Part shown: positions 1-54,825 of the stretch, piece after piece
Layout of the letters: each line of letters starts with the position of its first letter
How positions within the stretch are numbered: the first letter of the stretch is position 1
Source: a virus
DNA length: 54,825 nucleotides
Direction: 5' to 3' (one strand)
IMG/VR virus record: IMGVR_UViG_3300043446_004379
Coordinates: 1-54,825 of that record
The notes under the pieces: generated by a model
What the model was told of the DNA's origin: nothing
Seen by the model: the letters and a program-made list of their open reading frames with translations, nothing else
Database searches by the model: none
Made by a program: the position numbers and the translations under genes

Positions 1-1
1 A

Positions 2-142
2 AAGCATGATTTAGGCTTATCAATTGTTGAATTAAACAAAGAGCAGAGTAAATTTTTTAAAGATTATATAAGTCAAAAATGGTACAATCGTGGTATTATG
101 ATAAAAGAAATTGATATAATACGTGAGCAAGAAGGTTGGTAA
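2..142 (+). CDS. C-terminal fragment of an unidentified protein
   Basis: An open frame enters from the left edge and ends at TAA 140-142, giving 46 residues ending in EQEGW. The visible part is charged, with no motif I recognise. It lies 9 bases before the sulfotransferase-like gene on the same strand and is probably in the same operon. The start is outside the window, so no function is proposed. Confidence 0.55.
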   Translation, partial: KHDLGLSIVELNKEQSKFFKDYISQKWYNRGIMIKEIDIIREQEGW

Positions 143-151
143 TTATTACAC

Positions 152-835
152 ATGCTAAGTTCACGAATATGCGTTATTGGTTTGCCACGAAGCGGTAGCC
201 AATATGCAGTAGAGTTAATAAAATTAAATGGTTATTATCCATATTATGATTTAGTTGAACCGTTTGAGCCTGATAAACAAATTATTGATATTCAGCATAA
301 CAAGGTTATTCTTACTCAAAAAAGAAAGTGTGATGAACAACTTAGAATACCAAGAGCCTTACATAAACTTTCTATAGCAGATATAAATCAACCACTAATA
401 ACAAGAGTGTTTCCTGTAAAAGAGCAAAAAACACATTTTATAACTATAATAAAAACCTTAACTGATCTTAATTTTGATTTTGTTGTACTTAAAAGAAATA
501 ATATTGAGCATCATTTGCTTAGTTTTGCAGTTGCCTTAGCCACAGATATATGGACTAAATTTTCAAATACAAAAAATAAACCCATTATTGTAACTCATTT
601 TGCCCAAATTAAGTGGTTATACAATGAAATAACATCCTATAATAAACTCATTGAAGATTTAAATTTAAACTATGATATGTTGCATTATGAAACAATAGTA
701 GATGATTTGTCACGTGTGATGGGTTTTCTCATAAATACCAACGTCAAAATTTACAAACAAGCAGAAAGTAATCCATATGATCGTATTGCCAATGCTGACG
801 AAGTACGTGATTATATCCAAAAACTATTACAATGA
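152..835 (+). CDS. Sulfotransferase-like P-loop protein
   Basis: A 227-residue protein. Residues 10-18 (GLPRSGSQY) resemble the 5'-phosphosulfate (PAPS) binding loop of sulfotransferases, which lies near the N-terminus in that family. The rest fits an alpha/beta protein but I see no clear 3'-phosphate motif, so the family call rests mainly on the loop and overall size. If correct, it would move sulfate from PAPS to a sugar, peptide or small-molecule hydroxyl. Its stop overlaps the next start as ATGA (832-835), so it is translationally coupled to the radical SAM genes and probably works in the same pathway. It could instead be another P-loop transferase or kinase. Confidence 0.5.
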   Translation: MLSSRICVIGLPRSGSQYAVELIKLNGYYPYYDLVEPFEPDKQIIDIQHNKVILTQKRKCDEQLRIPRALHKLSIADINQPLITRVFPVKEQKTHFITIIKTLTDLNFDFVVLKRNNIEHHLLSFAVALATDIWTKFSNTKNKPIIVTHFAQIKWLYNEITSYNKLIEDLNLNYDMLHYETIVDDLSRVMGFLINTNVKIYKQAESNPYDRIANADEVRDYIQKLLQ

Positions 836-1791
836 CCAAAAAATATTTTAAGTTAGTCCATAATAATCCTGAACATGCTAATTGGTTTGTAGTCAATTGG
901 TGTATAGGAAATACTTGTAACTATAGTTGTAGTTACTGTCCTGAAGATTTACACAATGGAACTAATGCATGGCCTGACCCTAATGAAGTAAAAAGTTTTA
1001 TTGCACGTGTAGCAGACCAAGTTTTCCCTAAAAAACTGTATTTTGAATTTACAGGTGGTGAAGTTACACTATGGAAACATTTTGTAGATGTATGTCAATT
1101 TTGTAAAGACTTAGATATAAAAATTGGATTAATTAGTAATGGTAGTAGAACCGTGCGTTGGTGGGAAGAAAATAAACATTACTTTGATCATGTGTGTTTA
1201 AGCTTTCACCCTGAAGAAGCAGACTTTGATCATTTTGTAGAAGTTATTAAAACAGTACATAAAGATTTAAGAACTCATGTTAATATCATGATGAGTCCTG
1301 AAAAGTTTGAACAATGCTATACATTAGCTAACAAAATTAAAGCATTGGGCAATTTAAGCATGGCTTTACAACCACTTATACATGATTTTGGTGATACACT
1401 GTATGACTATACTGATATACAACATAAGATATTTGATCGTCAATATGAACTCATCATAAAACATATTAAGCACACAAAGGAGTTTCCATACTATCGTGGA
1501 GCTATGAGAAAAGTGTATGAAGATGGCACAGAAGAATCATTTACAGCACAGCGTTTTATTAATGATAAAACTAATGATTGGAGTGGATGGGATTGTTACG
1601 CAGGAGTAGAGCAGATTATTGTAGACATGGATGGTAAAATCTATCGTGGTTGGTGTAAAGAAGGTGGTTGCGTAGGTGATATATACGATAAAAATTTACA
1701 AATACCTGAGGATGCTGTAATTTGTTCAAAGAAAATGTGCCATTGTAATTTTGACATTATGAGCACAAAAGAATTAATTGGTGGACAATAA
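832..1791 (+). CDS. Radical SAM protein with C-terminal Cys-rich (SPASM-like) domain
   Basis: A 319-residue radical SAM enzyme. The CxxxCxxC cluster that binds the SAM-cleaving [4Fe-4S] centre is C29, C33, C36, and the GGE motif is at 75-77. The C-terminal about 65 residues hold a second cysteine set (WDCYAGVE, RGWCKEGGC, CSKKMCHC) that probably binds an auxiliary iron-sulfur cluster, as in SPASM/twitch enzymes. The same module occurs in the radical SAM proteins at 8200-9255 and 30308-31267. Substrate is unknown; SPASM-type enzymes usually modify peptides or proteins. It starts at ATG 832 inside the previous stop codon and overlaps the next gene, so it is in one operon with its neighbours. 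Confidence 0.85.
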   Translation: MTKKYFKLVHNNPEHANWFVVNWCIGNTCNYSCSYCPEDLHNGTNAWPDPNEVKSFIARVADQVFPKKLYFEFTGGEVTLWKHFVDVCQFCKDLDIKIGLISNGSRTVRWWEENKHYFDHVCLSFHPEEADFDHFVEVIKTVHKDLRTHVNIMMSPEKFEQCYTLANKIKALGNLSMALQPLIHDFGDTLYDYTDIQHKIFDRQYELIIKHIKHTKEFPYYRGAMRKVYEDGTEESFTAQRFINDKTNDWSGWDCYAGVEQIIVDMDGKIYRGWCKEGGCVGDIYDKNLQIPEDAVICSKKMCHCNFDIMSTKELIGGQ

Positions 1792-2938
1792 CAAAAAATT
1801 TTGTCCCTTACCGTGGATTAATTTATCAATAGACGTAAACGGTAGTCTGCGACCATGTTGTAGATATTTGCAACCCAATGCTCAAGTAGACTATAAATTA
1901 CCATACATTTATAACCAAGGTAATTTAGATAAACATTATAACAGTAGTGCTTGGAAAAGATTACGACGAGCATTTATTAATGGTGAACAACCACCTGAAT
2001 GTACAATGTGTTGGAATGATGAACAAGGTGGCGTAAAAAGTTATCGTGAAACCTTTGTTGAAAGTAAAAATATTGACATTAGTCATGTAGATTTTACGTC
2101 AGATACAGTATCAGCACCAATAACTTTAGACTTTAAACTTAATAACGTATGTAACTTAAAGTGTAGAATATGTGGTGCACAAGCGTCTTCAACTTATGCA
2201 AAAGAATATCAGATATTATGGAACATAGAATTACCTGATTTGAACTATTGGACACATGATAAAATTGTCAATACTCCAAATGAAGATGTGATTGCTAAGT
2301 GGGCACACAATATACAACACATTGAAATGACAGGTGGTGAACCGATGACTTCACCTGAAAACACTAAAATACTTAATATTCTTAGTGATGTAACCAATTT
2401 GTCTGATAAAACTATGTTGATTAATACTAATGTGACACATTGGAACCAACAATTAATTACTTACTTGACTAAATTTAAAAAAGCTACTATATGTTTAAGT
2501 ATAGATGATTTGTATGAACGACAAGAGTATCATCGTTACCCAAGTGAGTGGAGCGTAATAGAAAAAAATGTAGATAAATTCATTGAATTAAAAAATAGTT
2601 ACAGTAATATAGAAGTTATATTGTTTTGTACTGTAAGCAATTTTAATGTCTATTACTTACCTGAGTATGCAGCGTGGGCAGAGAGTAAAAATTTGTTTGT
2701 ACATTATAACATTTTGCATACAAGTGAAAAATATAGTATCAGAAATTTACCATTGCTTGTTAAAAGTAGGTTGCAAAATAGGTTAGAATCATTTCCAAAA
2801 ATACTTAATTTTATGATGTTACCCCAACAACATGGGCAGTGGGAAAAGTTTATTGAAGAAGTTGATGTGTTGGATAATTATCGTAATCAAAATTTTTCTG
2901 AAACTTTTCCAAAATGGAGTGAGGTACTAGGGTTATAA
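1781..2938 (+). CDS. Radical SAM protein with N-terminal twitch-like domain (1)
   Basis: About 385 residues. An N-terminal domain carries the pattern C9...CC27-28...CxxC75-78 (numbered from a TTG three bases upstream), followed by the radical SAM core with CxxxCxxC at C125, C129, C132 and GGEP at 186-189. This order, auxiliary-cluster domain before the core, matches the 'N-terminal twitch' radical SAM family. No ATG is available near the beginning; GTG 1781 (or TTG 1778) is used, overlapping the previous gene, and translation is probably coupled. Substrate unknown. The surrounding paralogues suggest several steps on one substrate class or several related substrates. Confidence 0.82.
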   Translation: MDNNKKFCPLPWINLSIDVNGSLRPCCRYLQPNAQVDYKLPYIYNQGNLDKHYNSSAWKRLRRAFINGEQPPECTMCWNDEQGGVKSYRETFVESKNIDISHVDFTSDTVSAPITLDFKLNNVCNLKCRICGAQASSTYAKEYQILWNIELPDLNYWTHDKIVNTPNEDVIAKWAHNIQHIEMTGGEPMTSPENTKILNILSDVTNLSDKTMLINTNVTHWNQQLITYLTKFKKATICLSIDDLYERQEYHRYPSEWSVIEKNVDKFIELKNSYSNIEVILFCTVSNFNVYYLPEYAAWAESKNLFVHYNILHTSEKYSIRNLPLLVKSRLQNRLESFPKILNFMMLPQQHGQWEKFIEEVDVLDNYRNQNFSETFPKWSEVLGL

Positions 2939-2945
2939 CTAAATA
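2939..2945 (+). promoter_or_regulatory. Late promoter box CTAAATA
   Basis: CTAAATA resembles the T4 late promoter box TATAAATA. It ends six bases before ATG 2952, so transcription would begin at or next to the start codon. Confidence 0.5.
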
Positions 2946-2951
2946 AAATTT

Positions 2952-4367
2952 ATGAATAAAGTCATAGAAATAAAAACTGCAGGAGATATAAAAAACACTG
3001 TATGTCAATTTGCTTGGGATTACAGTGTATTAAACATATCACGTAATGAGCTACGTAATTGTTGTCGTTCACGCAGTCACAAAATTTTACCTGAAGATTG
3101 GCGTTTAGAACGGGGATTGTTTACTCATTTTCCACCTATTGTTAATGTACGCAAAGACATGCTACGTGGTATACGTAATGAAGCGTGTAATGTATGTTGG
3201 GATATAGAAGATAGTGGAGCAAAAAGTGCAAGAACAAGTTGGGATAGATTTGTAAATTTTATTCAATCTAAAAAACTATGGCCTAATTTATCACGTGATG
3301 AATTAAAAGTCAAGTTACAAGATTTAAACGATGATGAAATAGAAATGTTAAGTCGTTTGCCTCATACAAATATGATTGAAATAAGTTTAGGCAATATATG
3401 CGATTTAAAATGTTTGTATTGTCATCATCATTATAGTTCACAATGGGCAGCAGAACGTCTTAAATATGGTGAAATTAAACCTGAAGAAATGGAAATAGAA
3501 CTTCCTAAAATTAAAGATACAGTGTATGAAACATATTGGTGGGATTGGTTTGAAAACGAAAGTGGTTACAATACATATTGCATTAACTTTATTGGTGGTG
3601 AACCATTAATTATAGAAAAATTTTACACTTATGCTGACAGAATATGTAAGTTTTATGATGACCACAAAACCGAACAGAAGAATATTGATTTTAGTATTGT
3701 AACAAACTTTAATACACCAAAGAAGTTTTATGATCGTTTTTTAGATACTACACTGCGCATTGTGTCAGTGGAACAATTTACTCTAGATTTTAATGTAAGT
3801 TGCGAAAGCATTGGTCAACGTGCTGAATATATTCGTACAGGAACAGATTGGAATGTAATGACAGAAAATATTGAGCATTACATTGAGTTTATTAATTTAA
3901 TTGACCCTGAACAACAGCGTATTATTTTCAACTTACAAATTGCTCTAAATGCTTTGTGTATATCAGATTTGCCTAATTTTATACGTTGGATTATAGATTT
4001 ACAAGAGCGAACCAATCGTAAAATACATTTGCGTCAAAACCAAATTAGTCATCCTCATTGGTTAAGTCCTTATATTTTACCCACAGAATATTCAAAATAT
4101 GTCAGTGAAGCCATTGATATTATGGCTGACTATTTAAAACAACCTAAGATGATGGTTGCAAACTATAATTTGTTTGGAAGATGGGATCATTACATGAGTT
4201 TTTTACAAACAGTTAAACGTGGTTTAGAAAATCCTGAAAAAAATAATAAAGCAAAACGTGAATTTGCTGAAAATGTCATTAAAATGCAACAACGTAGAAA
4301 CATACATTTTGAACCAACGTTTCCTGAGATGGTTCCTTTTTTAATTGATTGTAAAAGATTATTATGA
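2952..4367 (+). CDS. Radical SAM protein with N-terminal twitch-like domain (2)
   Basis: 471 residues, the longest of the group. N-terminal auxiliary cysteines are C18, CC37-38 and CxxC79-82. The radical SAM cluster is C150, C154, C157 (CDLKCLYC) and the GGEP motif is 215-218. An insertion of about 60 residues separates the two domains compared with its neighbours. It most resembles the minus-strand gene at 6848-8203: both share a CxxAWDY N-terminal block, a CCR pair and the HYSxQW segment after the cluster. It overlaps the next gene by four bases (ATGA). Substrate unknown. Confidence 0.82.
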   Translation: MNKVIEIKTAGDIKNTVCQFAWDYSVLNISRNELRNCCRSRSHKILPEDWRLERGLFTHFPPIVNVRKDMLRGIRNEACNVCWDIEDSGAKSARTSWDRFVNFIQSKKLWPNLSRDELKVKLQDLNDDEIEMLSRLPHTNMIEISLGNICDLKCLYCHHHYSSQWAAERLKYGEIKPEEMEIELPKIKDTVYETYWWDWFENESGYNTYCINFIGGEPLIIEKFYTYADRICKFYDDHKTEQKNIDFSIVTNFNTPKKFYDRFLDTTLRIVSVEQFTLDFNVSCESIGQRAEYIRTGTDWNVMTENIEHYIEFINLIDPEQQRIIFNLQIALNALCISDLPNFIRWIIDLQERTNRKIHLRQNQISHPHWLSPYILPTEYSKYVSEAIDIMADYLKQPKMMVANYNLFGRWDHYMSFLQTVKRGLENPEKNNKAKREFAENVIKMQQRRNIHFEPTFPEMVPFLIDCKRLL

Positions 4368-5710
4368 ATTGGGAAAAATATCAAGTAGCAATAGCTAACA
4401 ATAACTTGTTTCAAGCTATTGATGAGGATTATGATTGGGGAATAAGCAACACAGAGGATTGGGAATCTAAAATACCAAGTAATTTCTGTTCCGCACCATT
4501 TATAAATATGGAAATTACAGCATCAGGATCAATAAGACCTTGTTGTAAGTATGATGGTTTTAAAAGTAATGATTCAGATGATACTTTAAAAACTATTTCA
4601 TTAGAAAATTTATATAATAGTAAGGAATTGAACACATTGCGTGATCAATTTATGCGCAACGAAAAACCAAAAAAATGCGAGATATGTTGGGTTGAAGAGG
4701 ATAAGTCAATAAAAAGTTTAAGGCAAATATCTAACTATAATTGGATACATAAGCCTTCTTGGGGCAAACCACCTGAGCCAAAAAAAGTAAATTTTAACCA
4801 AGCATTTAAAGGACAACCTACTAACATAGATTTAAAATTAAGCAATCTATGTAATCTTAGATGCAGGGTGTGTGGTCCGTGGTCAAGTAGTCAATGGATT
4901 AAAGACTATAACGAATTGGTATGGGCAGATAAAAGGACTATTAAAGTATGGAGTGAGAATGCAAAAGAAAAACTGTTAGTCAATGAGGAAAATACAAAAA
5001 TTTTATTGAATTGGGCTGATGGACTTTTGCGCTTTGAATTTTTTGGTGGCGAACCTATGATGCAACAAGAGCATGATAGAATTTTAGACTTGATGATTGA
5101 AAAAGGTGCTTCTAAAAAACAAGACTTATTATATAATACTAATGGTACTATTTTTAATCAAGATATTATTGACAAGTGGGTAAACTTTGATTTTATTGTC
5201 GTTAATTTTAGTATTGATGATGTTGGAAAAAGATTTGAATATCAAAGAAAAAATGCTGTTTATGCAGAAGTACTCTCCAACTTACAAAACTATAAACTAA
5301 TATCATCTTATTATCAGTTTAAACATAAGTTTTATATTTACATCACAGTAAGTATATATAATGTATTTTACTTGGACAATATTTTTGATGAGTTATCTGA
5401 ATTAGAGTTTCCATTTATATTAAATATCTTACATCACCCTCAAAACTTGTCTATTATTAATATGCCTAATCATGTTAAAAAAGTTATAACACAGAAATTA
5501 AGCAACTATAAATATGTTAATTATCATGCACAAACCGTAAAAATTCATGACATATTAGAGTTTATGAATTCTAAAGAGTATGACAAAAAAGAATGGATAA
5601 AATTTTGTAATTATAATACCCAAATTGACGTTTTGCGACAAGAAAAATTTAGCGATGTTTTTTCAGAATTTTATGAAGAAATAAAAGAGGACATTCCAAG
5701 AATATTATGA
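4364..5710 (+). CDS. Radical SAM protein with N-terminal twitch-like domain (3)
   Basis: 448 residues. Auxiliary cysteines C42, CC60-61, CxxC105-108 precede the radical SAM cluster C163, C167, C170 (CNLRCRVC) and GGEP at 228-231. About 40 residues precede the first cysteine, more than in the paralogues. It is coupled to both neighbours by ATGA overlaps at 4364-4367 and 5707-5710. Like the others it would cleave SAM to a 5'-deoxyadenosyl radical; what it acts on cannot be told from sequence. Confidence 0.82.
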   Translation: MNWEKYQVAIANNNLFQAIDEDYDWGISNTEDWESKIPSNFCSAPFINMEITASGSIRPCCKYDGFKSNDSDDTLKTISLENLYNSKELNTLRDQFMRNEKPKKCEICWVEEDKSIKSLRQISNYNWIHKPSWGKPPEPKKVNFNQAFKGQPTNIDLKLSNLCNLRCRVCGPWSSSQWIKDYNELVWADKRTIKVWSENAKEKLLVNEENTKILLNWADGLLRFEFFGGEPMMQQEHDRILDLMIEKGASKKQDLLYNTNGTIFNQDIIDKWVNFDFIVVNFSIDDVGKRFEYQRKNAVYAEVLSNLQNYKLISSYYQFKHKFYIYITVSIYNVFYLDNIFDELSELEFPFILNILHHPQNLSIINMPNHVKKVITQKLSNYKYVNYHAQTVKIHDILEFMNSKEYDKKEWIKFCNYNTQIDVLRQEKFSDVFSEFYEEIKEDIPRIL

Positions 5711-6864
5711 AAGTATTATGTAGCGCACCATTTAATAGTTTAACTATTAATCCTGATAAAAGTGTAAACCCATGTTGTGGATGGGATTATAAAGATTCTT
5801 GTGGAAACTTAAACAAAAGTACGATACAAGAAATAAGAACAAGTGATTTTATGAAAAGTGTTAAACAGCACATGCTTGATGGTGTATGGCATCCTAGTTG
5901 TCGTTTTTGCAAACAGCGTGAAGAACAAACTAATACAAGTGTTAGGCTGAATGTTTATAGTAAAGTTCCTTATGACCCATCTGAAAAAATTTTATACTTA
6001 GAATATAGTAGTACGAATACCTGTAACTTAGCTTGTGCTATGTGTAATGAAGATTGGAGTAGTGCATGGGTTGAATTAGCTAACAAACATGGATGGAATA
6101 ATGACGGTGTTCATAAAATTGAACCAATTAACCGAGATATTGCAAGAAAATTATTAGATAATATTGACCTATCAAATTTACAAACATTGTGGTTAAAAGG
6201 TGGAGAACCATTTCTTAATAAAGAAAATGTTTTAGTATTACAAAAGCTTAAAGAAATTGACCAACTTAAGCATGTTAATATTATGGTTACTACTAATTGT
6301 ACTGTCATTAATGAACCTATATTAGAATATATTGAACAAGCAAAAAGTGTAATTTTTGTTTGTAGTATTGATGCAATTGGTGAATTAAACACTTGGATAA
6401 GATTAGCACCCAATACCAAATACACTAGTGATATTGAGAATATTCAAAAGACTTTAAACAGATGGAGTAAACTCTCAAACATTGATCATTTTTCACTAAG
6501 CTGTGCAATATGTTCATATAACATTTTTAATTTACATGAACTTAAAAATTGGTGGGAAAATAACCCAATTCATAAAAAACGACCATCTATAAAATTTAAT
6601 CACTTTGTTATACGTCCTGAAATGCAATCTGCACGAATACTTACACAACCTACTGTAGATGCACTTATTGAATATTATCGGATGCTTAACACAAATGATT
6701 GTTATACAGGTGTCATTGATTATCTTAGCCAAGGTGCATGTACTGACCATATGCATAACTTATGGATAGAGCGAACTGCACAGTTAAACAAATTGAGAAC
6801 TAAGAATATAGAGGATATTGTACCACAACTTAAAAGTGAGTTAGTGCCTATTGCACCCAAGTAA
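5707..6864 (+). CDS. Radical SAM protein with N-terminal twitch-like domain (4)
   Basis: 385 residues. Auxiliary cysteines C5, CC23-24, CxxC65-68; radical SAM cluster C106, C110, C113 (CNLACAMC); GGEP at 165-168. It is the most compact member, starting almost directly at the first auxiliary cysteine (MKVLCSAPF). It is last in the plus-strand operon, and its 3' end overlaps the 3' end of the convergent minus-strand radical SAM gene by 17 bases, so there is no room for a terminator between the two operons. Confidence 0.82.
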   Translation: MKVLCSAPFNSLTINPDKSVNPCCGWDYKDSCGNLNKSTIQEIRTSDFMKSVKQHMLDGVWHPSCRFCKQREEQTNTSVRLNVYSKVPYDPSEKILYLEYSSTNTCNLACAMCNEDWSSAWVELANKHGWNNDGVHKIEPINRDIARKLLDNIDLSNLQTLWLKGGEPFLNKENVLVLQKLKEIDQLKHVNIMVTTNCTVINEPILEYIEQAKSVIFVCSIDAIGELNTWIRLAPNTKYTSDIENIQKTLNRWSKLSNIDHFSLSCAICSYNIFNLHELKNWWENNPIHKKRPSIKFNHFVIRPEMQSARILTQPTVDALIEYYRMLNTNDCYTGVIDYLSQGACTDHMHNLWIERTAQLNKLRTKNIEDIVPQLKSELVPIAPK

Positions 6865-8203
6865 CAAACTCAGGAAAAGTCTTTAAAAATTCTGTATTTC
6901 TACGCTTGTCCAATTCTTCAAAAAATATACCAACTTCCTCTCCTGTATGCCACATATTACTCATAGGTGGGTTGTTTAATATAGCATCACGTGTTTGTTC
7001 TAAAAAATCTCTAAATACAACCCAATTATGATAAGGTTTGCAATCTTTATACTTTTCATCTGCTAATAACGAATTAAACGTAGCTATAGGTTTTTCAAAA
7101 TAACTTGCAAACTCTTTAGGAGCACACATTGGACTTTGTTGTGTAGGCCAAGTAACAATGTTTCTATGAATATGTATGGGATAGTATGCTTCTATACAAT
7201 GTTTGAAATAATCCGTGTACTTGTATAATGATGGTAAACCAATTAGGTTAATACACGGCATAAAATCTATAGTGACTAAAGCTTGCAATGATAATAGTTT
7301 TTCAAGATTATTCTTAAATCTATTCCATTTTACTCCATATCTTATGTATTCAAGTTCTTCACCAATATTTTCTCCACTTACTTGTATGATGACATTAAAA
7401 TGTTCATTGAGTTTTGGTAAGTATTCTAAAAATTTTTGAAAATACGCTTCAGGAGTATTCATATTAGTAGTAATGCATAACTCAATTTTACTAATACCAT
7501 CACCATTTAATAAATTTTCTACAGGTTGTAATCTTGGGGATGCATTATGTATTTCTATAAGCTTGTCAAAGCATTCGTAAATTAAATCAGTAATGAGTGG
7601 TTCGCCGCCAATAAAACCAAACCTAATTAATTGTTTCATACCAACATCTCTGTACCATTGCCAAAACAATGCTTCTACTTTAGGATCACGTGCGCCAATT
7701 TGACTGCTTTCACGTGTCATGGGTATATTAAATTTTTTCTTTTCTGCGTACCATTGTGTGCTATAATGTTCACTACAATAAGTACACTTTGCATCACACG
7801 TATTATTCAACACAATTTCAATGATGTTTGCATAAGAGCTTAATTCATAACTTGGGTTGTCAATTAAATCACTTTTGGTAATTGGTAATTCACCTGTATT
7901 ACGATGCATATACTCTTCAAATTTAATGTCATTACGTGCGCTTTTGAATCCTTTATTTTCCAAACTCCAACAAGTGTTACAATCTTTATGTTGATGATTT
8001 TGTAGTAAGCTACGTCTACGTTCAATATGTTCAGGTAAATTTGAAAATAATTCACTACCATAACCTCGTGCCATTTCAGGTGTAATTTTAGTTCGTTCAG
8101 TTCTACAACAATAGGTAAAACTTGGTTCACTTATGTAAAATAGTAAGTAATCCCAAGCATAATTACATAATGTATTAGGACGGTCAGGATAAATTGGTAT
8201 CAT
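6848..8203 (-). CDS. Radical SAM protein with N-terminal twitch-like domain (5)
   Basis: 451 residues on the minus strand. Auxiliary cysteines C13, CC32-33, CxxC75-78; radical SAM cluster C136, C140, C143 (CDAKCTYC); GGEP at 199-202. It is closest in layout to the plus-strand protein at 2952-4367. Its ATG overlaps the stop of the upstream minus-strand gene (8200-8203), so the two are a coupled pair. The convergent arrangement with an otherwise similar plus-strand set suggests part of the cluster was duplicated and inverted. Confidence 0.82.
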   Translation of the reverse strand: MIPIYPDRPNTLCNYAWDYLLFYISEPSFTYCCRTERTKITPEMARGYGSELFSNLPEHIERRRSLLQNHQHKDCNTCWSLENKGFKSARNDIKFEEYMHRNTGELPITKSDLIDNPSYELSSYANIIEIVLNNTCDAKCTYCSEHYSTQWYAEKKKFNIPMTRESSQIGARDPKVEALFWQWYRDVGMKQLIRFGFIGGEPLITDLIYECFDKLIEIHNASPRLQPVENLLNGDGISKIELCITTNMNTPEAYFQKFLEYLPKLNEHFNVIIQVSGENIGEELEYIRYGVKWNRFKNNLEKLLSLQALVTIDFMPCINLIGLPSLYKYTDYFKHCIEAYYPIHIHRNIVTWPTQQSPMCAPKEFASYFEKPIATFNSLLADEKYKDCKPYHNWVVFRDFLEQTRDAILNNPPMSNMWHTGEEVGIFFEELDKRRNTEFLKTFPEFVTWVQ

Positions 8204-9255
8204 TTACGGTCACCGAACAATACATAATGTTCAGGAGCATATCCTTCCATAACTTCTGCACCACTATCATCTTCAGGTTTAGAAAACTTGTTTTGCATAC
8301 TACCACGAATAGGTACAAATGCCCATGTGCATAATTCAGTAAAGTGTGGTATACGTTTTAATTCTTCTTCTAGCGATAATGATTCTTCAACATATTGGGG
8401 TGGCATCATAAATTTTACTTCAAGATGACCAACATTAAAGTTATTAGCTTTATACTTTTCATCTGTTACAGCTTCTACAACTTTAACAAATCTTGCTCTA
8501 TCATAAAACTCAAAGTGTACGGATAAGTTTAAATCACCATAATGTATAACTTCACGATAATAATCAGGTTTACGTGAACCATTACTATGTAAGCTAATAT
8601 GATGACCAAATGCATTTAAGTACCGTAACCAATCTAAAAAGTCTTTGTTAGTAGTAGGTTCACCCCCACTTATAATAAAGTTTACGCTATCACCATGCAT
8701 AAACTTTTCTTCAAGTAAGTTAGTGGCTTTAATTAAATCTTCTAATGGTTTGTGTGGGTCAGTATTATTGTGTATCCAAGGCCAACAGTATGAACAATCA
8801 TAGTTACAACGTCTGCCAATTTCCCAATATATTTGTTTTTGGTTACTAGCATGTGTGCGCTCCATTGCTACAAAGTTTGTTAGGTCAGGATTGTGTCTGT
8901 CCATCAAAGTATCTAATTCTTGACTTTGACGCAATAGTATGATTTTCTTTTCATCTGTTGCTTTAGGTATGAACAAGTCTGCGCCACATGAACACACGTT
9001 TTTTGTGCAATCAATCCAAGTATTGGGTACTTCAAACGTATCCCATACACTGCCTAATTGTCCACCTACACGACAACTAGCAGTCCACACATTGCCATCC
9101 ATATCAATGAATAGGCTATCTACTCCTGCGCCACATTTCCAACCTTGTAAGTAATTAAGTTTTGCACCGACTAATTCATCAGTGCTCCAATCTCGCCAAT
9201 AACCTTGCTCATCATATGTTCTAATTGGTTTACCTGCAGTCTTGTGTAAGCTCAT
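8200..9255 (-). CDS. Radical SAM protein with permuted domain order (Cys-rich domain first)
   Basis: 351 residues. The auxiliary cysteine module comes first (C41, C61, C83, C88, C90, including CGAGVDSLFIDMDG and a CRVGG segment), then the radical SAM core with C150, C154, C157 (CNYDCSYC) and GGEP at 197-200. The same auxiliary module is C-terminal in the proteins at 832-1791 and 30308-31267, so the domain order is reversed here. It starts at ATG 9255, seven bases after a perfect late promoter box on the minus strand, and is the first gene of a two-gene minus-strand operon. Confidence 0.82.
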   Translation of the reverse strand: MSLHKTAGKPIRTYDEQGYWRDWSTDELVGAKLNYLQGWKCGAGVDSLFIDMDGNVWTASCRVGGQLGSVWDTFEVPNTWIDCTKNVCSCGADLFIPKATDEKKIILLRQSQELDTLMDRHNPDLTNFVAMERTHASNQKQIYWEIGRRCNYDCSYCWPWIHNNTDPHKPLEDLIKATNLLEEKFMHGDSVNFIISGGEPTTNKDFLDWLRYLNAFGHHISLHSNGSRKPDYYREVIHYGDLNLSVHFEFYDRARFVKVVEAVTDEKYKANNFNVGHLEVKFMMPPQYVEESLSLEEELKRIPHFTELCTWAFVPIRGSMQNKFSKPEDDSGAEVMEGYAPEHYVLFGDRK

Positions 9256-9262
9256 AATAAGA

Positions 9263-9270
9263 TATTTATA
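9263..9270 (-). promoter_or_regulatory. Late promoter box TATAAATA
   Basis: An exact TATAAATA on the minus strand, seven bases upstream of ATG 9255. It would drive the minus-strand radical SAM pair and lies in the 44-base divergent gap to the giant repeat protein. Confidence 0.65.
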
Positions 9271-9287
9271 GGGCAGTTTTTTGATTA

Positions 9288-9294
9288 TTAAATA
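9288..9294 (+). promoter_or_regulatory. Late promoter box TTAAATA
   Basis: TTAAATA ends five bases before ATG 9300 of the giant repeat protein. There is no Shine-Dalgarno sequence between box and ATG, consistent with a leaderless transcript. Confidence 0.5.
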
Positions 9295-9299
9295 ATATC

Positions 9300-12200
9300 A
9301 TGTACGTTGAGCAAGATGAATTAAACCGTAGAGAAGAATTATGGGAACAAGGGTATTGGGAAATACCTGATGGGTTAGATACAAGTCAGTTTAATTTTAA
9401 TTGGCGACCTGAACGGTTTGACCGTCCTTATATACATGTATTTGGTACCCAATGGCAGCGCAGTGGTGGTCCGCAGTTCGTTGTTCCTAACCACGAAGGT
9501 ATAAAATTCCAACCAAGTCAATCAGCAATTAAGTTACCTGATAATAAACATTGGGTTATTCACAAAGAATTTACTGTTGATTTTGATTTTAGTTGGCATC
9601 CCGATGTATATGAACCTCCGTATATTTGGACATTTGGTAATCAATATGTGAGCGCATATGAAATGCCAACAGTAGAGTATGTTGTGGAAGGTGCCAAGGA
9701 AAGAAAATATATTACGGATATTATAGCGACCCTAGTAAGTGAGGAAACAGATTGGAAAATATTATATCCTATTAATGTAGATAAAAAATATTTAAAATGG
9801 TACCCACATCCCTATGAACCACCTTATATCTATGTATGGGGTAATCAATATTTAAGCGCAGAAGAAATGCCAACGGTTGAATATCATCAACCTAATGCAA
9901 CTCAACGAAAATATGTTAATGATTTTCAATTTAGGTTAGTTGGGCAACCTAGCTCATTTGCGTCTGACAATGCGCTTGATAGGTATAAAGATTATAAAAA
10001 TTGGGTTATTCATGAAGATATAGAAGATTTTCAACTTGATCCTAAATGGGTCCCACACCCACATGATCCACCTTATATCTATGTGTGGGGTAATAAATGG
10101 TACAGTGGCACTATTAAACCAACTATTGAATATCGTGTAACTAATGCTGTAAATCACAAGTATATGGGCGATACGATTGAATTAAAACCATCCAAATGTT
10201 GGGTAGAGTTATTGCCTATTGATTTAAATAAATTTGATTTGACATGGCGACCTGACCCACGTGAACCACCCTTTATCTATGTATGGGGGCATAAACATAC
10301 ACCTGTAGAAATTGAACCTGCATTAGAATATCATTGCGAAGGTGCGACACAAAGAAAATATATTACAGATAGTTTTGTTACTTTATTACCTGACTTATCC
10401 AAATGGAAAAAGCTATTACCTATTGACGAAAGTAAGTTTGATTTTAGTTGGCGACCTGATCCACGTGAACCTGCTTATGTTTACGTATGGGGTCATAAAT
10501 TTGCACCTGTAGAGATTCAACCTGCACTTGAATATCACGTTGAAGGTGCAACAGAGCGCAAATATATGTCAGAAATAGTAGAACTACTACCTGATATGAC
10601 TAATTGGAAACTATTATTACCAATTAATGCAGATAAATTTGATTTTAGTTGGCGACCTGACCCACGTGAACCTGCATTTATCTACGTATGGGGAAACAAA
10701 TATAATGATATTGTGATAGATCCTGTATTAGAATATCATGTTGATGGGGCAACGGAACGAAAATATATGCCTGAACCTGTTGAATTACTACCTGATATGA
10801 CAAATTGGAAAGTATTAATTGCAGGAGCAGAATTTAGTTATGATTGGAGACCTGATCCACGTGAACCACCATTTATCTATGTATGGGGTAATAAATGGAA
10901 CGATGCAGCTACTGAACCCACTGTAGAATACCATTGTGAAGGTGCTACCGAATACAAATATATGTCAGACATGGTTGCAACTTTACCACAAGATTTGACC
11001 AATTGGACTGTGCATACCGATGAAGATCGTCAAACATTTGATTTTAGTTGGCGACCTAACCCACATAGTCCACCACAAATTTATCAATGGAGCGAGGGCG
11101 GTCCTACCTTCACCGTAGAAGGGGCAACTGATATTGTTTACATGATACGTGATGCAAAAACAACTATTACAAAAACTGCACAATATATTATAGAAACTAC
11201 TTTAGAAGATTTAATTGAGCAACATCCTAATGAAGAATTTTGGGCATTAAATCCTGATATAGATTACTCACAATTTGATTTTAGTTGGAAACCAAATAGC
11301 GAAAACTTTAGGCATATAAACGTATTTGGCAACGAACAATCAAAAAACACGCAAACTTATTATGTTAATAGTGTAATGTATCATCGTGGTTATAAGGAAT
11401 ATAATTACGTAGAAAGTTCAAGCATCATTGATACAAAATTGGATATCTTTTTTATTGATAAAAGCAATAAATCTAGTAAAGAAAATCTACAAAAGTTGCT
11501 AGTTCGTTACCCTAATATACAAACAACAAGATACTTACACAATTGGGTTGATACGATTACTAGATGTGTGAAAAAAAGTAGTAGTAAATTTGCATGGATT
11601 GTTAGTAGTGAACTTGATTATACTGATTTTAAGTTTGATTTTTATCCTGCACCATGGCAAGAAAGTATGATTCACGTTTTTGGAACACAATGGGGACAAT
11701 GGGGTAATACTTATTTTATTAATACTGAGTTATGGGAATCACATATTGGACATGTCAAAATTATAGAACACCTAAAAAACATTAATCACGTACGTGGCAG
11801 AATTGCTCAAGTTAAAGAAAATCATTATGAAACATTATTGATTACCATGGGCAATTATACTAATAAAATAGAGGCTGATTATACGATAGATTATCGTGGT
11901 AGTTATGTTGCAACAATAGATGCGTGGTTAAATAAAAATCCATTATTAAAAGAGAAGAAAAATTACCATATATGGGTTTGCAGTACTATATGTACATATG
12001 ATGATTTTGATTTTACATATCAAACTGACCCATTTCAGCGAGAACAACTACATGTGTTTGCTAGTAAATATGAAAAAATAACACAAAAATTTGGTGATAC
12101 TTTTTTATTAAATGTTAGTCAGTATGTTTTAGATAGACAATCTTTTGATAAACTAGAGGATTACCCACAAAAAGTAAATTATATAACACATTTAGCAACT

Positions 12201-13172
12201 AATAGACAGCAACATCCTGTACTACATCATGATTATGATACACATGTTGAAGCAGTAAAAAACTACGATTTTAATGAATATCCATATGTTCAGTTTGTTT
12301 GTGCGGATAATAATCATGCATGTAACTATGTTCCTAGTCTATGGGATGAAACACATCGTACAATTGCTGTATTAGATTATTCAACAACGGATATTATTGT
12401 GCCAAACATTGTTCAAGATAAAGTAGTAACTGAACTGTATGATTATCCATACATTGAAAAAATAGCTAAAGTAACATCATCACATGCACTAGATATTGTT
12501 TTTATTAGTAATGGCGAACCTAATGCTGAAGAACATTGGGAACATCTTAATAAAGTTATTAAAGAAAATCGTAATGCAAAGAATAGATTAATACGAGTGG
12601 ATGGGGTAAATGGTCGTGTAGCTGCGTACCATGCTGCTGCAAATACAAGTGAAACACCATGGTTTTTTGCAGTATTTGCAAAGTTGCGAGTTAATCCAAC
12701 ATTTGATTGGAATTGGCAACCTGACCGTTTACAGCAACCTAAGCATTACATTTTTACTGCAATTAATCCTATTAATCGTTTGAACTATGGACACCAAGCT
12801 ATGATTGCGTATAATAAGCGCATAACCCTAGCCAATACAGGTATTGGGTTAGACTTTACTTTGGATAATGAGCATGAGGTTGTTAATATTAATAGTGGTA
12901 TTGCAATTTACAATACAGACCCATGGACAACATGGCGAACTGCATTTCGTGAAGCAGTCAAGTTACAAGATTTGGTCAGCAAAGGAACAGATACAAACGC
13001 AGTAAAACGTTTAGCACGTTGGTGTGGACAAGGTATTGGTGAACATGCTGAATGGAGCCAACGTGGTGCTAATGATGGTGTAGCATATTATAAAGAAGTT
13101 GATGGTGATTTAGATCAATTGAAATTGAGTTATGAATGGGATTGGTTATATCAAAGATTTAGTAATTTATGA
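9300..13172 (+). CDS. Giant aromatic-repeat protein with glycosyltransferase-like C-terminal region
   Basis: 1290 residues. Residues about 30-615 hold nine tandem units of about 68 residues. Each has the core FDFSWRPDPREPPFIYVWGN, then a PTVEYH...GATERKYM segment and a linker ending in a Trp. Three or four degenerate units follow up to about residue 950. Residues about 1030-1230 (DIVFISNGEPN, IRVDGVNGRVAAYHAAA, TPWFFAVFAKL) look like a GT-A-fold glycosyltransferase core, and FDWNWQPD within it is a divergent copy of the repeat core. The repeats may therefore be multiplied pieces of a glycosyltransferase-like domain. No signal peptide is visible. Function is unknown: it could be a sugar- or surface-binding structural protein, or a substrate of the neighbouring radical SAM enzymes. 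It sits divergently from the minus-strand radical SAM pair. Confidence 0.7.
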   Translation: MYVEQDELNRREELWEQGYWEIPDGLDTSQFNFNWRPERFDRPYIHVFGTQWQRSGGPQFVVPNHEGIKFQPSQSAIKLPDNKHWVIHKEFTVDFDFSWHPDVYEPPYIWTFGNQYVSAYEMPTVEYVVEGAKERKYITDIIATLVSEETDWKILYPINVDKKYLKWYPHPYEPPYIYVWGNQYLSAEEMPTVEYHQPNATQRKYVNDFQFRLVGQPSSFASDNALDRYKDYKNWVIHEDIEDFQLDPKWVPHPHDPPYIYVWGNKWYSGTIKPTIEYRVTNAVNHKYMGDTIELKPSKCWVELLPIDLNKFDLTWRPDPREPPFIYVWGHKHTPVEIEPALEYHCEGATQRKYITDSFVTLLPDLSKWKKLLPIDESKFDFSWRPDPREPAYVYVWGHKFAPVEIQPALEYHVEGATERKYMSEIVELLPDMTNWKLLLPINADKFDFSWRPDPREPAFIYVWGNKYNDIVIDPVLEYHVDGATERKYMPEPVELLPDMTNWKVLIAGAEFSYDWRPDPREPPFIYVWGNKWNDAATEPTVEYHCEGATEYKYMSDMVATLPQDLTNWTVHTDEDRQTFDFSWRPNPHSPPQIYQWSEGGPTFTVEGATDIVYMIRDAKTTITKTAQYIIETTLEDLIEQHPNEEFWALNPDIDYSQFDFSWKPNSENFRHINVFGNEQSKNTQTYYVNSVMYHRGYKEYNYVESSSIIDTKLDIFFIDKSNKSSKENLQKLLVRYPNIQTTRYLHNWVDTITRCVKKSSSKFAWIVSSELDYTDFKFDFYPAPWQESMIHVFGTQWGQWGNTYFINTELWESHIGHVKIIEHLKNINHVRGRIAQVKENHYETLLITMGNYTNKIEADYTIDYRGSYVATIDAWLNKNPLLKEKKNYHIWVCSTICTYDDFDFTYQTDPFQREQLHVFASKYEKITQKFGDTFLLNVSQYVLDRQSFDKLEDYPQKVNYITHLATNRQQHPVLHHDYDTHVEAVKNYDFNEYPYVQFVCADNNHACNYVPSLWDETHRTIAVLDYSTTDIIVPNIVQDKVVTELYDYPYIEKIAKVTSSHALDIVFISNGEPNAEEHWEHLNKVIKENRNAKNRLIRVDGVNGRVAAYHAAANTSETPWFFAVFAKLRVNPTFDWNWQPDRLQQPKHYIFTAINPINRLNYGHQAMIAYNKRITLANTGIGLDFTLDNEHEVVNINSGIAIYNTDPWTTWRTAFREAVKLQDLVSKGTDTNAVKRLARWCGQGIGEHAEWSQRGANDGVAYYKEVDGDLDQLKLSYEWDWLYQRFSNL
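9390..11150 (+). repeat. Nine tandem coding repeats of about 200 bases
   Basis: Repeat cores begin near residues 31, 95, 164, 244, 312, 380, 447, 512 and 580 of the giant protein, a spacing of 64-80 residues. Units 5-8 (about 10233-10990) are the most alike, sharing WRPDPREP and YVWG[NH]K, which indicates recent duplication; the flanking units have diverged. Confidence 0.8.
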
Positions 13173-13197
13173 TATTTAATAAGATAAAGAAGGGTAT

Positions 13198-13204
13198 CTA
13201 AATA
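13198..13204 (+). promoter_or_regulatory. Late promoter box CTAAATA
   Basis: CTAAATA, 19 bases before ATG 13224, with a strong GGAGG ribosome binding site between. This is a leadered late promoter for the small exported proteins. Confidence 0.5.
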
Positions 13205-13223
13205 GTATTAATGGAGGTATGAT

Positions 13224-13538
13224 ATGAAATATTTTATACTTGGTTTAATAGCAGCGATAGGTTTATCTTTTAGTGCACAAGTTGCTGCACACGGACAAAG
13301 AGTTCATGCTCATGCTAGACACTTTCATCATCCACATCATTTTCATCGTCATCATTGGGTTGCTCCTGCAATTATTGGTGGTGCAGTAACATATGCTATT
13401 ACTAGACCCTATATTGTAGATCAACCCGTTGTTGTGCAACAAGTACCACAATCACCCGTAGTGCATTGCACAGAATGGAAAGAAATATTACAACCAAATG
13501 GAACAATTGTACAAGAACGTACATGTAATCAACAATGA
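13224..13538 (+). CDS. Small exported His-rich protein
   Basis: 104 residues. Residues 1-22 form a signal peptide with a likely cut after AQVAA. A stretch at about 25-45 is very rich in His (HARHFHHPHHFHRHHW), then a short hydrophobic segment and a C-terminal part with two cysteines (HCTEW and RTC) that could form a disulfide in the periplasm. The His cluster could bind metal. It has a GGAGG ribosome site and overlaps the next gene by four bases. No family recognised with confidence. Confidence 0.65.
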   Translation: MKYFILGLIAAIGLSFSAQVAAHGQRVHAHARHFHHPHHFHRHHWVAPAIIGGAVTYAITRPYIVDQPVVVQQVPQSPVVHCTEWKEILQPNGTIVQERTCNQQ

Positions 13539-13933
13539 AAAAAGTATTAATTGCGCTAGCTATTTTAAGTTGTAGTACAAGTTACGCACAAAGCTACAAT
13601 CAAGATGTAGCGGTGGTTGTTGCACGACAACCACGTTTCAACACAGTGTATCAACAAACTTGTACTACGGTTCCTCTAGAGCGTAGGTCACAAGGTGGTA
13701 GTGTACTTGGAGCAATAGCAGGTGCTGCAATTGGAAATCAAATAGGTGGTGGCAGTGGTAGAGATATTGCAACTGCAGCAGGTGCGGTTATAGGTAGTCA
13801 GTTAGGTGGACAAAACGACAACACTACCGTTGATATGCAAACACGTTGTAGTCAGCAACCCATGCAAGTACAATCAGGTGAAATTGTTACTTTTGAATAT
13901 CGTGGACGTAGATTTACTCAAATATTTAACTGA
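13535..13933 (+). CDS. Exported glycine-zipper (2TM) protein
   Basis: 132 residues with a signal peptide (about 1-19, ending SYAQ) and a glycine zipper at about 50-85 (GAIAGAAIGNQIGG, then AGAVIGSQLGG). This is the pattern of the glycine-zipper 2TM / 17-kDa surface antigen-like envelope proteins of Proteobacteria. These proteins insert in or associate with the outer membrane, and some stabilise envelopes under stress. Overlapping starts couple it to the His-rich protein. It looks acquired from a host and may alter the envelope of infected cells or act in lysis. Confidence 0.65.
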   Translation: MKKVLIALAILSCSTSYAQSYNQDVAVVVARQPRFNTVYQQTCTTVPLERRSQGGSVLGAIAGAAIGNQIGGGSGRDIATAAGAVIGSQLGGQNDNTTVDMQTRCSQQPMQVQSGEIVTFEYRGRRFTQIFN

Positions 13934-13942
13934 GGACGCAAC

Positions 13943-14119
13943 ATGAATTATACACAGCGTGAGTGGGATAGAGTAGTTGGTATTGGTAATCCACCTGAAG
14001 ATGCATTGCACAAACCTGAAAATGTATCAGAAAAACAAGAAACTAACGATGAAAAAATTAATCATGTTGTTGAAGCAGCAGAGTTACTTAAAAAATTACG
14101 TGTAATTAAGGGAATATAA
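13943..14119 (+). CDS. Small hydrophilic protein, 58 residues
   Basis: ATG 13943 to TAA 14119, nine bases after the glycine-zipper gene, with a weak GAGGA site upstream. It contains an acidic/lysine-rich middle and an amphipathic C-terminal helix (AAELLKKLRVIKGI). No function recognised; position and coupling to the next tiny ORF (TAATG overlap) support it being real. Confidence 0.45.
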   Translation: MNYTQREWDRVVGIGNPPEDALHKPENVSEKQETNDEKINHVVEAAELLKKLRVIKGI

Positions 14120-14202
14120 TGGTTGACCCTGACGGAAAAACCACAACAGTATGGTTTTTTATAATCATTGTTGCTTTTATAGCAGCAATAATTTTAACTT
14201 AA
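14119..14202 (+). CDS. Tiny single-pass membrane peptide, 27 residues
   Basis: The ATG overlaps the preceding stop (TAATG). After a short hydrophilic N-terminus (MVDPDGKTTT) come about 17 hydrophobic residues ending ILT. It is predicted to be an inner-membrane peptide. It is very short, so moderate confidence only. Confidence 0.35.
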   Translation: MVDPDGKTTTVWFFIIIVAFIAAIILT

Positions 14203-14229
14203 AAAATATCTATAACGTATTTTAGTAGA

Positions 14230-14236
14230 GTAAATA
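14230..14236 (+). promoter_or_regulatory. Possible late promoter box GTAAATA
   Basis: GTAAATA, 25 bases upstream of ATG 14262, followed by an AAGGAAA ribosome site. It is a weaker match than the other late boxes. Confidence 0.35.
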
Positions 14237-14261
14237 TTTTTACCATTTTAAGGAAAAATAT

Positions 14262-15386
14262 ATGACTTTTACTAAACGTAAACTAATGCATACTGCATTA
14301 GCTGCAATTACTGCTTTTACACTAGCAAGTTGTGGAAAAAAAGAAGAAGCAAAACCTGCTGAAGCACCAAAAGCAACAGAACCTCTTAAGGTAGGATTTA
14401 TCTATGTCGGACCTGTTGGCGATGCGGGGTGGACATTTGCTCATGATAATGGTCGTAAGCACATTGAAGAAAAATTCGGTGATAAGATCAAAACTAGTTT
14501 TGTGGAGAAAGTACCTGAAGGTGCTGATGCTGAACGTGTTATTCGTGATTTAGTTAGCCAAGGTAATAAACTTATTTTTGCTACATCATTTGGTTTTGGT
14601 GATGCTATGGAAAAAGTAGCTAAAGATCATCCTGATGTTAAGTTTGAACATGCTACAGGTTATAAGACAGCAGAAAATCTACGTGTATATGAAGCAAAAT
14701 TTTATGAAGATGCTTACATGGCAGGTATTGTTGCAGGTAGTATGACAAAAACTAATACACTAGGATTTGTAGCAAGTTTCCCTATTCCTGAAGTATTACG
14801 TAATATTAATGCTTTTACATTGGGTGCAAGAAGTGTCAATCCTAAGGTTACTACTAAGGTTGTTTGGGTGAATACATGGTTTGATCCACCTAAAGAAGGT
14901 GAAGCAGCACAAGCTTTGATCAATCAAAAAGCAGATGTATTGTTACAAAATACAGATTCAACTGCGGTATTGCTTACTGCTGAGAAAAATGGTAAGTTTG
15001 CTTTTGGTTGGGATAGTGACATGAGCGCATTTGCTCCTAAGGCACATCTTGGATCAGCCATTGTAAATTGGGGACCATACTACGAAAAAGCTGTTAATGA
15101 TGTACTAAATGGTACATGGAAAACCTCTGATACAAAATGGGGAACCAAAGAAGGTGCTAATGATTTAGTTAAAATCAATGATGTTGTTAGCGATACTGCC
15201 AAGAAAAAGGTTGATGAAGTTAAGGCAGGATTAAAAGCAGGTACATTTGAAGTATTTAAAGGACCACTTAAAGACAATACAGGTAAAATTGTATTAGAAA
15301 AAGATGTGGTTGGTGATGATGCATGGAAAGGTAGGATTAATTTTTACATTGAAGGTGTAGAAGGTAAGATTCCAAGCGGTAAATAA
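14262..15386 (+). CDS. BMP family substrate-binding lipoprotein (PnrA/TmpC-like)
   Basis: 374 residues. A lipoprotein signal peptide ends in the lipobox LASC (C24), then a linker rich in Lys/Glu/Ala, then the BMP fold starting LKVGFIYVGPVGDAGWT, with YEAKFYEDAYMAGIVAG further on. Family members are periplasmic receptors of ABC importers; several bind purine nucleosides. Full-length. No permease or ATPase genes are nearby, so it would have to work with a host transporter, or bind nucleosides or signals on its own. Codon use and promoter context match the phage genes around it, so it is not a contig error. It is unusual in a phage. Confidence 0.85.
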   Translation: MTFTKRKLMHTALAAITAFTLASCGKKEEAKPAEAPKATEPLKVGFIYVGPVGDAGWTFAHDNGRKHIEEKFGDKIKTSFVEKVPEGADAERVIRDLVSQGNKLIFATSFGFGDAMEKVAKDHPDVKFEHATGYKTAENLRVYEAKFYEDAYMAGIVAGSMTKTNTLGFVASFPIPEVLRNINAFTLGARSVNPKVTTKVVWVNTWFDPPKEGEAAQALINQKADVLLQNTDSTAVLLTAEKNGKFAFGWDSDMSAFAPKAHLGSAIVNWGPYYEKAVNDVLNGTWKTSDTKWGTKEGANDLVKINDVVSDTAKKKVDEVKAGLKAGTFEVFKGPLKDNTGKIVLEKDVVGDDAWKGRINFYIEGVEGKIPSGK

Positions 15387-15389
15387 ATA
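15382..15389 (+). promoter_or_regulatory. Late promoter box AATAAATA before the tmRNA acceptor piece
   Basis: AATAAATA overlaps the end of the BMP gene. Start of transcription would fall near 15395, just ahead of the tmRNA acceptor piece. Confidence 0.4.
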
Positions 15390-15395
15390 GTAGTA

Positions 15396-15458
15396 TTGTT
15401 GTATGAAGTTGATGGAAAAGTGCTGCGGACGGGGGTTCAAATCCCCCCTAGTCCACCA
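15396..15458 (+). ncRNA. ssrA: Permuted tmRNA, acceptor (3') piece
   Basis: The 3' end of a tRNA-like domain: TGCGGAC, T-arm GGGGG-TTCAAAT-CCCCC (15431-15447), acceptor 3' strand CTAGTCC (15448-15454), discriminator A and CCA (15456-15458). The 5' partner strand is not upstream. It is found at 15732-15738 (GGGCTAG), which pairs with it over all seven positions including the G3-U70 wobble recognised by alanyl-tRNA synthetase. The gene is therefore circularly permuted, as in two-piece tmRNAs known from alphaproteobacteria, cyanobacteria and some betaproteobacteria. The 5' boundary of this piece is a guess. Confidence 0.85.
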
Positions 15459-15470
15459 TAAGGTGATTTA

Positions 15471-15722
15471 ATGTATCGTAAAGGGTTATTTACAGGCATT
15501 TTAATATCTATAGCTGCATATTTTGTGTTACAGTATTCCTGGGATCTTGTTGTTTATTATGCACAATGGTTTATTTTACCTAAAACAACGGATTCTATAG
15601 AAGCAGGTCCTCTTAAGATAACGCTAAGTAATGCTACAGATTGGATGACAGTATTCAAAATGATGTTTACTGTGTTAGGAACGTATGCAGGTATTAAACT
15701 TATTAACAGATACATAAAGTAA
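15471..15722 (+). CDS. Small membrane protein encoded between the two tmRNA pieces
   Basis: 83 residues with two hydrophobic segments (about 5-30 and 62-78) separated by a hydrophilic loop, so probably a two-pass inner-membrane protein. It has a ribosome site AAGGTG just after the tmRNA CCA end and an ATG at 15471. It lies wholly inside the intervening segment of the permuted tmRNA gene, so its mRNA is likely part of the pre-tmRNA transcript. No family recognised; no link to ribosome rescue can be read from the sequence. Confidence 0.6.
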   Translation: MYRKGLFTGILISIAAYFVLQYSWDLVVYYAQWFILPKTTDSIEAGPLKITLSNATDWMTVFKMMFTVLGTYAGIKLINRYIK

Positions 15723-15731
15723 ACTTATGAT

Positions 15732-15917
15732 GGGCTAGACTTGGTTTCGACGGGGTAACAAGTACGGATATGGACAACACGATAGGCGAAGAACGTAATT
15801 CTAGCAAAATAAGTATCTGCAAACGACGATACATATCTATTAGCAGCAAACGCCTAATAGCGAGGTAGGAAAGACCTTGTAACCAAACCCACCAATAGGG
15901 GCATTCGTGCCCCTATT
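15732..15917 (+). ncRNA. ssrA: Permuted tmRNA, coding (5') piece with tag reading frame
   Basis: Begins GGGCTAG, the 5' acceptor strand, then the tmRNA-typical GGTTTCGACGGGG. The resume codon is GCA at 15819, in the conserved context GCAAACGACGA, with A at the fourth position upstream as in other tmRNAs. The tag reads ANDDTYLLAANA and ends at TAA 15855-15857, followed at once by a second stop TAG. The piece ends in a strong hairpin with U-run. The tag differs from the usual LAA ending. The mature 3' end of this piece is uncertain. Confidence 0.88.
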
Positions 15918-15921
15918 TTTT
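15894..15921 (+). terminator. Rho-independent terminator after tmRNA coding piece
   Basis: A perfect 10-bp stem (AATAGGGGCA / TGCCCCTATT) with a TTCG tetraloop followed by T's. It closes the transcript that starts before the acceptor piece. Confidence 0.85.
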
Positions 15922-15941
15922 GCATATTAACTTAATTAAGG

Positions 15942-15948
15942 CTAAATA
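15942..15948 (+). promoter_or_regulatory. Late promoter box CTAAATA
   Basis: CTAAATA 26 bases upstream of ATG 15975, with an AAAGGA ribosome site between. Confidence 0.5.
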
Positions 15949-15974
15949 CTTGTTTAACTTTAAAGGACACACGC

Positions 15975-16892
15975 ATGGCTAAAGGCACAACAACAATTAC
16001 AATTACAGATAATCCAATTAATGCTACCTATGATAATGTTACAGGATTAACAGGGGGAACCGATCTTGGAGCAAAGTTTGATGTAGTCAAAACCAATGGA
16101 AAATACACTGTTACATTAGATGCAGCAGTTGCAAGTAGTGGAGCAGGGTATCAAGCAGGGGATACGATAACGATTCCTGGGACTTCGCTTGGTGGAGTTG
16201 CACCAACTAATAATCTTATTGTTACTGTTGGTACAGTAGGAATTGGTGGTAAAGTTGCTACATTTGGTACGGTAGGTAATGGTCGTGTTGGTGATGGTGT
16301 AATTGATGTTAATATTAATGTAGAAGGTTCTACAGGTATTGATAGTTATAAAATCAATGGCAAAAGTTCTGATTATTCTCTAGCATATACAAATCATGAT
16401 ATCATTGCTACAAGTCATCTTGTAAGCAATTTAACGTTTGTGTTAGATGATCATGAACGAGTACAGTTTGATGACAAACATCTTGCATTTGATACAGTTG
16501 ATACAGATTTGGGTAAAATTATATCACTTTTAGCTGCTGCTTTAGGTAAAAATGATGTAACACCTGAACTTATTGGTGCGGGAATCTATTTAGATGAAAC
16601 ACTTGGTTGGAGCATGAAAGAAATTGCAGCCAAAATTTTAACAAGTGACCAATACAAAGCAGACGCAGGTAGCACATCTAATGCAACTTTTGCAAAACAT
16701 GTATGGAAAAATGTATTCAATCGTGATGGTACGTATGATGAAATCGCTGTAGTAGTTGATGCAATTGAAAAGTATGGTTACTCACAAGCTGATGTACTTA
16801 TGGTTGCCGCAAGTCGCCCTGAGTTATTAGCACAAATTGATTTAGTTGGTTTACAAACTACAGGTGTAGAATTTGTTCCTTTTGGTGGCTAA
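15975..16892 (+). CDS. DUF4214-like protein, possible virion or adhesin component
   Basis: 305 residues. The N-terminal half is Gly/Thr/Val-rich and beta-strand-like. The C-terminal half (about 165-295: ERVQFDDKHLAFDTVD, then WSMKEIAAKILTSDQYK and FAKHVWKNVFNRDG) resembles DUF4214, found in S-layer, RTX and other surface proteins of bacteria. It has its own late promoter and a terminator directly after it, so it is a single-gene late unit, typical of a virion or secreted product. It may decorate the particle or bind the cell surface. No catalytic motif seen. Confidence 0.6.
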   Translation: MAKGTTTITITDNPINATYDNVTGLTGGTDLGAKFDVVKTNGKYTVTLDAAVASSGAGYQAGDTITIPGTSLGGVAPTNNLIVTVGTVGIGGKVATFGTVGNGRVGDGVIDVNINVEGSTGIDSYKINGKSSDYSLAYTNHDIIATSHLVSNLTFVLDDHERVQFDDKHLAFDTVDTDLGKIISLLAAALGKNDVTPELIGAGIYLDETLGWSMKEIAAKILTSDQYKADAGSTSNATFAKHVWKNVFNRDGTYDEIAVVVDAIEKYGYSQADVLMVAASRPELLAQIDLVGLQTTGVEFVPFGG

Positions 16893-16913
16893 TTTTTAAT
16901 TAGACACATTTAC

Positions 16914-16937
16914 AAGGCATCTTAGGATGCCTTTTTT
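16914..16937 (+). terminator. Rho-independent terminator
   Basis: Stem AAGGCATC / GATGCCTT with TTAG loop and T-run. The T-run touches the next late promoter box. Confidence 0.85.
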
Positions 16938-16944
16938 ATAAATA
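16937..16944 (+). promoter_or_regulatory. Late promoter box TATAAATA
   Basis: An exact TATAAATA, 19 bases before ATG 16964, with a TAAGGGG ribosome site between. Confidence 0.7.
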
Positions 16945-16963
16945 TCTTTATAAGGGGATATTT

Positions 16964-17389
16964 ATGTACATTTATCGTTGTAGAATTAACAAAGTTGTAG
17001 ATGGTGATACGGTTGAAATTGATTTAGATTTAGGTTTTAATATTATTTTAGCTAATCAAAAAGTACGTATGGCAGGTATTGATACTCCTGAAAGTAGAAC
17101 ATCTATTGCTGAAGAAAAAGTACGGGGTATGCTATCAAAGAAAAAATTAGCAGAAAAATTACCTGTAGGTAGTTGGCAAAGCATACAAACGATGAAAGCT
17201 GACAATAATGATGACAAATTTGGTCGCATACTTGGTGTATTCATTATGGAAGATGGTTCAAGCTTAAATCAATGGATGATTGATAATAACTATGCTGTAT
17301 TGTATCAAGGTGAAAATAAAGAATTAGTACAAGAAGGTCATCGTTATAATAAACAAAAGTTGATTGAGCGTGGTGAACTAAAAGCATAA
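16964..17389 (+). CDS. Thermonuclease (SNase-like)
   Basis: 141 residues matching the staphylococcal nuclease fold: KVVDGDTVEID at about 8-18, VRMAGIDTPES (catalytic Arg, Asp and Glu) at about 36-46, and KFGRILGVF with the second active-site Arg at about 85-93. Such enzymes are calcium-dependent and cut DNA and RNA. No signal peptide is visible, so it would act in the cytoplasm, for example on host nucleic acid. It has an exact late promoter and a good ribosome site. Full-length domain. Confidence 0.85.
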   Translation: MYIYRCRINKVVDGDTVEIDLDLGFNIILANQKVRMAGIDTPESRTSIAEEKVRGMLSKKKLAEKLPVGSWQSIQTMKADNNDDKFGRILGVFIMEDGSSLNQWMIDNNYAVLYQGENKELVQEGHRYNKQKLIERGELKA

Positions 17390-17392
17390 ATA
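17385..17392 (+). promoter_or_regulatory. Late promoter box CATAAATA
   Basis: CATAAATA ends seven bases before ATG 17400; no ribosome site fits in between. Confidence 0.55.
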
Positions 17393-17399
17393 CATAATC

Positions 17400-18041
17400 A
17401 TGCTTACAAGAGAGTTTATGCAAGAAGGGGTCAATGACCCTAACATTTTTAAAGCTGTGTTTATGGCAGGTGGGCCAGGCTCAGGGAAAAGTTTTGTCGC
17501 ACATAAATTAGGATTACAAGCAGCAGGACTTCGCACTATTAATAGTGATGATGCTTTTGAATTTTTATTGCGCAAACATAAACTAGACCCAAAGATGCCA
17601 CCTGAAGAACAAGAAAAACGTGATATAGTAAGACAACGTGCCAAACAAATGACCAAAACAAAAGAAAGTAATTTACTGTATGGTCGTATAGGTTTAATTA
17701 TTGATGGTACTGCTAAAGATGCAGAAAAAACAGCTAAAACCAAAGCAGGATTAGAAGCACTTGGTTATCAAACCATGATGGTATTTGTTAATACAAGTTT
17801 ACCCGTTGCTATAGAGCGTAACCGTAAGCGTGAACGTAGCGTACCTGATGAAGTGGTTAAAAAAGCACATGCTGAAGTGCAAGTTGGTAAAGATGCGCTA
17901 CAACAAGTATTTGGATCAAATTTTGTCATAGTACTAAACGATATGGATCCTGATTTTAAACCTGCCTATAAAAAAGTACAACAATTTTTAAGAAAACCAT
18001 TAACACCTGTTGCGCAACAATGGGTTAATCAACACAAGTAA
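17400..18041 (+). CDS. P-loop kinase, zeta-toxin-like, with possible capsid-targeting peptide
   Basis: 213 residues. Walker A GGPGSGKS at 24-31; a conserved Asp pair (NSDD) near 49-52; LLYGRIGLIIDGT around 98-110; and an Arg-rich lid (ERNRKRERS). This matches the zeta-toxin/AAA_33 kinase group, which phosphorylates nucleotides, UDP-sugars or nucleic acid ends. The first ten residues, MLTREFMQEG, resemble the T4 capsid-targeting sequence that ends in a gp21 protease site (hydrophobic-x-Glu then small residue). If so, the kinase would be packaged and injected with the DNA. That point is inference. Confidence 0.7.
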   Translation: MLTREFMQEGVNDPNIFKAVFMAGGPGSGKSFVAHKLGLQAAGLRTINSDDAFEFLLRKHKLDPKMPPEEQEKRDIVRQRAKQMTKTKESNLLYGRIGLIIDGTAKDAEKTAKTKAGLEALGYQTMMVFVNTSLPVAIERNRKRERSVPDEVVKKAHAEVQVGKDALQQVFGSNFVIVLNDMDPDFKPAYKKVQQFLRKPLTPVAQQWVNQHK

Positions 18042-18064
18042 TTTGTCCTAATTTCTTGCAAAAA

Positions 18065-18087
18065 CATAAATAAAATGTGAATATAAT
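18065..18087 (+). promoter_or_regulatory. Promoter region of ahpC: CATAAATA and TATAAT boxes
   Basis: CATAAATA (18065-18072) and TATAAT (18082-18087) lie 61 and 46 bases before ATG 18134, so the gene may be read both as a late gene and by host-type polymerase. No good -35 is seen for the TATAAT. Confidence 0.4.
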
Positions 18088-18133
18088 GTCCTAGACATTA
18101 GTTTCATTTTTCACACACAGAAGGAGAAAATAA

Positions 18134-18697
18134 ATGAAAACAGTTGGTGACAAACTCACACCATTTGCAATTACAGGGGTTAAACCCCATCAACCTGAAG
18201 ATGCATTCTTCACAATCACAGAAAAAAGTTTTGAAGGTAAATGGAAAATTATCGTTTACTATCCAAAAGATTTTACTTTTGTATGTCCTACAGAAATTGT
18301 AGCCTATGATAAACTTGCCAAAGACTTTGAAGATCGTGATGCAGTATTACTCACAGGTAGTACAGACAACGAATTTTGTAAAGTAGCATGGCAAAAAGCA
18401 CATCCTGATTTACAGAAAATTACACATACTCAGTTTGCTGATACTCAACGTGAGCATTATGATGGTGAGAAATATGTAAATTTAAGTCTTATTGAACAAC
18501 TAGGTGTCTTTTATAACCCTGCAGGTGCTGCATTACGTGCTACATTTATAATTGATCCTGACAATGTTATTCAACATGTTACAGTAAATAATTTAAATGT
18601 TGGTCGCTCACCTGAAGAAACATTGCGTGTACTTGACGCATTACAAACAGGCGAACTTTGTGCATGTAATCGTTCTATTGGTGGCGAGACATTATAA
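18134..18697 (+). CDS. ahpC: Peroxiredoxin AhpC
   Basis: 187 residues, full-length. The peroxidatic Cys is C51 in FTFVCPTE; the C-terminus has CAC (C176, C178) in GELCACNR. This three-cysteine layout is that of the mycobacterial-type AhpC, which is reduced by AhpD rather than by AhpF. It reduces hydrogen peroxide, alkyl hydroperoxides and peroxynitrite in the cytoplasm. The matching AhpD is two genes downstream. Strong ribosome site AAGGAG. A phage-borne AhpC would protect the infected cell, or the phage's iron-sulfur enzymes, from oxidative damage. Confidence 0.93.
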   Translation: MKTVGDKLTPFAITGVKPHQPEDAFFTITEKSFEGKWKIIVYYPKDFTFVCPTEIVAYDKLAKDFEDRDAVLLTGSTDNEFCKVAWQKAHPDLQKITHTQFADTQREHYDGEKYVNLSLIEQLGVFYNPAGAALRATFIIDPDNVIQHVTVNNLNVGRSPEETLRVLDALQTGELCACNRSIGGETL

Positions 18698-18828
18698 TGT
18701 TTGAATATGAAACACTTTTTGATGTGTATCAGGTAAAATTTCTTTTCTTTTTTATTAGTGTAGTAATAGCAGTGATGTTAGGTAATTACCTATACGATAA
18801 ATCCAATAAGAAAGACAAAGATGATTGA
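18697..18828 (+). CDS. Small single-pass membrane protein, 43 residues
   Basis: The ATG overlaps the ahpC stop (TAATG) and the end overlaps the terC start by eight bases. A hydrophobic stretch at about 14-32 is followed by a Lys/Asp-rich tail (KSNKKDKDD). It is tightly coupled between ahpC and terC, so probably real. Function unknown; perhaps an accessory subunit of the TerC-like transporter. Confidence 0.55.
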   Translation: MFEYETLFDVYQVKFLFFFISVVIAVMLGNYLYDKSNKKDKDD

Positions 18829-19507
18829 GTTTTTGTGGGCACTTGGTGCAATTATTCTTATTGATATTGTTTTAGGTGGTGAAAATGCACTAGTAATTGC
18901 AATGGCATCAAAGAATTTACCTGAACATTTGCGTAAACGTGCAATGTTTTGGGGAACATTTGGTGCTGTTGCAGTGCGTTTTTTATGTGTTGCTGCGCTA
19001 ACATATTTATTGATGATACCTGGGCTACGGTTTGTAGGAGGACTTTTACTCATATGGATTGCTTGGAGACTTACCTCCAATAACAGCGACCATACTGATA
19101 TAAAGGCTTCTATGACATTTTGGGGAGCTATGGGTACGATTGTTATGGCAGATGCAGTTATGGGTTTAGATAATGCATTAGCCATTGCAGGTGCAGCAGG
19201 TGGTAATTGGACATTAATCATTATAGGTTTATTGGTAAGTGTACCTATTATACTATTTGGTAGTACAATGGTTGCTAAATTGCTTGAAAAATATCCTGAT
19301 ACTATTTTTATTGGTGCTTTTGTATTATACGCAGTTGCATTTAAGATGATTATTGGTGAACCATTTGTTGACAAGTATATTGATCCATTGCATGATTGGT
19401 CAGAATATGGTTTACCGTATGTTCTAGCTGTAGTTTTAACTATGAAACAATACTACAGGACTAGAATAAGGAAACATAAAGGAGAAAGTAATGTCGGTTT
19501 GGGTTAA
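18821..19507 (+). CDS. TerC/YjbE family integral membrane protein
   Basis: 228 residues with about seven hydrophobic segments and the two family signatures DIVLGGENALVIA (about 15-27) and DAVMGLDNALAIAG (about 105-118), whose acidic and Asn residues likely bind metal in the membrane. TerC-family proteins are linked to manganese efflux or metal loading of exported proteins and to tellurite/oxidative stress. It lies between ahpC and ahpD and overlaps ahpD by 17 bases, which ties metal handling to peroxide defence. Confidence 0.88.
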   Translation: MIEFLWALGAIILIDIVLGGENALVIAMASKNLPEHLRKRAMFWGTFGAVAVRFLCVAALTYLLMIPGLRFVGGLLLIWIAWRLTSNNSDHTDIKASMTFWGAMGTIVMADAVMGLDNALAIAGAAGGNWTLIIIGLLVSVPIILFGSTMVAKLLEKYPDTIFIGAFVLYAVAFKMIIGEPFVDKYIDPLHDWSEYGLPYVLAVVLTMKQYYRTRIRKHKGESNVGLG

Positions 19508-20006
19508 TGTATTAAAAGAAGGTTTACCTGATTATGCTAAAGATATTAAGTTAAATTTAGATGCAGTAATTTTACGTTCAACATTAGATCCAATTGTAGC
19601 AGAATGTTGCGCACTAGCCGCAGCAGCAGCAACAGGTAATGGTGGTATTGTAGAAAGATTATATGGGGTAATACAAGATACTAAAGAACGTGATGCAGCT
19701 ATGGCAGCAGCAAGTATAATGGCACAAAATAATGTATGGTATCCGTATGTTGAAATGACAGGTGATGCAAATTTAAAGGGATTACCTGCTCAGTTACGCA
19801 TGAATGTTATTGGCACACATGGTGGCACAACTAAAGCTAATTTTGAAGCGTATAGTTTATGTGCAAGTATTGTTGGTAAGTGTCATTTTTGTGTAAAAGC
19901 ACATTATGATACCCTTAAGAAAGAAGGTTATACTGTTGAACAGTTACGTGATATTGGTCGTATTGCAGCAGTTATGAACGCAGCATGTAAATTATTAGTG
20001 GGATAA
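19491..20006 (+). CDS. ahpD: Alkylhydroperoxidase AhpD
   Basis: 171 residues. The catalytic site is E119 ... C131-H-F-C134 ... H138 (GKCHFCVKAH), the same spacing as E118/C130/C133/H137 of mycobacterial AhpD. The N-terminus (LPDYAKDIKLNL) is also diagnostic. AhpD passes electrons to AhpC and has weak peroxidase activity itself; in mycobacteria it is reduced through dihydrolipoamide enzymes, which here would be host ones. Strong ribosome site AAAGGAG. Together with ahpC it makes a complete two-protein peroxidase. Confidence 0.93.
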   Translation: MSVWVNVLKEGLPDYAKDIKLNLDAVILRSTLDPIVAECCALAAAAATGNGGIVERLYGVIQDTKERDAAMAAASIMAQNNVWYPYVEMTGDANLKGLPAQLRMNVIGTHGGTTKANFEAYSLCASIVGKCHFCVKAHYDTLKKEGYTVEQLRDIGRIAAVMNAACKLLVG

Positions 20007-20009
20007 TAA

Positions 20010-21188
20010 ATGCGTATAGCAATTATTGGTGCAGGTATTGCAGGAGTAGTACCTGCATATTTTTTGTCTAAACGTGGACATGATGTTACCATTTTTGAAC
20101 AAGAACGCTACGCTGCAATGCGTACAAGCTATGCTAATGGTGGACAAGTCAGTGTAAGCAATAGCGAAGTATGGACAACATGGGCTAATGTTTTGAAAGG
20201 ATTAAAATGGATGTTAAAAAAAGATGCTCCATTATTGATTCACCCTACATTAGACTTAGATAAAATAAAATGGATTATCAAATTTTTACAACATACTGCT
20301 AGCAATGTTTATAAACAAAATACGATTGAAACTATTAAGCTTGGTCTAGAAAGTAGAGCGTTATATAAACAAATTATAAAAGATGAAAATTTAGAATTTG
20401 ATCAAAGCAAAAGTGGTATTTTACATATTTACAAAGAACAAAAATACTTTAATGCTGCTTTTGATGCCAAAGATATCTATGAAAATCATGGGTGTGAATG
20501 GAAAACAATTACTAATCTTAAAGAAATAATTGACCTTGAACCAAACCTAAAAGATATGGAAGGTTTAATTGGAGCAGCATGGACACAAGATGATTGGGTT
20601 GGTGATATTCATAAGTTTTGTAAGGGTTTACTTGATACAATACGTCTTAAGTATAATGCATGCGTTTCATTTAATAATGGAATTAATGATCCACGGTTAT
20701 TACTTGGTGGATTTGATAAAGTAGTTATAGCAGCAGGTGTTGAAAGTGTTCACTTGGCTAAAGTATTAGGTGAAAGTTTACCTATATATCCTGTAAAAGG
20801 ATATAGTATTACCATTGATGCCCAAGATGTAAAGTCTTATAATGCTATGCCTAAAGTAAGTTTGTTGGATGATCAAGCAAAAATTGTAACTGCAACATTA
20901 GGAACAAGATTGCGTGTAGCAGGTACAGCAGAATTATGTGGTTATAATCGTGACATTACAAGAAGTAGAATTGAGCCATTATTAAATTGGATAAATGAAA
21001 ACTTTCCAAGTATAGATACAAGCTGTTATAGTAGTTGGGCGTGTTTGCGACCAATGACTCCAAATATGATGCCCATTGTGCGTGAAAGTAAAGTTAAAAA
21101 TATTTACTATCATACAGGACATGGACATTTAGGTTGGACAATAAGTCCTGCAACTGCAATGAATTTAGTAAATCAACTTGAAAATTGA
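20010..21188 (+). CDS. dadA: D-amino acid dehydrogenase (DadA-like FAD oxidoreductase)
   Basis: 392 residues. The FAD dinucleotide-binding motif is GAGIAG at 7-12, then FEQ (adenine ribose Glu region), TSYANGGQ at about 49-56, and near the C-terminus GHGHLGWTISP. This is the DadA pattern. The enzyme oxidises D-alanine and other D-amino acids to keto acids and feeds electrons to the respiratory chain. It directly follows ahpD (three-base gap). In a phage it could release nutrients from peptidoglycan D-Ala or support respiration late in infection. Related glycine/sarcosine oxidases are possible but fit less well. Confidence 0.88.
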   Translation: MRIAIIGAGIAGVVPAYFLSKRGHDVTIFEQERYAAMRTSYANGGQVSVSNSEVWTTWANVLKGLKWMLKKDAPLLIHPTLDLDKIKWIIKFLQHTASNVYKQNTIETIKLGLESRALYKQIIKDENLEFDQSKSGILHIYKEQKYFNAAFDAKDIYENHGCEWKTITNLKEIIDLEPNLKDMEGLIGAAWTQDDWVGDIHKFCKGLLDTIRLKYNACVSFNNGINDPRLLLGGFDKVVIAAGVESVHLAKVLGESLPIYPVKGYSITIDAQDVKSYNAMPKVSLLDDQAKIVTATLGTRLRVAGTAELCGYNRDITRSRIEPLLNWINENFPSIDTSCYSSWACLRPMTPNMMPIVRESKVKNIYYHTGHGHLGWTISPATAMNLVNQLEN

Positions 21189-21194
21189 TAAATA
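21187..21194 (+). promoter_or_regulatory. Late promoter box GATAAATA
   Basis: Overlaps the dadA stop and ends exactly five bases before ATG 21200. Confidence 0.5.
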
Positions 21195-21199
21195 TTATT

Positions 21200-21451
21200 A
21201 TGAGTGAAGAACACGACAAATTTAAACATAGTCGTAGAAGACTTCAAAACGACAATGCTGTCAATAAGCAAGTAAAAATTGCTAAAGAACATGGTTTTAT
21301 TGTTGAGGAACCACATAAATTTGCTAAACATCATGCAATGAATTGTGGCAATCCCAAATGTTTATTGTGCTCAAATCCTAGAAAGGTTTTTAATCAAAAA
21401 ACTATACAGGAACAGCGACATGAACAGAAAAAACTATGGGATGATGAGTAG
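21200..21451 (+). CDS. Small Cys-motif protein
   Basis: 83 residues, hydrophilic, with MNCGNPKCLLCSNPRK near the middle-end, three Cys that could bind a metal with a nearby His. Similar small proteins occur in phages and Proteobacteria with no known role. A longer frame opens at TTG 21185, but ATG 21200 is preferred because the late promoter box ends five bases before it. Confidence 0.6.
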   Translation: MSEEHDKFKHSRRRLQNDNAVNKQVKIAKEHGFIVEEPHKFAKHHAMNCGNPKCLLCSNPRKVFNQKTIQEQRHEQKKLWDDE

Positions 21452-21506
21452 TATTAGTAGTTATTACGTAAGAAATTTGTTTATTTGTGGTTAATTTTAA
21501 ACATAA

Positions 21507-21513
21507 GTAAATA
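21507..21513 (+). promoter_or_regulatory. Possible late promoter box GTAAATA
   Basis: GTAAATA 49 bases before the porin start. The 111-base gap also carries an ACACATT...AATGTGT inverted repeat and a GAGGAAT ribosome site. Confidence 0.4.
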
Positions 21514-21562
21514 TCTAGGCACACATTTTAATGTGTATTTTTTAATTTAAGAGGAATTAAGT

Positions 21563-22582
21563 ATGAAAAAACTTTTAATTGCAGCGTTGGTTGCAAGTGC
21601 TTGTTCAGTTGCTACTGCACAAACATCCATTTATGGATTAGCGGATGCGTTTTATGGACAAACATCAGCAAAGCAAACTACAAATCAAGTAAGTTCAGGT
21701 GGTATGACTACAAGTTATATTGGTGTACGTTCAACTGAAAAACTTGGTGATGTTACTGCAACAGCAGTTCTTGAGACATTTTTACGTCCTGACACAGCAG
21801 CACAAGGTCGTTTTAATGGTGATACATTTTACGCAAGAAATGCCTATGTTAGTTTAGCAAGCAAAGCAGGTGAAATTCAGGTTGGTCGTGTTACAACTCC
21901 AATGTTTATTTCAACCATTGCATTTAATGCATTAGGTGATAGTTTTGTTTTCTCTCCTATTGTTACCGCACGTTATGGTGTAAGTAATTTTAATTTAGGT
22001 GGAGGTGGTTCTGACACAGGTTGGAACAACAGTGTCTTAGTTAAAACTAATGCAGGTCCATTAGCACTTACAGGTGTTTATAGTGCAGGTGTTGTAGATG
22101 ATGCAACAGGCACTAAGCAAGCAGGTAAAAGTGTTGGTGCAATGTACTTTGCAGGACCAATCGGTCTTACAGCAACATGGCAAGATGTTGAGCAAGGTGC
22201 AGGTAAGCCAAGCATGAGTTCAACAATTGTTGGTGCATCATACAGCATGAAAGCTGCAAAAGTTTTTGCACAATGGAATCGTGTACAGCATAGTGACGCA
22301 GTAACCAAAGAAGATACAGGTTACAGTGTTGGTGCAAGCATGCCATTAGGTGGTGCAAATACAGCAATGGTTAGTTATGCCAAGCATGAGCACAATTTTG
22401 TTGGCAATAAGTCAGCAGAAACATCTTCATGGGCAATTGGTTTGTCACATGCGTTAAGCAAGCGTACAGACATGTATGCAGCAGTGCGTGATACTAATTA
22501 CAGTAATGACGGAGTTAACCGTACCAATGCAGCATGGGCTGATACTCGTGTAGCAGGTGTTGGTGTACGTCATCGTTTCTAA
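21563..22582 (+). CDS. Gram-negative trimeric porin
   Basis: 339 residues. Signal peptide 1-20 (cut near ATA-Q), then SIYGLADAFYG, the usual first strand of Burkholderiales porins, alternating beta-strand pattern throughout, and a C-terminal Phe (VRHRF), the outer-membrane assembly signal. Full-length with no disruption. It forms general diffusion channels in the outer membrane. It has a phage-like promoter, a strong ribosome site and its own terminator, so it is a dedicated transcription unit. It is very unusual in a phage: it may replace host porins, restore uptake, or block superinfection by phages that use the host porin. Confidence 0.92.
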   Translation: MKKLLIAALVASACSVATAQTSIYGLADAFYGQTSAKQTTNQVSSGGMTTSYIGVRSTEKLGDVTATAVLETFLRPDTAAQGRFNGDTFYARNAYVSLASKAGEIQVGRVTTPMFISTIAFNALGDSFVFSPIVTARYGVSNFNLGGGGSDTGWNNSVLVKTNAGPLALTGVYSAGVVDDATGTKQAGKSVGAMYFAGPIGLTATWQDVEQGAGKPSMSSTIVGASYSMKAAKVFAQWNRVQHSDAVTKEDTGYSVGASMPLGGANTAMVSYAKHEHNFVGNKSAETSSWAIGLSHALSKRTDMYAAVRDTNYSNDGVNRTNAAWADTRVAGVGVRHRF

Positions 22583-22604
22583 ATTTTGCTAAATTTAGGT
22601 GGTT

Positions 22605-22632
22605 AAAAAAGGGGGCTATGCCCTCTTTTTTT
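22605..22632 (+). terminator. Rho-independent terminator after porin
   Basis: A-run, GGGGGC, TAT loop, GCCCTC and T-run: about 12 pairs with one G-U. It can also act on the opposite strand. Confidence 0.85.
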
Positions 22633-22644
22633 ATAAGTAATGGT

Positions 22645-22902
22645 ATGCTTACTAGTGTGTATGAATGGAATGAAAAGCGTGAAGAACTATATCGCCATAT
22701 TAAAAATTTAAATGGTTACTATGGTGACGCACATAAGTTATTGAAAAACATAGATAAATTAGTTCGTGAACTTAATATTTTAAATGTACAATATCGTAAT
22801 CGTGCCACACCGAGTATTGCACAAAAAGAAAAACTGTTGGAAATTAACAACGCTATTGATGTGTTGGAAAAATGGTTGCTTGTTGTAACTTTAACGCAGT
22901 GA
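22645..22902 (+). CDS. Small helical protein of unknown function
   Basis: 85 residues, charged, mostly helical, with a repeated-looking leucine pattern (LLKNIDKLVRELNIL) that could form a coiled coil. A longer frame starts at ATG 22618 inside the terminator stem; ATG 22645, after the terminator, is more likely. No promoter or ribosome site is obvious. Function unknown. Confidence 0.5.
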   Translation: MLTSVYEWNEKREELYRHIKNLNGYYGDAHKLLKNIDKLVRELNILNVQYRNRATPSIAQKEKLLEINNAIDVLEKWLLVVTLTQ

Positions 22903-22906
22903 CCAC

Positions 22907-22935
22907 TTGACAACATACGCTAATAAGGCTATGAT
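22907..22935 (+). promoter_or_regulatory. Sigma70 promoter for the MoxR/VWA operon
   Basis: TTGACA (22907-22912), 17-base spacer, TATGAT (22930-22935), then an AAAGGA ribosome site before ATG 22980. It is a near-consensus host-type promoter, so this operon is probably expressed early or throughout infection. Confidence 0.8.
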
Positions 22936-22979
22936 TCAAACATTGCTGATGCAATACCTAGCCAACTTACAAAGGATAC

Positions 22980-24137
22980 ATGATGGGAAAAATTGATACT
23001 AGTTTTAGTCTAACAATTGATGAAGCAGAATCTGCGCTTCATAGTTTAATTGATACTAAACTTTCTATGTTCTTGTGGGGTCCCCCAGGTATCGGTAAAA
23101 GTGATCTTATCCGTTCAATCGCACGTAAAAACGGTTGGGCAGTACGTGAAGTACGTTTAGGACAAATTGATCCTACTGATATTAAAGGTATTCCCTTCTT
23201 TAACGCAGATAAAACTTATTTTGCGTATAATGAAAATACTAAAGATTTTGAAGAAACTAAAGGTACCCTTGATTGGGCACCACCATCAGAGTTTCCTGAT
23301 GCTAAATTTGCTGAACAATATGAACGTGTTATTTTGTTCTTGGATGAAATGAATGTTGCTGCACCTACTGTTCAAGCTGCTGCTTATCAGTTGGTTCTTG
23401 ATCGTCGTGTTGGTAAGTATCGTGTACCTGACAATGTAATCATTGTTGCCGCAGGTAACCGTGATAGTGACAAAGGTGTTACTTATCGTATGCCATCACC
23501 ACTATCAAACCGTTTTGTTCATATGGATGTTCGCCCTGACTTTGGTGTATGGCAAACATGGGCAGTACAAAACAATATACATAAAGATGTAGTTGGATAC
23601 TTGTCATTCGCTAAAAATGACATGTACGATTTTGATGGTCGTAACAGTGGTCATGCGTTTGCCACTCCTCGTAGTTGGTGCGCAGTAAGTAAAATTCTGC
23701 AAGAGTGCGATAAAGTTCCATCAGATTTGCTTACTAAGATTGTTGCGGGTACTGTTGGTGAAGGTCTTGCCGTAAAGTTTATGGCACACCGTAAGCTTGT
23801 TGACAAAATGCCTGACCCTATGGATATTCTTGAAGGTAAAGTTAGCGAACTTCAAGTTAAAGAAGTTAGTGCCATGTACTCACTCACTGTTAGTATGTGC
23901 TACGAATTGAAAGACTTGAGTGACAACAATAAAGTACCTGAGAAAAAGTTTCACGAAATGTGCGACAATTTCTTTAAATTTATGATGGATAATTTTGAAA
24001 CTGAGTTGGTTATCATGGGTGCAAGGATCGCACTGAAAACCTACAAGTTGAACATGGACCCAACCAAACTTAAGACTTTGACCGACTTCCATAAAAAATA
24101 TGGTAAGTACATCAAGGAAGCAGTAACACCAAAGTAA
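22980..24137 (+). CDS. MoxR-type AAA+ ATPase
   Basis: 385 residues. Walker A GPPGIGKS at 34-41, Walker B ILFLDEMN at about 118-125, sensor-1 region IIVAAGNRDSD at about 156-166. MoxR ATPases act as chaperones that remodel or insert metals into partner complexes together with VWA proteins. The partner is the next gene, transcribed from the same near-consensus promoter. Such pairs occur in some large phages and in bacterial conflict systems. The target is unknown. Confidence 0.85.
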   Translation: MMGKIDTSFSLTIDEAESALHSLIDTKLSMFLWGPPGIGKSDLIRSIARKNGWAVREVRLGQIDPTDIKGIPFFNADKTYFAYNENTKDFEETKGTLDWAPPSEFPDAKFAEQYERVILFLDEMNVAAPTVQAAAYQLVLDRRVGKYRVPDNVIIVAAGNRDSDKGVTYRMPSPLSNRFVHMDVRPDFGVWQTWAVQNNIHKDVVGYLSFAKNDMYDFDGRNSGHAFATPRSWCAVSKILQECDKVPSDLLTKIVAGTVGEGLAVKFMAHRKLVDKMPDPMDILEGKVSELQVKEVSAMYSLTVSMCYELKDLSDNNKVPEKKFHEMCDNFFKFMMDNFETELVIMGARIALKTYKLNMDPTKLKTLTDFHKKYGKYIKEAVTPK

Positions 24138-24149
24138 GTTGCTTGATAA

Positions 24150-24167
24150 GGGGGCTGAGATGCCCCC
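24150..24167 (+). other. GC hairpin between moxR and VWA genes
   Basis: GGGGGC / GCCCCC with a six-base loop (TGAGAT). There is no T-run after it, so it may be a processing or attenuation hairpin rather than a full terminator. A second TATGAT-like -10 (24191-24197 region) follows, before the VWA gene. Confidence 0.5.
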
Positions 24168-24223
24168 ACTTGATTTAAAATAGTATCTATGTTATGATGG
24201 TGCTATTACGTAAAGGAACATTT

Positions 24224-25525
24224 ATGACAACCACTGCAAATACCAAAGAAAACAAAAAACTCAAAAAAGAATTTGAAGACCTTATCGGTCCGTTTGACCC
24301 TGTGCTTGATCGTGAAGCACGTGACATTCTTACAAGCGCACGTGTAGCATTGCTGCTCAAACATTCGTTTTTTGGTAATCTTGCTACCCGTTTGAAACTT
24401 ATCAATGGGGATGAATGGTTAGCTACAGCAGCAACTGATGGTAAGCGTTTTTATTACAATAGTCGTTTTATCAAGAAGCTTACACGTGGTGAGGTAGAGT
24501 TTCTTGTTGGTCATGAAGTACTTCACGTTGTATATGATCACATTGGTAGGATCGGTCACCGTGACCGTCAAATGTTTAACATTGCAAATGATTACGCAGT
24601 AAACGCTGACCTTAAACGACACAATGTAGGTCAGTTTATTACCACTGTACCATGCTTGTATGAACCTAAGTATGATGGTAAATCATCTGAAGAAATCTAT
24701 GATGATTTGATGAAGAACGTCAAAACCATTAGTATGGACGCACTCATTGATAAAATGATTGATGAGCACCTTGAAGGTGATGGTGAAGGTGAGTCCGATA
24801 GTGATGATGATGGAGATATGGATAAAACAGGTCGCAGTAAGAACGGACCTAAGAAAATGACTGATGCTGAGCGTGAGGAATTGCGTCAGGAAATCAAACA
24901 AAATATCATCAATGCCGCACGTAGCAGTGAAGCAGGTTCAATTCCTAGGGGTGTTGAACGCATGATTAATGATATTACCGATCCTAAAATGCCTTGGAGA
25001 GAATTGCTTCAAACTAATATTGTTTCTACTATGCGTGATGATTATACTTTCTTACGTCCTAGCAAGCGTGGTTGGCATCTTGATGCTATTTTACCCTCTA
25101 TGAATTTTAGTGAAGAAATTGATATTTGCGTAGGGGTTGATATGAGTGGTAGTATCAATGATGCACAAGGTAAGGATTTCCTTAGTGAAATTCAAGGTAT
25201 CATGGATATGTTTACTAATTATAAGATTCACGTGTTTTCGTTTGATACCAAGTGCTATAACTTACAAGAGTTTAATTCTGAAAACATGGATAGCATCACT
25301 GATTATGTTTTAAAAGGTGGTGGAGGTACAGACTTTGATGCGATTTTTAAATTTCTTAAAGATGAAAATATTGAACCAAAACGCTTAGTCGTATTCACTG
25401 ATGGATATCCTTGTGGTTCATGGGGTGATGCAAATTATTGCGATACAACATGGATTATTCATGGTGATCCAAACCCTAATCCTCCATTTGGAACATGGGC
25501 AATTTATGATGATCATAAAAAATAA
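24224..25525 (+). CDS. Metallopeptidase-like / VWA-domain protein (DUF2201-like)
   Basis: 433 residues from ATG 24224 (AAAGGAA site; an earlier in-frame ATG at 24194 lacks one). N-terminal putative metallopeptidase domain with HEVLH at 97-101 and a further His at 106. An acidic linker (about 185-205, rich in Asp/Glu/Ser) follows, then a VWA-like domain with the MIDAS motif DMSGS at 306-310. This is the DUF2201_N plus VWA-like layout usually paired with MoxR. The two would form a chaperone-type complex. It could have protease activity, but that is not shown. Confidence 0.83.
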   Translation: MTTTANTKENKKLKKEFEDLIGPFDPVLDREARDILTSARVALLLKHSFFGNLATRLKLINGDEWLATAATDGKRFYYNSRFIKKLTRGEVEFLVGHEVLHVVYDHIGRIGHRDRQMFNIANDYAVNADLKRHNVGQFITTVPCLYEPKYDGKSSEEIYDDLMKNVKTISMDALIDKMIDEHLEGDGEGESDSDDDGDMDKTGRSKNGPKKMTDAEREELRQEIKQNIINAARSSEAGSIPRGVERMINDITDPKMPWRELLQTNIVSTMRDDYTFLRPSKRGWHLDAILPSMNFSEEIDICVGVDMSGSINDAQGKDFLSEIQGIMDMFTNYKIHVFSFDTKCYNLQEFNSENMDSITDYVLKGGGGTDFDAIFKFLKDENIEPKRLVVFTDGYPCGSWGDANYCDTTWIIHGDPNPNPPFGTWAIYDDHKK

Positions 25526-25782
25526 TGGACATATTTTGGTCTAATACTTTCAGTGCCAATAAGATAGGTGCGTATAATTCTTTCCTTACTGAAAATGGTG
25601 AGGAAAGAATTTATAAATCTGTTCATAATGGTGTAACTACTAAGGAATGGGATTTTGGTAAACAATGTGCAGGTTTAAATTTAGAAGATTATTTAAATTG
25701 TAGAGATTTAGCTAAGACTGATGAACGTTTAGAAAAATTATTAGTTGAGCTTGAAACTGTTTATTTTTTGTTAAAAAAATGA
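25525..25782 (+). CDS. Small protein of unknown function in MoxR operon
   Basis: 85 residues. The ATG overlaps the VWA stop (TAATG) and its end overlaps the next ATG, so it is coupled within the operon. The C-terminal 20 residues look like an amphipathic helix (LEKLLVELETVYFLL). No family recognised; possibly an accessory factor of the MoxR/VWA pair. Confidence 0.6.
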   Translation: MDIFWSNTFSANKIGAYNSFLTENGEERIYKSVHNGVTTKEWDFGKQCAGLNLEDYLNCRDLAKTDERLEKLLVELETVYFLLKK

Positions 25783-26108
25783 GTAATTTTAATTATATTG
25801 CAAGTTGGGATGAATTTGGTTTGGAAGCATTGTTTAATGTGTCAAAAATGGATGAGACCAATGTTTGGAAAATATTAAAAGATGAAAGAGCACAAACAGT
25901 TCCATTGCATCAATTAATTTTGCGAGCACAATTTAATCCACAACGTGCATATGAAATATATGCATTTGTTTCCACGTTATCTGAAGAAGATATTAGGTTA
26001 TGTTTTGAGCATACACCACAAGTCATTGTTGAACAGATTAGGCAAGTTGGACATAAATTTTTCTCTAACCATAACCCACACCTTAAAAGTAAAATAAAAA
26101 TTACATAA
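25779..26108 (+). CDS. Protein of unknown function in MoxR operon
   Basis: 109 residues, overlapping the previous gene by four bases (ATGA). Mixed helical, with no Cys cluster, signal or membrane segment. It is last in the operon that starts at the 22907 promoter. No family recognised. Confidence 0.6.
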   Translation: MSNFNYIASWDEFGLEALFNVSKMDETNVWKILKDERAQTVPLHQLILRAQFNPQRAYEIYAFVSTLSEEDIRLCFEHTPQVIVEQIRQVGHKFFSNHNPHLKSKIKIT

Positions 26109-26118
26109 CGCTATGCTC

Positions 26119-26125
26119 CTAAATA
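26119..26125 (+). promoter_or_regulatory. Late promoter box CTAAATA
   Basis: CTAAATA 30 bases before ATG 26156; a TAGGAG ribosome site lies between. Confidence 0.5.
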
Positions 26126-26155
26126 TTTGTGGTACTAGATATTAGGAGAATACCA

Positions 26156-26872
26156 ATGGCAAGATTTTTAAAACATATTGGGATGCATGGTGATCGCAAA
26201 GTGGCAGTCGTTTTTAGACAACTCCCAGGCGAAGACCACATGGCACTTGTTGTTTATACCCAATTGTTAAATCAAAATATTCATGACCCACTTATTGCAA
26301 GTATTGAAAGCGATATCGGACAATCAAGCAAAGAATTAGCTGAAGCACTCAATCGCACTCACACACGTGATGGTAAGATTATCCTACAAGTATTGCATAG
26401 TGAGGGTATGCTTAAAAAAGTCAATACTGAACATATTATGATGACTCCTGCTCCTAAGCAACATATTCGTTTAAATGAGCTAAACAAGTTGCTCAATGAA
26501 ATGGAACAAGGTGAAGCAGCAGTACGTAGATTAGCTGAAATTGATGCTAGCCAAGGATTACAAGATCCTGCTGACATTGCTAAACGTATGCGTGGTGAAA
26601 CCCCTGCTGCTGACCGTTTAATGGGTGTACATCAAGATATGCTTGGTGACTATGAGTTAGCTAATAATTTGCGCCAACAAGCAGCAAAAATGAGCGCAGA
26701 GGCTAAAGGATTGTTAGCGGAAGCAGATAGACTAATAAAGGAAGCAGCGCAAATGGAGGGTACTATGGTTGAACATGCACCTGCACCAAAAAAAGCAGCA
26801 ACCAAAAAAGTAACTGCTAAAAAACCTGCTGCCAAAAAAACAACTGTTAAGGCAAAAGCAGCAACAGCATAA
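26156..26872 (+). CDS. Conserved T4-like phage protein with histone-H1-like tail
   Basis: 238 residues from ATG 26156, chosen for its AGGAG site; a GTG start upstream would overlap the promoter. The N-terminal about 150 residues (MARFLKHIGMHGDRKVAVV, LPGEDHMALVVYTQLL) resemble a conserved protein of T4-like marine phages whose exact role I do not know. The last about 30 residues are Lys/Ala-rich in a KKxxAKKPAAKK pattern, like histone H1 or bacterial H1-like proteins, so the tail probably binds DNA. Late promoter. Possibly packaged with DNA or involved in late gene control. Confidence 0.6.
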   Translation: MARFLKHIGMHGDRKVAVVFRQLPGEDHMALVVYTQLLNQNIHDPLIASIESDIGQSSKELAEALNRTHTRDGKIILQVLHSEGMLKKVNTEHIMMTPAPKQHIRLNELNKLLNEMEQGEAAVRRLAEIDASQGLQDPADIAKRMRGETPAADRLMGVHQDMLGDYELANNLRQQAAKMSAEAKGLLAEADRLIKEAAQMEGTMVEHAPAPKKAATKKVTAKKPAAKKTTVKAKAATA

Positions 26873-26880
26873 ATTAAATC

Positions 26881-27177
26881 ATGTCACCCGAAATTTTCCA
26901 AAAATGGGAACAAATTGTTGATGACGTTGACAAGATTAAAATTCCTGTACAGTTTATAAAGAAATTAGTTGTACGATTGGAAGGTAGAAAACAACGTACG
27001 TTAAATATTCAGTCACTTATTAAGTCAGGACATGATCCTGATGAGGTAGAAGAAATTATCGCTGATAAATTACGTGAGCTTGATGATGAAATGATTAGTA
27101 TTGAGTTTGTGCTTGATATAGAAAATATAGCAGAAACTGTACAACCTACTACTGATGATCTACTGAAAAATCTTTAA
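26881..27177 (+). CDS. Conserved T4-like phage hypothetical protein
   Basis: 98 residues. The FQKWEQIVDDVDK opening and a VVRLEGRKQRTLNIQSL segment recall a small protein found in T4-like marine phages next to the previous gene. Function not known. It starts eight bases after the preceding stop, so cotranscribed. Confidence 0.55.
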   Translation: MSPEIFQKWEQIVDDVDKIKIPVQFIKKLVVRLEGRKQRTLNIQSLIKSGHDPDEVEEIIADKLRELDDEMISIEFVLDIENIAETVQPTTDDLLKNL

Positions 27178-27195
27178 ACTTAGATAAGTTCATGT

Positions 27196-27223
27196 TTGAT
27201 TTTATAAAATGTATATGTATAAT
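27196..27223 (+). promoter_or_regulatory. Promoter of thyX
   Basis: TATAAT at 27218-27223 with a TTGATT -35-like box at 27196-27201 (spacer 16); the ribosome site AAAAGGA precedes ATG 27245. A host-type promoter fits an early or middle nucleotide-metabolism gene. Confidence 0.6.
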
Positions 27224-27244
27224 ACATGATTAAAAGGATCAAAC

Positions 27245-27928
27245 ATGAATGTAAAATTATTATCTTACTCACAGCCAACAGAAGAATTTAAAAATCTTGG
27301 TATTGAAGATGCCCAAGATTTAATTGCATATTGCGCTAGAGTTAGTAATCCATCTAACCAACTTAATACTGAAACTAGCGAAAAATTAATACGTTATCTT
27401 ATTAAAAACGCACATTGGTCACCATTAGAAATGGTCAGTGCATGTATGGAAATCACAACCACACGTGATATTGCTAGACAAATTCTAAGACACCGTAGTT
27501 TTAGTTTTCAAGAATTCTCACAACGTTATGCAGACCCAACTAAAGATTTAAATTTTGTCGTACGTGAGGCACGTTTACAAGACACCAAAAACCGTCAAAA
27601 TAGTATTGAATTAGAAAATACTGTTGAACATGGTATATTGCAAGAAGAATGGGCACTTAAACAACTTGAAGTTATTGTCTCAGCAAAAAATGCTTATACA
27701 TGGGCAGTAAATAATGGCATTGCTAAAGAACAAGCACGTGCAGTATTGCCCGAAGGATTGATGGAAAGCAGACTTTACATGAGTGGGACTATTCGTTCGT
27801 GGGTACACTTCATTGAGCTACGCAGTGGTAATGGTACACAAAAAGAGCATCAATTAATCGCAGAAGAAGTCGCAAAGGTAATCGCAAGTGTCTTTCCTAT
27901 GGCAACAGAATTGGTTACCAATGATTAA
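27245..27928 (+). CDS. thyX: Flavin-dependent thymidylate synthase ThyX
   Basis: 227 residues, full-length. The ThyX signature RHRxxSxxxxSxRY is present as RHRSFSFQEFSQRY (82-95), and the C-terminal RLYMSGTIRSW block fits the active site. It makes dTMP from dUMP using FAD, NADPH and methylene-tetrahydrofolate, supplying thymidine for phage DNA. It is read from a host-type promoter. Confidence 0.95.
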   Translation: MNVKLLSYSQPTEEFKNLGIEDAQDLIAYCARVSNPSNQLNTETSEKLIRYLIKNAHWSPLEMVSACMEITTTRDIARQILRHRSFSFQEFSQRYADPTKDLNFVVREARLQDTKNRQNSIELENTVEHGILQEEWALKQLEVIVSAKNAYTWAVNNGIAKEQARAVLPEGLMESRLYMSGTIRSWVHFIELRSGNGTQKEHQLIAEEVAKVIASVFPMATELVTND

Positions 27929-28214
27929 AAACTTACTTGAACCTACTAATGGCAAAGTGGCGCATCTAATGCAAAATGTCACTTATGTTGAGGTTTGTAG
28001 TTTTCGGATGGGTGATGTAGAAGATCCTGAATTATATGCATCTATACCTTTGGGTGAGTGGTTGACTACTGAAAAAGGTAAATGGGTCAAACAACATAGT
28101 AGTGATATGGTATACGCAATAATGATTGATGTTGAAACTTATGGTTATCGTTGTATTGTACGTGCAGCATTTGATGATAATGCATTAGATTTATATATAT
28201 TAAAATGGAAATAA
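27921..28214 (+). CDS. Small protein of unknown function
   Basis: 97 residues from ATG 27921, overlapping the thyX stop by eight bases. A longer frame from 27888 would overlap thyX more and is less likely. Contains VEVCSFRMGDVEDPELYASIP and a hydrophobic C-terminal strand pattern. No family recognised; coupled to thyX. Confidence 0.55.
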   Translation: MIKNLLEPTNGKVAHLMQNVTYVEVCSFRMGDVEDPELYASIPLGEWLTTEKGKWVKQHSSDMVYAIMIDVETYGYRCIVRAAFDDNALDLYILKWK

Positions 28215-28215
28215 T

Positions 28216-29184
28216 ATGATTTTTGTAACAGGTGGATTAGGTTTTATTGGACATAATGTCGTACGACAATTTGAAAAGCGTAAGCATGAAGTACGAATTA
28301 TTGATAATTGTACTGATTATGGGTTTATCCCAAAAGATGAACTTTGCTATCTAGTTAAAGAACGTAAGAGTGAACTCAAATCCATTGTACATAACTTTCA
28401 TATTGCAGATAAACAATTGCATATGGTGTTCAATATGCTTAAACCACATACTGTCATACACCTTGCAGCAATGCCACGTTCAAAAATTGTTAATGCTAAT
28501 CCTACTTATGGTGCATATACCTTAACAGAAGGATTGTTAAACTTATTAGAACTATGTAAAAACCACCATGTTAAACGATTTGTATATGTCAGTAGTAGTA
28601 TGGTATATGGTAATTGGAGTGGAACTATTGATGAATCGCATCCTACTAACCCTATTGATATATACGGAACATTAAAGTTAACAGGTGAAAAGTTAGTGAA
28701 GTTATGGGCAGAGCAATACAAACGTGAATATACGATACTTAGACCAAGTGCAGTGTACGGACCATTAGACGTTGAAGATAGAGTATTAAGTAAGTTTTTA
28801 CTCAATGCTATGCGTGGACAAGATTTAATCGTAGAAGGTGAGCATGAAGTATTAGACTTTAGTTATGTTGAAGATGTAGCATGGGGTGTAACGAATGCTT
28901 CTATTTCTAAGAACGCAGTAAATAAAACCTATAACCTTACTAGAAATCAATCTGACAAAATTACATTATATGATGCTGCCAAGTTAGCGGTACAGATAGT
29001 TGGTAAAGGAAATATAGTTATTAATCCTAAAAACATTGACTATCCTAGTAGGGGTAAGTTAAATTCAGAATTAGCTAAAATAGACTTTGAGTATAATCCA
29101 TATGTTGACTTTGAAATCGGTTTGGAATGCTATTACAAGTGGCTCGCAGACAGCACCTATTGGCAATCAAAACTCTCAAAATAG
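28216..29184 (+). CDS. NAD-dependent sugar epimerase/dehydratase (SDR)
   Basis: 322 residues. Rossmann motif TGGLGFIG at 5-12, VSSSMVYG (catalytic Ser region) at about 123-130, and IYGTLK with the catalytic Tyr and Lys at about 149-154. It is an extended SDR acting on nucleotide-sugars. The next gene is a sugar aminotransferase, so the pair may make an amino-sugar for glycan or DNA/virion decoration. Confidence 0.85.
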   Translation: MIFVTGGLGFIGHNVVRQFEKRKHEVRIIDNCTDYGFIPKDELCYLVKERKSELKSIVHNFHIADKQLHMVFNMLKPHTVIHLAAMPRSKIVNANPTYGAYTLTEGLLNLLELCKNHHVKRFVYVSSSMVYGNWSGTIDESHPTNPIDIYGTLKLTGEKLVKLWAEQYKREYTILRPSAVYGPLDVEDRVLSKFLLNAMRGQDLIVEGEHEVLDFSYVEDVAWGVTNASISKNAVNKTYNLTRNQSDKITLYDAAKLAVQIVGKGNIVINPKNIDYPSRGKLNSELAKIDFEYNPYVDFEIGLECYYKWLADSTYWQSKLSK

Positions 29185-30319
29185 TATTCCATTTATTCGT
29201 TTAGATAGACAGTACGAATCTATTAAAGATGAATTACTCAGTGTCACTGATGAAGTATTAAAAAGTGGTAAACTAGTTAGTGGTAAGCACAAGTTTGATT
29301 TAGAAGAATATTTTTGTGAGTATTTACACTATAAACATGCATTTGCAGTGCATAGTGGAACACAAGCTTTAGAAATTATTGCTGAAGCTAATAAATTAGT
29401 AACATCATACAGAAAAAAAGAAAGTCATATCCTTTTACCTGATGTAAGCTATAAAGCTACATTACATGCTTTTATTCGTCATGGTTACAATGTTACTTTG
29501 GTTGATGTTGACGCATATGGTATGATGAAGTGGGATGAAGTTACAAAAATTGTTGAACAAAATCCTGATATCATTTATGATATTTGTATTGTAGGGTTAT
29601 ATGGTGCAAAACCATATTACAATAATTATAAAGAAAATGATTTACGATTTAAAGCATTGAGCACAATTACTATACGTGGTGGTAAAGTATATGAAGATGG
29701 TGCGCAACATTGGTTAAGTGGTAGAAATGAAATGTCTACCGCTATGGCAATTAGTTTAGATCCTACAAAAAACTTAAATGCTAGTGGTAATGGTGGTGTT
29801 ATTGTTACTAGTTATGATAATTTAGCAGACCATATTAGAGCAATTTGCAAAAATGGTTCAGAAAATAGCATTTATGCTACACAATTAGGAACCAATAGTA
29901 AGCTAAGTGAAATTGATTGTGCACATGTTTTAGTACGTACTAAGTATATTGAAGCATGGCAACAACGCAGAAAAGATATTGCTGCCTATTATATGCGTGA
30001 ATTTGCTAAACATGATATTGCAAACTTATGTGAATCAAAAGAAGAACGTATGTATGCATATCATAGCGTTAACAAGTTTGCAATTAGTGTAGAGAATCGT
30101 GATCGTTTGCAAGAATACTTACTTTTACATGGTATAGAGACTAAAATACATTACAAACAAAATTTATCAAGATATAGATTAGCTAAGAATAACTGTTCCT
30201 TCTTAGAGAATTCTTGGCAATTTTGTGCGCATACATTGTCACTTCCAATTTATCCTGAATTAACTGATGGTGAAGTTGAACGTATTACACAAACTATTAT
30301 TAATTTTTTACATAAGTAA
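29102..30319 (+). CDS. DegT/DnrJ/EryC1-type sugar aminotransferase
   Basis: About 405 residues. The typical opening IPFIRLDRQY, VHSGTQALEI, PDVSYKAT and the PLP lysine region LDPTKNLNASGNGG are all present. It transfers an amino group to a keto-sugar nucleotide using PLP. The start is uncertain: ATG 29102 overlaps the epimerase gene by 83 bases, and no start codon lies closer to the conserved IPFIRLD block. That is odd and may mean a non-ATG start or a fusion remnant. Confidence 0.85.
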   Translation: MLTLKSVWNAITSGSQTAPIGNQNSQNSIPFIRLDRQYESIKDELLSVTDEVLKSGKLVSGKHKFDLEEYFCEYLHYKHAFAVHSGTQALEIIAEANKLVTSYRKKESHILLPDVSYKATLHAFIRHGYNVTLVDVDAYGMMKWDEVTKIVEQNPDIIYDICIVGLYGAKPYYNNYKENDLRFKALSTITIRGGKVYEDGAQHWLSGRNEMSTAMAISLDPTKNLNASGNGGVIVTSYDNLADHIRAICKNGSENSIYATQLGTNSKLSEIDCAHVLVRTKYIEAWQQRRKDIAAYYMREFAKHDIANLCESKEERMYAYHSVNKFAISVENRDRLQEYLLLHGIETKIHYKQNLSRYRLAKNNCSFLENSWQFCAHTLSLPIYPELTDGEVERITQTIINFLHK

Positions 30320-31267
30320 ACGTTTTGATTCTAAACAGTCACGATTGCATAAACACGTTATTTTATCACAAACCACTGAATTATTACAAAAGATATCTTT
30401 ATCGTAAATCGTAGCAATTTCTCCACCTACACGACATTTACCACGATATATTTTTGTACCAAAAATTACAATACTATTTAAACCAATATCACATTCCATT
30501 CCTTTAAAGTAATTAAGTTTTTGTAGCATAAAATCTTTTGGGTCACTTATTGAAATGGTAGAGTTATCATCAAAAGTAACTATAGATTTTTGTGTTAGTA
30601 ATGTTTTAGGGTAAACTTTGGTTGCTGCTAGTTTACCTTTGACATTTGAGTATTGTTGAAATAACTGCAATTGTTCTGCACTATAAGGTAAAAGTTCTGA
30701 ACCTAAGATAGGTTTTAGTTGACAATTTGCACCGACACGCTGTTGAATATAATCAAATGCTGTAAAAGTTGATTCAAAATTAGTAGGTGGTGCAGTGAAT
30801 AATATTGTGACATGTACAGGCATACTATGAAAAAGGTTTATTTTTTCAACAAAAGCATCAATATTGTTTTTAAAAAACACTTCTTGTTCTGTGTGATAGG
30901 TAAAAATAATGTCATGAATACGTGGTTTGCTAGTAAATTCTTGCCACCACCGTAATGTTCTACTACCATTAGTAATCATACTGATATGATTAGAAGCATT
31001 TTTTTCTATAATATACTCAAATAATTCAGACAAATTGCTGTACAATGTGGGTTCTCCACCATTGAAAATAAACTTAGTAGGTGTATAATCTACACAAATA
31101 TTGTCTACAAGATTACGATAAACATCTAATTTTTCAAAATGTATATCACCACGCTTATTGATTGGATAACAAAAACTACAATCGTAGTTGCAAAGATTTG
31201 ACATAATCCAAGCAACATTTTGAAAAGGTGTTTCTTGTACTTTTTGTATATTGATTAACTTACGCAC
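30308..31267 (-). CDS. Radical SAM protein with C-terminal Cys-rich domain
   Basis: 319 residues from GTG 31267. Radical SAM cluster C26, C30, C33 (CNYDCSFC), GGEP near 74, and a C-terminal auxiliary module (MECDIGL, RGKCRVGG, VVCDKITCLCNRDC) like that of 832-1791. The GTG start is chosen because a CTAAATA box on the minus strand ends five bases before it, the same spacing as at other late genes; a frame from ATG 31294 would include the promoter. Its 3' end overlaps the aminotransferase 3' end by 12 bases. It lies 21 kb from the main radical SAM cluster but belongs to the same subfamily. Confidence 0.82.
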   Translation of the reverse strand: MRKLINIQKVQETPFQNVAWIMSNLCNYDCSFCYPINKRGDIHFEKLDVYRNLVDNICVDYTPTKFIFNGGEPTLYSNLSELFEYIIEKNASNHISMITNGSRTLRWWQEFTSKPRIHDIIFTYHTEQEVFFKNNIDAFVEKINLFHSMPVHVTILFTAPPTNFESTFTAFDYIQQRVGANCQLKPILGSELLPYSAEQLQLFQQYSNVKGKLAATKVYPKTLLTQKSIVTFDDNSTISISDPKDFMLQKLNYFKGMECDIGLNSIVIFGTKIYRGKCRVGGEIATIYDKDIFCNNSVVCDKITCLCNRDCLESKRLLM

Positions 31268-31272
31268 AAAAA

Positions 31273-31279
31273 TATTTAG
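31273..31279 (-). promoter_or_regulatory. Late promoter box CTAAATA (minus strand)
   Basis: Ends five bases before GTG 31267. It is back-to-back with the plus-strand box at 31283. Confidence 0.5.
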
Positions 31280-31282
31280 TAC

Positions 31283-31290
31283 GATAAATA
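31283..31290 (+). promoter_or_regulatory. Late promoter box GATAAATA
   Basis: Ends five bases before ATG 31296. Divergent with the minus-strand box three bases away. Confidence 0.55.
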
Positions 31291-31295
31291 GCAAT

Positions 31296-31802
31296 ATGTG
31301 GATATTATCTTTATTACCTGAATGGGCTATTCATGCCATATTTGCTGCGGGTTTTGTTGGAATAATTCTAGGGTTTGTACTAGGGTTTATTCCTTTTGTT
31401 AACAAATATAAATTACCCATTCAAATTATTAGTATTTTAGTCTTTACTATTGGTGTTTATCTTGAAGGTGGATATGCTAATGAAATGATTTGGCAGATGA
31501 AAGTCAAAGAAATGGAAGTAAAGATTAAAGAGGCTGAAGTCAAAGCTGCACAAAAGAATGTAGAAATTCAAGAAAAAGTAGTTACTCAAACTCAAATTGT
31601 AAAAGAAAAAGGTCAGGATATTATTAAATATGTTGATAGATATAGAGACCGTGAAATTCTCAAAACAGTAGAAGGACCTGAACGTGTTAAGATTGAAGAA
31701 GTCATTAAGTTTGTAGAAAATTGTCCTATTCCACAAGATATAATTGATGCGCATAATACTGCTGCTAAAATGAATGAAGCAGCAAAAGGTGATAAAAAAT
31801 GA
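31296..31802 (+). CDS. Candidate inner-membrane spanin (Rz-like)
   Basis: 168 residues. Two hydrophobic segments (about 8-33 and 41-60), then a long charged coiled coil (about 65-115) and a C-terminal region with ENCPIPQD. It is followed at ATGA 31799 by a small lipoprotein, the usual Rz/Rz1 order. An inner spanin would bridge to the outer lipoprotein and fuse the membranes at lysis. Most inner spanins have one membrane segment, so two is unusual. The start is ATG 31296, five bases after a late box. Confidence 0.5.
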   Translation: MWILSLLPEWAIHAIFAAGFVGIILGFVLGFIPFVNKYKLPIQIISILVFTIGVYLEGGYANEMIWQMKVKEMEVKIKEAEVKAAQKNVEIQEKVVTQTQIVKEKGQDIIKYVDRYRDREILKTVEGPERVKIEEVIKFVENCPIPQDIIDAHNTAAKMNEAAKGDKK

Positions 31803-32107
31803 CAATCTCCAACGATGCTCGTTTTTTGATTGCCGTATGTTTTATCATGGTATTGTTTACTTTGGGTGGATGTTCACTATTTCAAAAACAGCCAATTCCT
31901 GTAAAACGTGAATTTCCGCAAGCCACACCTGAATTAATGAAAAAATGTGAGCAACTTAAAACCATACAAGGTGATAAGGTTGCTATTACTGAAATGTTAA
32001 AAACTGTAGTAGAAAATTATACGTTATATTATCAATGCTCAACTAAAGTAGAAGGTTGGCAAGAGTGGTACACTGAACAAAAAAAGATTTTTGATGAAGT
32101 AAAATGA
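31799..32107 (+). CDS. Candidate outer-membrane spanin lipoprotein (Rz1-like)
   Basis: 102 residues. N-terminal hydrophobic signal ending in the lipobox LGGC (C25), then a Pro-containing linker and a helical C-terminus (EGWQEWYTEQKKIFDEV). Overlaps the upstream coiled-coil gene by four bases. Length and layout fit an o-spanin. Sequence alone does not prove it. Confidence 0.5.
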   Translation: MTISNDARFLIAVCFIMVLFTLGGCSLFQKQPIPVKREFPQATPELMKKCEQLKTIQGDKVAITEMLKTVVENYTLYYQCSTKVEGWQEWYTEQKKIFDEVK

Positions 32108-32292
32108 AAGTTGCAGATATAACAAAGGATTATAAGTTGTACATGGCTAAGGTCACTGTAAAGCAGCAAGGCTATAGTGGGCAGGTTGAATTCACTGTAA
32201 CTGCACAAAACTTAAACATGGCTAAAATCCTAATGAAAAGACAATACAATTTACAAGATCACCAAATTGGCTCAATTAGAGAAGTCAAATAA
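32104..32292 (+). CDS. Small conserved phage protein, 62 residues
   Basis: Overlaps the previous stop by four bases (ATGA). Beta-strand pattern with a central helix (NLNMAKILMKRQY), a layout like small proteins in T4-like marine phages. Function unknown. Confidence 0.55.
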   Translation: MKVADITKDYKLYMAKVTVKQQGYSGQVEFTVTAQNLNMAKILMKRQYNLQDHQIGSIREVK

Positions 32293-32301
32293 GGAATTAT
32301 T

Positions 32302-32556
32302 ATGAAAAACATTGCATTAATTGGTTTCGTAGTTTTATTAGCAGGATGTGCATCAAGCAAAGATCAATTATACTATGATGCTGCTAAGGCTATTAGCAAA
32401 GACAATACCATGAGTCAAACTGCTTGTTGGGCAGCTATCTCTGATATTGCCAAAGGTGGTAGTGAAGGTGCTAAAGTTGGTGCTATTAGTCTTGCAGAAA
32501 AGTGCAAGAACGAAACTATGAAGATTGAACGTCCTAGAAATTGGATGGGGTTATAA
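32302..32556 (+). CDS. Small lipoprotein
   Basis: 84 residues. Signal peptide with lipobox LAGC (C16), then a polar region with two further Cys (TACW, EKCK) that may form a disulfide. Preceded by AAGGAAT. It follows the spanin-like pair and may act in lysis or superinfection exclusion; no family recognised. Confidence 0.6.
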   Translation: MKNIALIGFVVLLAGCASSKDQLYYDAAKAISKDNTMSQTACWAAISDIAKGGSEGAKVGAISLAEKCKNETMKIERPRNWMGL

Positions 32557-33312
32557 TAGTTTAGCTATTTGTATAGCTAGTTCATCATTACGTGGTGCAT
32601 CAGGTAAATCGTTATCGTTAATATCACGATATCCAATGATTGGAAACTCTACGTTTTCATTTCTAATAAATCGTTGTATAAGTTCTTTAGGTGCAGCAAT
32701 ACCATCAGCATCCATTAATTGACCATTAGGCAATTCTAACACAGCATGATCTGCACGTTTGCCATATGGTGTATCAGCAATTAGTACAACCACTTTACCA
32801 CCATATTTTTTCTGTAATGCTTGAGCAAAAACTACACATCCCCCATCAAATGGTCCGCTATCAGTTTGTTGTACTAATAATGTATATATTTTGTTCTTAT
32901 TTTTAAATGGAAATTTACCTTCATGTATGATTTTTCTAGCTATTATTCCATGACCAACAGGATATTCTTGGCTAAATCTAATAGGTTGTAGCATAGGGTA
33001 TAGGTATTTTGTTGTACCACTTTGTATATCAAACTTAGAATCACGTGGTACAAGGTGTTTACGCTCTAGTTTTCTAAATGTTTCTTCATCTACAACAATA
33101 GGTTCGCCAACAATAGCAGAACCTATAGCGACTGCCTTACCTGTACCTGTACGAACGATGCCAACACGTTTACCTATGTATGGGTTAAGGGATGGTCCAC
33201 GCCTACTTTCGTAATATTTTTTACCATCTACAATAAGATCAGCATAGTGTATGTCACCATCGCTACGTATGTTTATGCCAATTGATGGTATATTAAACTC
33301 ATTAAACTTCAT
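32551..33312 (-). CDS. ASCH-like domain protein of unknown function
   Basis: 253 residues. Residues about 45-110 (IGKRVGIVRTGTGKAVAIG ... TKYLYPMLQP) resemble an ASCH/PUA-like RNA-binding fold. The C-terminal half (GGCVVFAQALQKKYGG, RADHAVLELPNGQLMDADG) looks like a separate domain with Cys, His and Asp in an order reminiscent of papain-like amidases. That second reading is tentative. The N-terminus MKFNEFNIPS is similar to, but lacks the Glu of, the capsid-targeting peptides of nearby genes. No late box is seen upstream. The six-base 3' overlap with the lipoprotein gene is convergent. Confidence 0.5.
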   Translation of the reverse strand: MKFNEFNIPSIGINIRSDGDIHYADLIVDGKKYYESRRGPSLNPYIGKRVGIVRTGTGKAVAIGSAIVGEPIVVDEETFRKLERKHLVPRDSKFDIQSGTTKYLYPMLQPIRFSQEYPVGHGIIARKIIHEGKFPFKNKNKIYTLLVQQTDSGPFDGGCVVFAQALQKKYGGKVVVLIADTPYGKRADHAVLELPNGQLMDADGIAAPKELIQRFIRNENVEFPIIGYRDINDNDLPDAPRNDELAIQIAKLL

Positions 33313-33332
33313 TTATTATAGCTTTCGTTTTA

Positions 33333-34193
33333 TTAAATTACAAATATTTTACCAACACTAGAGTTTAAAACGTCATCAAACATATAATTCATATCATTAG
33401 CTAATCGTTCAGATGCTTCTTTTCGTTCATTTTCATCACGATATTCAGGTTTAATATTTAAATACTGTGTTGGATTACCAAAAACTTTACGCCCATATCC
33501 TAGGTTAGTTGGTAAAGGATTTAGTGTTACAGTGCCTGTACCTAAATATTGTGCAAATAATTCATACAAAAATTCATAAGGTCTACGAATTTGTCCTGTG
33601 CGACTACTGCGCTGTGTGCCAATAGCATTGAATAATGCATTGTATTCAGGAGTTAATTCTAAACTAAAGTTAGTATTAAATCTTGCTGATATCCTGCTGT
33701 AGTATTCTGCGAGCATATTGTTTACAGCACTAAAAAAATGCTTTTCAGCTTCTGACCAAGTACTCCATCCTCTATTGTTTCTTGTACCTGCTTGTATAGC
33801 ATGTCCAAAACGATGTGCCATTATCCATGGTGTAAGCATCACTCTAGCATCACCTTTATTACCAACAAAGACTACGGTTATTGCGTCATCACTTCCATCA
33901 ATGATTTGATCAGATTGCTTTCCAAAAATAGTTCTAATTTGATCAGTTGTCATTGGGCCATATTCTATATATTTGCCTGTGCCACTGATGTTACTAAAAA
34001 ATAATCTAAAATCATATGGAGTTTTTTCAAAAAACTTTTGTGTTTTTAACTTATTAGTAGGATGTGGAACTAATCTTCTATCAACAGTATTAAATGGTCC
34101 TGATTTTGCAAAATCCCCCATCGGTTGGTAAGTGGACAATGCCATTTCATCAATGTCATCACTTGATTCAGTAATAAATTCTCTAGCTCTCAT
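33333..34193 (-). CDS. Putative internal virion protein with capsid-targeting-like N-terminus
   Basis: 286 residues. Starts MRAREFITESS, close to the T4 capsid-targeting peptide MKTYQEFIAE, with a possible gp21-type cut after ITE. The middle contains MLTPWIMAHRFGHAIQAG, a zincin-like region but with HRFGH (not HExxH), so any protease activity would lack the catalytic Glu. The rest is mostly helical. It starts five bases after a minus-strand late box. Probably packaged in the head. Confidence 0.55.
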   Translation of the reverse strand: MRAREFITESSDDIDEMALSTYQPMGDFAKSGPFNTVDRRLVPHPTNKLKTQKFFEKTPYDFRLFFSNISGTGKYIEYGPMTTDQIRTIFGKQSDQIIDGSDDAITVVFVGNKGDARVMLTPWIMAHRFGHAIQAGTRNNRGWSTWSEAEKHFFSAVNNMLAEYYSRISARFNTNFSLELTPEYNALFNAIGTQRSSRTGQIRRPYEFLYELFAQYLGTGTVTLNPLPTNLGYGRKVFGNPTQYLNIKPEYRDENERKEASERLANDMNYMFDDVLNSSVGKIFVI

Positions 34194-34198
34194 TTATA

Positions 34199-34206
34199 TA
34201 TTTATG
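34199..34206 (-). promoter_or_regulatory. Late promoter box CATAAATA (minus strand)
   Basis: Ends five bases before ATG 34193. Confidence 0.55.
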
Positions 34207-34213
34207 ATCAACG

Positions 34214-34220
34214 CTAAATA
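34214..34220 (+). promoter_or_regulatory. Late promoter box CTAAATA
   Basis: Ends five bases before ATG 34226; divergent with the box at 34199. Confidence 0.55.
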
Positions 34221-34225
34221 ATATA

Positions 34226-35143
34226 ATGGATAAAAAACACAAAAAATTGCTTACGTTTGCGAATTGGGTCATTGGTCGTTTAGGTATTGAGAATGAGCCA
34301 CAGATACGATTTAGTGATGATAAATCAGTAGTGACTAAGCATAGAACATTTGGTTCAACCACACCTAATAATACAATATGGGTGCATGTTGGTGACCGTA
34401 ATACAGCAGACGTTATGCGTACATTATGCCATGAATTAGTTCATGCTAAACAATTTGAAATTGGCACAGCAAAAGCAAAGATGAACCCAAAGCGTGAACA
34501 AAGAATAGAAGATGAAGCCAATGCTGTAGCAGGACGTATGATGCGTAAGTATGGTAAAATGGATGCTACCATATATGAGAGTAAAGAACGAGCATGTTGT
34601 GCAGAATTACGTCAAGGTTTGCTCAAATTAGACAAGACAGATTACGATACAATTGACCGTTTAATGAAGAAAATAGCTAAAAAGTATAGTATTACTCCAA
34701 AACAATTGCATGATTACTTTGTTGAAACCCATGGTGTTATACCTGATACATGGATTAAGAAGCAAAAAAAGTTGAAGGAAAGTCGTGAAGGGTCATTAAC
34801 ACATGAAGTAGCAGATAGTTTGCCACATGCTTATGTATTGCCTGATATTAATAGTGGTAATCCATATTTACAATACAAGTTTGGTGTAGCGATTGCTGCA
34901 GCACGTGGTGCACAAGCACGTAAAGATGATGACATTAATCCATTTGATGAAAATGGTATGTTAGATGTATTTTCGGATAAAGAATTTATTGTAAGTTTTG
35001 ATCCACATATTGATCAAATTATTGCAGCAGCATTAAAGAAAATTGGTATGCCTGACAACAAAAAAATAGTTGGGGTAAAAGGTAGTAAAGAAAGCAAGGA
35101 TGTTGACAAAGTAAGTCCTGTCATAGGATTCAAGGGGTTTTAA
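34226..35143 (+). CDS. Zincin-type metallopeptidase-like phage protein
   Basis: 305 residues. Zinc-binding HELVH (HExxH) at about 75-79 within LCHELVHAKQFE. An acidic residue downstream (EDEANAVAGR) could be the third ligand. The C-terminal about 110 residues form a separate module (LPHAYVLPDINSGNPYLQYKF ... SPVIGFKGF) that ends like the protein at 36255-36626. Similar modules occur in virion proteins of T4-like marine phages. It could cleave virion proteins, cell wall linkages or host proteins. First gene of a late operon of four or five. Confidence 0.65.
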   Translation: MDKKHKKLLTFANWVIGRLGIENEPQIRFSDDKSVVTKHRTFGSTTPNNTIWVHVGDRNTADVMRTLCHELVHAKQFEIGTAKAKMNPKREQRIEDEANAVAGRMMRKYGKMDATIYESKERACCAELRQGLLKLDKTDYDTIDRLMKKIAKKYSITPKQLHDYFVETHGVIPDTWIKKQKKLKESREGSLTHEVADSLPHAYVLPDINSGNPYLQYKFGVAIAAARGAQARKDDDINPFDENGMLDVFSDKEFIVSFDPHIDQIIAAALKKIGMPDNKKIVGVKGSKESKDVDKVSPVIGFKGF

Positions 35144-35144
35144 A

Positions 35145-35816
35145 ATGAAAATCGTAGAAATTATTAATGAAGATAGAGTTGATGAAATTAATTGGCGCAA
35201 AGCTGCTGCTACAGGTGCTACCGCATTAGCTGCTATGGGCGCATTTGGTAAGGCAGATGCAAGCGACAATACTAGAAGAGTTAGTCCACAAGCAGATGGC
35301 TCTATGAGCCAAAGTTTTGCACAGCAAGTTGCTGCAAATGCATCAAAGATACAAGTAGTTAAACCTCTAGCCAATGATTTTGAACAAATTGTTTATAAAG
35401 ATGCAAATAATAGATTTCTAAATGGCGTAAGAGATACTACAGATGGTACTATTATAGTTAAAAGTGGTGCTGATAGTTTTCAAGTTATAAAAGTTGCTAA
35501 TGGTAGGGAAACAACTGATTATGTTGGTTCAAGAGATTTGGGTAATGATACAAAAGCAGCGTTACAATCAATAACTAACAAATCAGATTCACAGCCATTG
35601 GCTCAACCCACTCAAAATGTTACAGTAAAAGGAAATACATTAAGTTACAATGGAAAAGATTATAACATTGTTAAAATAAACAAAGATGGTCCGCAGCCAA
35701 GATTGAGCAAATTTGATGCTAAAGTTTTAGTCGCATATCCTGATTTAGGCATTAGAAGTATAGGATCTGCTAATGCAACTTTAGCAGGTGACACTGCTTA
35801 CGTTTACATGGACTAA
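35145..35816 (+). CDS. Putative internal virion protein with capsid-targeting-like N-terminus
   Basis: 223 residues. Starts MKIVEIINEDR, fitting a capsid-targeting peptide with a cut after INE. A short Ala/Gly-rich hydrophobic stretch (AAATGATALAAMGAFG) follows. The remainder is polar and beta-rich, without known motifs. Starts one base after the metallopeptidase stop. Probably head-internal. Confidence 0.5.
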   Translation: MKIVEIINEDRVDEINWRKAAATGATALAAMGAFGKADASDNTRRVSPQADGSMSQSFAQQVAANASKIQVVKPLANDFEQIVYKDANNRFLNGVRDTTDGTIIVKSGADSFQVIKVANGRETTDYVGSRDLGNDTKAALQSITNKSDSQPLAQPTQNVTVKGNTLSYNGKDYNIVKINKDGPQPRLSKFDAKVLVAYPDLGIRSIGSANATLAGDTAYVYMD

Positions 35817-35817
35817 T

Positions 35818-36252
35818 ATGAAAATTTACGAAATTTTACGGGAAGATGCGGAAGACCGCCCCCATTTATCAAAAGAACAGCTTGATGCAGTAGAGCGTTT
35901 TGCTGATAAGTTATGGGAAAAATTAGGCATTGATGTAAAATTTGGTAGTCATTTTTTAGACCAATTATATCGTTATGAAAACGATCCACCCATATCAGGT
36001 GGTGAATTAGTACGCATGTTTAAGAAAGAATATCAAAAATTTGGTAAAGAAATCTCAGATTTGCCACCTGAAACTGAAGCGGTATTTATGGATTTACTTA
36101 CTAAAGTGAATTTACCATTTGTTATAAAACAATATAATCCTAAAGAACCCAAAGTTTTGAAGACACAAACTATCATTCGTAAACCTAGTAATACAATAAA
36201 AGGTGAATTTTACCCCAAAGGTAAACCTTACAAAATTGGAAAAGACGATTAA
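35818..36252 (+). CDS. Putative internal virion protein with capsid-targeting-like N-terminus
   Basis: 144 residues from ATG 35818 (a longer frame starts upstream inside the previous gene). Starts MKIYEILREDA, consistent with a targeting peptide cut after LRE. Contains IDVKFGSHFLDQLYRYEN and a Lys-rich C-terminus. A short ORF of this kind next to other such proteins suggests a set of packaged proteins. The HFLDQL region resembles toxin-like folds only loosely; no claim made. Confidence 0.5.
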   Translation: MKIYEILREDAEDRPHLSKEQLDAVERFADKLWEKLGIDVKFGSHFLDQLYRYENDPPISGGELVRMFKKEYQKFGKEISDLPPETEAVFMDLLTKVNLPFVIKQYNPKEPKVLKTQTIIRKPSNTIKGEFYPKGKPYKIGKDD

Positions 36253-36254
36253 TT

Positions 36255-36626
36255 ATGCGAGCTAAAGAATTTATAACAGAACAAAACAGTATTGGCGAAC
36301 CACCTGTACGTGCGAAAGAAGCATCACGTGGTTTACATAAATTTCGTGACCTTGAAGGTATGGATCGTATTTATGAACTTAATCGTGTTATGATGGCAGT
36401 TGCTTGTACAGACGGGACAAAGCCTGTGACTTTAGACTCAGAAAGTTATACGGGACGCTATAATACGGCTCACCCTTATACAAAAGAAGAACAAGATATG
36501 TTAAAAGTAGCATATGCTGCGGTAGGTTCAGATATGCATGATTTTAATCAAGGTGATATGCGTAGTTTGGAAGTAAAAGACACTAATAAAACAAGTCCAA
36601 TACAATCATTCAAAGGCTTTAAATAA
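36255..36626 (+). CDS. Putative internal virion protein with capsid-targeting-like N-terminus and shared C-terminal module
   Basis: 123 residues. Starts MRAKEFITEQN, nearly identical to the opening of the protein at 33333-34193. The C-terminal module (YTKEEQDMLKVAYAAVGS ... SPIQSFKGFK) resembles the end of the metallopeptidase at 34226-35143, so the module is shared between a packaged small protein and the protease. Starts two bases after the previous stop. Confidence 0.55.
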   Translation: MRAKEFITEQNSIGEPPVRAKEASRGLHKFRDLEGMDRIYELNRVMMAVACTDGTKPVTLDSESYTGRYNTAHPYTKEEQDMLKVAYAAVGSDMHDFNQGDMRSLEVKDTNKTSPIQSFKGFK

Positions 36627-36675
36627 TTTTTTAATAAGTCTTTACTGCGTATAAGTAGTGTTACAGAGGAACACT

Positions 36676-37371
36676 ATGAAAAATATTGATATTAACAAAA
36701 CAGTTGATGCTATCAAGTTAAAATGGTATCATGAATGGTTAGCAACACATATTTACGATGAAGGACCTAGCGGTTTTCATCAACAACTTACAAAATCTGT
36801 AGTTGAAAAGTATATTGACCCACTTGAGTTACCAAAAGATGCTAGAATTTTAGACATGGGGTGCGGGCCTGGGTACTTTATGGACGAAATCAAACAAAAA
36901 GGTTATACCAATTATGTTGGAATTACCTTAAGTGATAATGATATTAAGATGTGTAAGGATAATGGACATCCTGTTGAACCATTTGATTTAAGTTTTTTGC
37001 CACAACAAAAAGGGTATATTGATGAAAGTACAGATTTAATCTTTTGCAGACATGCATTAGAGCATAGTCCATACCCATTGTTTACCTTAGCAGAATATAA
37101 TAGAGTATTAAAACATCAAAAATACATCTATATTGAAGTTCCTGCACCAAACTGTGATCGTTTGCATGAATATAATTTAAACCATTATAGTATTTTTGGT
37201 GAGCGCATGTTAGCAGCATTATTACAGCGTACAGGATTTGATATTGATAAATTTGAAAATTTACAGTTTGAGCTTATTGTTGGCAAAAATGAAGATGGTA
37301 CCGATAAAAAAGTCATGGAACATTTTTATTGTGTAGTAGCACACAAAGCTAGAGCACTTGATTTAAAATAG
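36676..37371 (+). CDS. SAM-dependent methyltransferase (class I)
   Basis: 231 residues from ATG 36676 (AGAGGA site; the frame upstream lacks one). Motif I ILDMGCGPGYF at about 59-69, motif region DLIFCRHALEHSPYP at about 121-135 as in methyltransferase 11/UbiE-type enzymes. Target unknown; nearby sugar and virion genes make a glycan or small molecule as likely as nucleic acid or protein. No DNA-methylase NPPY/DPPY motif is present. Confidence 0.8.
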   Translation: MKNIDINKTVDAIKLKWYHEWLATHIYDEGPSGFHQQLTKSVVEKYIDPLELPKDARILDMGCGPGYFMDEIKQKGYTNYVGITLSDNDIKMCKDNGHPVEPFDLSFLPQQKGYIDESTDLIFCRHALEHSPYPLFTLAEYNRVLKHQKYIYIEVPAPNCDRLHEYNLNHYSIFGERMLAALLQRTGFDIDKFENLQFELIVGKNEDGTDKKVMEHFYCVVAHKARALDLK

Positions 37372-37382
37372 TACAAAACACT

Positions 37383-37390
37383 CATAAATA
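37383..37390 (+). promoter_or_regulatory. Late promoter box CATAAATA
   Basis: Ends five bases before ATG 37396. Confidence 0.55.
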
Positions 37391-37395
37391 TCTTT

Positions 37396-37593
37396 ATGAG
37401 TGATGAATTAGACGATTTAAGAAAATTGGCAGGTATTACCCTGCCAAATTCATCTGATTATGGTGCAGCAATAAGTATGTCTGCTACCCAAAAAGCGCAA
37501 ATAATGCGAGAGAAAAATATTAGGCCTGGCGACCCTGCGTGGTTTAAGTTATGGTTTGCCCAAACTCATCTAACGGGAGAAAAACCAATTTAG
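37396..37593 (+). CDS. Small conserved T4-like phage protein
   Basis: 65 residues. Opens LDDLRKLAGIT; the C-terminal half (GDPAWFKLWFAQTHLTGEKPI) resembles a small protein next to structural genes in T4-like marine phages. The RKLAG motif recurs as RKLSGL at the end of the 941-residue protein (41121-43946). Probably virion-associated. Confidence 0.6.
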   Translation: MSDELDDLRKLAGITLPNSSDYGAAISMSATQKAQIMREKNIRPGDPAWFKLWFAQTHLTGEKPI

Positions 37594-37600
37594 ATAAATA
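37593..37600 (+). promoter_or_regulatory. Late promoter box GATAAATA
   Basis: GATAAATA 19 bases before ATG 37620. Confidence 0.5.
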
Positions 37601-37619
37601 AATTAATAGAGATATTATT

Positions 37620-39500
37620 ATGGCAGAACCTAACCCATCCAATGTAGCCCCATGGTATTTACGTAATATCAACCAAGCACTTGCTTTAGATGAAACAAGT
37701 GGTAATGTTTATGTACGCACAGGTTTTACAGGAAATATTGTCATTGAAGGTAATGTAAATATACCTGGTAATATCGATGCACATATTTCTGAAGTTGGTA
37801 ATTCAGGTAACCTAACAGTACCATGGATGCCTGTAAGTATTGATGGCAATAGTAACGTTACAATCGCAGGTGGTAACGTAGGCGTAAGTGGTAATGTAAA
37901 TATTGGAACAATGCCCAATGTAAATGCTGCGGTAACAGGTACTGTAGCGGTCAGTAGTATTACAGGAAATATAGCAGGAATTACTAGTAATATTAATATT
38001 GGAACAATGCCCAATGTCAATGCCAATATAACAGGTGGGAATGTCAATGCTGCTGTAACAGGTACTGTTGCAGTCAGTAGTATTACAGGAAATATAGCAG
38101 GAATTACTGCTAATGTTACAGTAGTAGATGGTGGTGGTAGTTTAACGGTTGATGGTAATGTTGGTATTACAGGAAACGTTAATATTGGAACAATGCCCGA
38201 AGTTGAAATTAAAAATGATACAGGTAATCCTATATCTGTATCAAAAGACAGTAATGTAAACAGTGTAACTAATCCATTATACGTAGAAGGTGTAAATAAT
38301 GCAAGCTTTTTTGCGCCAACACAAAGTGATAGTTTTGGTAGATTGCGTGTAAGTAATCCACAAACATTATTTGATACACAAACTAGATACTACAATCATA
38401 ATCAATTTGCTAGCAATACAGCAGGTGCAGGTACGTATACATTTGATAGTAACAGTAGCACATTTGCTATGGCAGTTAATACTGCTAGCGGTGATAAAGT
38501 ATATGCAGAAACATATAAAGTATTCCCATATCAGCCTGGTAAGAGTTTACTAATTTATTCATCATTCTGTATGAATATTGCTAAACCTAATCTACGCCAA
38601 CGTGTGGGTTATTTCAACAGTCAGAATGGCATTTATTTTGAACAAAGTGACAGCACACTGTATATGGTCATTCGTAGTTATAGTTCAGGTAGTGTAGTTG
38701 AAAATAGAGTAGCACAAAGTAGTTGGAATGGTGATCCATTAAATGGTCTTGGACCTAGTGGTGTTGAGTTGAATACGGCAGTAGACCAAATCTTTTTCTG
38801 TGACATTGAATGGTTAGGTGTAGGTAGCGTTCGCACAGGATTCATCATTGGTGGTCAATATATTGTTGTACATACATTTAACCATGCTAATATACCAGGT
38901 AACACTACAACATACATGTCTACAGGTAGTTTGCCACTAAGATTTGAAATTGAGAACACAGGTACAGCAAGTAGTTCTAGCACACTAAGACAAATTTGTA
39001 GTACAGTAATTAGTGAAGGTGGTTACTCATTGTCAGGAACACCTAGAAGTATTGGACATAATTTGGGTACTCCAATACAATTACCCAACGACACTAGCTT
39101 TAAGCCATTGTTAAGCATAAGATTATTAAGCACTTGTCCTGATAGTATTGTATTGCCTACATTCTTTACCATAGCACCCGTAGCACAAAGTACATTTAAG
39201 TACCGTATCTATAGTAGAGCAGTAACTACTGGTGGAACATGGACTGGCATCGGAGCATCAAGTCCCGTTGAATATAATTTAGCACCTACTGCGGTCAGTA
39301 GTGGAGAAATTGTTACTGAAGGATTTATTATGTCAAGTAATCAAACTGCGGCAGCTCCAAGTCAGGAATCATTTGGTTTTGAAGTTCAACTACAAAGACA
39401 GCCTTTTACTAATGTAATGTACGAATATGTAATGACAGCCGCAACTATTGGTACTAACCAAGATGTTTATGCAAGTATTGAATGGCAAGAAGTCAATTAA
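37620..39500 (+). CDS. Structural protein with Gly/Asn repeat region (fibre- or baseplate-like)
   Basis: 626 residues. Residues about 35-215 are repetitive, rich in Gly, Asn, Val and Thr (GNVNIGTMPNV, VTGTVAVSSITGNIAG), typical of beta-helical fibre shafts. The C-terminal two thirds (about 230-626) are a beta-rich domain with QTRYYNHNQFASN and FGFEVQLQRQPF segments seen in phage structural proteins. Late promoter, directly upstream of the terminase. Receptor binding or a decoration role is possible. Confidence 0.65.
   Translation: MAEPNPSNVAPWYLRNINQALALDETSGNVYVRTGFTGNIVIEGNVNIPGNIDAHISEVGNSGNLTVPWMPVSIDGNSNVTIAGGNVGVSGNVNIGTMPNVNAAVTGTVAVSSITGNIAGITSNINIGTMPNVNANITGGNVNAAVTGTVAVSSITGNIAGITANVTVVDGGGSLTVDGNVGITGNVNIGTMPEVEIKNDTGNPISVSKDSNVNSVTNPLYVEGVNNASFFAPTQSDSFGRLRVSNPQTLFDTQTRYYNHNQFASNTAGAGTYTFDSNSSTFAMAVNTASGDKVYAETYKVFPYQPGKSLLIYSSFCMNIAKPNLRQRVGYFNSQNGIYFEQSDSTLYMVIRSYSSGSVVENRVAQSSWNGDPLNGLGPSGVELNTAVDQIFFCDIEWLGVGSVRTGFIIGGQYIVVHTFNHANIPGNTTTYMSTGSLPLRFEIENTGTASSSSTLRQICSTVISEGGYSLSGTPRSIGHNLGTPIQLPNDTSFKPLLSIRLLSTCPDSIVLPTFFTIAPVAQSTFKYRIYSRAVTTGGTWTGIGASSPVEYNLAPTAVSSGEIVTEGFIMSSNQTAAAPSQESFGFEVQLQRQPFTNVMYEYVMTAATIGTNQDVYASIEWQEVN
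37899..38200 (+). repeat. In-frame direct repeats in the structural gene
   Basis: A 54-base unit at 37932-37985 recurs almost unchanged at 38055-38108, an offset of 123 bases (41 codons). The shorter AATATTGGAACAATGCCC unit occurs three times in the region. This is likely to vary in copy number between strains. Confidence 0.8.
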
Positions 39501-39518
39501 GATATTTTAAGATATGTA

Positions 39519-41093
39519 ATGAATAGTAGTATTCAACTTATTAAGAATCCTTATGAGTTAACATCATTTAAGGATGACAAACAGTTACAAGATTTCTTAA
39601 AATGCTGTGATCCTAATACAGGTTATCTGTATTTTATGGATAATTTTTTCATGATTCAACACCCTACTAAGGGTAGTATGAATTATCATCCATATGATTA
39701 TCAAAAACGTTTAATTGAAACTTATCATAATTATCGTTATTCAATATCTTTGATGCCACGTCAAAGTGGTAAATCTACAAGTGCTGCAGGTTATTTACTT
39801 TGGTATGCCATGTTTGTTCCCGACAGTACAATTTTAGTAGCAGCGCATAAGTATGCAGGTTCGCAGGAAATTATGCAACGTATACGTTATGGTTATGAAA
39901 ACTGTCCTACTCATATTAAAGCAGGTGTTGTAACTTATAACAAAGGATCATTAGATTTTGAAAATGGTAGTAGAATTATTAGTGCTACTACAACAGAAAA
40001 TACAGGTCGTGGTCTTTCTATATCATTATTATATCTTGATGAATTTGCGTTCGTTAGACCAAGTATAGCTAAAGAATTTTGGACTTCTATTGCTCCTACA
40101 CTAGCAACAGGTGGTAAGGCAATTATAACAAGTACCCCAAATAGTGATGAAGATCAGTTTGCATTAATTTGGAAAGCAGCTAATAAAACTCAAGATGAGT
40201 ATGGTAATGATACAGAATTAGGAATTAATGGTTTTAAAGCATATAAAGCACATTGGAGCGAGCAACCAGGCCGTGATGACGCATGGGCTGAATCCATGAA
40301 ATCCCAACTTGGTGAAGAAAGATTTAGACGAGAAATTGGTTGTGAATTTGTTATTGGTGATGAAACATTAATTAATCCACTAATGTTAACTACGCTTGAA
40401 GGCATTGAACCCATTGAACGTATGGGTCAAATAAGATGGTATTCTAAACCAAAAAAAGGAAATATTTACTGTGTGGGATTAGACCCAAGTTTAGGTACAG
40501 GTAGTGACCCTGCTGCTATACAAATTTTTGAAGCTAATACTACCACACAAATTGGAGAGTGGAAACATAATAGAACTACCATACCTGAACAAATTAAGTT
40601 ACTAGCAAAGATTAATGATTATATTGTAGAATGTACCAATGAACCTAATAATTTATATTATAGTTTAGAGAACAATACGATTGGTGAAGCTGCTTTAATT
40701 TCTTTATCAGAATATGGTGAAGAAAATATTAAAGGTACGATGTTAAGTGAGCCTAAACAGGTGGGTGCAGTAAAACGTTATAGAAAAGGTTTCAATACAA
40801 CACAAAAAAGTAAACTAGCAGCATGTAGTAAGCTTAAAAACCTTATTGAAAGTCAAAAAATGGTGCTTAAAAGTAAAGCATTAGTGACAGAACTCAAGTC
40901 TTTTGTTGCAGCACAAGGTAGTTATGCTGCTAAAATAGGCGAAACAGATGACTTAGTAATGGCAACATTACTTGTTGTACGTATTTTACAGCACCTTCAA
41001 AATTATCATAGTGATTTAGATACACATATTCGTGACCACAGTGAATACGTTGAACCCATGCCCTTTATAATGACATTAAGTTCTATAACCTGA
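39519..41093 (+). CDS. Terminase large subunit (gp17-like)
   Basis: 524 residues. ATPase domain: Walker A MPRQSGKS at 79-86, Walker B LLYLDEF at about 168-174. Nuclease domain begins at GLDPSLGTGSDPA (first acidic residue, about 322), followed by later acidic residues (GETDDL near the C-terminus). It packages DNA into the prohead and cuts it. T4 gp17-type size. The best single marker of the phage type. Confidence 0.95.
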   Translation: MNSSIQLIKNPYELTSFKDDKQLQDFLKCCDPNTGYLYFMDNFFMIQHPTKGSMNYHPYDYQKRLIETYHNYRYSISLMPRQSGKSTSAAGYLLWYAMFVPDSTILVAAHKYAGSQEIMQRIRYGYENCPTHIKAGVVTYNKGSLDFENGSRIISATTTENTGRGLSISLLYLDEFAFVRPSIAKEFWTSIAPTLATGGKAIITSTPNSDEDQFALIWKAANKTQDEYGNDTELGINGFKAYKAHWSEQPGRDDAWAESMKSQLGEERFRREIGCEFVIGDETLINPLMLTTLEGIEPIERMGQIRWYSKPKKGNIYCVGLDPSLGTGSDPAAIQIFEANTTTQIGEWKHNRTTIPEQIKLLAKINDYIVECTNEPNNLYYSLENNTIGEAALISLSEYGEENIKGTMLSEPKQVGAVKRYRKGFNTTQKSKLAACSKLKNLIESQKMVLKSKALVTELKSFVAAQGSYAAKIGETDDLVMATLLVVRILQHLQNYHSDLDTHIRDHSEYVEPMPFIMTLSSIT

Positions 41094-41099
41094 TAAATA
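41092..41099 (+). promoter_or_regulatory. Late promoter box GATAAATA in an inverted repeat
   Basis: GATAAATA 21 bases before ATG 41121. TGATAAAT (41091-41098) is mirrored by ATTTATCA (41114-41121), an 8-bp perfect inverted repeat that ends in the A of the start codon. Confidence 0.5.
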
Positions 41100-41120
41100 C
41101 ACTATAAAAGTGGATTTATC

Positions 41121-43946
41121 ATGCCAAAGAATAATGAACTTATCAATGTAGACTTAGACAATTTTTTAGATGCTAAAGGTATGGATGCTATTCCATATGA
41201 TAGTAGTGGTAAACAAGTGCCTATACCCGATGATGCTGAATTATTTCAGTTTAAATTCGCACCTAATGGCAATGAAAAAGCAACTGCAACCGTATCAATT
41301 GACGGTACTAAGTCATTAAATTTGTATTATGATGATGCTATTATGAATGAAGATGATGGTAGCGATGATTGGTTTCAGTTTGTTAAACAATTAAAACGCT
41401 TTGCCATGATGCATCAGTTAGATTTTAAAACAAAAAATATTGATAGGTTAGCTACTGATATGAAAAAACGTGAACATCAGAAAAAATTAGATGAAGGTTA
41501 TTACGGTACACGCCATACAAGTTATAGCGATAAGAATCCTGGTACGGTGAAGATGATCCTTAAACATAGCCGACCATTAGAAGAAACTGATGCACGTTTT
41601 CGTAATATTCAAAAGATTTTTTTAGAAACAGAAACAGGTGAAAGATTTTTACTTGATACCAAAAAACCAAGCGTAGCAAGAGCATATGCTAGACATTTAG
41701 CTGAAGGTGGTCGTTATAATGATGAGCGTTGGAACCATATTAGCGAAATAGCAGAAGATATCAACCGTTTAGGTGGTTTTGTACGTGCCACACGCAACAA
41801 ACAATTTAACGAAAGCGCAATAAAATTAGTAAACGAAGCGCAAAATCATTATCAAGCATTGCGTGAAACTGTTAAACAGTTACAAGGTTCACGTGGATAT
41901 AATAAGTATTTTGAAAGTTGGAAACCTACATTAAACGAAGACAATGTTGACACATCCATTTCACAAATGTTTTTAACACAACGCTTAGATCCACGTGTAG
42001 AAAGCGCAATTCCTGTGTTACATCGTTTGTCTAAGAACATAACAGAAATGTCTGAAGTCAATGATTTTAACGAGTGGGCTAGTGGTATTGTTAATGAAGT
42101 ATTACATCCAACATCAACAGGTTCACTTGATGATTTAGTAGATTTACTTGGAGCAGATAGCGAGTTCTTAACATTAGGACCTGATGGCAAAAATGCTATC
42201 AATGAAATTGAAGGTATTCTTGACGAACCTGCGTTAAATTCACGCTTACAAAAAGCAGGTATGAGTAAACCTGACCAAGATGCACGTCCTATTATCATTG
42301 GTTGGATGCAAGAAAATGCACAAGATAAACACTATGAGGAAATTCTTGATAAAATTTCTGCAGAAGAAACTCCTGCTGTTGCTCCAACACCTGCTCCAAA
42401 AGCTGCCCCAAAAACAGCAGCACCTGCGCCACAAGATGTTCCACCACCTCCTCCACCTCCACCTGCTCCTGAAGGTGGCATGCGTGAAGATTATGACCCA
42501 CGTTTGTCACAAAAAACACAAATTGCAGGTACTTTACCCACCTATCGTTATGCAAAAGGTTTGTTAGATAAAGTAGACGGACCGCAAGGCAAGACATTAG
42601 ACTTTGGTGCGGGATTGGGATTAGGTTCATCAGAGATTGGTGCTGATAGTTATGAAATGCATCCTAAGGCAGGATTTAAGCCTAACTTTGATCGTGTTGA
42701 TAGTATACCTGATGAGTCATACGCAAAAATTGTATCATTAAATGTTCTTAATGTTATACCTAATGATAAAGGTTGGCGTGATGCAGCAGTAAAAGATATT
42801 GGTCGTATCCTTATGCAAGGTGGTTCAGCACTTATCACAACACGTGGCAAAGATGTTTTATCTGCAAAAGGTGAGCCACAAGATGAACCTAATAGTATCA
42901 TTACAACTGCAGGAACGTTCCAAAAAGGATTTACTCCACAAGAATTAAAAGGTTATGTACAAAGTGTGCTTGGTGGTGGGTTTACTGTAAAGACTGTAAA
43001 AGTAGGTAGTGCACCTGCAGCAATACTCGTGACTAAGGGTGGTGAGCAAGTTAATGAGCTTAAAGGTAAGATGCCTACACCTGATGAAATGCGAGCTTTG
43101 TTACAAAAACAAAAGAAACGTTTTGATGACCAAGGTTTTGTACGTGCAGCAGATGATACAGCAAAGATGCTCAAACAACGTACACAGCAACCTAGTGCTG
43201 CAGTAGAGGAATATTTAAAAGAGTTTGAAGGTGAAATTGAAGAAGCATGTTGGAAAGGCTATCATAAAGATGGTATGAAAACAATGTTTGGTAAAAAATA
43301 TCCTAATTGTGTTAAAAATAAAGCCAATGAAAACGCAATGTTAGATGAAGGTATACCCAAAAACGCAACAGAAAAGAAATTATTTGAGTTGTTACAAGCT
43401 TGGAGTATGTTTATATCATTTAAAAGTGCTGCACTGAAAAATCATGGTATTGATCAAGCAGCAACTAATGAATTATTAGATATGTTTCGCACCTATCAAG
43501 GACCTGTGATTAATGGTATAAAATGGACTGAAATGACTAAAAGTGATTTATGGCAAAATCCCAAAGTTATTCCTCATTTACTAAAATATATCTATCAAGC
43601 AATTCCTTATGTAGAAGAAAGAATTAAAAAATTTGTGCGTCCTAATGAACAAGGACAATATTTAGATTATATTAATACTCACTTAAAACCTGCGTATAAA
43701 GAAGTTGTCGGTTTATATTCTAATCCCCCTGTAAAAGAAGCATCTAAAGACAAAGAATCTTCAGTAAAAGTACGTAACCCTGTAGCCAAAAATGCTATGG
43801 CAGGAATTGGTGGTGGGGGTATGGGCAAACACAAAGATAAAAAACAAGCTGATAAGCGTGGTGAAGTAAAACATAAAAAAGATAAAGTCCCAATGGATCT
43901 TGAAGAAGGATCACTTGATAGGATTAGAAAACTATCAGGTCTATAA
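41121..43946 (+). CDS. Large multi-domain virion-associated protein with methyltransferase-like domain
   Basis: 941 residues. A helical N-terminal part (1-410); a Pro/Ala-rich linker at about 415-450 with a run of prolines; a class I methyltransferase-like fold at about 470-640 (TLDFGAGLGLGSSEIG, then SLNVLNVIPN and ITTRGK); then CWKGYHKDGMKTMFGKKYPNC at about 710, a Cys pair motif seen in structural proteins of T4-like marine phages; a helical C-terminus ending RKLSGL. The motif-I acidic residue (D) and Gly-rich loop are kept, so SAM binding is possible. Probably an internal or head protein. Confidence 0.6.
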   Translation: MPKNNELINVDLDNFLDAKGMDAIPYDSSGKQVPIPDDAELFQFKFAPNGNEKATATVSIDGTKSLNLYYDDAIMNEDDGSDDWFQFVKQLKRFAMMHQLDFKTKNIDRLATDMKKREHQKKLDEGYYGTRHTSYSDKNPGTVKMILKHSRPLEETDARFRNIQKIFLETETGERFLLDTKKPSVARAYARHLAEGGRYNDERWNHISEIAEDINRLGGFVRATRNKQFNESAIKLVNEAQNHYQALRETVKQLQGSRGYNKYFESWKPTLNEDNVDTSISQMFLTQRLDPRVESAIPVLHRLSKNITEMSEVNDFNEWASGIVNEVLHPTSTGSLDDLVDLLGADSEFLTLGPDGKNAINEIEGILDEPALNSRLQKAGMSKPDQDARPIIIGWMQENAQDKHYEEILDKISAEETPAVAPTPAPKAAPKTAAPAPQDVPPPPPPPPAPEGGMREDYDPRLSQKTQIAGTLPTYRYAKGLLDKVDGPQGKTLDFGAGLGLGSSEIGADSYEMHPKAGFKPNFDRVDSIPDESYAKIVSLNVLNVIPNDKGWRDAAVKDIGRILMQGGSALITTRGKDVLSAKGEPQDEPNSIITTAGTFQKGFTPQELKGYVQSVLGGGFTVKTVKVGSAPAAILVTKGGEQVNELKGKMPTPDEMRALLQKQKKRFDDQGFVRAADDTAKMLKQRTQQPSAAVEEYLKEFEGEIEEACWKGYHKDGMKTMFGKKYPNCVKNKANENAMLDEGIPKNATEKKLFELLQAWSMFISFKSAALKNHGIDQAATNELLDMFRTYQGPVINGIKWTEMTKSDLWQNPKVIPHLLKYIYQAIPYVEERIKKFVRPNEQGQYLDYINTHLKPAYKEVVGLYSNPPVKEASKDKESSVKVRNPVAKNAMAGIGGGGMGKHKDKKQADKRGEVKHKKDKVPMDLEEGSLDRIRKLSGL

Positions 43947-43947
43947 T

Positions 43948-45849
43948 ATGTCAACATCAATACTGTTGGAATCTGCTAAACCACCTGTTGGTCGTGAATT
44001 CCAACACCTTGAAGATTTAATTTACATAGAAGGCGCACGTGGTATAAAACGTGTGCTTGAGTGTATTGCAGGTATTATTAAACGTCAACCACTTGAAGTA
44101 AAATGGGATGGTAGTCCTGCTATAATTTTCGGTAGGACAGACAATGGTCGTTTTCACTTTGGTGACAAATATAGTCGTGATATTGTAGACAGTCCACAAG
44201 CAGTATATGAACAATATATTGGACGTAAACCTAAGCGTACATTTGAGCGTGAACAATTTGCACGTGATATGGCAGCATTGTATGAAATATATGAAGCAGC
44301 AACGCCAAAGGATTTTCGTGGTTACTTAGAAGCAGGATTGTTATACAAAAATTCGCCAGGTCTTTTAGAAAATTGTTTCCAATGTAACCCAAATACTGTA
44401 ATTTATAAAATAAACCCACAAAGTCAATTAGGACAACGTATTGCCAATAGTGTAAGTGGATGTGCCGCCACTGCATATTTTCGTGACTTACCCGCTACAG
44501 GTGGTAGACGATATCCTGTAGGTGATTATGCCAATAGTTTTACAGGTAATAAAGTTGTTGTTATTCCACCATTACATACAAGTGATTCACCAAAATTAGA
44601 ACGTACATTATTAGAAAAATATTGGAACTTTGCCAAACAAAAGCGTAATAGTATTAATGAGTTTGTATCACCAATGGTTATAAAAAAGATTCTATATGAA
44701 TATGTCAACAGTCAAATTAATGAAAATGACTTAGATGCGTTACATAATTTAGGAGATAATTTCACTACCTATGCACGTGATAGTTTATCTGCCAAAGAAC
44801 AAAACATATTGGCTGAACATTTAAAAACACATTTAGATGGAGCTAATGACACTTTTAGGATGATACGTGCTACTATGAAAATTAAAGATTTAATTGTTGA
44901 CCAACTTGAAGAAAGTACATTACGCAAGTTAGGCATTGAGGCAGAATTACCTGATGGACAACGTGGTGGTGAAGGATTTGTTTACGATATTAACGAAGGT
45001 GTTAACCCAATCAAACTAGTCAAACGTGGCGCATTTACTAGAGCAAATAAGTTCAAAAATGAATCTAAGTATTTAAAAGAATCAATTAGTCGTAATGGTA
45101 AAAGTGATCGTGCGGTAATAACTTTTGGTCGTTGTATGGGTCACCGTGGGCATATGTACTTAGCTAACAGTGTGTTTACCACAGCTAATGAACAAGGTGC
45201 AGATCCTTATGTGATATTAAGCAGAACAATGGGTGAAGATGATCCGCTTACACCTAGTGAAAAATTATCTATCTATCACAAAGTATTTCCTAATCACAAA
45301 CAATCTTTTGTTGCTGCTGACGATAGTATGCCTACATTGATGAGTGCGTTGAAGAAGTTAAATGAATTAGGATATAAGCATGTTACGGCTATATTTGGTA
45401 ATGATCGTGCTGATAGCATGAGTCATGTAAAAGAGTATAATGGGCGCAGTTATAATTTTGAAACATTAGATGTGCTAAGTAGGCAACAAACGAATGACCC
45501 ATATAAGAATATAAATGGACCACGTGGCACAGATATGCGCAAGGTATTAATTGATCCTAATTTATCTGAAGAACAAAAATTTGGATATTGGCGCAAGTGT
45601 ATGAGTCCACAATTAAGTGATGATGATGTACAATATATTATGGACATAGTGAAAAAACGTATGGGGCATGAATTACATGAGGCTGATAACCCAAATTATT
45701 TTGGTGGAAATAGTTTAAGCCCAATTGGTGGAACACCTGAAGATTTGCAAGATACACGCACACCTGCCCAAAAGCGTAAAGATGCCAAGCGAGCAATCAA
45801 ACAAGCACGTGAATTACGCAAATTTATGGGTCATAATTCAGTACGTTAA
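43948..45849 (+). CDS. Fusion of ligase-like (KxDGS) and cytidylyltransferase-like (GHxGH) domains
   Basis: 633 residues from ATG 43948. The N-terminal domain has VKWDGSPAIIFG (K52-x-D54-G-S), the nucleotidyl-lysine motif of RNA/DNA ligases and capping enzymes. The C-terminal domain has GHRGH at 398-402 and GTDMRK at about 530, the HxGH and ISSTxxR-like motifs of NMNAT/PPAT-type nucleotidyltransferases. Cytidylyltransferase-like proteins near the terminase are known in T4-like marine phages. The two activities could join in RNA end repair or cofactor chemistry, but no function is established. Starts one base after the previous stop. Confidence 0.6.
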   Translation: MSTSILLESAKPPVGREFQHLEDLIYIEGARGIKRVLECIAGIIKRQPLEVKWDGSPAIIFGRTDNGRFHFGDKYSRDIVDSPQAVYEQYIGRKPKRTFEREQFARDMAALYEIYEAATPKDFRGYLEAGLLYKNSPGLLENCFQCNPNTVIYKINPQSQLGQRIANSVSGCAATAYFRDLPATGGRRYPVGDYANSFTGNKVVVIPPLHTSDSPKLERTLLEKYWNFAKQKRNSINEFVSPMVIKKILYEYVNSQINENDLDALHNLGDNFTTYARDSLSAKEQNILAEHLKTHLDGANDTFRMIRATMKIKDLIVDQLEESTLRKLGIEAELPDGQRGGEGFVYDINEGVNPIKLVKRGAFTRANKFKNESKYLKESISRNGKSDRAVITFGRCMGHRGHMYLANSVFTTANEQGADPYVILSRTMGEDDPLTPSEKLSIYHKVFPNHKQSFVAADDSMPTLMSALKKLNELGYKHVTAIFGNDRADSMSHVKEYNGRSYNFETLDVLSRQQTNDPYKNINGPRGTDMRKVLIDPNLSEEQKFGYWRKCMSPQLSDDDVQYIMDIVKKRMGHELHEADNPNYFGGNSLSPIGGTPEDLQDTRTPAQKRKDAKRAIKQARELRKFMGHNSVR

Positions 45850-45879
45850 GAATATATATTTTTTGCGTACCTGTTTATC

Positions 45880-45886
45880 CTAAATA
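45880..45886 (+). promoter_or_regulatory. Late promoter box CTAAATA
   Basis: CTAAATA 111 bases before gp32. The long leader between (45887-45997) has no ORF and ends with an AAGGAG ribosome site, so gp32 translation may be regulated by leader structure, as gp32 is in T4. Confidence 0.45.
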
Positions 45887-45997
45887 CTTTTAACACAGAA
45901 AGAAATCAAGTATTATTCAATCTGTGTTCGTTGTTCTCGCAACTACACTTAGGTCTCAATTTTAGCTACACTTTTAACTTTTTAAGGAGAATATAAA

Positions 45998-46981
45998 ATG
46001 TCATTAGCTGCAATTCGTGCAAAATTGGCTGCACAAGAAGCCAAATCAAATCCCCAAAATAACACACAATATACAGGCGATAATGCCATCTATCCATTTT
46101 GGAATATGGAAGAAAACACAACCACTACGGTTCGTTTCTTACCTGATGCTGATGGATTGAATGATTATTTTTGGGTTGAGCGTAATTTAATTACGTTAGA
46201 ATTTAGTGGTATCAAGGGTCAAGAATCAAGGAAAGTATTTGTCAAAGTACCATGCGTTGAAATGTATGGAGACAATTGCCCTATTCTTGCTGAAGTACGT
46301 ACATGGTATAAAGACGCATCATTGAAAGAAATTGCAAACAAGTATTGGAAAAAGCGTACTTATATTTTCCAAGGTTTTGTGCGTGGTTCTGCGTTTAAGG
46401 AAGATAGTTTACCTGAAAACCCAATTCGTCGTTTTATTATTTCACCACAAATTTTTGGTGTGATTAAGAGTAGTTTGATGGATCCTGAGATTGAGGAAAA
46501 TCCCACACATTATTTGAAGGGTCTTGATTTCAAAATCGTTAAGACTAGCAAAGGTGGTTATGCTGATTACAGCACAAGTGGATGGGCACGTAAAGAAAGT
46601 GCACTCACTGAGGCTGAGCATGCTGCTGTAGACAAGCATGGTTTATTTAATTTAAAAGATTTCTTACCAAAGAAACCTAGCGAAAGCGAACTACGTGTTA
46701 TGAAAGAAATGTTTGACGCTAGTGTTAATGGTGAGGAATACGATACTGACAAGTGGGGAGCATATTTCCGTCCACGTGGTGTACAAGCATCTAAAGATAC
46801 TGCTTACCATGATGACGATTCATATGTTGCTACACCACGTCAACAAGTTTCAACTCCTGTAGTAGATGAGGATGAGGAGCCTGTTGTAACTTCTGAAGTA
46901 AAGGTTACAACACCTCAAACCTCTGATACAACTGCCAACATTCTTGCTATGATTCGTAGTAAGAAGACTGCGCAAGCGTAA
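45998..46981 (+). CDS. Single-stranded DNA binding protein (gp32-like)
   Basis: 327 residues. N-terminal MSLAAIRAKLAAQE (cooperativity region), an OB-fold core from NAIYPFWNMEEN onward with CVEMYGDNCP and TYIFQGFVRG, and an acidic C-terminal tail (about 275-300, DEDEEPV) before a basic end. It coats single strands in replication and recombination and recruits partners through the acidic tail. Its neighbour UvsX is the usual partner. Confidence 0.92.
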   Translation: MSLAAIRAKLAAQEAKSNPQNNTQYTGDNAIYPFWNMEENTTTTVRFLPDADGLNDYFWVERNLITLEFSGIKGQESRKVFVKVPCVEMYGDNCPILAEVRTWYKDASLKEIANKYWKKRTYIFQGFVRGSAFKEDSLPENPIRRFIISPQIFGVIKSSLMDPEIEENPTHYLKGLDFKIVKTSKGGYADYSTSGWARKESALTEAEHAAVDKHGLFNLKDFLPKKPSESELRVMKEMFDASVNGEEYDTDKWGAYFRPRGVQASKDTAYHDDDSYVATPRQQVSTPVVDEDEEPVVTSEVKVTTPQTSDTTANILAMIRSKKTAQA

Positions 46982-46994
46982 ATAGCAGTGTGCT

Positions 46995-47016
46995 GAGTGG
47001 TGGGTTTCCACCACTC
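46995..47016 (+). terminator. Stable hairpin after gp32
   Basis: A perfect 9-bp stem GAGTGGTGG / CCACCACTC with GTTT loop, followed by CATTTTAG. The U-run is weak, so it may be a partial terminator or an mRNA-stabilising hairpin. Confidence 0.55.
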
Positions 47017-47033
47017 CATTTTAGGAGAACAAA

Positions 47034-47267
47034 ATGACACTACCTGATGAAAGATACAGGGCACTCAAGCAAGGTAAAAAATTGTTGGAAGAGCTATGCG
47101 ACCCAGGCCGTACCCCACGTGTACCAAGCTCAGTACGTGATCGTGCTAGATCAACACTAAAACATTTCCCCAATGATTATGAAATTGATTGTCTTGCTGA
47201 CAGTGCTCCAAGTATACTTGATAAACAATTATTTAAAGTATATACAAATAACTCTATTGCAAAGTAA
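47034..47267 (+). CDS. BPSL0761-like small protein
   Basis: 77 residues. MTLPDERYRALKQGKKLLEE then RARSTLKHFPNDYEID is the pattern of the BPSL0761 family, small proteins common in Burkholderia and Pseudomonas with unknown function. Strong AGGAG site. It sits between gp32 and uvsX, an odd place for a bacterial-type protein, and suggests transfer from a betaproteobacterial host. Confidence 0.7.
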   Translation: MTLPDERYRALKQGKKLLEELCDPGRTPRVPSSVRDRARSTLKHFPNDYEIDCLADSAPSILDKQLFKVYTNNSIAK

Positions 47268-47272
47268 AGACT

Positions 47273-48337
47273 ATGGGAAAACCGTTTGATATAAGTAAAT
47301 TTCGTAAAGACGTAACAAAAAGTATTGAAGGAATTAGTATAGGATTTCATGATCCCACTGATTGGATTTCAACAGGCAACTATGCCCTTAACTATCTTAT
47401 CAGTGGTGATTTTAATAAAGGTGTACCACTTGGAAAAGTTACTGTATTTGCAGGTGAAAGTGGTAGTGGCAAATCATATATTTGCAGTGGTAATATCGTA
47501 AAAAATGCACAAGAACAAGGTATTTTTGTTGTTTTAATTGACAGCGAAAATGCACTTGATGAAAGTTGGTTACATGCACTAGGTGTAGATACAAGCGACG
47601 ATAAATTGTTGAAAATGAATATGGCAATGATTGATGATGTTGCTAAAACGATTTCAACTTTTATGAAAGACTATAAGGAAACACCTGTTGCTGAAAGACC
47701 TAAAGTATTATTTGTTATTGATAGTTTAGGTATGCTTATGAGTCCTACTGAAGTAAACCAATTTGATAGTGGTGACCTTAAAGGTGATATGGGACGCAAA
47801 GCTAAAGCATTAAAAGCATTGGTTACTAACTGTGTAAACATGTTTGGTTCATTCAATGTAGGATTGGTTGCAACTAATCATACCTATGCTTCACAAGACC
47901 CATACAATCCTGATCCTAACGTAAGTGGTGGACAAGGTTTTGTATTTGCTAGTAGTATTTTAGTAGCAATGAAAAAACTTAAACTAAAAGAAGATGAAGA
48001 AGGTAACAAAACATCCGATGTGCTAGGTATACGTGCAGGTTGTAAAGTAATGAAAACACGTTTTGCCAAACCATTTGAAGATGTTGAAGTACAAATTCCA
48101 TACGAAACAGGTATGAATCCTTATAGTGGTTTTTTTGACTTAATTGATAAAAAAGGATTTGTTACTAGAGAAGGAAACCGCTATATGTATACTGATTTAA
48201 ATGGTGAAGTACATCGTTACTTCCGTAAAGAGTGGACAAAAAATGAAAACGGTATTATGGATTTGGTAATGAAGGAATTTTCTCAACGTGAAAAACTAGT
48301 AAATACTGAACTAGCGGAGGCAGAACAAAATGCTTGA
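47273..48337 (+). CDS. uvsX: RecA-like recombinase UvsX
   Basis: 354 residues. Walker A GESGSGKS at 61-68, Walker B VLFVIDSLGML at about 145-155, and DSENALDESW as in T4-like UvsX. It forms filaments on single-stranded DNA, aided by gp32 and UvsY, in recombination-dependent replication. Five bases after the BPSL0761-like gene; no clear ribosome site. Confidence 0.92.
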   Translation: MGKPFDISKFRKDVTKSIEGISIGFHDPTDWISTGNYALNYLISGDFNKGVPLGKVTVFAGESGSGKSYICSGNIVKNAQEQGIFVVLIDSENALDESWLHALGVDTSDDKLLKMNMAMIDDVAKTISTFMKDYKETPVAERPKVLFVIDSLGMLMSPTEVNQFDSGDLKGDMGRKAKALKALVTNCVNMFGSFNVGLVATNHTYASQDPYNPDPNVSGGQGFVFASSILVAMKKLKLKEDEEGNKTSDVLGIRAGCKVMKTRFAKPFEDVEVQIPYETGMNPYSGFFDLIDKKGFVTREGNRYMYTDLNGEVHRYFRKEWTKNENGIMDLVMKEFSQREKLVNTELAEAEQNA

Positions 48338-48587
48338 CACAGTTGCAGCAGTTTATGAAGTACTTAAACGATACATCAGCACAACCGATATGCGTGATGC
48401 TTCTGAAGATGTACTTAATGTATTGATTGACCATGATGTTCATTTTGACGATGTACGTGAAGCGTTTGCAGGTGAAAAAGACATGCTTAATGCCTTAAAA
48501 GCATATCAAGATGATGAAGCAGATTATGACGATGATGAGGACTTCGCAGATGACGAAGATTATGATGATTGGAACGATAATGAGTAA
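48330..48587 (+). CDS. Small protein with highly acidic C-terminus
   Basis: 85 residues. Overlaps uvsX by eight bases; GCGGAGG site. A helical N-terminal 60 residues and a C-terminal tail of about 25 almost all Asp/Glu/Tyr. Acidic tails can mimic DNA or bind gp32/UvsX-like partners. Function unknown. Confidence 0.65.
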   Translation: MLDTVAAVYEVLKRYISTTDMRDASEDVLNVLIDHDVHFDDVREAFAGEKDMLNALKAYQDDEADYDDDEDFADDEDYDDWNDNE

Positions 48588-48590
48588 GTC

Positions 48591-49052
48591 ATGGGTTGGT
48601 TCAATACAGTAACTCAAAACTTATCATCATTACCTGAATTCATTGACCATTATCAAGATGAGTTAAATCAAGCAAAATATGAAGTAAAAATTATTAAAGG
48701 CGAACGTGTTGAACGATTGTTAGCCATGCTCCCAGGTATCACCGAGCATCGTTTCAATCAACTACAAGAGATTGAAGCTGTTTTAGATTATATGAATGGA
48801 CAACTTCGTAAAACACGTAGTCTTGCTTTTAAAAAGTATCTTGAAAATTATCCACGTCAATTAACATCACGTGATGCTGAACGCTATGCTGATGCTGAAC
48901 AAGATGTTATTGACATGGAAACGCTAGTCAATGAAGTTGCGCTCATGCGTAATCAATGGTTAGGTATTATGAAAGCACTTGAGTCTAAAAACTTTATGCT
49001 AGGTCATATCGTGCGATTGCGTGTTGCAGGAATGGAAGATATTACAATTTAA
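48591..49052 (+). CDS. Possible UvsY-like recombination mediator
   Basis: 153 residues, all helical, with QDELNQAKYEVKIIKGERVERLL, LRKTRSLAFKKYLE and LESKNFMLGHIVRLRVAG, the last reminiscent of the C-terminal end of UvsY (SxxxxxxNxxxW-like block). Size and position after uvsX fit UvsY, which loads UvsX onto gp32-coated DNA. The match is weak, so treat as a candidate. Confidence 0.4.
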   Translation: MGWFNTVTQNLSSLPEFIDHYQDELNQAKYEVKIIKGERVERLLAMLPGITEHRFNQLQEIEAVLDYMNGQLRKTRSLAFKKYLENYPRQLTSRDAERYADAEQDVIDMETLVNEVALMRNQWLGIMKALESKNFMLGHIVRLRVAGMEDITI

Positions 49053-49065
49053 TTTAAAAAAACGC

Positions 49066-49094
49066 TTGACAAGTTATCCTAATTCACTTATACT
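49066..49094 (+). promoter_or_regulatory. Sigma70 promoter
   Basis: TTGACA (49066-49071), 17-base spacer, TATACT (49089-49094). A strong host-type promoter for the gene at 49130. Confidence 0.85.
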
Positions 49095-49129
49095 TCCCAT
49101 ATAGTCAGTCAACACCAAAGGGGAATACG

Positions 49130-49423
49130 ATGAAAATTGCAGTTTACACTCAATACTCCGAAAACTACGGTACTGCTGATGCTCCACGTTGGAAGTCTAA
49201 GGGTGGTGAAACCTACCTCATAAACAACCTTTCTGTTAAGGATGTTTTCTTTTTCAAAGATAACCCTAATATCCTCAGCAATAAATTTAACTTTAGTAAT
49301 GAGTTTGCCGAGGAGTGTGTTGTAAACTTTAACATTCTTGATGATGACGATATGACATTCTGTAAAGAGTGGGAATTACCATTCTTAAAACAGTTTTCAC
49401 GTAGCGACTTTGCCACTGCTTGA
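49130..49423 (+). CDS. Conserved phage/plasmid hypothetical protein
   Basis: 97 residues. MKIAVYTQYSENYG and WKSKGGETYLI resemble a small protein family found in phages and plasmids, with no known role. AAAGGGG ribosome site and its own strong promoter; likely early. Confidence 0.6.
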   Translation: MKIAVYTQYSENYGTADAPRWKSKGGETYLINNLSVKDVFFFKDNPNILSNKFNFSNEFAEECVVNFNILDDDDMTFCKEWELPFLKQFSRSDFATA

Positions 49424-49448
49424 CAGTGGTAGAGTTTTTATCTATAAT
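49420..49448 (+). promoter_or_regulatory. Consensus sigma70 promoter
   Basis: TTGACA (49420-49425), 17-base spacer, TATAAT (49443-49448): full consensus in both boxes. The -35 box overlaps the previous stop codon. Confidence 0.9.
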
Positions 49449-49483
49449 CACAGTATAGTAAATACTTCAAGAGGAAACAAAAA

Positions 49484-50200
49484 ATGATGTATGCGAATCG
49501 TGAAGCTGAAGAAAACATGATTTTTGTGCGTTCCCGTATTAAGTATTCACAAGGTGTATACACGTCACTAAAACAACGTTGGTTTTGGATGGACAAACCT
49601 AAAGATCTGATTGAAAAAGAAGATCGTACTACTCCTTATGGGATAGAAGTTAAAGCAGGTGAGCGTATCTTGTCAATTGATTCTGTTGCTGTATGGGCAG
49701 GATATGGTGTACGTAGTCAAGTACCTGTTGTCCATGTCGCAATCCTTGATCGTGTTGGTGTACGTGCTTTTTATAAATTAGGTGGTAAAGGTAACTTGCG
49801 TGATGGATGGGAACCTGACCCCAAGAAAACTAAACTATTGTGGGAGCGTCCTGCAGATGTTGTGGGATTACCTGAAGAAGAACCCAAAGAAGTTAAAAAA
49901 TCTGTAAAAATGGGTGAAGTTGGAGATACAATTATTGTAGAGGGTACCGTAGTCAAGCATGAAGTGTTGCCAACTGTTTATGGTACTGTTGACAAGTTTA
50001 TTATTAAAGATGCTAATGACAACCTATACATGTACAAGGGTACAAAGTTTCTAACTGAGAAAGGTGGTTTTGTTAAACTTGAGACTAAAGTTAAAGATCA
50101 CTTTGAGATGGGTACAGGATCAGGTACATGGTTAACGATTTTAGGTGGTAAGGGTAAAAATACAATGAATGTTCTAATTCAAGAAAGTTTTCAAACATGA
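49484..50200 (+). CDS. Protein of unknown function with OB-fold-like C-terminal part
   Basis: 238 residues. The C-terminal about 85 residues (GDTIIVEGTVVKHEVL, YGTVDKFIIKDANDNLYMYKG, VKLETKVKDHFE) fit an OB-fold pattern, so nucleic acid binding is possible. The N-terminal part is unrecognised. AGAGGA site and a full-consensus promoter suggest strong early expression. Confidence 0.5.
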   Translation: MMYANREAEENMIFVRSRIKYSQGVYTSLKQRWFWMDKPKDLIEKEDRTTPYGIEVKAGERILSIDSVAVWAGYGVRSQVPVVHVAILDRVGVRAFYKLGGKGNLRDGWEPDPKKTKLLWERPADVVGLPEEEPKEVKKSVKMGEVGDTIIVEGTVVKHEVLPTVYGTVDKFIIKDANDNLYMYKGTKFLTEKGGFVKLETKVKDHFEMGTGSGTWLTILGGKGKNTMNVLIQESFQT

Positions 50201-50343
50201 GACTATTAATTAAAGACAACAAGTTTACACCATTAGGTTTGTTTCTTGCACTGTTATTTGGACTGCTTTATCTACCATTATGGATATTATTTCATCCCAA
50301 ACAATTTTTGCAAGAATGTCTTAAACCGTGGTTTAAAGAATGA
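50197..50343 (+). CDS. Small membrane protein, 48 residues
   Basis: ATG overlaps the previous stop (ATGA) and its end overlaps the next ATG. One hydrophobic segment of about 23 residues (about 10-33), then a charged tail ending PWFKE. Function unknown. Confidence 0.5.
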   Translation: MRLLIKDNKFTPLGLFLALLFGLLYLPLWILFHPKQFLQECLKPWFKE

Positions 50344-50552
50344 ACAATCACTTACGCACTATTGCGACCAAAGCTAGTCGTGACGTTGATTTAGCCTATA
50401 TGGGTGATGCTTATGCTATTGCCCTTACTAAATCTATCGTAAAGGATTTAACCGATGAATTAGGCAAGGTTAAATGGATGGGTGATGATGAAGGATGGGA
50501 TAAGGCGATTGATGCGGTAAAGAAAGAATTAAAGTCAAGATATGGTATTTGA
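50340..50552 (+). CDS. Small helical protein of unknown function
   Basis: 70 residues, overlapping the previous stop by four bases. Helical, charged (AIDAVKKELKSRYGI). Its 3' end overlaps the convergent minus-strand gene by 18 bases. Confidence 0.55.
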   Translation: MNNHLRTIATKASRDVDLAYMGDAYAIALTKSIVKDLTDELGKVKWMGDDEGWDKAIDAVKKELKSRYGI

Positions 50553-50855
50553 CCTTGTTTCCATTATTTCATCATAAGTTTTTACAATATCTAATGTTTG
50601 TGGATTATGAGTTTTATCATAAGGTACAGGTAGTGTTTGCCATTCGTTTTCAGTAACATCACAGGTTATTAGTATTTTATATTTGTGCCCATCACTTGTA
50701 TAAAGTTCTACATTTTCCAAACCAATCATACTATGTGATGCTTTGATAAGTGCTTCACCTAGTGTACGTAATGCTGCTTTTTCACCTACAATAAATGCAC
50801 GTCCGTTTGGTTCATTATGATTGTGCATATGTAGTCTGCCTTTTGTATTAACCAT
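50535..50855 (-). CDS. Small protein of unknown function downstream of the polymerase
   Basis: 106 residues, starting at ATG 50855 inside the end of the polymerase gene (8-base overlap, AAAGGAT site). Contains HMHNHNEPNGRAFIVGEKAALRTLGEALIKA, with three His near the start. Coupled to the polymerase; function unknown. Confidence 0.6.
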   Translation of the reverse strand: MVNTKGRLHMHNHNEPNGRAFIVGEKAALRTLGEALIKASHSMIGLENVELYTSDGHKYKILITCDVTENEWQTLPVPYDKTHNPQTLDIVKTYDEIMETRSNTIS

Positions 50856-52521
50856 TCATCAAATCCTTTATCTTTAAACGTTTGTGTTTTTTAACAGTAA
50901 CATACTCTGTATTGTTTTTATAACCTAATTGTCCTATTCCCCATAGTATGGGTTGGTCGTGCAGACTAATGGCTCGGTCAACAATAACATCTAAGTATTT
51001 TCCATTGCCTGTTCCCAATGTAACGAAGGTAATGTATTCTTTAGGTTTACTCTTGAATACACGATAGTTGGCAACCAAGCCACAGAATTCAACCTCGCCT
51101 GGTTTGCGGATTTCATTACAATACGGTATAAATTTTTTACTATGCCATCTACCTTCTTTTGATAATTCTGATAATTCATTACCTTCATACACACTAATTA
51201 CAGCATCCGCTAATTTAGCCTCATGATGATATACCCAACGGCTATAACTTCCCTGACAATGTTTTAACGTAGCTTGCCAAAACTTTTGTGGATTATGTGC
51301 TTTTTGATAAGCAATTGCCCATATCAATCTACCTAAATTAATGGCATGAGCACGACATAACCCAAAATTACTTAACTCACGCAATGCTTGAAATATTTCA
51401 TCTTTATGTTCATGATCGCCAATCATGTTCATAAACTCAAAGATCTTTTCTTCATCTTTTTTAGCAAATGCTCTACGCCACATATCAGCAGTATATTGAT
51501 CACATCCTAACAATTGACTGATTAGTACGATAGCATCATCTTCAAAAACAATAGTGTTATTAAAATTATCTTTGCTCCAATCTTGAAAAAAACTTGCTTT
51601 ACGTCTACCTTGTGTGGCAACAGGTCTAATTAATGCTGTAGCCAATACACAATCTTCACGTTTTTTTGGTTTTACCGCACGTAACAGTCTACGCATAGCA
51701 GGACTTTCTGCTTGAGTTACACCTAGCACATTACCACTGCTCAATAGCTCAGATGTTTTTTCATCATACTCAGGATAGTCTAGTAAGTTTTTAGTAGGGT
51801 CAATTTCATATAATTGGGATAACCCACGATTAGCGAGTATATCAATTTTAAAATGTTCTAAATCTTCTATCTCATACTTGTCTAGTAATATTTGATTTTC
51901 AGCATTGATTAAACTTTTTGGTACAGCACGATCAAAGATCAATATACCACCACAATGTTTACTAATACATCGTTTCTTACCAAGTAACTTATTTGCTAAT
52001 TTTTTAGCATCTTCAGCATAATCAGGTATAAGTTTTTCTAAATTTAAATCACGTGGTAGTCTACCTTTTGCACCAAATCGCTTAGCTGCTTCACGTAGCG
52101 CACTTTTTTCTTTGTAGGTAACGTAATTACTTACTCTAGCTGATTGTCCTTTCCACTTGTTAAATATACGATTCATTACCGTAACTTGTTGCCAATGTGG
52201 AAAATCTAAATCAATATCAGGTAAGTCATCACGCTTAGGATTGATAAAACGTGATAGTGGAATGTTTTCTTTGATAGGGTCAACATCACTAATACCAAGT
52301 AACCAACATACTAAACTACTACCTGCGCTACCACGTGTCATATGTGGTATATCATGTGTAATACGTAGTATTTCTACCACACGTAAAAAATGTTTTGCAA
52401 AATTAAGATCAAGGATTAAACTAAGTTCTTCTTCTAATCTATTTTCGTATACTGCTTCTTTGGGTAGAGGTCTTACAAAATGACTAACTAGTACTTCTAA
52501 CTGCTTAAACTTTTCTTCCAT
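50848..52521 (-). CDS. Reduced C-family DNA polymerase (DnaE-like alpha subunit)
   Basis: 557 residues from ATG 52521 (AAGGG site; the frame extends to 52602 but would include promoter sequence). The palm motifs are present: RGSAGSSLVCWLLGISDVDP at 63-82, PDIDLDF at 101-107 (catalytic Asp pair D104/D106), and FKIDILANRGL with the third Asp at D227. CGGILIFD at about 190 also matches DnaE. E. coli DnaE is about 1160 residues; the N-terminal PHP domain is absent and much of the C-terminal part (beta-binding, OB) appears shortened. T4-like phages normally use a family B polymerase. This may replace it or serve a special role. Confidence 0.82.
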   Translation of the reverse strand: MEEKFKQLEVLVSHFVRPLPKEAVYENRLEEELSLILDLNFAKHFLRVVEILRITHDIPHMTRGSAGSSLVCWLLGISDVDPIKENIPLSRFINPKRDDLPDIDLDFPHWQQVTVMNRIFNKWKGQSARVSNYVTYKEKSALREAAKRFGAKGRLPRDLNLEKLIPDYAEDAKKLANKLLGKKRCISKHCGGILIFDRAVPKSLINAENQILLDKYEIEDLEHFKIDILANRGLSQLYEIDPTKNLLDYPEYDEKTSELLSSGNVLGVTQAESPAMRRLLRAVKPKKREDCVLATALIRPVATQGRRKASFFQDWSKDNFNNTIVFEDDAIVLISQLLGCDQYTADMWRRAFAKKDEEKIFEFMNMIGDHEHKDEIFQALRELSNFGLCRAHAINLGRLIWAIAYQKAHNPQKFWQATLKHCQGSYSRWVYHHEAKLADAVISVYEGNELSELSKEGRWHSKKFIPYCNEIRKPGEVEFCGLVANYRVFKSKPKEYITFVTLGTGNGKYLDVIVDRAISLHDQPILWGIGQLGYKNNTEYVTVKKHKRLKIKDLMNG

Positions 52522-52562
52522 ATGTGCCCTTAGTGTAGATATAAGTGAGATGTATATGGCAA

Positions 52563-52570
52563 TATTTATG
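52563..52570 (-). promoter_or_regulatory. Late-type promoter box CATAAATA (minus strand)
   Basis: CATAAATA 41 bases upstream of the polymerase start at 52521; a ribosome site AAGGG lies between. A late-type box before a replication gene is unexpected. Confidence 0.4.
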
Positions 52571-52595
52571 TACCCATATGCCGAAGAATAAAAAC

Positions 52596-52624
52596 TTGAC
52601 AACTCAATAGGGTTGAGTTACACT
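52596..52624 (+). promoter_or_regulatory. Sigma70 promoter
   Basis: TTGACA (52596-52601), 17-base spacer, TACACT (52619-52624). CTCAATAGGGTTGAG just after the -35 is an inverted repeat (CTCAA / TTGAG) that could be an operator. Confidence 0.7.
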
Positions 52625-52649
52625 ATAGTATTATGCAAGGAGAACAAAC

Positions 52650-52787
52650 ATGATTTATTTGTTTATCAGCGTATTGACTTTAATGATCGCAGCAAAAGAC
52701 TTTAATGATATGGATAACAAGCTAGGATGGTTTGGAATTATTGTATCTGCTTGTAACTTTTCTGCATTCTTACTTGAATATTTCTAA
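52650..52787 (+). CDS. Small membrane protein, 45 residues
   Basis: ATG 52650 after a GCAAGGAGA ribosome site. Two hydrophobic stretches (about 2-14 and 28-45) around a polar loop (KDFNDMDNKLG). Function unknown; early promoter upstream. Confidence 0.55.
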   Translation: MIYLFISVLTLMIAAKDFNDMDNKLGWFGIIVSACNFSAFLLEYF

Positions 52788-52790
52788 ATA
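52784..52790 (+). promoter_or_regulatory. Late promoter box CTAAATA
   Basis: Overlaps the preceding stop and ends five bases before ATG 52796. Confidence 0.5.
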
Positions 52791-52795
52791 TATCT

Positions 52796-52930
52796 ATGAG
52801 TAATTTTATTTGGGTTATACTAGGTGCGCTATTGTGTTTACTACTTGGAGCTATCATAGGATTTTGGATAGAAGAATTAACCTATTCGCCACTTACACGT
52901 GGTTTTTATGAATGTAAAGGATGTTGGTAA
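52796..52930 (+). CDS. Small membrane protein, 44 residues
   Basis: Begins five bases after a late box. One hydrophobic segment (about 4-24), then a tail with two Cys (YECKGCW). The stop overlaps the next ATG (TAATG). Function unknown. Confidence 0.5.
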   Translation: MSNFIWVILGALLCLLLGAIIGFWIEELTYSPLTRGFYECKGCW

Positions 52931-53157
52931 TGAAATTGTTTGATACGTACGAAACTGTTGACACTATGAAACCTTGTATGAAGCGACCTATTGTTGTACA
53001 TGCGGTACAAGTTAATGAAGAATTTAGAGTAAATAGTTTAGAAGGTGACTATGCACAAGGTAAAGCAGGTGATTATTTAATGCGTGGTATAAACGGTGAA
53101 CTGTATATTTGTGACCGTGAAATTTTTGAGAAAACATACGATTTTGTAAATGTCTGA
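52930..53157 (+). CDS. Small conserved phage protein with GDYL motif
   Basis: 75 residues from ATG 52930. RPIVVHAVQVNEEFRV, then GKAGDYLMRG, YICDREIFEKTY: the layout of a common small phage protein family (PGDY-type). Role unknown. Overlaps the next gene by eight bases. Confidence 0.6.
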   Translation: MKLFDTYETVDTMKPCMKRPIVVHAVQVNEEFRVNSLEGDYAQGKAGDYLMRGINGELYICDREIFEKTYDFVNV

Positions 53158-53386
53158 TAAATTAGTTGAATTAGTTAAACGTGCAGGATTTAGTAGTACT
53201 TACGAACAAGTACGTCTTGAACGTTTGATATGGCTAACTGCTCTAGAAATTAGTCCACTATTAACTGAAGAAGATTGGCTAAAAGTAAAAGAATTGTTGC
53301 AGTTACCTGATGATGTACAGCAACGTAAAAACTTTAATTACTTGACAAAATTTAAACAAGAAGATCCTGAAGAATACATGAAGTAG
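53150..53386 (+). CDS. Small helical protein of unknown function
   Basis: 78 residues, overlapping the previous gene by eight bases. Helical, acidic; LTEEDWLKVKELLQLPDD. No family recognised. Confidence 0.6.
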   Translation: MSDKLVELVKRAGFSSTYEQVRLERLIWLTALEISPLLTEEDWLKVKELLQLPDDVQQRKNFNYLTKFKQEDPEEYMK

Positions 53387-53401
53387 TTGTAAAAATACAA
53401 C

Positions 53402-53430
53402 TTGACAGTATATCCAATTTTTACTATAAT
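53402..53430 (+). promoter_or_regulatory. Consensus sigma70 promoter
   Basis: TTGACA (53402-53407), 17-base spacer, TATAAT (53425-53430): full consensus. TAGGAGA ribosome site follows. Confidence 0.9.
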
Positions 53431-53459
53431 TTCTCTATAGTCAGATATAGGAGATAGAC

Positions 53460-53819
53460 ATGCCACTCGTTCAATATATGGATCACACTCACCCTGATGC
53501 ATTCGTAGATTTTGAAAAGCTTGAACCAATGGTTAATACAGGTTATACCAAACCATGTCCTGTATGCGAATGCCATGGGGGGTGGAATCTTAAACTAAAC
53601 GCTTATCCACTACACGATAAGCCCAATACTGCAGAAAATCGTCATCGTTATTCACACTTCCGTTCAAACTGCTCACATTGTAACGGGTATGGTTATACAT
53701 TGCCTACTGAAACTTGCAATGGTCATGAGTGGGAGCGCAAGCAAAACCTAGGTCGTTGCTACAATTTATATGTGTGTATAAAATGCAACAAGCACATGGA
53801 AGTTGATTCTAGTGATTGA
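53460..53819 (+). CDS. Zinc-ribbon-like protein
   Basis: 119 residues. Cysteine pairs CPVCECHGG, CSHCNGYGY and CIKC suggest two zinc-binding sites, similar to DnaJ-type CxxCxGxG zinc fingers. Two zinc fingers can bind nucleic acid or protein. Strong early promoter. Confidence 0.65.
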   Translation: MPLVQYMDHTHPDAFVDFEKLEPMVNTGYTKPCPVCECHGGWNLKLNAYPLHDKPNTAENRHRYSHFRSNCSHCNGYGYTLPTETCNGHEWERKQNLGRCYNLYVCIKCNKHMEVDSSD

Positions 53820-53844
53820 CAATATATCTTAATTGATGTACAAT
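53816..53844 (+). promoter_or_regulatory. Sigma70 promoter
   Basis: TTGACA (53816-53821; overlaps the previous stop codon), 17-base spacer, TACAAT (53839-53844). Confidence 0.85.
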
Positions 53845-53880
53845 AGTTTTTGTGGTGATTAATTCTTAACGGAGATTGAA

Positions 53881-54177
53881 ATGAGTAAAGCCCTAGTAAA
53901 CAAACTTGCCAAGATTCGTGCTGAAATTGCTCTATTGAAGGTAGCAGAAAAGAAGGTTGAAACTGCGTTGATTACTGCTGCTAATTTTGATAGCATGACG
54001 TTTTTCGGTACTGCTACGGTTGCCACTGTAGTTCCCCAACACGAACGTGCTAGTGTTAAGTATGAAGCTATGGTGCGTGATGTACTTGGTGATGCCAAAG
54101 TAGAATCGCTTGCTGAAGCATATACCAAAATCAGCAAAGTTAGTGCTGCTGTGAAATTGTCAACCTTAGTTAAGTAA
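53881..54177 (+). CDS. Small coiled-coil protein of unknown function
   Basis: 98 residues. The N-terminal 35 residues form a likely coiled coil (LAKIRAEIALLKVAEKKVE). No family recognised. Own promoter and GGAG site; likely early. Confidence 0.6.
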   Translation: MSKALVNKLAKIRAEIALLKVAEKKVETALITAANFDSMTFFGTATVATVVPQHERASVKYEAMVRDVLGDAKVESLAEAYTKISKVSAAVKLSTLVK

Positions 54178-54184
54178 GGTACAT

Positions 54185-54439
54185 ATGAAAGTTCAATCAG
54201 TAGGTTCAGCAGATTCAAGTGGAGCACGTAACGTGATGATGGAGTTATGGCGTATGACCATGACTCAACGTGTTCAACATGATTTACAACAACGAGTATC
54301 AGGTAGAAAAAGTGAGCCTGAACCACGTAAAGTTGAACCTGCGGTTAAGGTAGAAATTAGTGATAGCGCACGTTATATTTTAGCTACACAAGCTGCTGAG
54401 AAGCATAAATTGGAACAAAAAAATGAACGAACGAATTAG
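54185..54439 (+). CDS. Small hydrophilic protein of unknown function
   Basis: 84 residues, charged, with a central Pro/Glu/Lys-rich linker. No family recognised. Its end overlaps the next gene by 17 bases. Confidence 0.5.
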   Translation: MKVQSVGSADSSGARNVMMELWRMTMTQRVQHDLQQRVSGRKSEPEPRKVEPAVKVEISDSARYILATQAAEKHKLEQKNERTN

Positions 54440-54770
54440 AGAACTTGCTGAACAGGCTGAACTACCTGTAATAGATGGCATGTGGGATTACAATGATCGT
54501 GAAATTCTTCGACGAGAAGATGGCGAATGGCGAGTAGCCACTCCAGCAGAAATCATCAGTCTTTTGTTTGCGTGTGAAAAAGGTAGAGAAAAGTTCGCCC
54601 TGTTGATTGTGAAAGAATGTTGCCAATATCTCGACAATGAAGCAGAAAGATTGTTTGGTCTTTCTGAATCAGAAGAAGATCCTGTTTTTCAATCAAATTT
54701 TGAAATTTGTGCTGAAAAGTGTTATGATAATATTCAAGGTCTAAAAGAACATTTCGGAGTTGAAGAATGA
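54423..54770 (+). CDS. Small phage hypothetical protein
   Basis: 115 residues. MNERIRELAEQA and KFALLIVKECCQYLD resemble a frequent phage protein family of unknown function. Overlaps both neighbours. Confidence 0.6.
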   Translation: MNERIRELAEQAELPVIDGMWDYNDREILRREDGEWRVATPAEIISLLFACEKGREKFALLIVKECCQYLDNEAERLFGLSESEEDPVFQSNFEICAEKCYDNIQGLKEHFGVEE

Positions 54771-54825
54771 ACGAGATTGGTTTGGCACTGCTGGCCTGTT
54801 ATGTGATAGGTTTTGTCACTGGTTT
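54767..54825 (+). CDS. Start of a membrane-type protein (partial)
   Basis: ATG overlaps the previous stop (ATGA) and the frame runs off the right edge. The 19 visible residues are hydrophobic (LALLACYVIGFVTG), suggesting a small membrane protein. Confidence 0.4.
   Translation, partial: MNEIGLALLACYVIGFVTG

Follow-up and report, generated by a model that had tools for sequence, protein, structure and literature searches.

Radical SAM (rSAM) genes have been repeatedly reported in aquatic phages, where they are not known to have a role (PMC5332604, PMC7029224, PMC9301287), and rSAM blocks in marine phages are already known. The T4-like marine phage TARA_ERS488813_N000010, described in 2017, carries 12 such genes (PMC5332604) and resembles the present locus in bringing many of them together in one large aquatic phage genome. 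The passages of that paper that deal with rSAM genes give their number and an Fe-S metabolism context, and do not describe the R1/R7 enzyme pair, the GT-A-like gene f10 or the repeat protein BIG found here. In pelagimyophages, the host-recognition cluster is a hypervariable island in which rSAM cassettes stand together with glycosyltransferases and tail fibres (PMC7029224), an association that the present block resembles in its relatives. However, that cluster lies between VrlC and gp14, neither of which is reached here, and the sections of the paper that treat it describe neither BIG nor a permuted R7. The Vibrio phages K566 and K567 (OZ196521, OZ196593) have N-twitch-like (N_Twi-like) genes, with three matching places each, and a stretch of about 4.4 kb in K566 contains three annotated rSAM genes, with PagP nearby; compared with the present block, however, identity is 25%, and R1, R7 and BIG find no match. 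What is new here is the permuted R1/R7 pair, the co-occurrence of its members, the block from f10 to BIG with its place behind tail fibres in relatives, the homology between BIG and f10, and the neighbour genes in relatives. No description of the R1/R7 permuted pair or of the repeat-rich GT-like partner BIG was found in the literature.

Layout and N-twitch enzymes of the block

The window analysed here comprises the 54,825 nucleotides of IMG/VR record IMGVR_UViG_3300043446_004379, classed there as a virus fragment; genes for terminase, UvsX, ssb, DNA polymerase and a structural protein confirm that it is a phage fragment. A PF04055 search of the whole record found exactly eight rSAM genes, each above the curated cut-off, and all eight proteins contain the core with Cx3Cx2C (in a per-protein run R3 reached 29.0 bits, slightly below the 29.5 required, with a score against NF033640 above cut-off). 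R1 to R7 span positions 832-9255 in two convergent, overlapping runs, whereas R8 lies apart (Table 1). Neighbouring genes in the block either overlap by 4-17 bp or are separated by no more than 44 bp, which indicates two coupled runs converging at R5/R6, and contiguity of seven of the eight genes among about 70 was never obtained in 200,000 random placements and is therefore not due to chance. PF04055, coordinates and junctions thus agree with the first-pass annotation, which had described seven rSAM genes in two convergent coupled operons and an eighth elsewhere. The block runs in the order f10, sulfotransferase-like gene, R1-R7 and BIG, and a related contig (L080) has the identical block with the same gene order.

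Table 1. Features of the block and of the R8 region (positions in the window)
Feature	Position	Strand	Basis
f10 3′ end (last 46 aa + stop)	1..142	+	frame translation matches C-terminus of L080 8341-9273
Sulfotransferase-like protein, fast evolving, PRSGSQ P-loop-like motif	152..835	+	family profile recovers L084 homologue
R1: rSAM core, then C-terminal SPASM-like domain	832..1791	+	PF04055 E 3.6e-10; alignment; domain test
R2: N-terminal SPASM/twitch rSAM, TTG start	1778..2938	+	NF033640 293 bits; PF13186 at residues 9-79
R3: N-terminal twitch rSAM	2952..4367	+	NF033640 208 bits, cut-off 170
R4: N-terminal SPASM/twitch rSAM	4364..5710	+	NF033640 315 bits; PF13186 at 42-109
R5: N-terminal SPASM/twitch rSAM	5707..6864	+	NF033640 211 bits; PF13186 at 5-69
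R6: N-terminal twitch rSAM, convergent with R5, 17 bp overlap	6848..8203	-	NF033640 202 bits
R7: circularly permuted R1-type; N-terminal SPASM-like domain, then core	8200..9255	-	HMM, clade, AF2 model
BIG: 1290 aa	9300..13172	+	AF2, Foldseek, homology to f10
Epimerase (PF01370), near R8	28216-29184		
DegT aminotransferase (PF01041), beside R8	29087-30319		
R8: R1-type rSAM, core + C-terminal Cys domain	30308..31294	-	29% identity to R1 over 310 aa, E 2e-38

The five enzymes R2-R6, in which a twitch-like C...CC...CxxC domain had been noticed before the core, proved in an HMM search to be full-length members of the NF033640 (N_Twi_rSAM) family (model span about 1-397 of 398; curated cut-off, 170 bits), and in all of them the motif C-x(17-18)-CC...CxxC precedes the core Cx3Cx2C. 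R1, R7 and R8 stay below this cut-off (15.9, 26.7 and 24.6 bits, respectively), and 14 control genomes contain no N_Twi gene above it. The SPASM model PF13186 (gathering score, 21.5 bits) is exceeded by R2, R4 and R5, with the domain N-terminal, and finds no match in R3, R6, R1, R7 or R8. The full-length match links R2-R6 to the NF033640 family, for which no description of function was found; here five paralogues sit in one phage block.

Relatives were sampled by terminase only (20 contigs), and those of at least 60 kb have 8, 16, 13, 11, 1, 2, 0, 0, 1 and 7 rSAM genes, while further related contigs contain as many as 16. The earlier impression that the size of the block is unusual is not supported, since relatives with 7-16 rSAM genes exist, as does the T4-like phage with 12 (PMC5332604). 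Phylogeny separates two clades of old paralogues, N_Twi versus R1/R7/R8, at most about 30% identical, with each of R1-R7 nearest to an orthologue in another phage and R8 having only a distant nearest relative; the pattern expected of unrelated genes acquired separately is not seen. The low paralogue identity, together with the widely varying number of N_Twi genes beside R1 and R7, could reflect the accumulation of mobile or selfish cassettes, each rSAM with its separate target and no joint pathway. This is the least probable of the readings considered here, given the strong linkage, the coupled overlaps, the conserved gene order in L080, the co-occurrence of R1 and R7 and the purifying selection on the rSAM enzymes (dN/dS 0.04-0.22).

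The R1/R7 pair

In R1 an auxiliary Cys domain follows the core (C255-x19-C275...C298-x4-C303-x-C305), whereas in R7 the SPASM-like domain precedes it (C41-x19-C61...C83-x4-C88-x-C90); R8 has it C-terminal, as R1 does. An HMM of the R1 C-terminal domain matches the N-terminus of R7 homologues (E about 1e-17), and R1 and R7 are mutual circular permutations. The R7 clade has a single origin, and monophyly of the R1 type is unsupported in the trees. Of the 16 R1 contigs that allow a test, 15 have both enzymes; in distant phages the two genes are neighbours and overlap, and in the window they stand at both ends of the rSAM block. The AF2 model of R7 (pLDDT 81.6) has as its best PDB match BlsE, a glycoside-acting rSAM, and the nearest solved relative of R1 is the peptide epimerase YydG. 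The solved SPASM/twitch rSAMs found by R1/R7 profile or fold (YydG/EpeE, SuiB, SkfB, BlsE and SpeY) have the partial-barrel core in common with the phage enzymes, but R7 and the N_Twi proteins bear the auxiliary domain N-terminally, and the sequence matches cover the core partly. Against 50,697 phage records, R1 gave no match and R7 only a core-level one (30%).

Viperin-family matches to the R1, R7 and R8 cores, together with QueE and TYW1 among the fold matches, could point to DNA or nucleotide hypermodification or to a viperin-like antiviral chemistry. However, the scores against prokaryotic viperin NF038283 (59.2, 41.7 and 47.6 bits) miss the cut-off of 180 and cover only part of the core, QueC-like neighbours are only weak, and the block accompanies tail genes and not DNA metabolism, all of which makes this reading very improbable. 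Hardly more probable is a set of auxiliary genes for host metabolism, independent of the virion, that would synthesize cofactors or small molecules such as PQQ, haem d1 or queuosine: many rSAM classes give weak superfamily-level HMM matches, and rSAM genes of Lake Baikal phages have been interpreted as PQQ synthesis (PMC7678222), but for none of the cofactor equivalogs does a score approach the cut-off, and the block is linked to f10/BIG and to tail genes. The STM4011 family model NF038073 gave R1 62.4 bits (cut-off 200; best stretch, residues 28-170). Moreover, the R7 search of GTDB genomes returned one real locus (L104) and seven core-only matches, and this sole bacterial-genome locus sits on a MAG contig that resembles a phage, carrying f10, f14 and f16 together with phage-type structural genes.

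R1 and R7 may be an obligate pair that forms a hetero-complex or hands one substrate from enzyme to enzyme. Two radical centres, together with two auxiliary clusters, would then act on one glycan or glycoprotein that f10/BIG delivers, a speculative and rather unlikely arrangement. If true, the pair would amount to an assembly line of radical enzymes for phage surface chemistry, to which no counterpart has been described. The permuted pair also offers a natural experiment in how the auxiliary-cluster domain operates on opposite ends of the catalytic barrel.

GT-A-like partners, BIG and the genomic neighbourhood

f10 is GT-A-like, its relatives keep a DxD-like motif (DGDN/DADN), and of 45 distinct R1 loci, 31 have it as the gene immediately before R1; Pfam gave no glycosyltransferase match for f10, f14 or f16. 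The sulfotransferase-like gene at the operon head has no direct Pfam match, Sulfotransfer included. With the profile of its family, however, the homologue L084 10953-11708 is found (E 1.5e-66), which approaches Sulfotransfer_1 (PF00685; E 1.4e-4, 21.8 bits, slightly below the cut-off of 22).

BIG, 44 bp from R7, combines N-terminal W/P/Y-rich repeats with a conserved C-terminal region, about 720 aa long and made up of GT-A-like domains, that shares homology with f10 (E 1e-32). Its AF2 model (pLDDT 87.5) predicts a GT-A fold, with the repeats as folded GT-A-like elements; Foldseek matches (K4CP, E 6e-5; LH3; ArnC; SunS) are at the level of the general fold, and the TM of the whole multi-domain model is low. 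Where f10 keeps DGDN/DADN, the C-terminal domain of BIG has FAKL and no DxD metal site, so BIG may bind rather than transfer. Searches of BIG against 50,697 phage records, Pfam and PHROGs, and by sequence against PDB, found nothing. Among the ten relatives of at least 60 kb, BIG occurs only with at least two rSAM genes (6/6 versus 0/4; Fisher p 0.005). Its repeat number varies, and its length ranges from 530 to 2713 aa among longer relatives, with no positive correlation with the count of rSAM genes (rho -0.89, n=6); BIG as a repeat substrate scaling with rSAM number was therefore rejected.

In relatives the block lies directly behind tail-fibre genes, with tail-fibre and virion-structural genes upstream of f10; the present window starts inside f10, short of them, and this context comes from the relatives. 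A carbamoyltransferase directly precedes BIG in 31 loci, and other neighbours in relatives encode UDP-glucose dehydrogenase, DegT aminotransferase, sulfotransferase, B12-rSAM, epimerase, CTP_transf_3 and 2OG oxygenase. The recurrent neighbours are, by their predicted products, mostly sugar-handling genes.

Peptide substrates are at least as frequent as sugars among SPASM/twitch rSAMs of known function. The first-pass annotation had proposed a multi-step modification of peptides or proteins; a multi-enzyme modification island with auxiliary-cluster rSAMs and a sulfotransferase-like gene is indeed supported, but the peptide or protein substrate is an assumption, since no precursor fits in the block and the neighbours mostly handle sugars. 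Maturation of a RiPP-like or virion protein, in which the rSAMs would cross-link or epimerise residues in the W/P/Y-rich repeats of BIG or in tail fibres, is possible, if on the unlikely side. The SPASM/twitch domains of the N_Twi enzymes, the peptide-acting solved relatives SuiB, SkfB and YydG, the proximity of BIG with its variable repeat number, and the position behind tail-fibre genes all fit it. On the other hand, gaps of at most 44 bp leave no room for a RiPP precursor gene within the block (one might lie elsewhere), the BIG repeats are predicted to be folded GT-A-like elements, BIG is not longer where rSAM genes are more numerous, and long BIG is absent from distant R1/R7 loci.

A possible surface-decoration island

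The reading that we tentatively favour, at a little under even chances, is that the block is a glycan- or glycoprotein-decoration island in the host-recognition (tail-fibre) region of the phage, built around the R1-R7 pair. The GT-A-type f10, f14, f16 and BIG would build or bind a glycan or glycosylated protein, which the rSAMs would tailor through H-atom abstraction (oxidation, epimerisation, deoxygenation or cross-linking), with sulfation, carbamoylation and methylation acting alongside. R1 and R7 would form a functional pair that shares one substrate, and R2-R6 would be exchangeable specificity enzymes. The product might be placed on the phage's own fibres or on the surface of the infected cell, where it could lead to superinfection exclusion, a role proposed for the glycosyltransferases that related pelagimyophages carry.

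The permutation and co-occurrence of R1/R7, the position of f10 and the tail fibres, the BIG fold and its association with rSAM genes, the sugar-tailoring neighbours, R8 beside DegT and epimerase, the match of the R7 model to BlsE and the published pelagimyophage clusters (PMC7029224) argue for this island. Against it stand f10, f14 and f16 with no Pfam glycosyltransferase match, BIG with no DxD and a low TM, the peptide epimerase as nearest relative of R1, the frequency of peptide-acting SPASM/twitch rSAMs and a tail-fibre context taken from relatives. The R1/R7 core with its near-constant f10 and downstream BIG turns anonymous oxidoreductases into a defined system open to expression and assay, and, should the island change the decoration of fibres or of the cell surface, radical chemistry would be added to phage-host recognition.

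Sigma-70 and terminator scans gave fewer matches than shuffled sequences, and the T4-type late promoter TATAAATA is not enriched (4 in the window versus 11 expected by shuffling); one TATAAATA copy falls in the 44-bp divergent gap between R7 and BIG.

Layout of the radical SAM block and its permuted pair

This 54,825-bp IMG/VR virus fragment carries phage genes for a terminase, a structural protein, UvsX, ssb and a DNA polymerase. The cluster of radical SAM (rSAM) genes noticed in the first-pass annotation was confirmed by a PF04055 search, which found exactly eight such genes in the record, seven of them (R1-R7) packed so tightly that neighbours either overlap by 4-17 bp or lie at most 13 bp apart. 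As the 3′ end of f10, a GT-A-like gene, opens the window and the gene of the GT-A-like repeat protein BIG adjoins R7, the unit reads f10, sulfotransferase-like gene, R1-R5 forward, R6-R7 reverse and BIG forward. R2-R6 pass the N-terminal-twitch model NF033640 (N_Twi_rSAM) across the full length of the model; R1, R7 and R8 fail it.

Coordinates of the block and of other features in the window
Feature	Position	Strand	Remarks
f10, 3′ end	first 142 bases		identified from the relative L080
Sulfotransferase-like gene	152-835	+	
R1-R7	832-9255	R1-R5 +, R6-R7 -	
T4-type late promoter motif TATAAATA	9263-9270	-	single, within the 44-bp divergent gap R7/BIG
BIG	9300-13172	opposite to R7	start 44 bp from R7
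Two small proteins after BIG	13224-13538, 13535-13933	+	signal-peptide-like starts
Bmp/PnrA-like ABC transporter substrate-binding protein	14262-15386	+	PF02608, E 6e-57
FAD-dependent oxidoreductase (DAO)	20010-21188	+	PF01266, E 3e-55
Gram-negative porin	21563-22582	+	PF13609, E 2e-37
Epimerase, DegT aminotransferase and adjoining R8	28216-31294 (R8, 30308-31294)	R8 -	possible second sugar/rSAM locus of the same phage

The most novel element is the permuted pair R1/R7. In R1, the radical core is followed by a C-terminal Cys domain (C255-x19-C275-x22-C298-x4-C303-x-C305), and in R7 a Cys domain with almost identical spacing (C41-x19-C61-x21-C83-x4-C88-x-C90) comes first and the core last. The N-termini of R7 homologues match an HMM of the R1 C-terminal domain (~1e-17), the reciprocal search gives the corresponding result, and profile comparison pairs the two Cys domains (E 3e-19) and the two cores (E 2e-31), with nothing found when Cys domain and core were crossed. 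R7 homologues from 11 loci and R7b homologues from 10, some of them cut short where the contig stops, retain the Cys-first order. R7-type proteins form a single group in the tree (SH-aLRT 91), and R1, R7 and R8 types jointly separate from the N_Twi enzymes (support 100), R8 being a relative of R1 along its full length (29% over 310 aa). A search of open-access literature turned up no account of the permuted pair, of f10 or of BIG.

Linkage and inheritance

Of 16 R1-bearing contigs with enough sequence around R1 to reveal an R7, 15 do carry one, G017 being the sole exception; a further contig, which ends close to R1, is left out of this count. In distant phages the two genes stand side by side in the same orientation and in most cases overlap, and a varying number of N_Twi genes lies between them in the window and in several relatives. 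The lowest dN/dS values correspond to R1, R7 and R3 (0.04-0.08), followed by the remaining N_Twi genes (0.10-0.22) and the sulfotransferase-like gene (0.36), all of them rough values because dS is 1-2 in most pairs. Each of R1-R7 is nearest to an orthologue in another phage and not to a paralogue in the window, which indicates that the rSAM duplications are old and that the block is inherited with turnover of N_Twi genes.

Among relatives, L080 (IMGVR 3300023179_006727) keeps the gene order of the window, with identities of 89% (R1) and 93% (R7). A contig of 137,959 bp (L009, 3300046804_004848), whose overlap with the window begins inside R3, is 100% identical across BIG and R7, so that a far longer assembly is available, apparently of the same phage.

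Sugar-related partners and a possible role

For 31 of 45 distinct R1 genes, f10 is the immediate upstream neighbour, and several of those lacking it lie at contig edges or in lone pairs elsewhere. A DGDN/DADN motif is conserved in f10, whose profile aligns to the C-terminus of BIG (E 1e-32), where BIG reads FAKL at the motif position. The AlphaFold2 model of the last 724 residues of BIG is confident (pLDDT 87.5) and its best Foldseek matches are GT-A proteins (K4CP, LH3, ArnC, RmlT, SunS); since the protein is multi-domain, whole-model TM-scores are low, and the predicted GT-A assignment of this C-terminal part is therefore one of fold only. The same part is common to BIG relatives, with a varying number of repeats (530-2713 aa in long members). 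Of the two small proteins encoded after BIG, one is His-rich, of a family recurring near other BIG genes, and the other is of the glycine-zipper outer-membrane type. The late promoter motif is not enriched in the window (4 found vs 11 expected from shuffling), and no transporter genes other than the Bmp/PnrA-like gene were found among the window proteins scanned.

In relatives, f10 is preceded by the gene families f43, f14 and f16, and these by genes for tail fibres or virion structure, among them one that encodes a Peptidase_G2 autoproteolysis domain. Their recurrent additional genes are mostly sugar-tailoring: a carbamoyltransferase immediately before BIG in 31 loci, UDP-glucose dehydrogenase and DegT, as well as sulfotransferase, SGNH-like, B12-rSAM, epimerase, cytidylyltransferase and 2OG oxygenase genes. 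With the gene set, its linkage, the permutation, the co-occurrence and the selection established at the sequence level, we tentatively propose that the block is a host-recognition decoration island. In this scheme, f10, f14 and f16 would be glycosyltransferases, BIG would bind or present a glycan or glycoprotein from which the rSAM enzymes, with R1 and R7 cooperating, would take hydrogen, and the product would alter the surface of the cell or the fibre. The multi-step modification pathway suggested in the first-pass annotation is partly supported, although generic protein modification fits less well given the sugar-tailoring neighbours and the lack of room for a precursor. The chief rival, maturation of a protein or peptide, is ranked somewhat below the decoration island as the less likely of the two, weakened by the absence of space for a precursor gene within the block and by BIG repeats that are predicted to be folded.

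Occurrence of rSAM-rich loci in phages

Ten contigs of at least 60 kb, sampled by their terminases without regard to rSAM content, carry 8, 16, 13, 11, 1, 2, 0, 0, 1 and 7 rSAM genes, and BIG was found in exactly those with at least two (Fisher p 0.005, in a small and fragmentary sample). A 2017 paper gives 12 rSAM genes in a T4-like marine genome (PMC5332604), and a 2020 paper places rSAM cassettes in the host-recognition cluster of pelagimyophages, whose glycosyltransferases are proposed to change the host O-chain, shutting out other phages (PMC7029224). The rSAM density is therefore real but not new, and the earlier view that a block of this size is unusual for a phage was mistaken. The rSAM genes of Lake Baikal phages were interpreted as PQQ synthesis (PMC7678222); the N_Twi proteins of the window have no listed match to a PQQ maturase model, so annotations of this kind may need rechecking.

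R7 is almost missing from GTDB genomes at the sensitivity of the search, with one good locus (L104), in the MAG Gammaproteobacteria MED685, a genome with ten NF033640 genes above cut-off. Its contig shows the order f16-f14-f10-R1-N-R7-N together with 2OG oxygenase and cytidylyltransferase genes, a phage-like arrangement suggesting that DNA of a phage was binned into the bacterial genome. Among 50,697 phage records there was no full-length match to R1, R7 or BIG. The named and deposited Vibrio phage K566 (L280, region 149838-180926), a possible laboratory model, contains three annotated rSAM genes inside ~4.4 kb, with a PagP gene ~6 kb further on.
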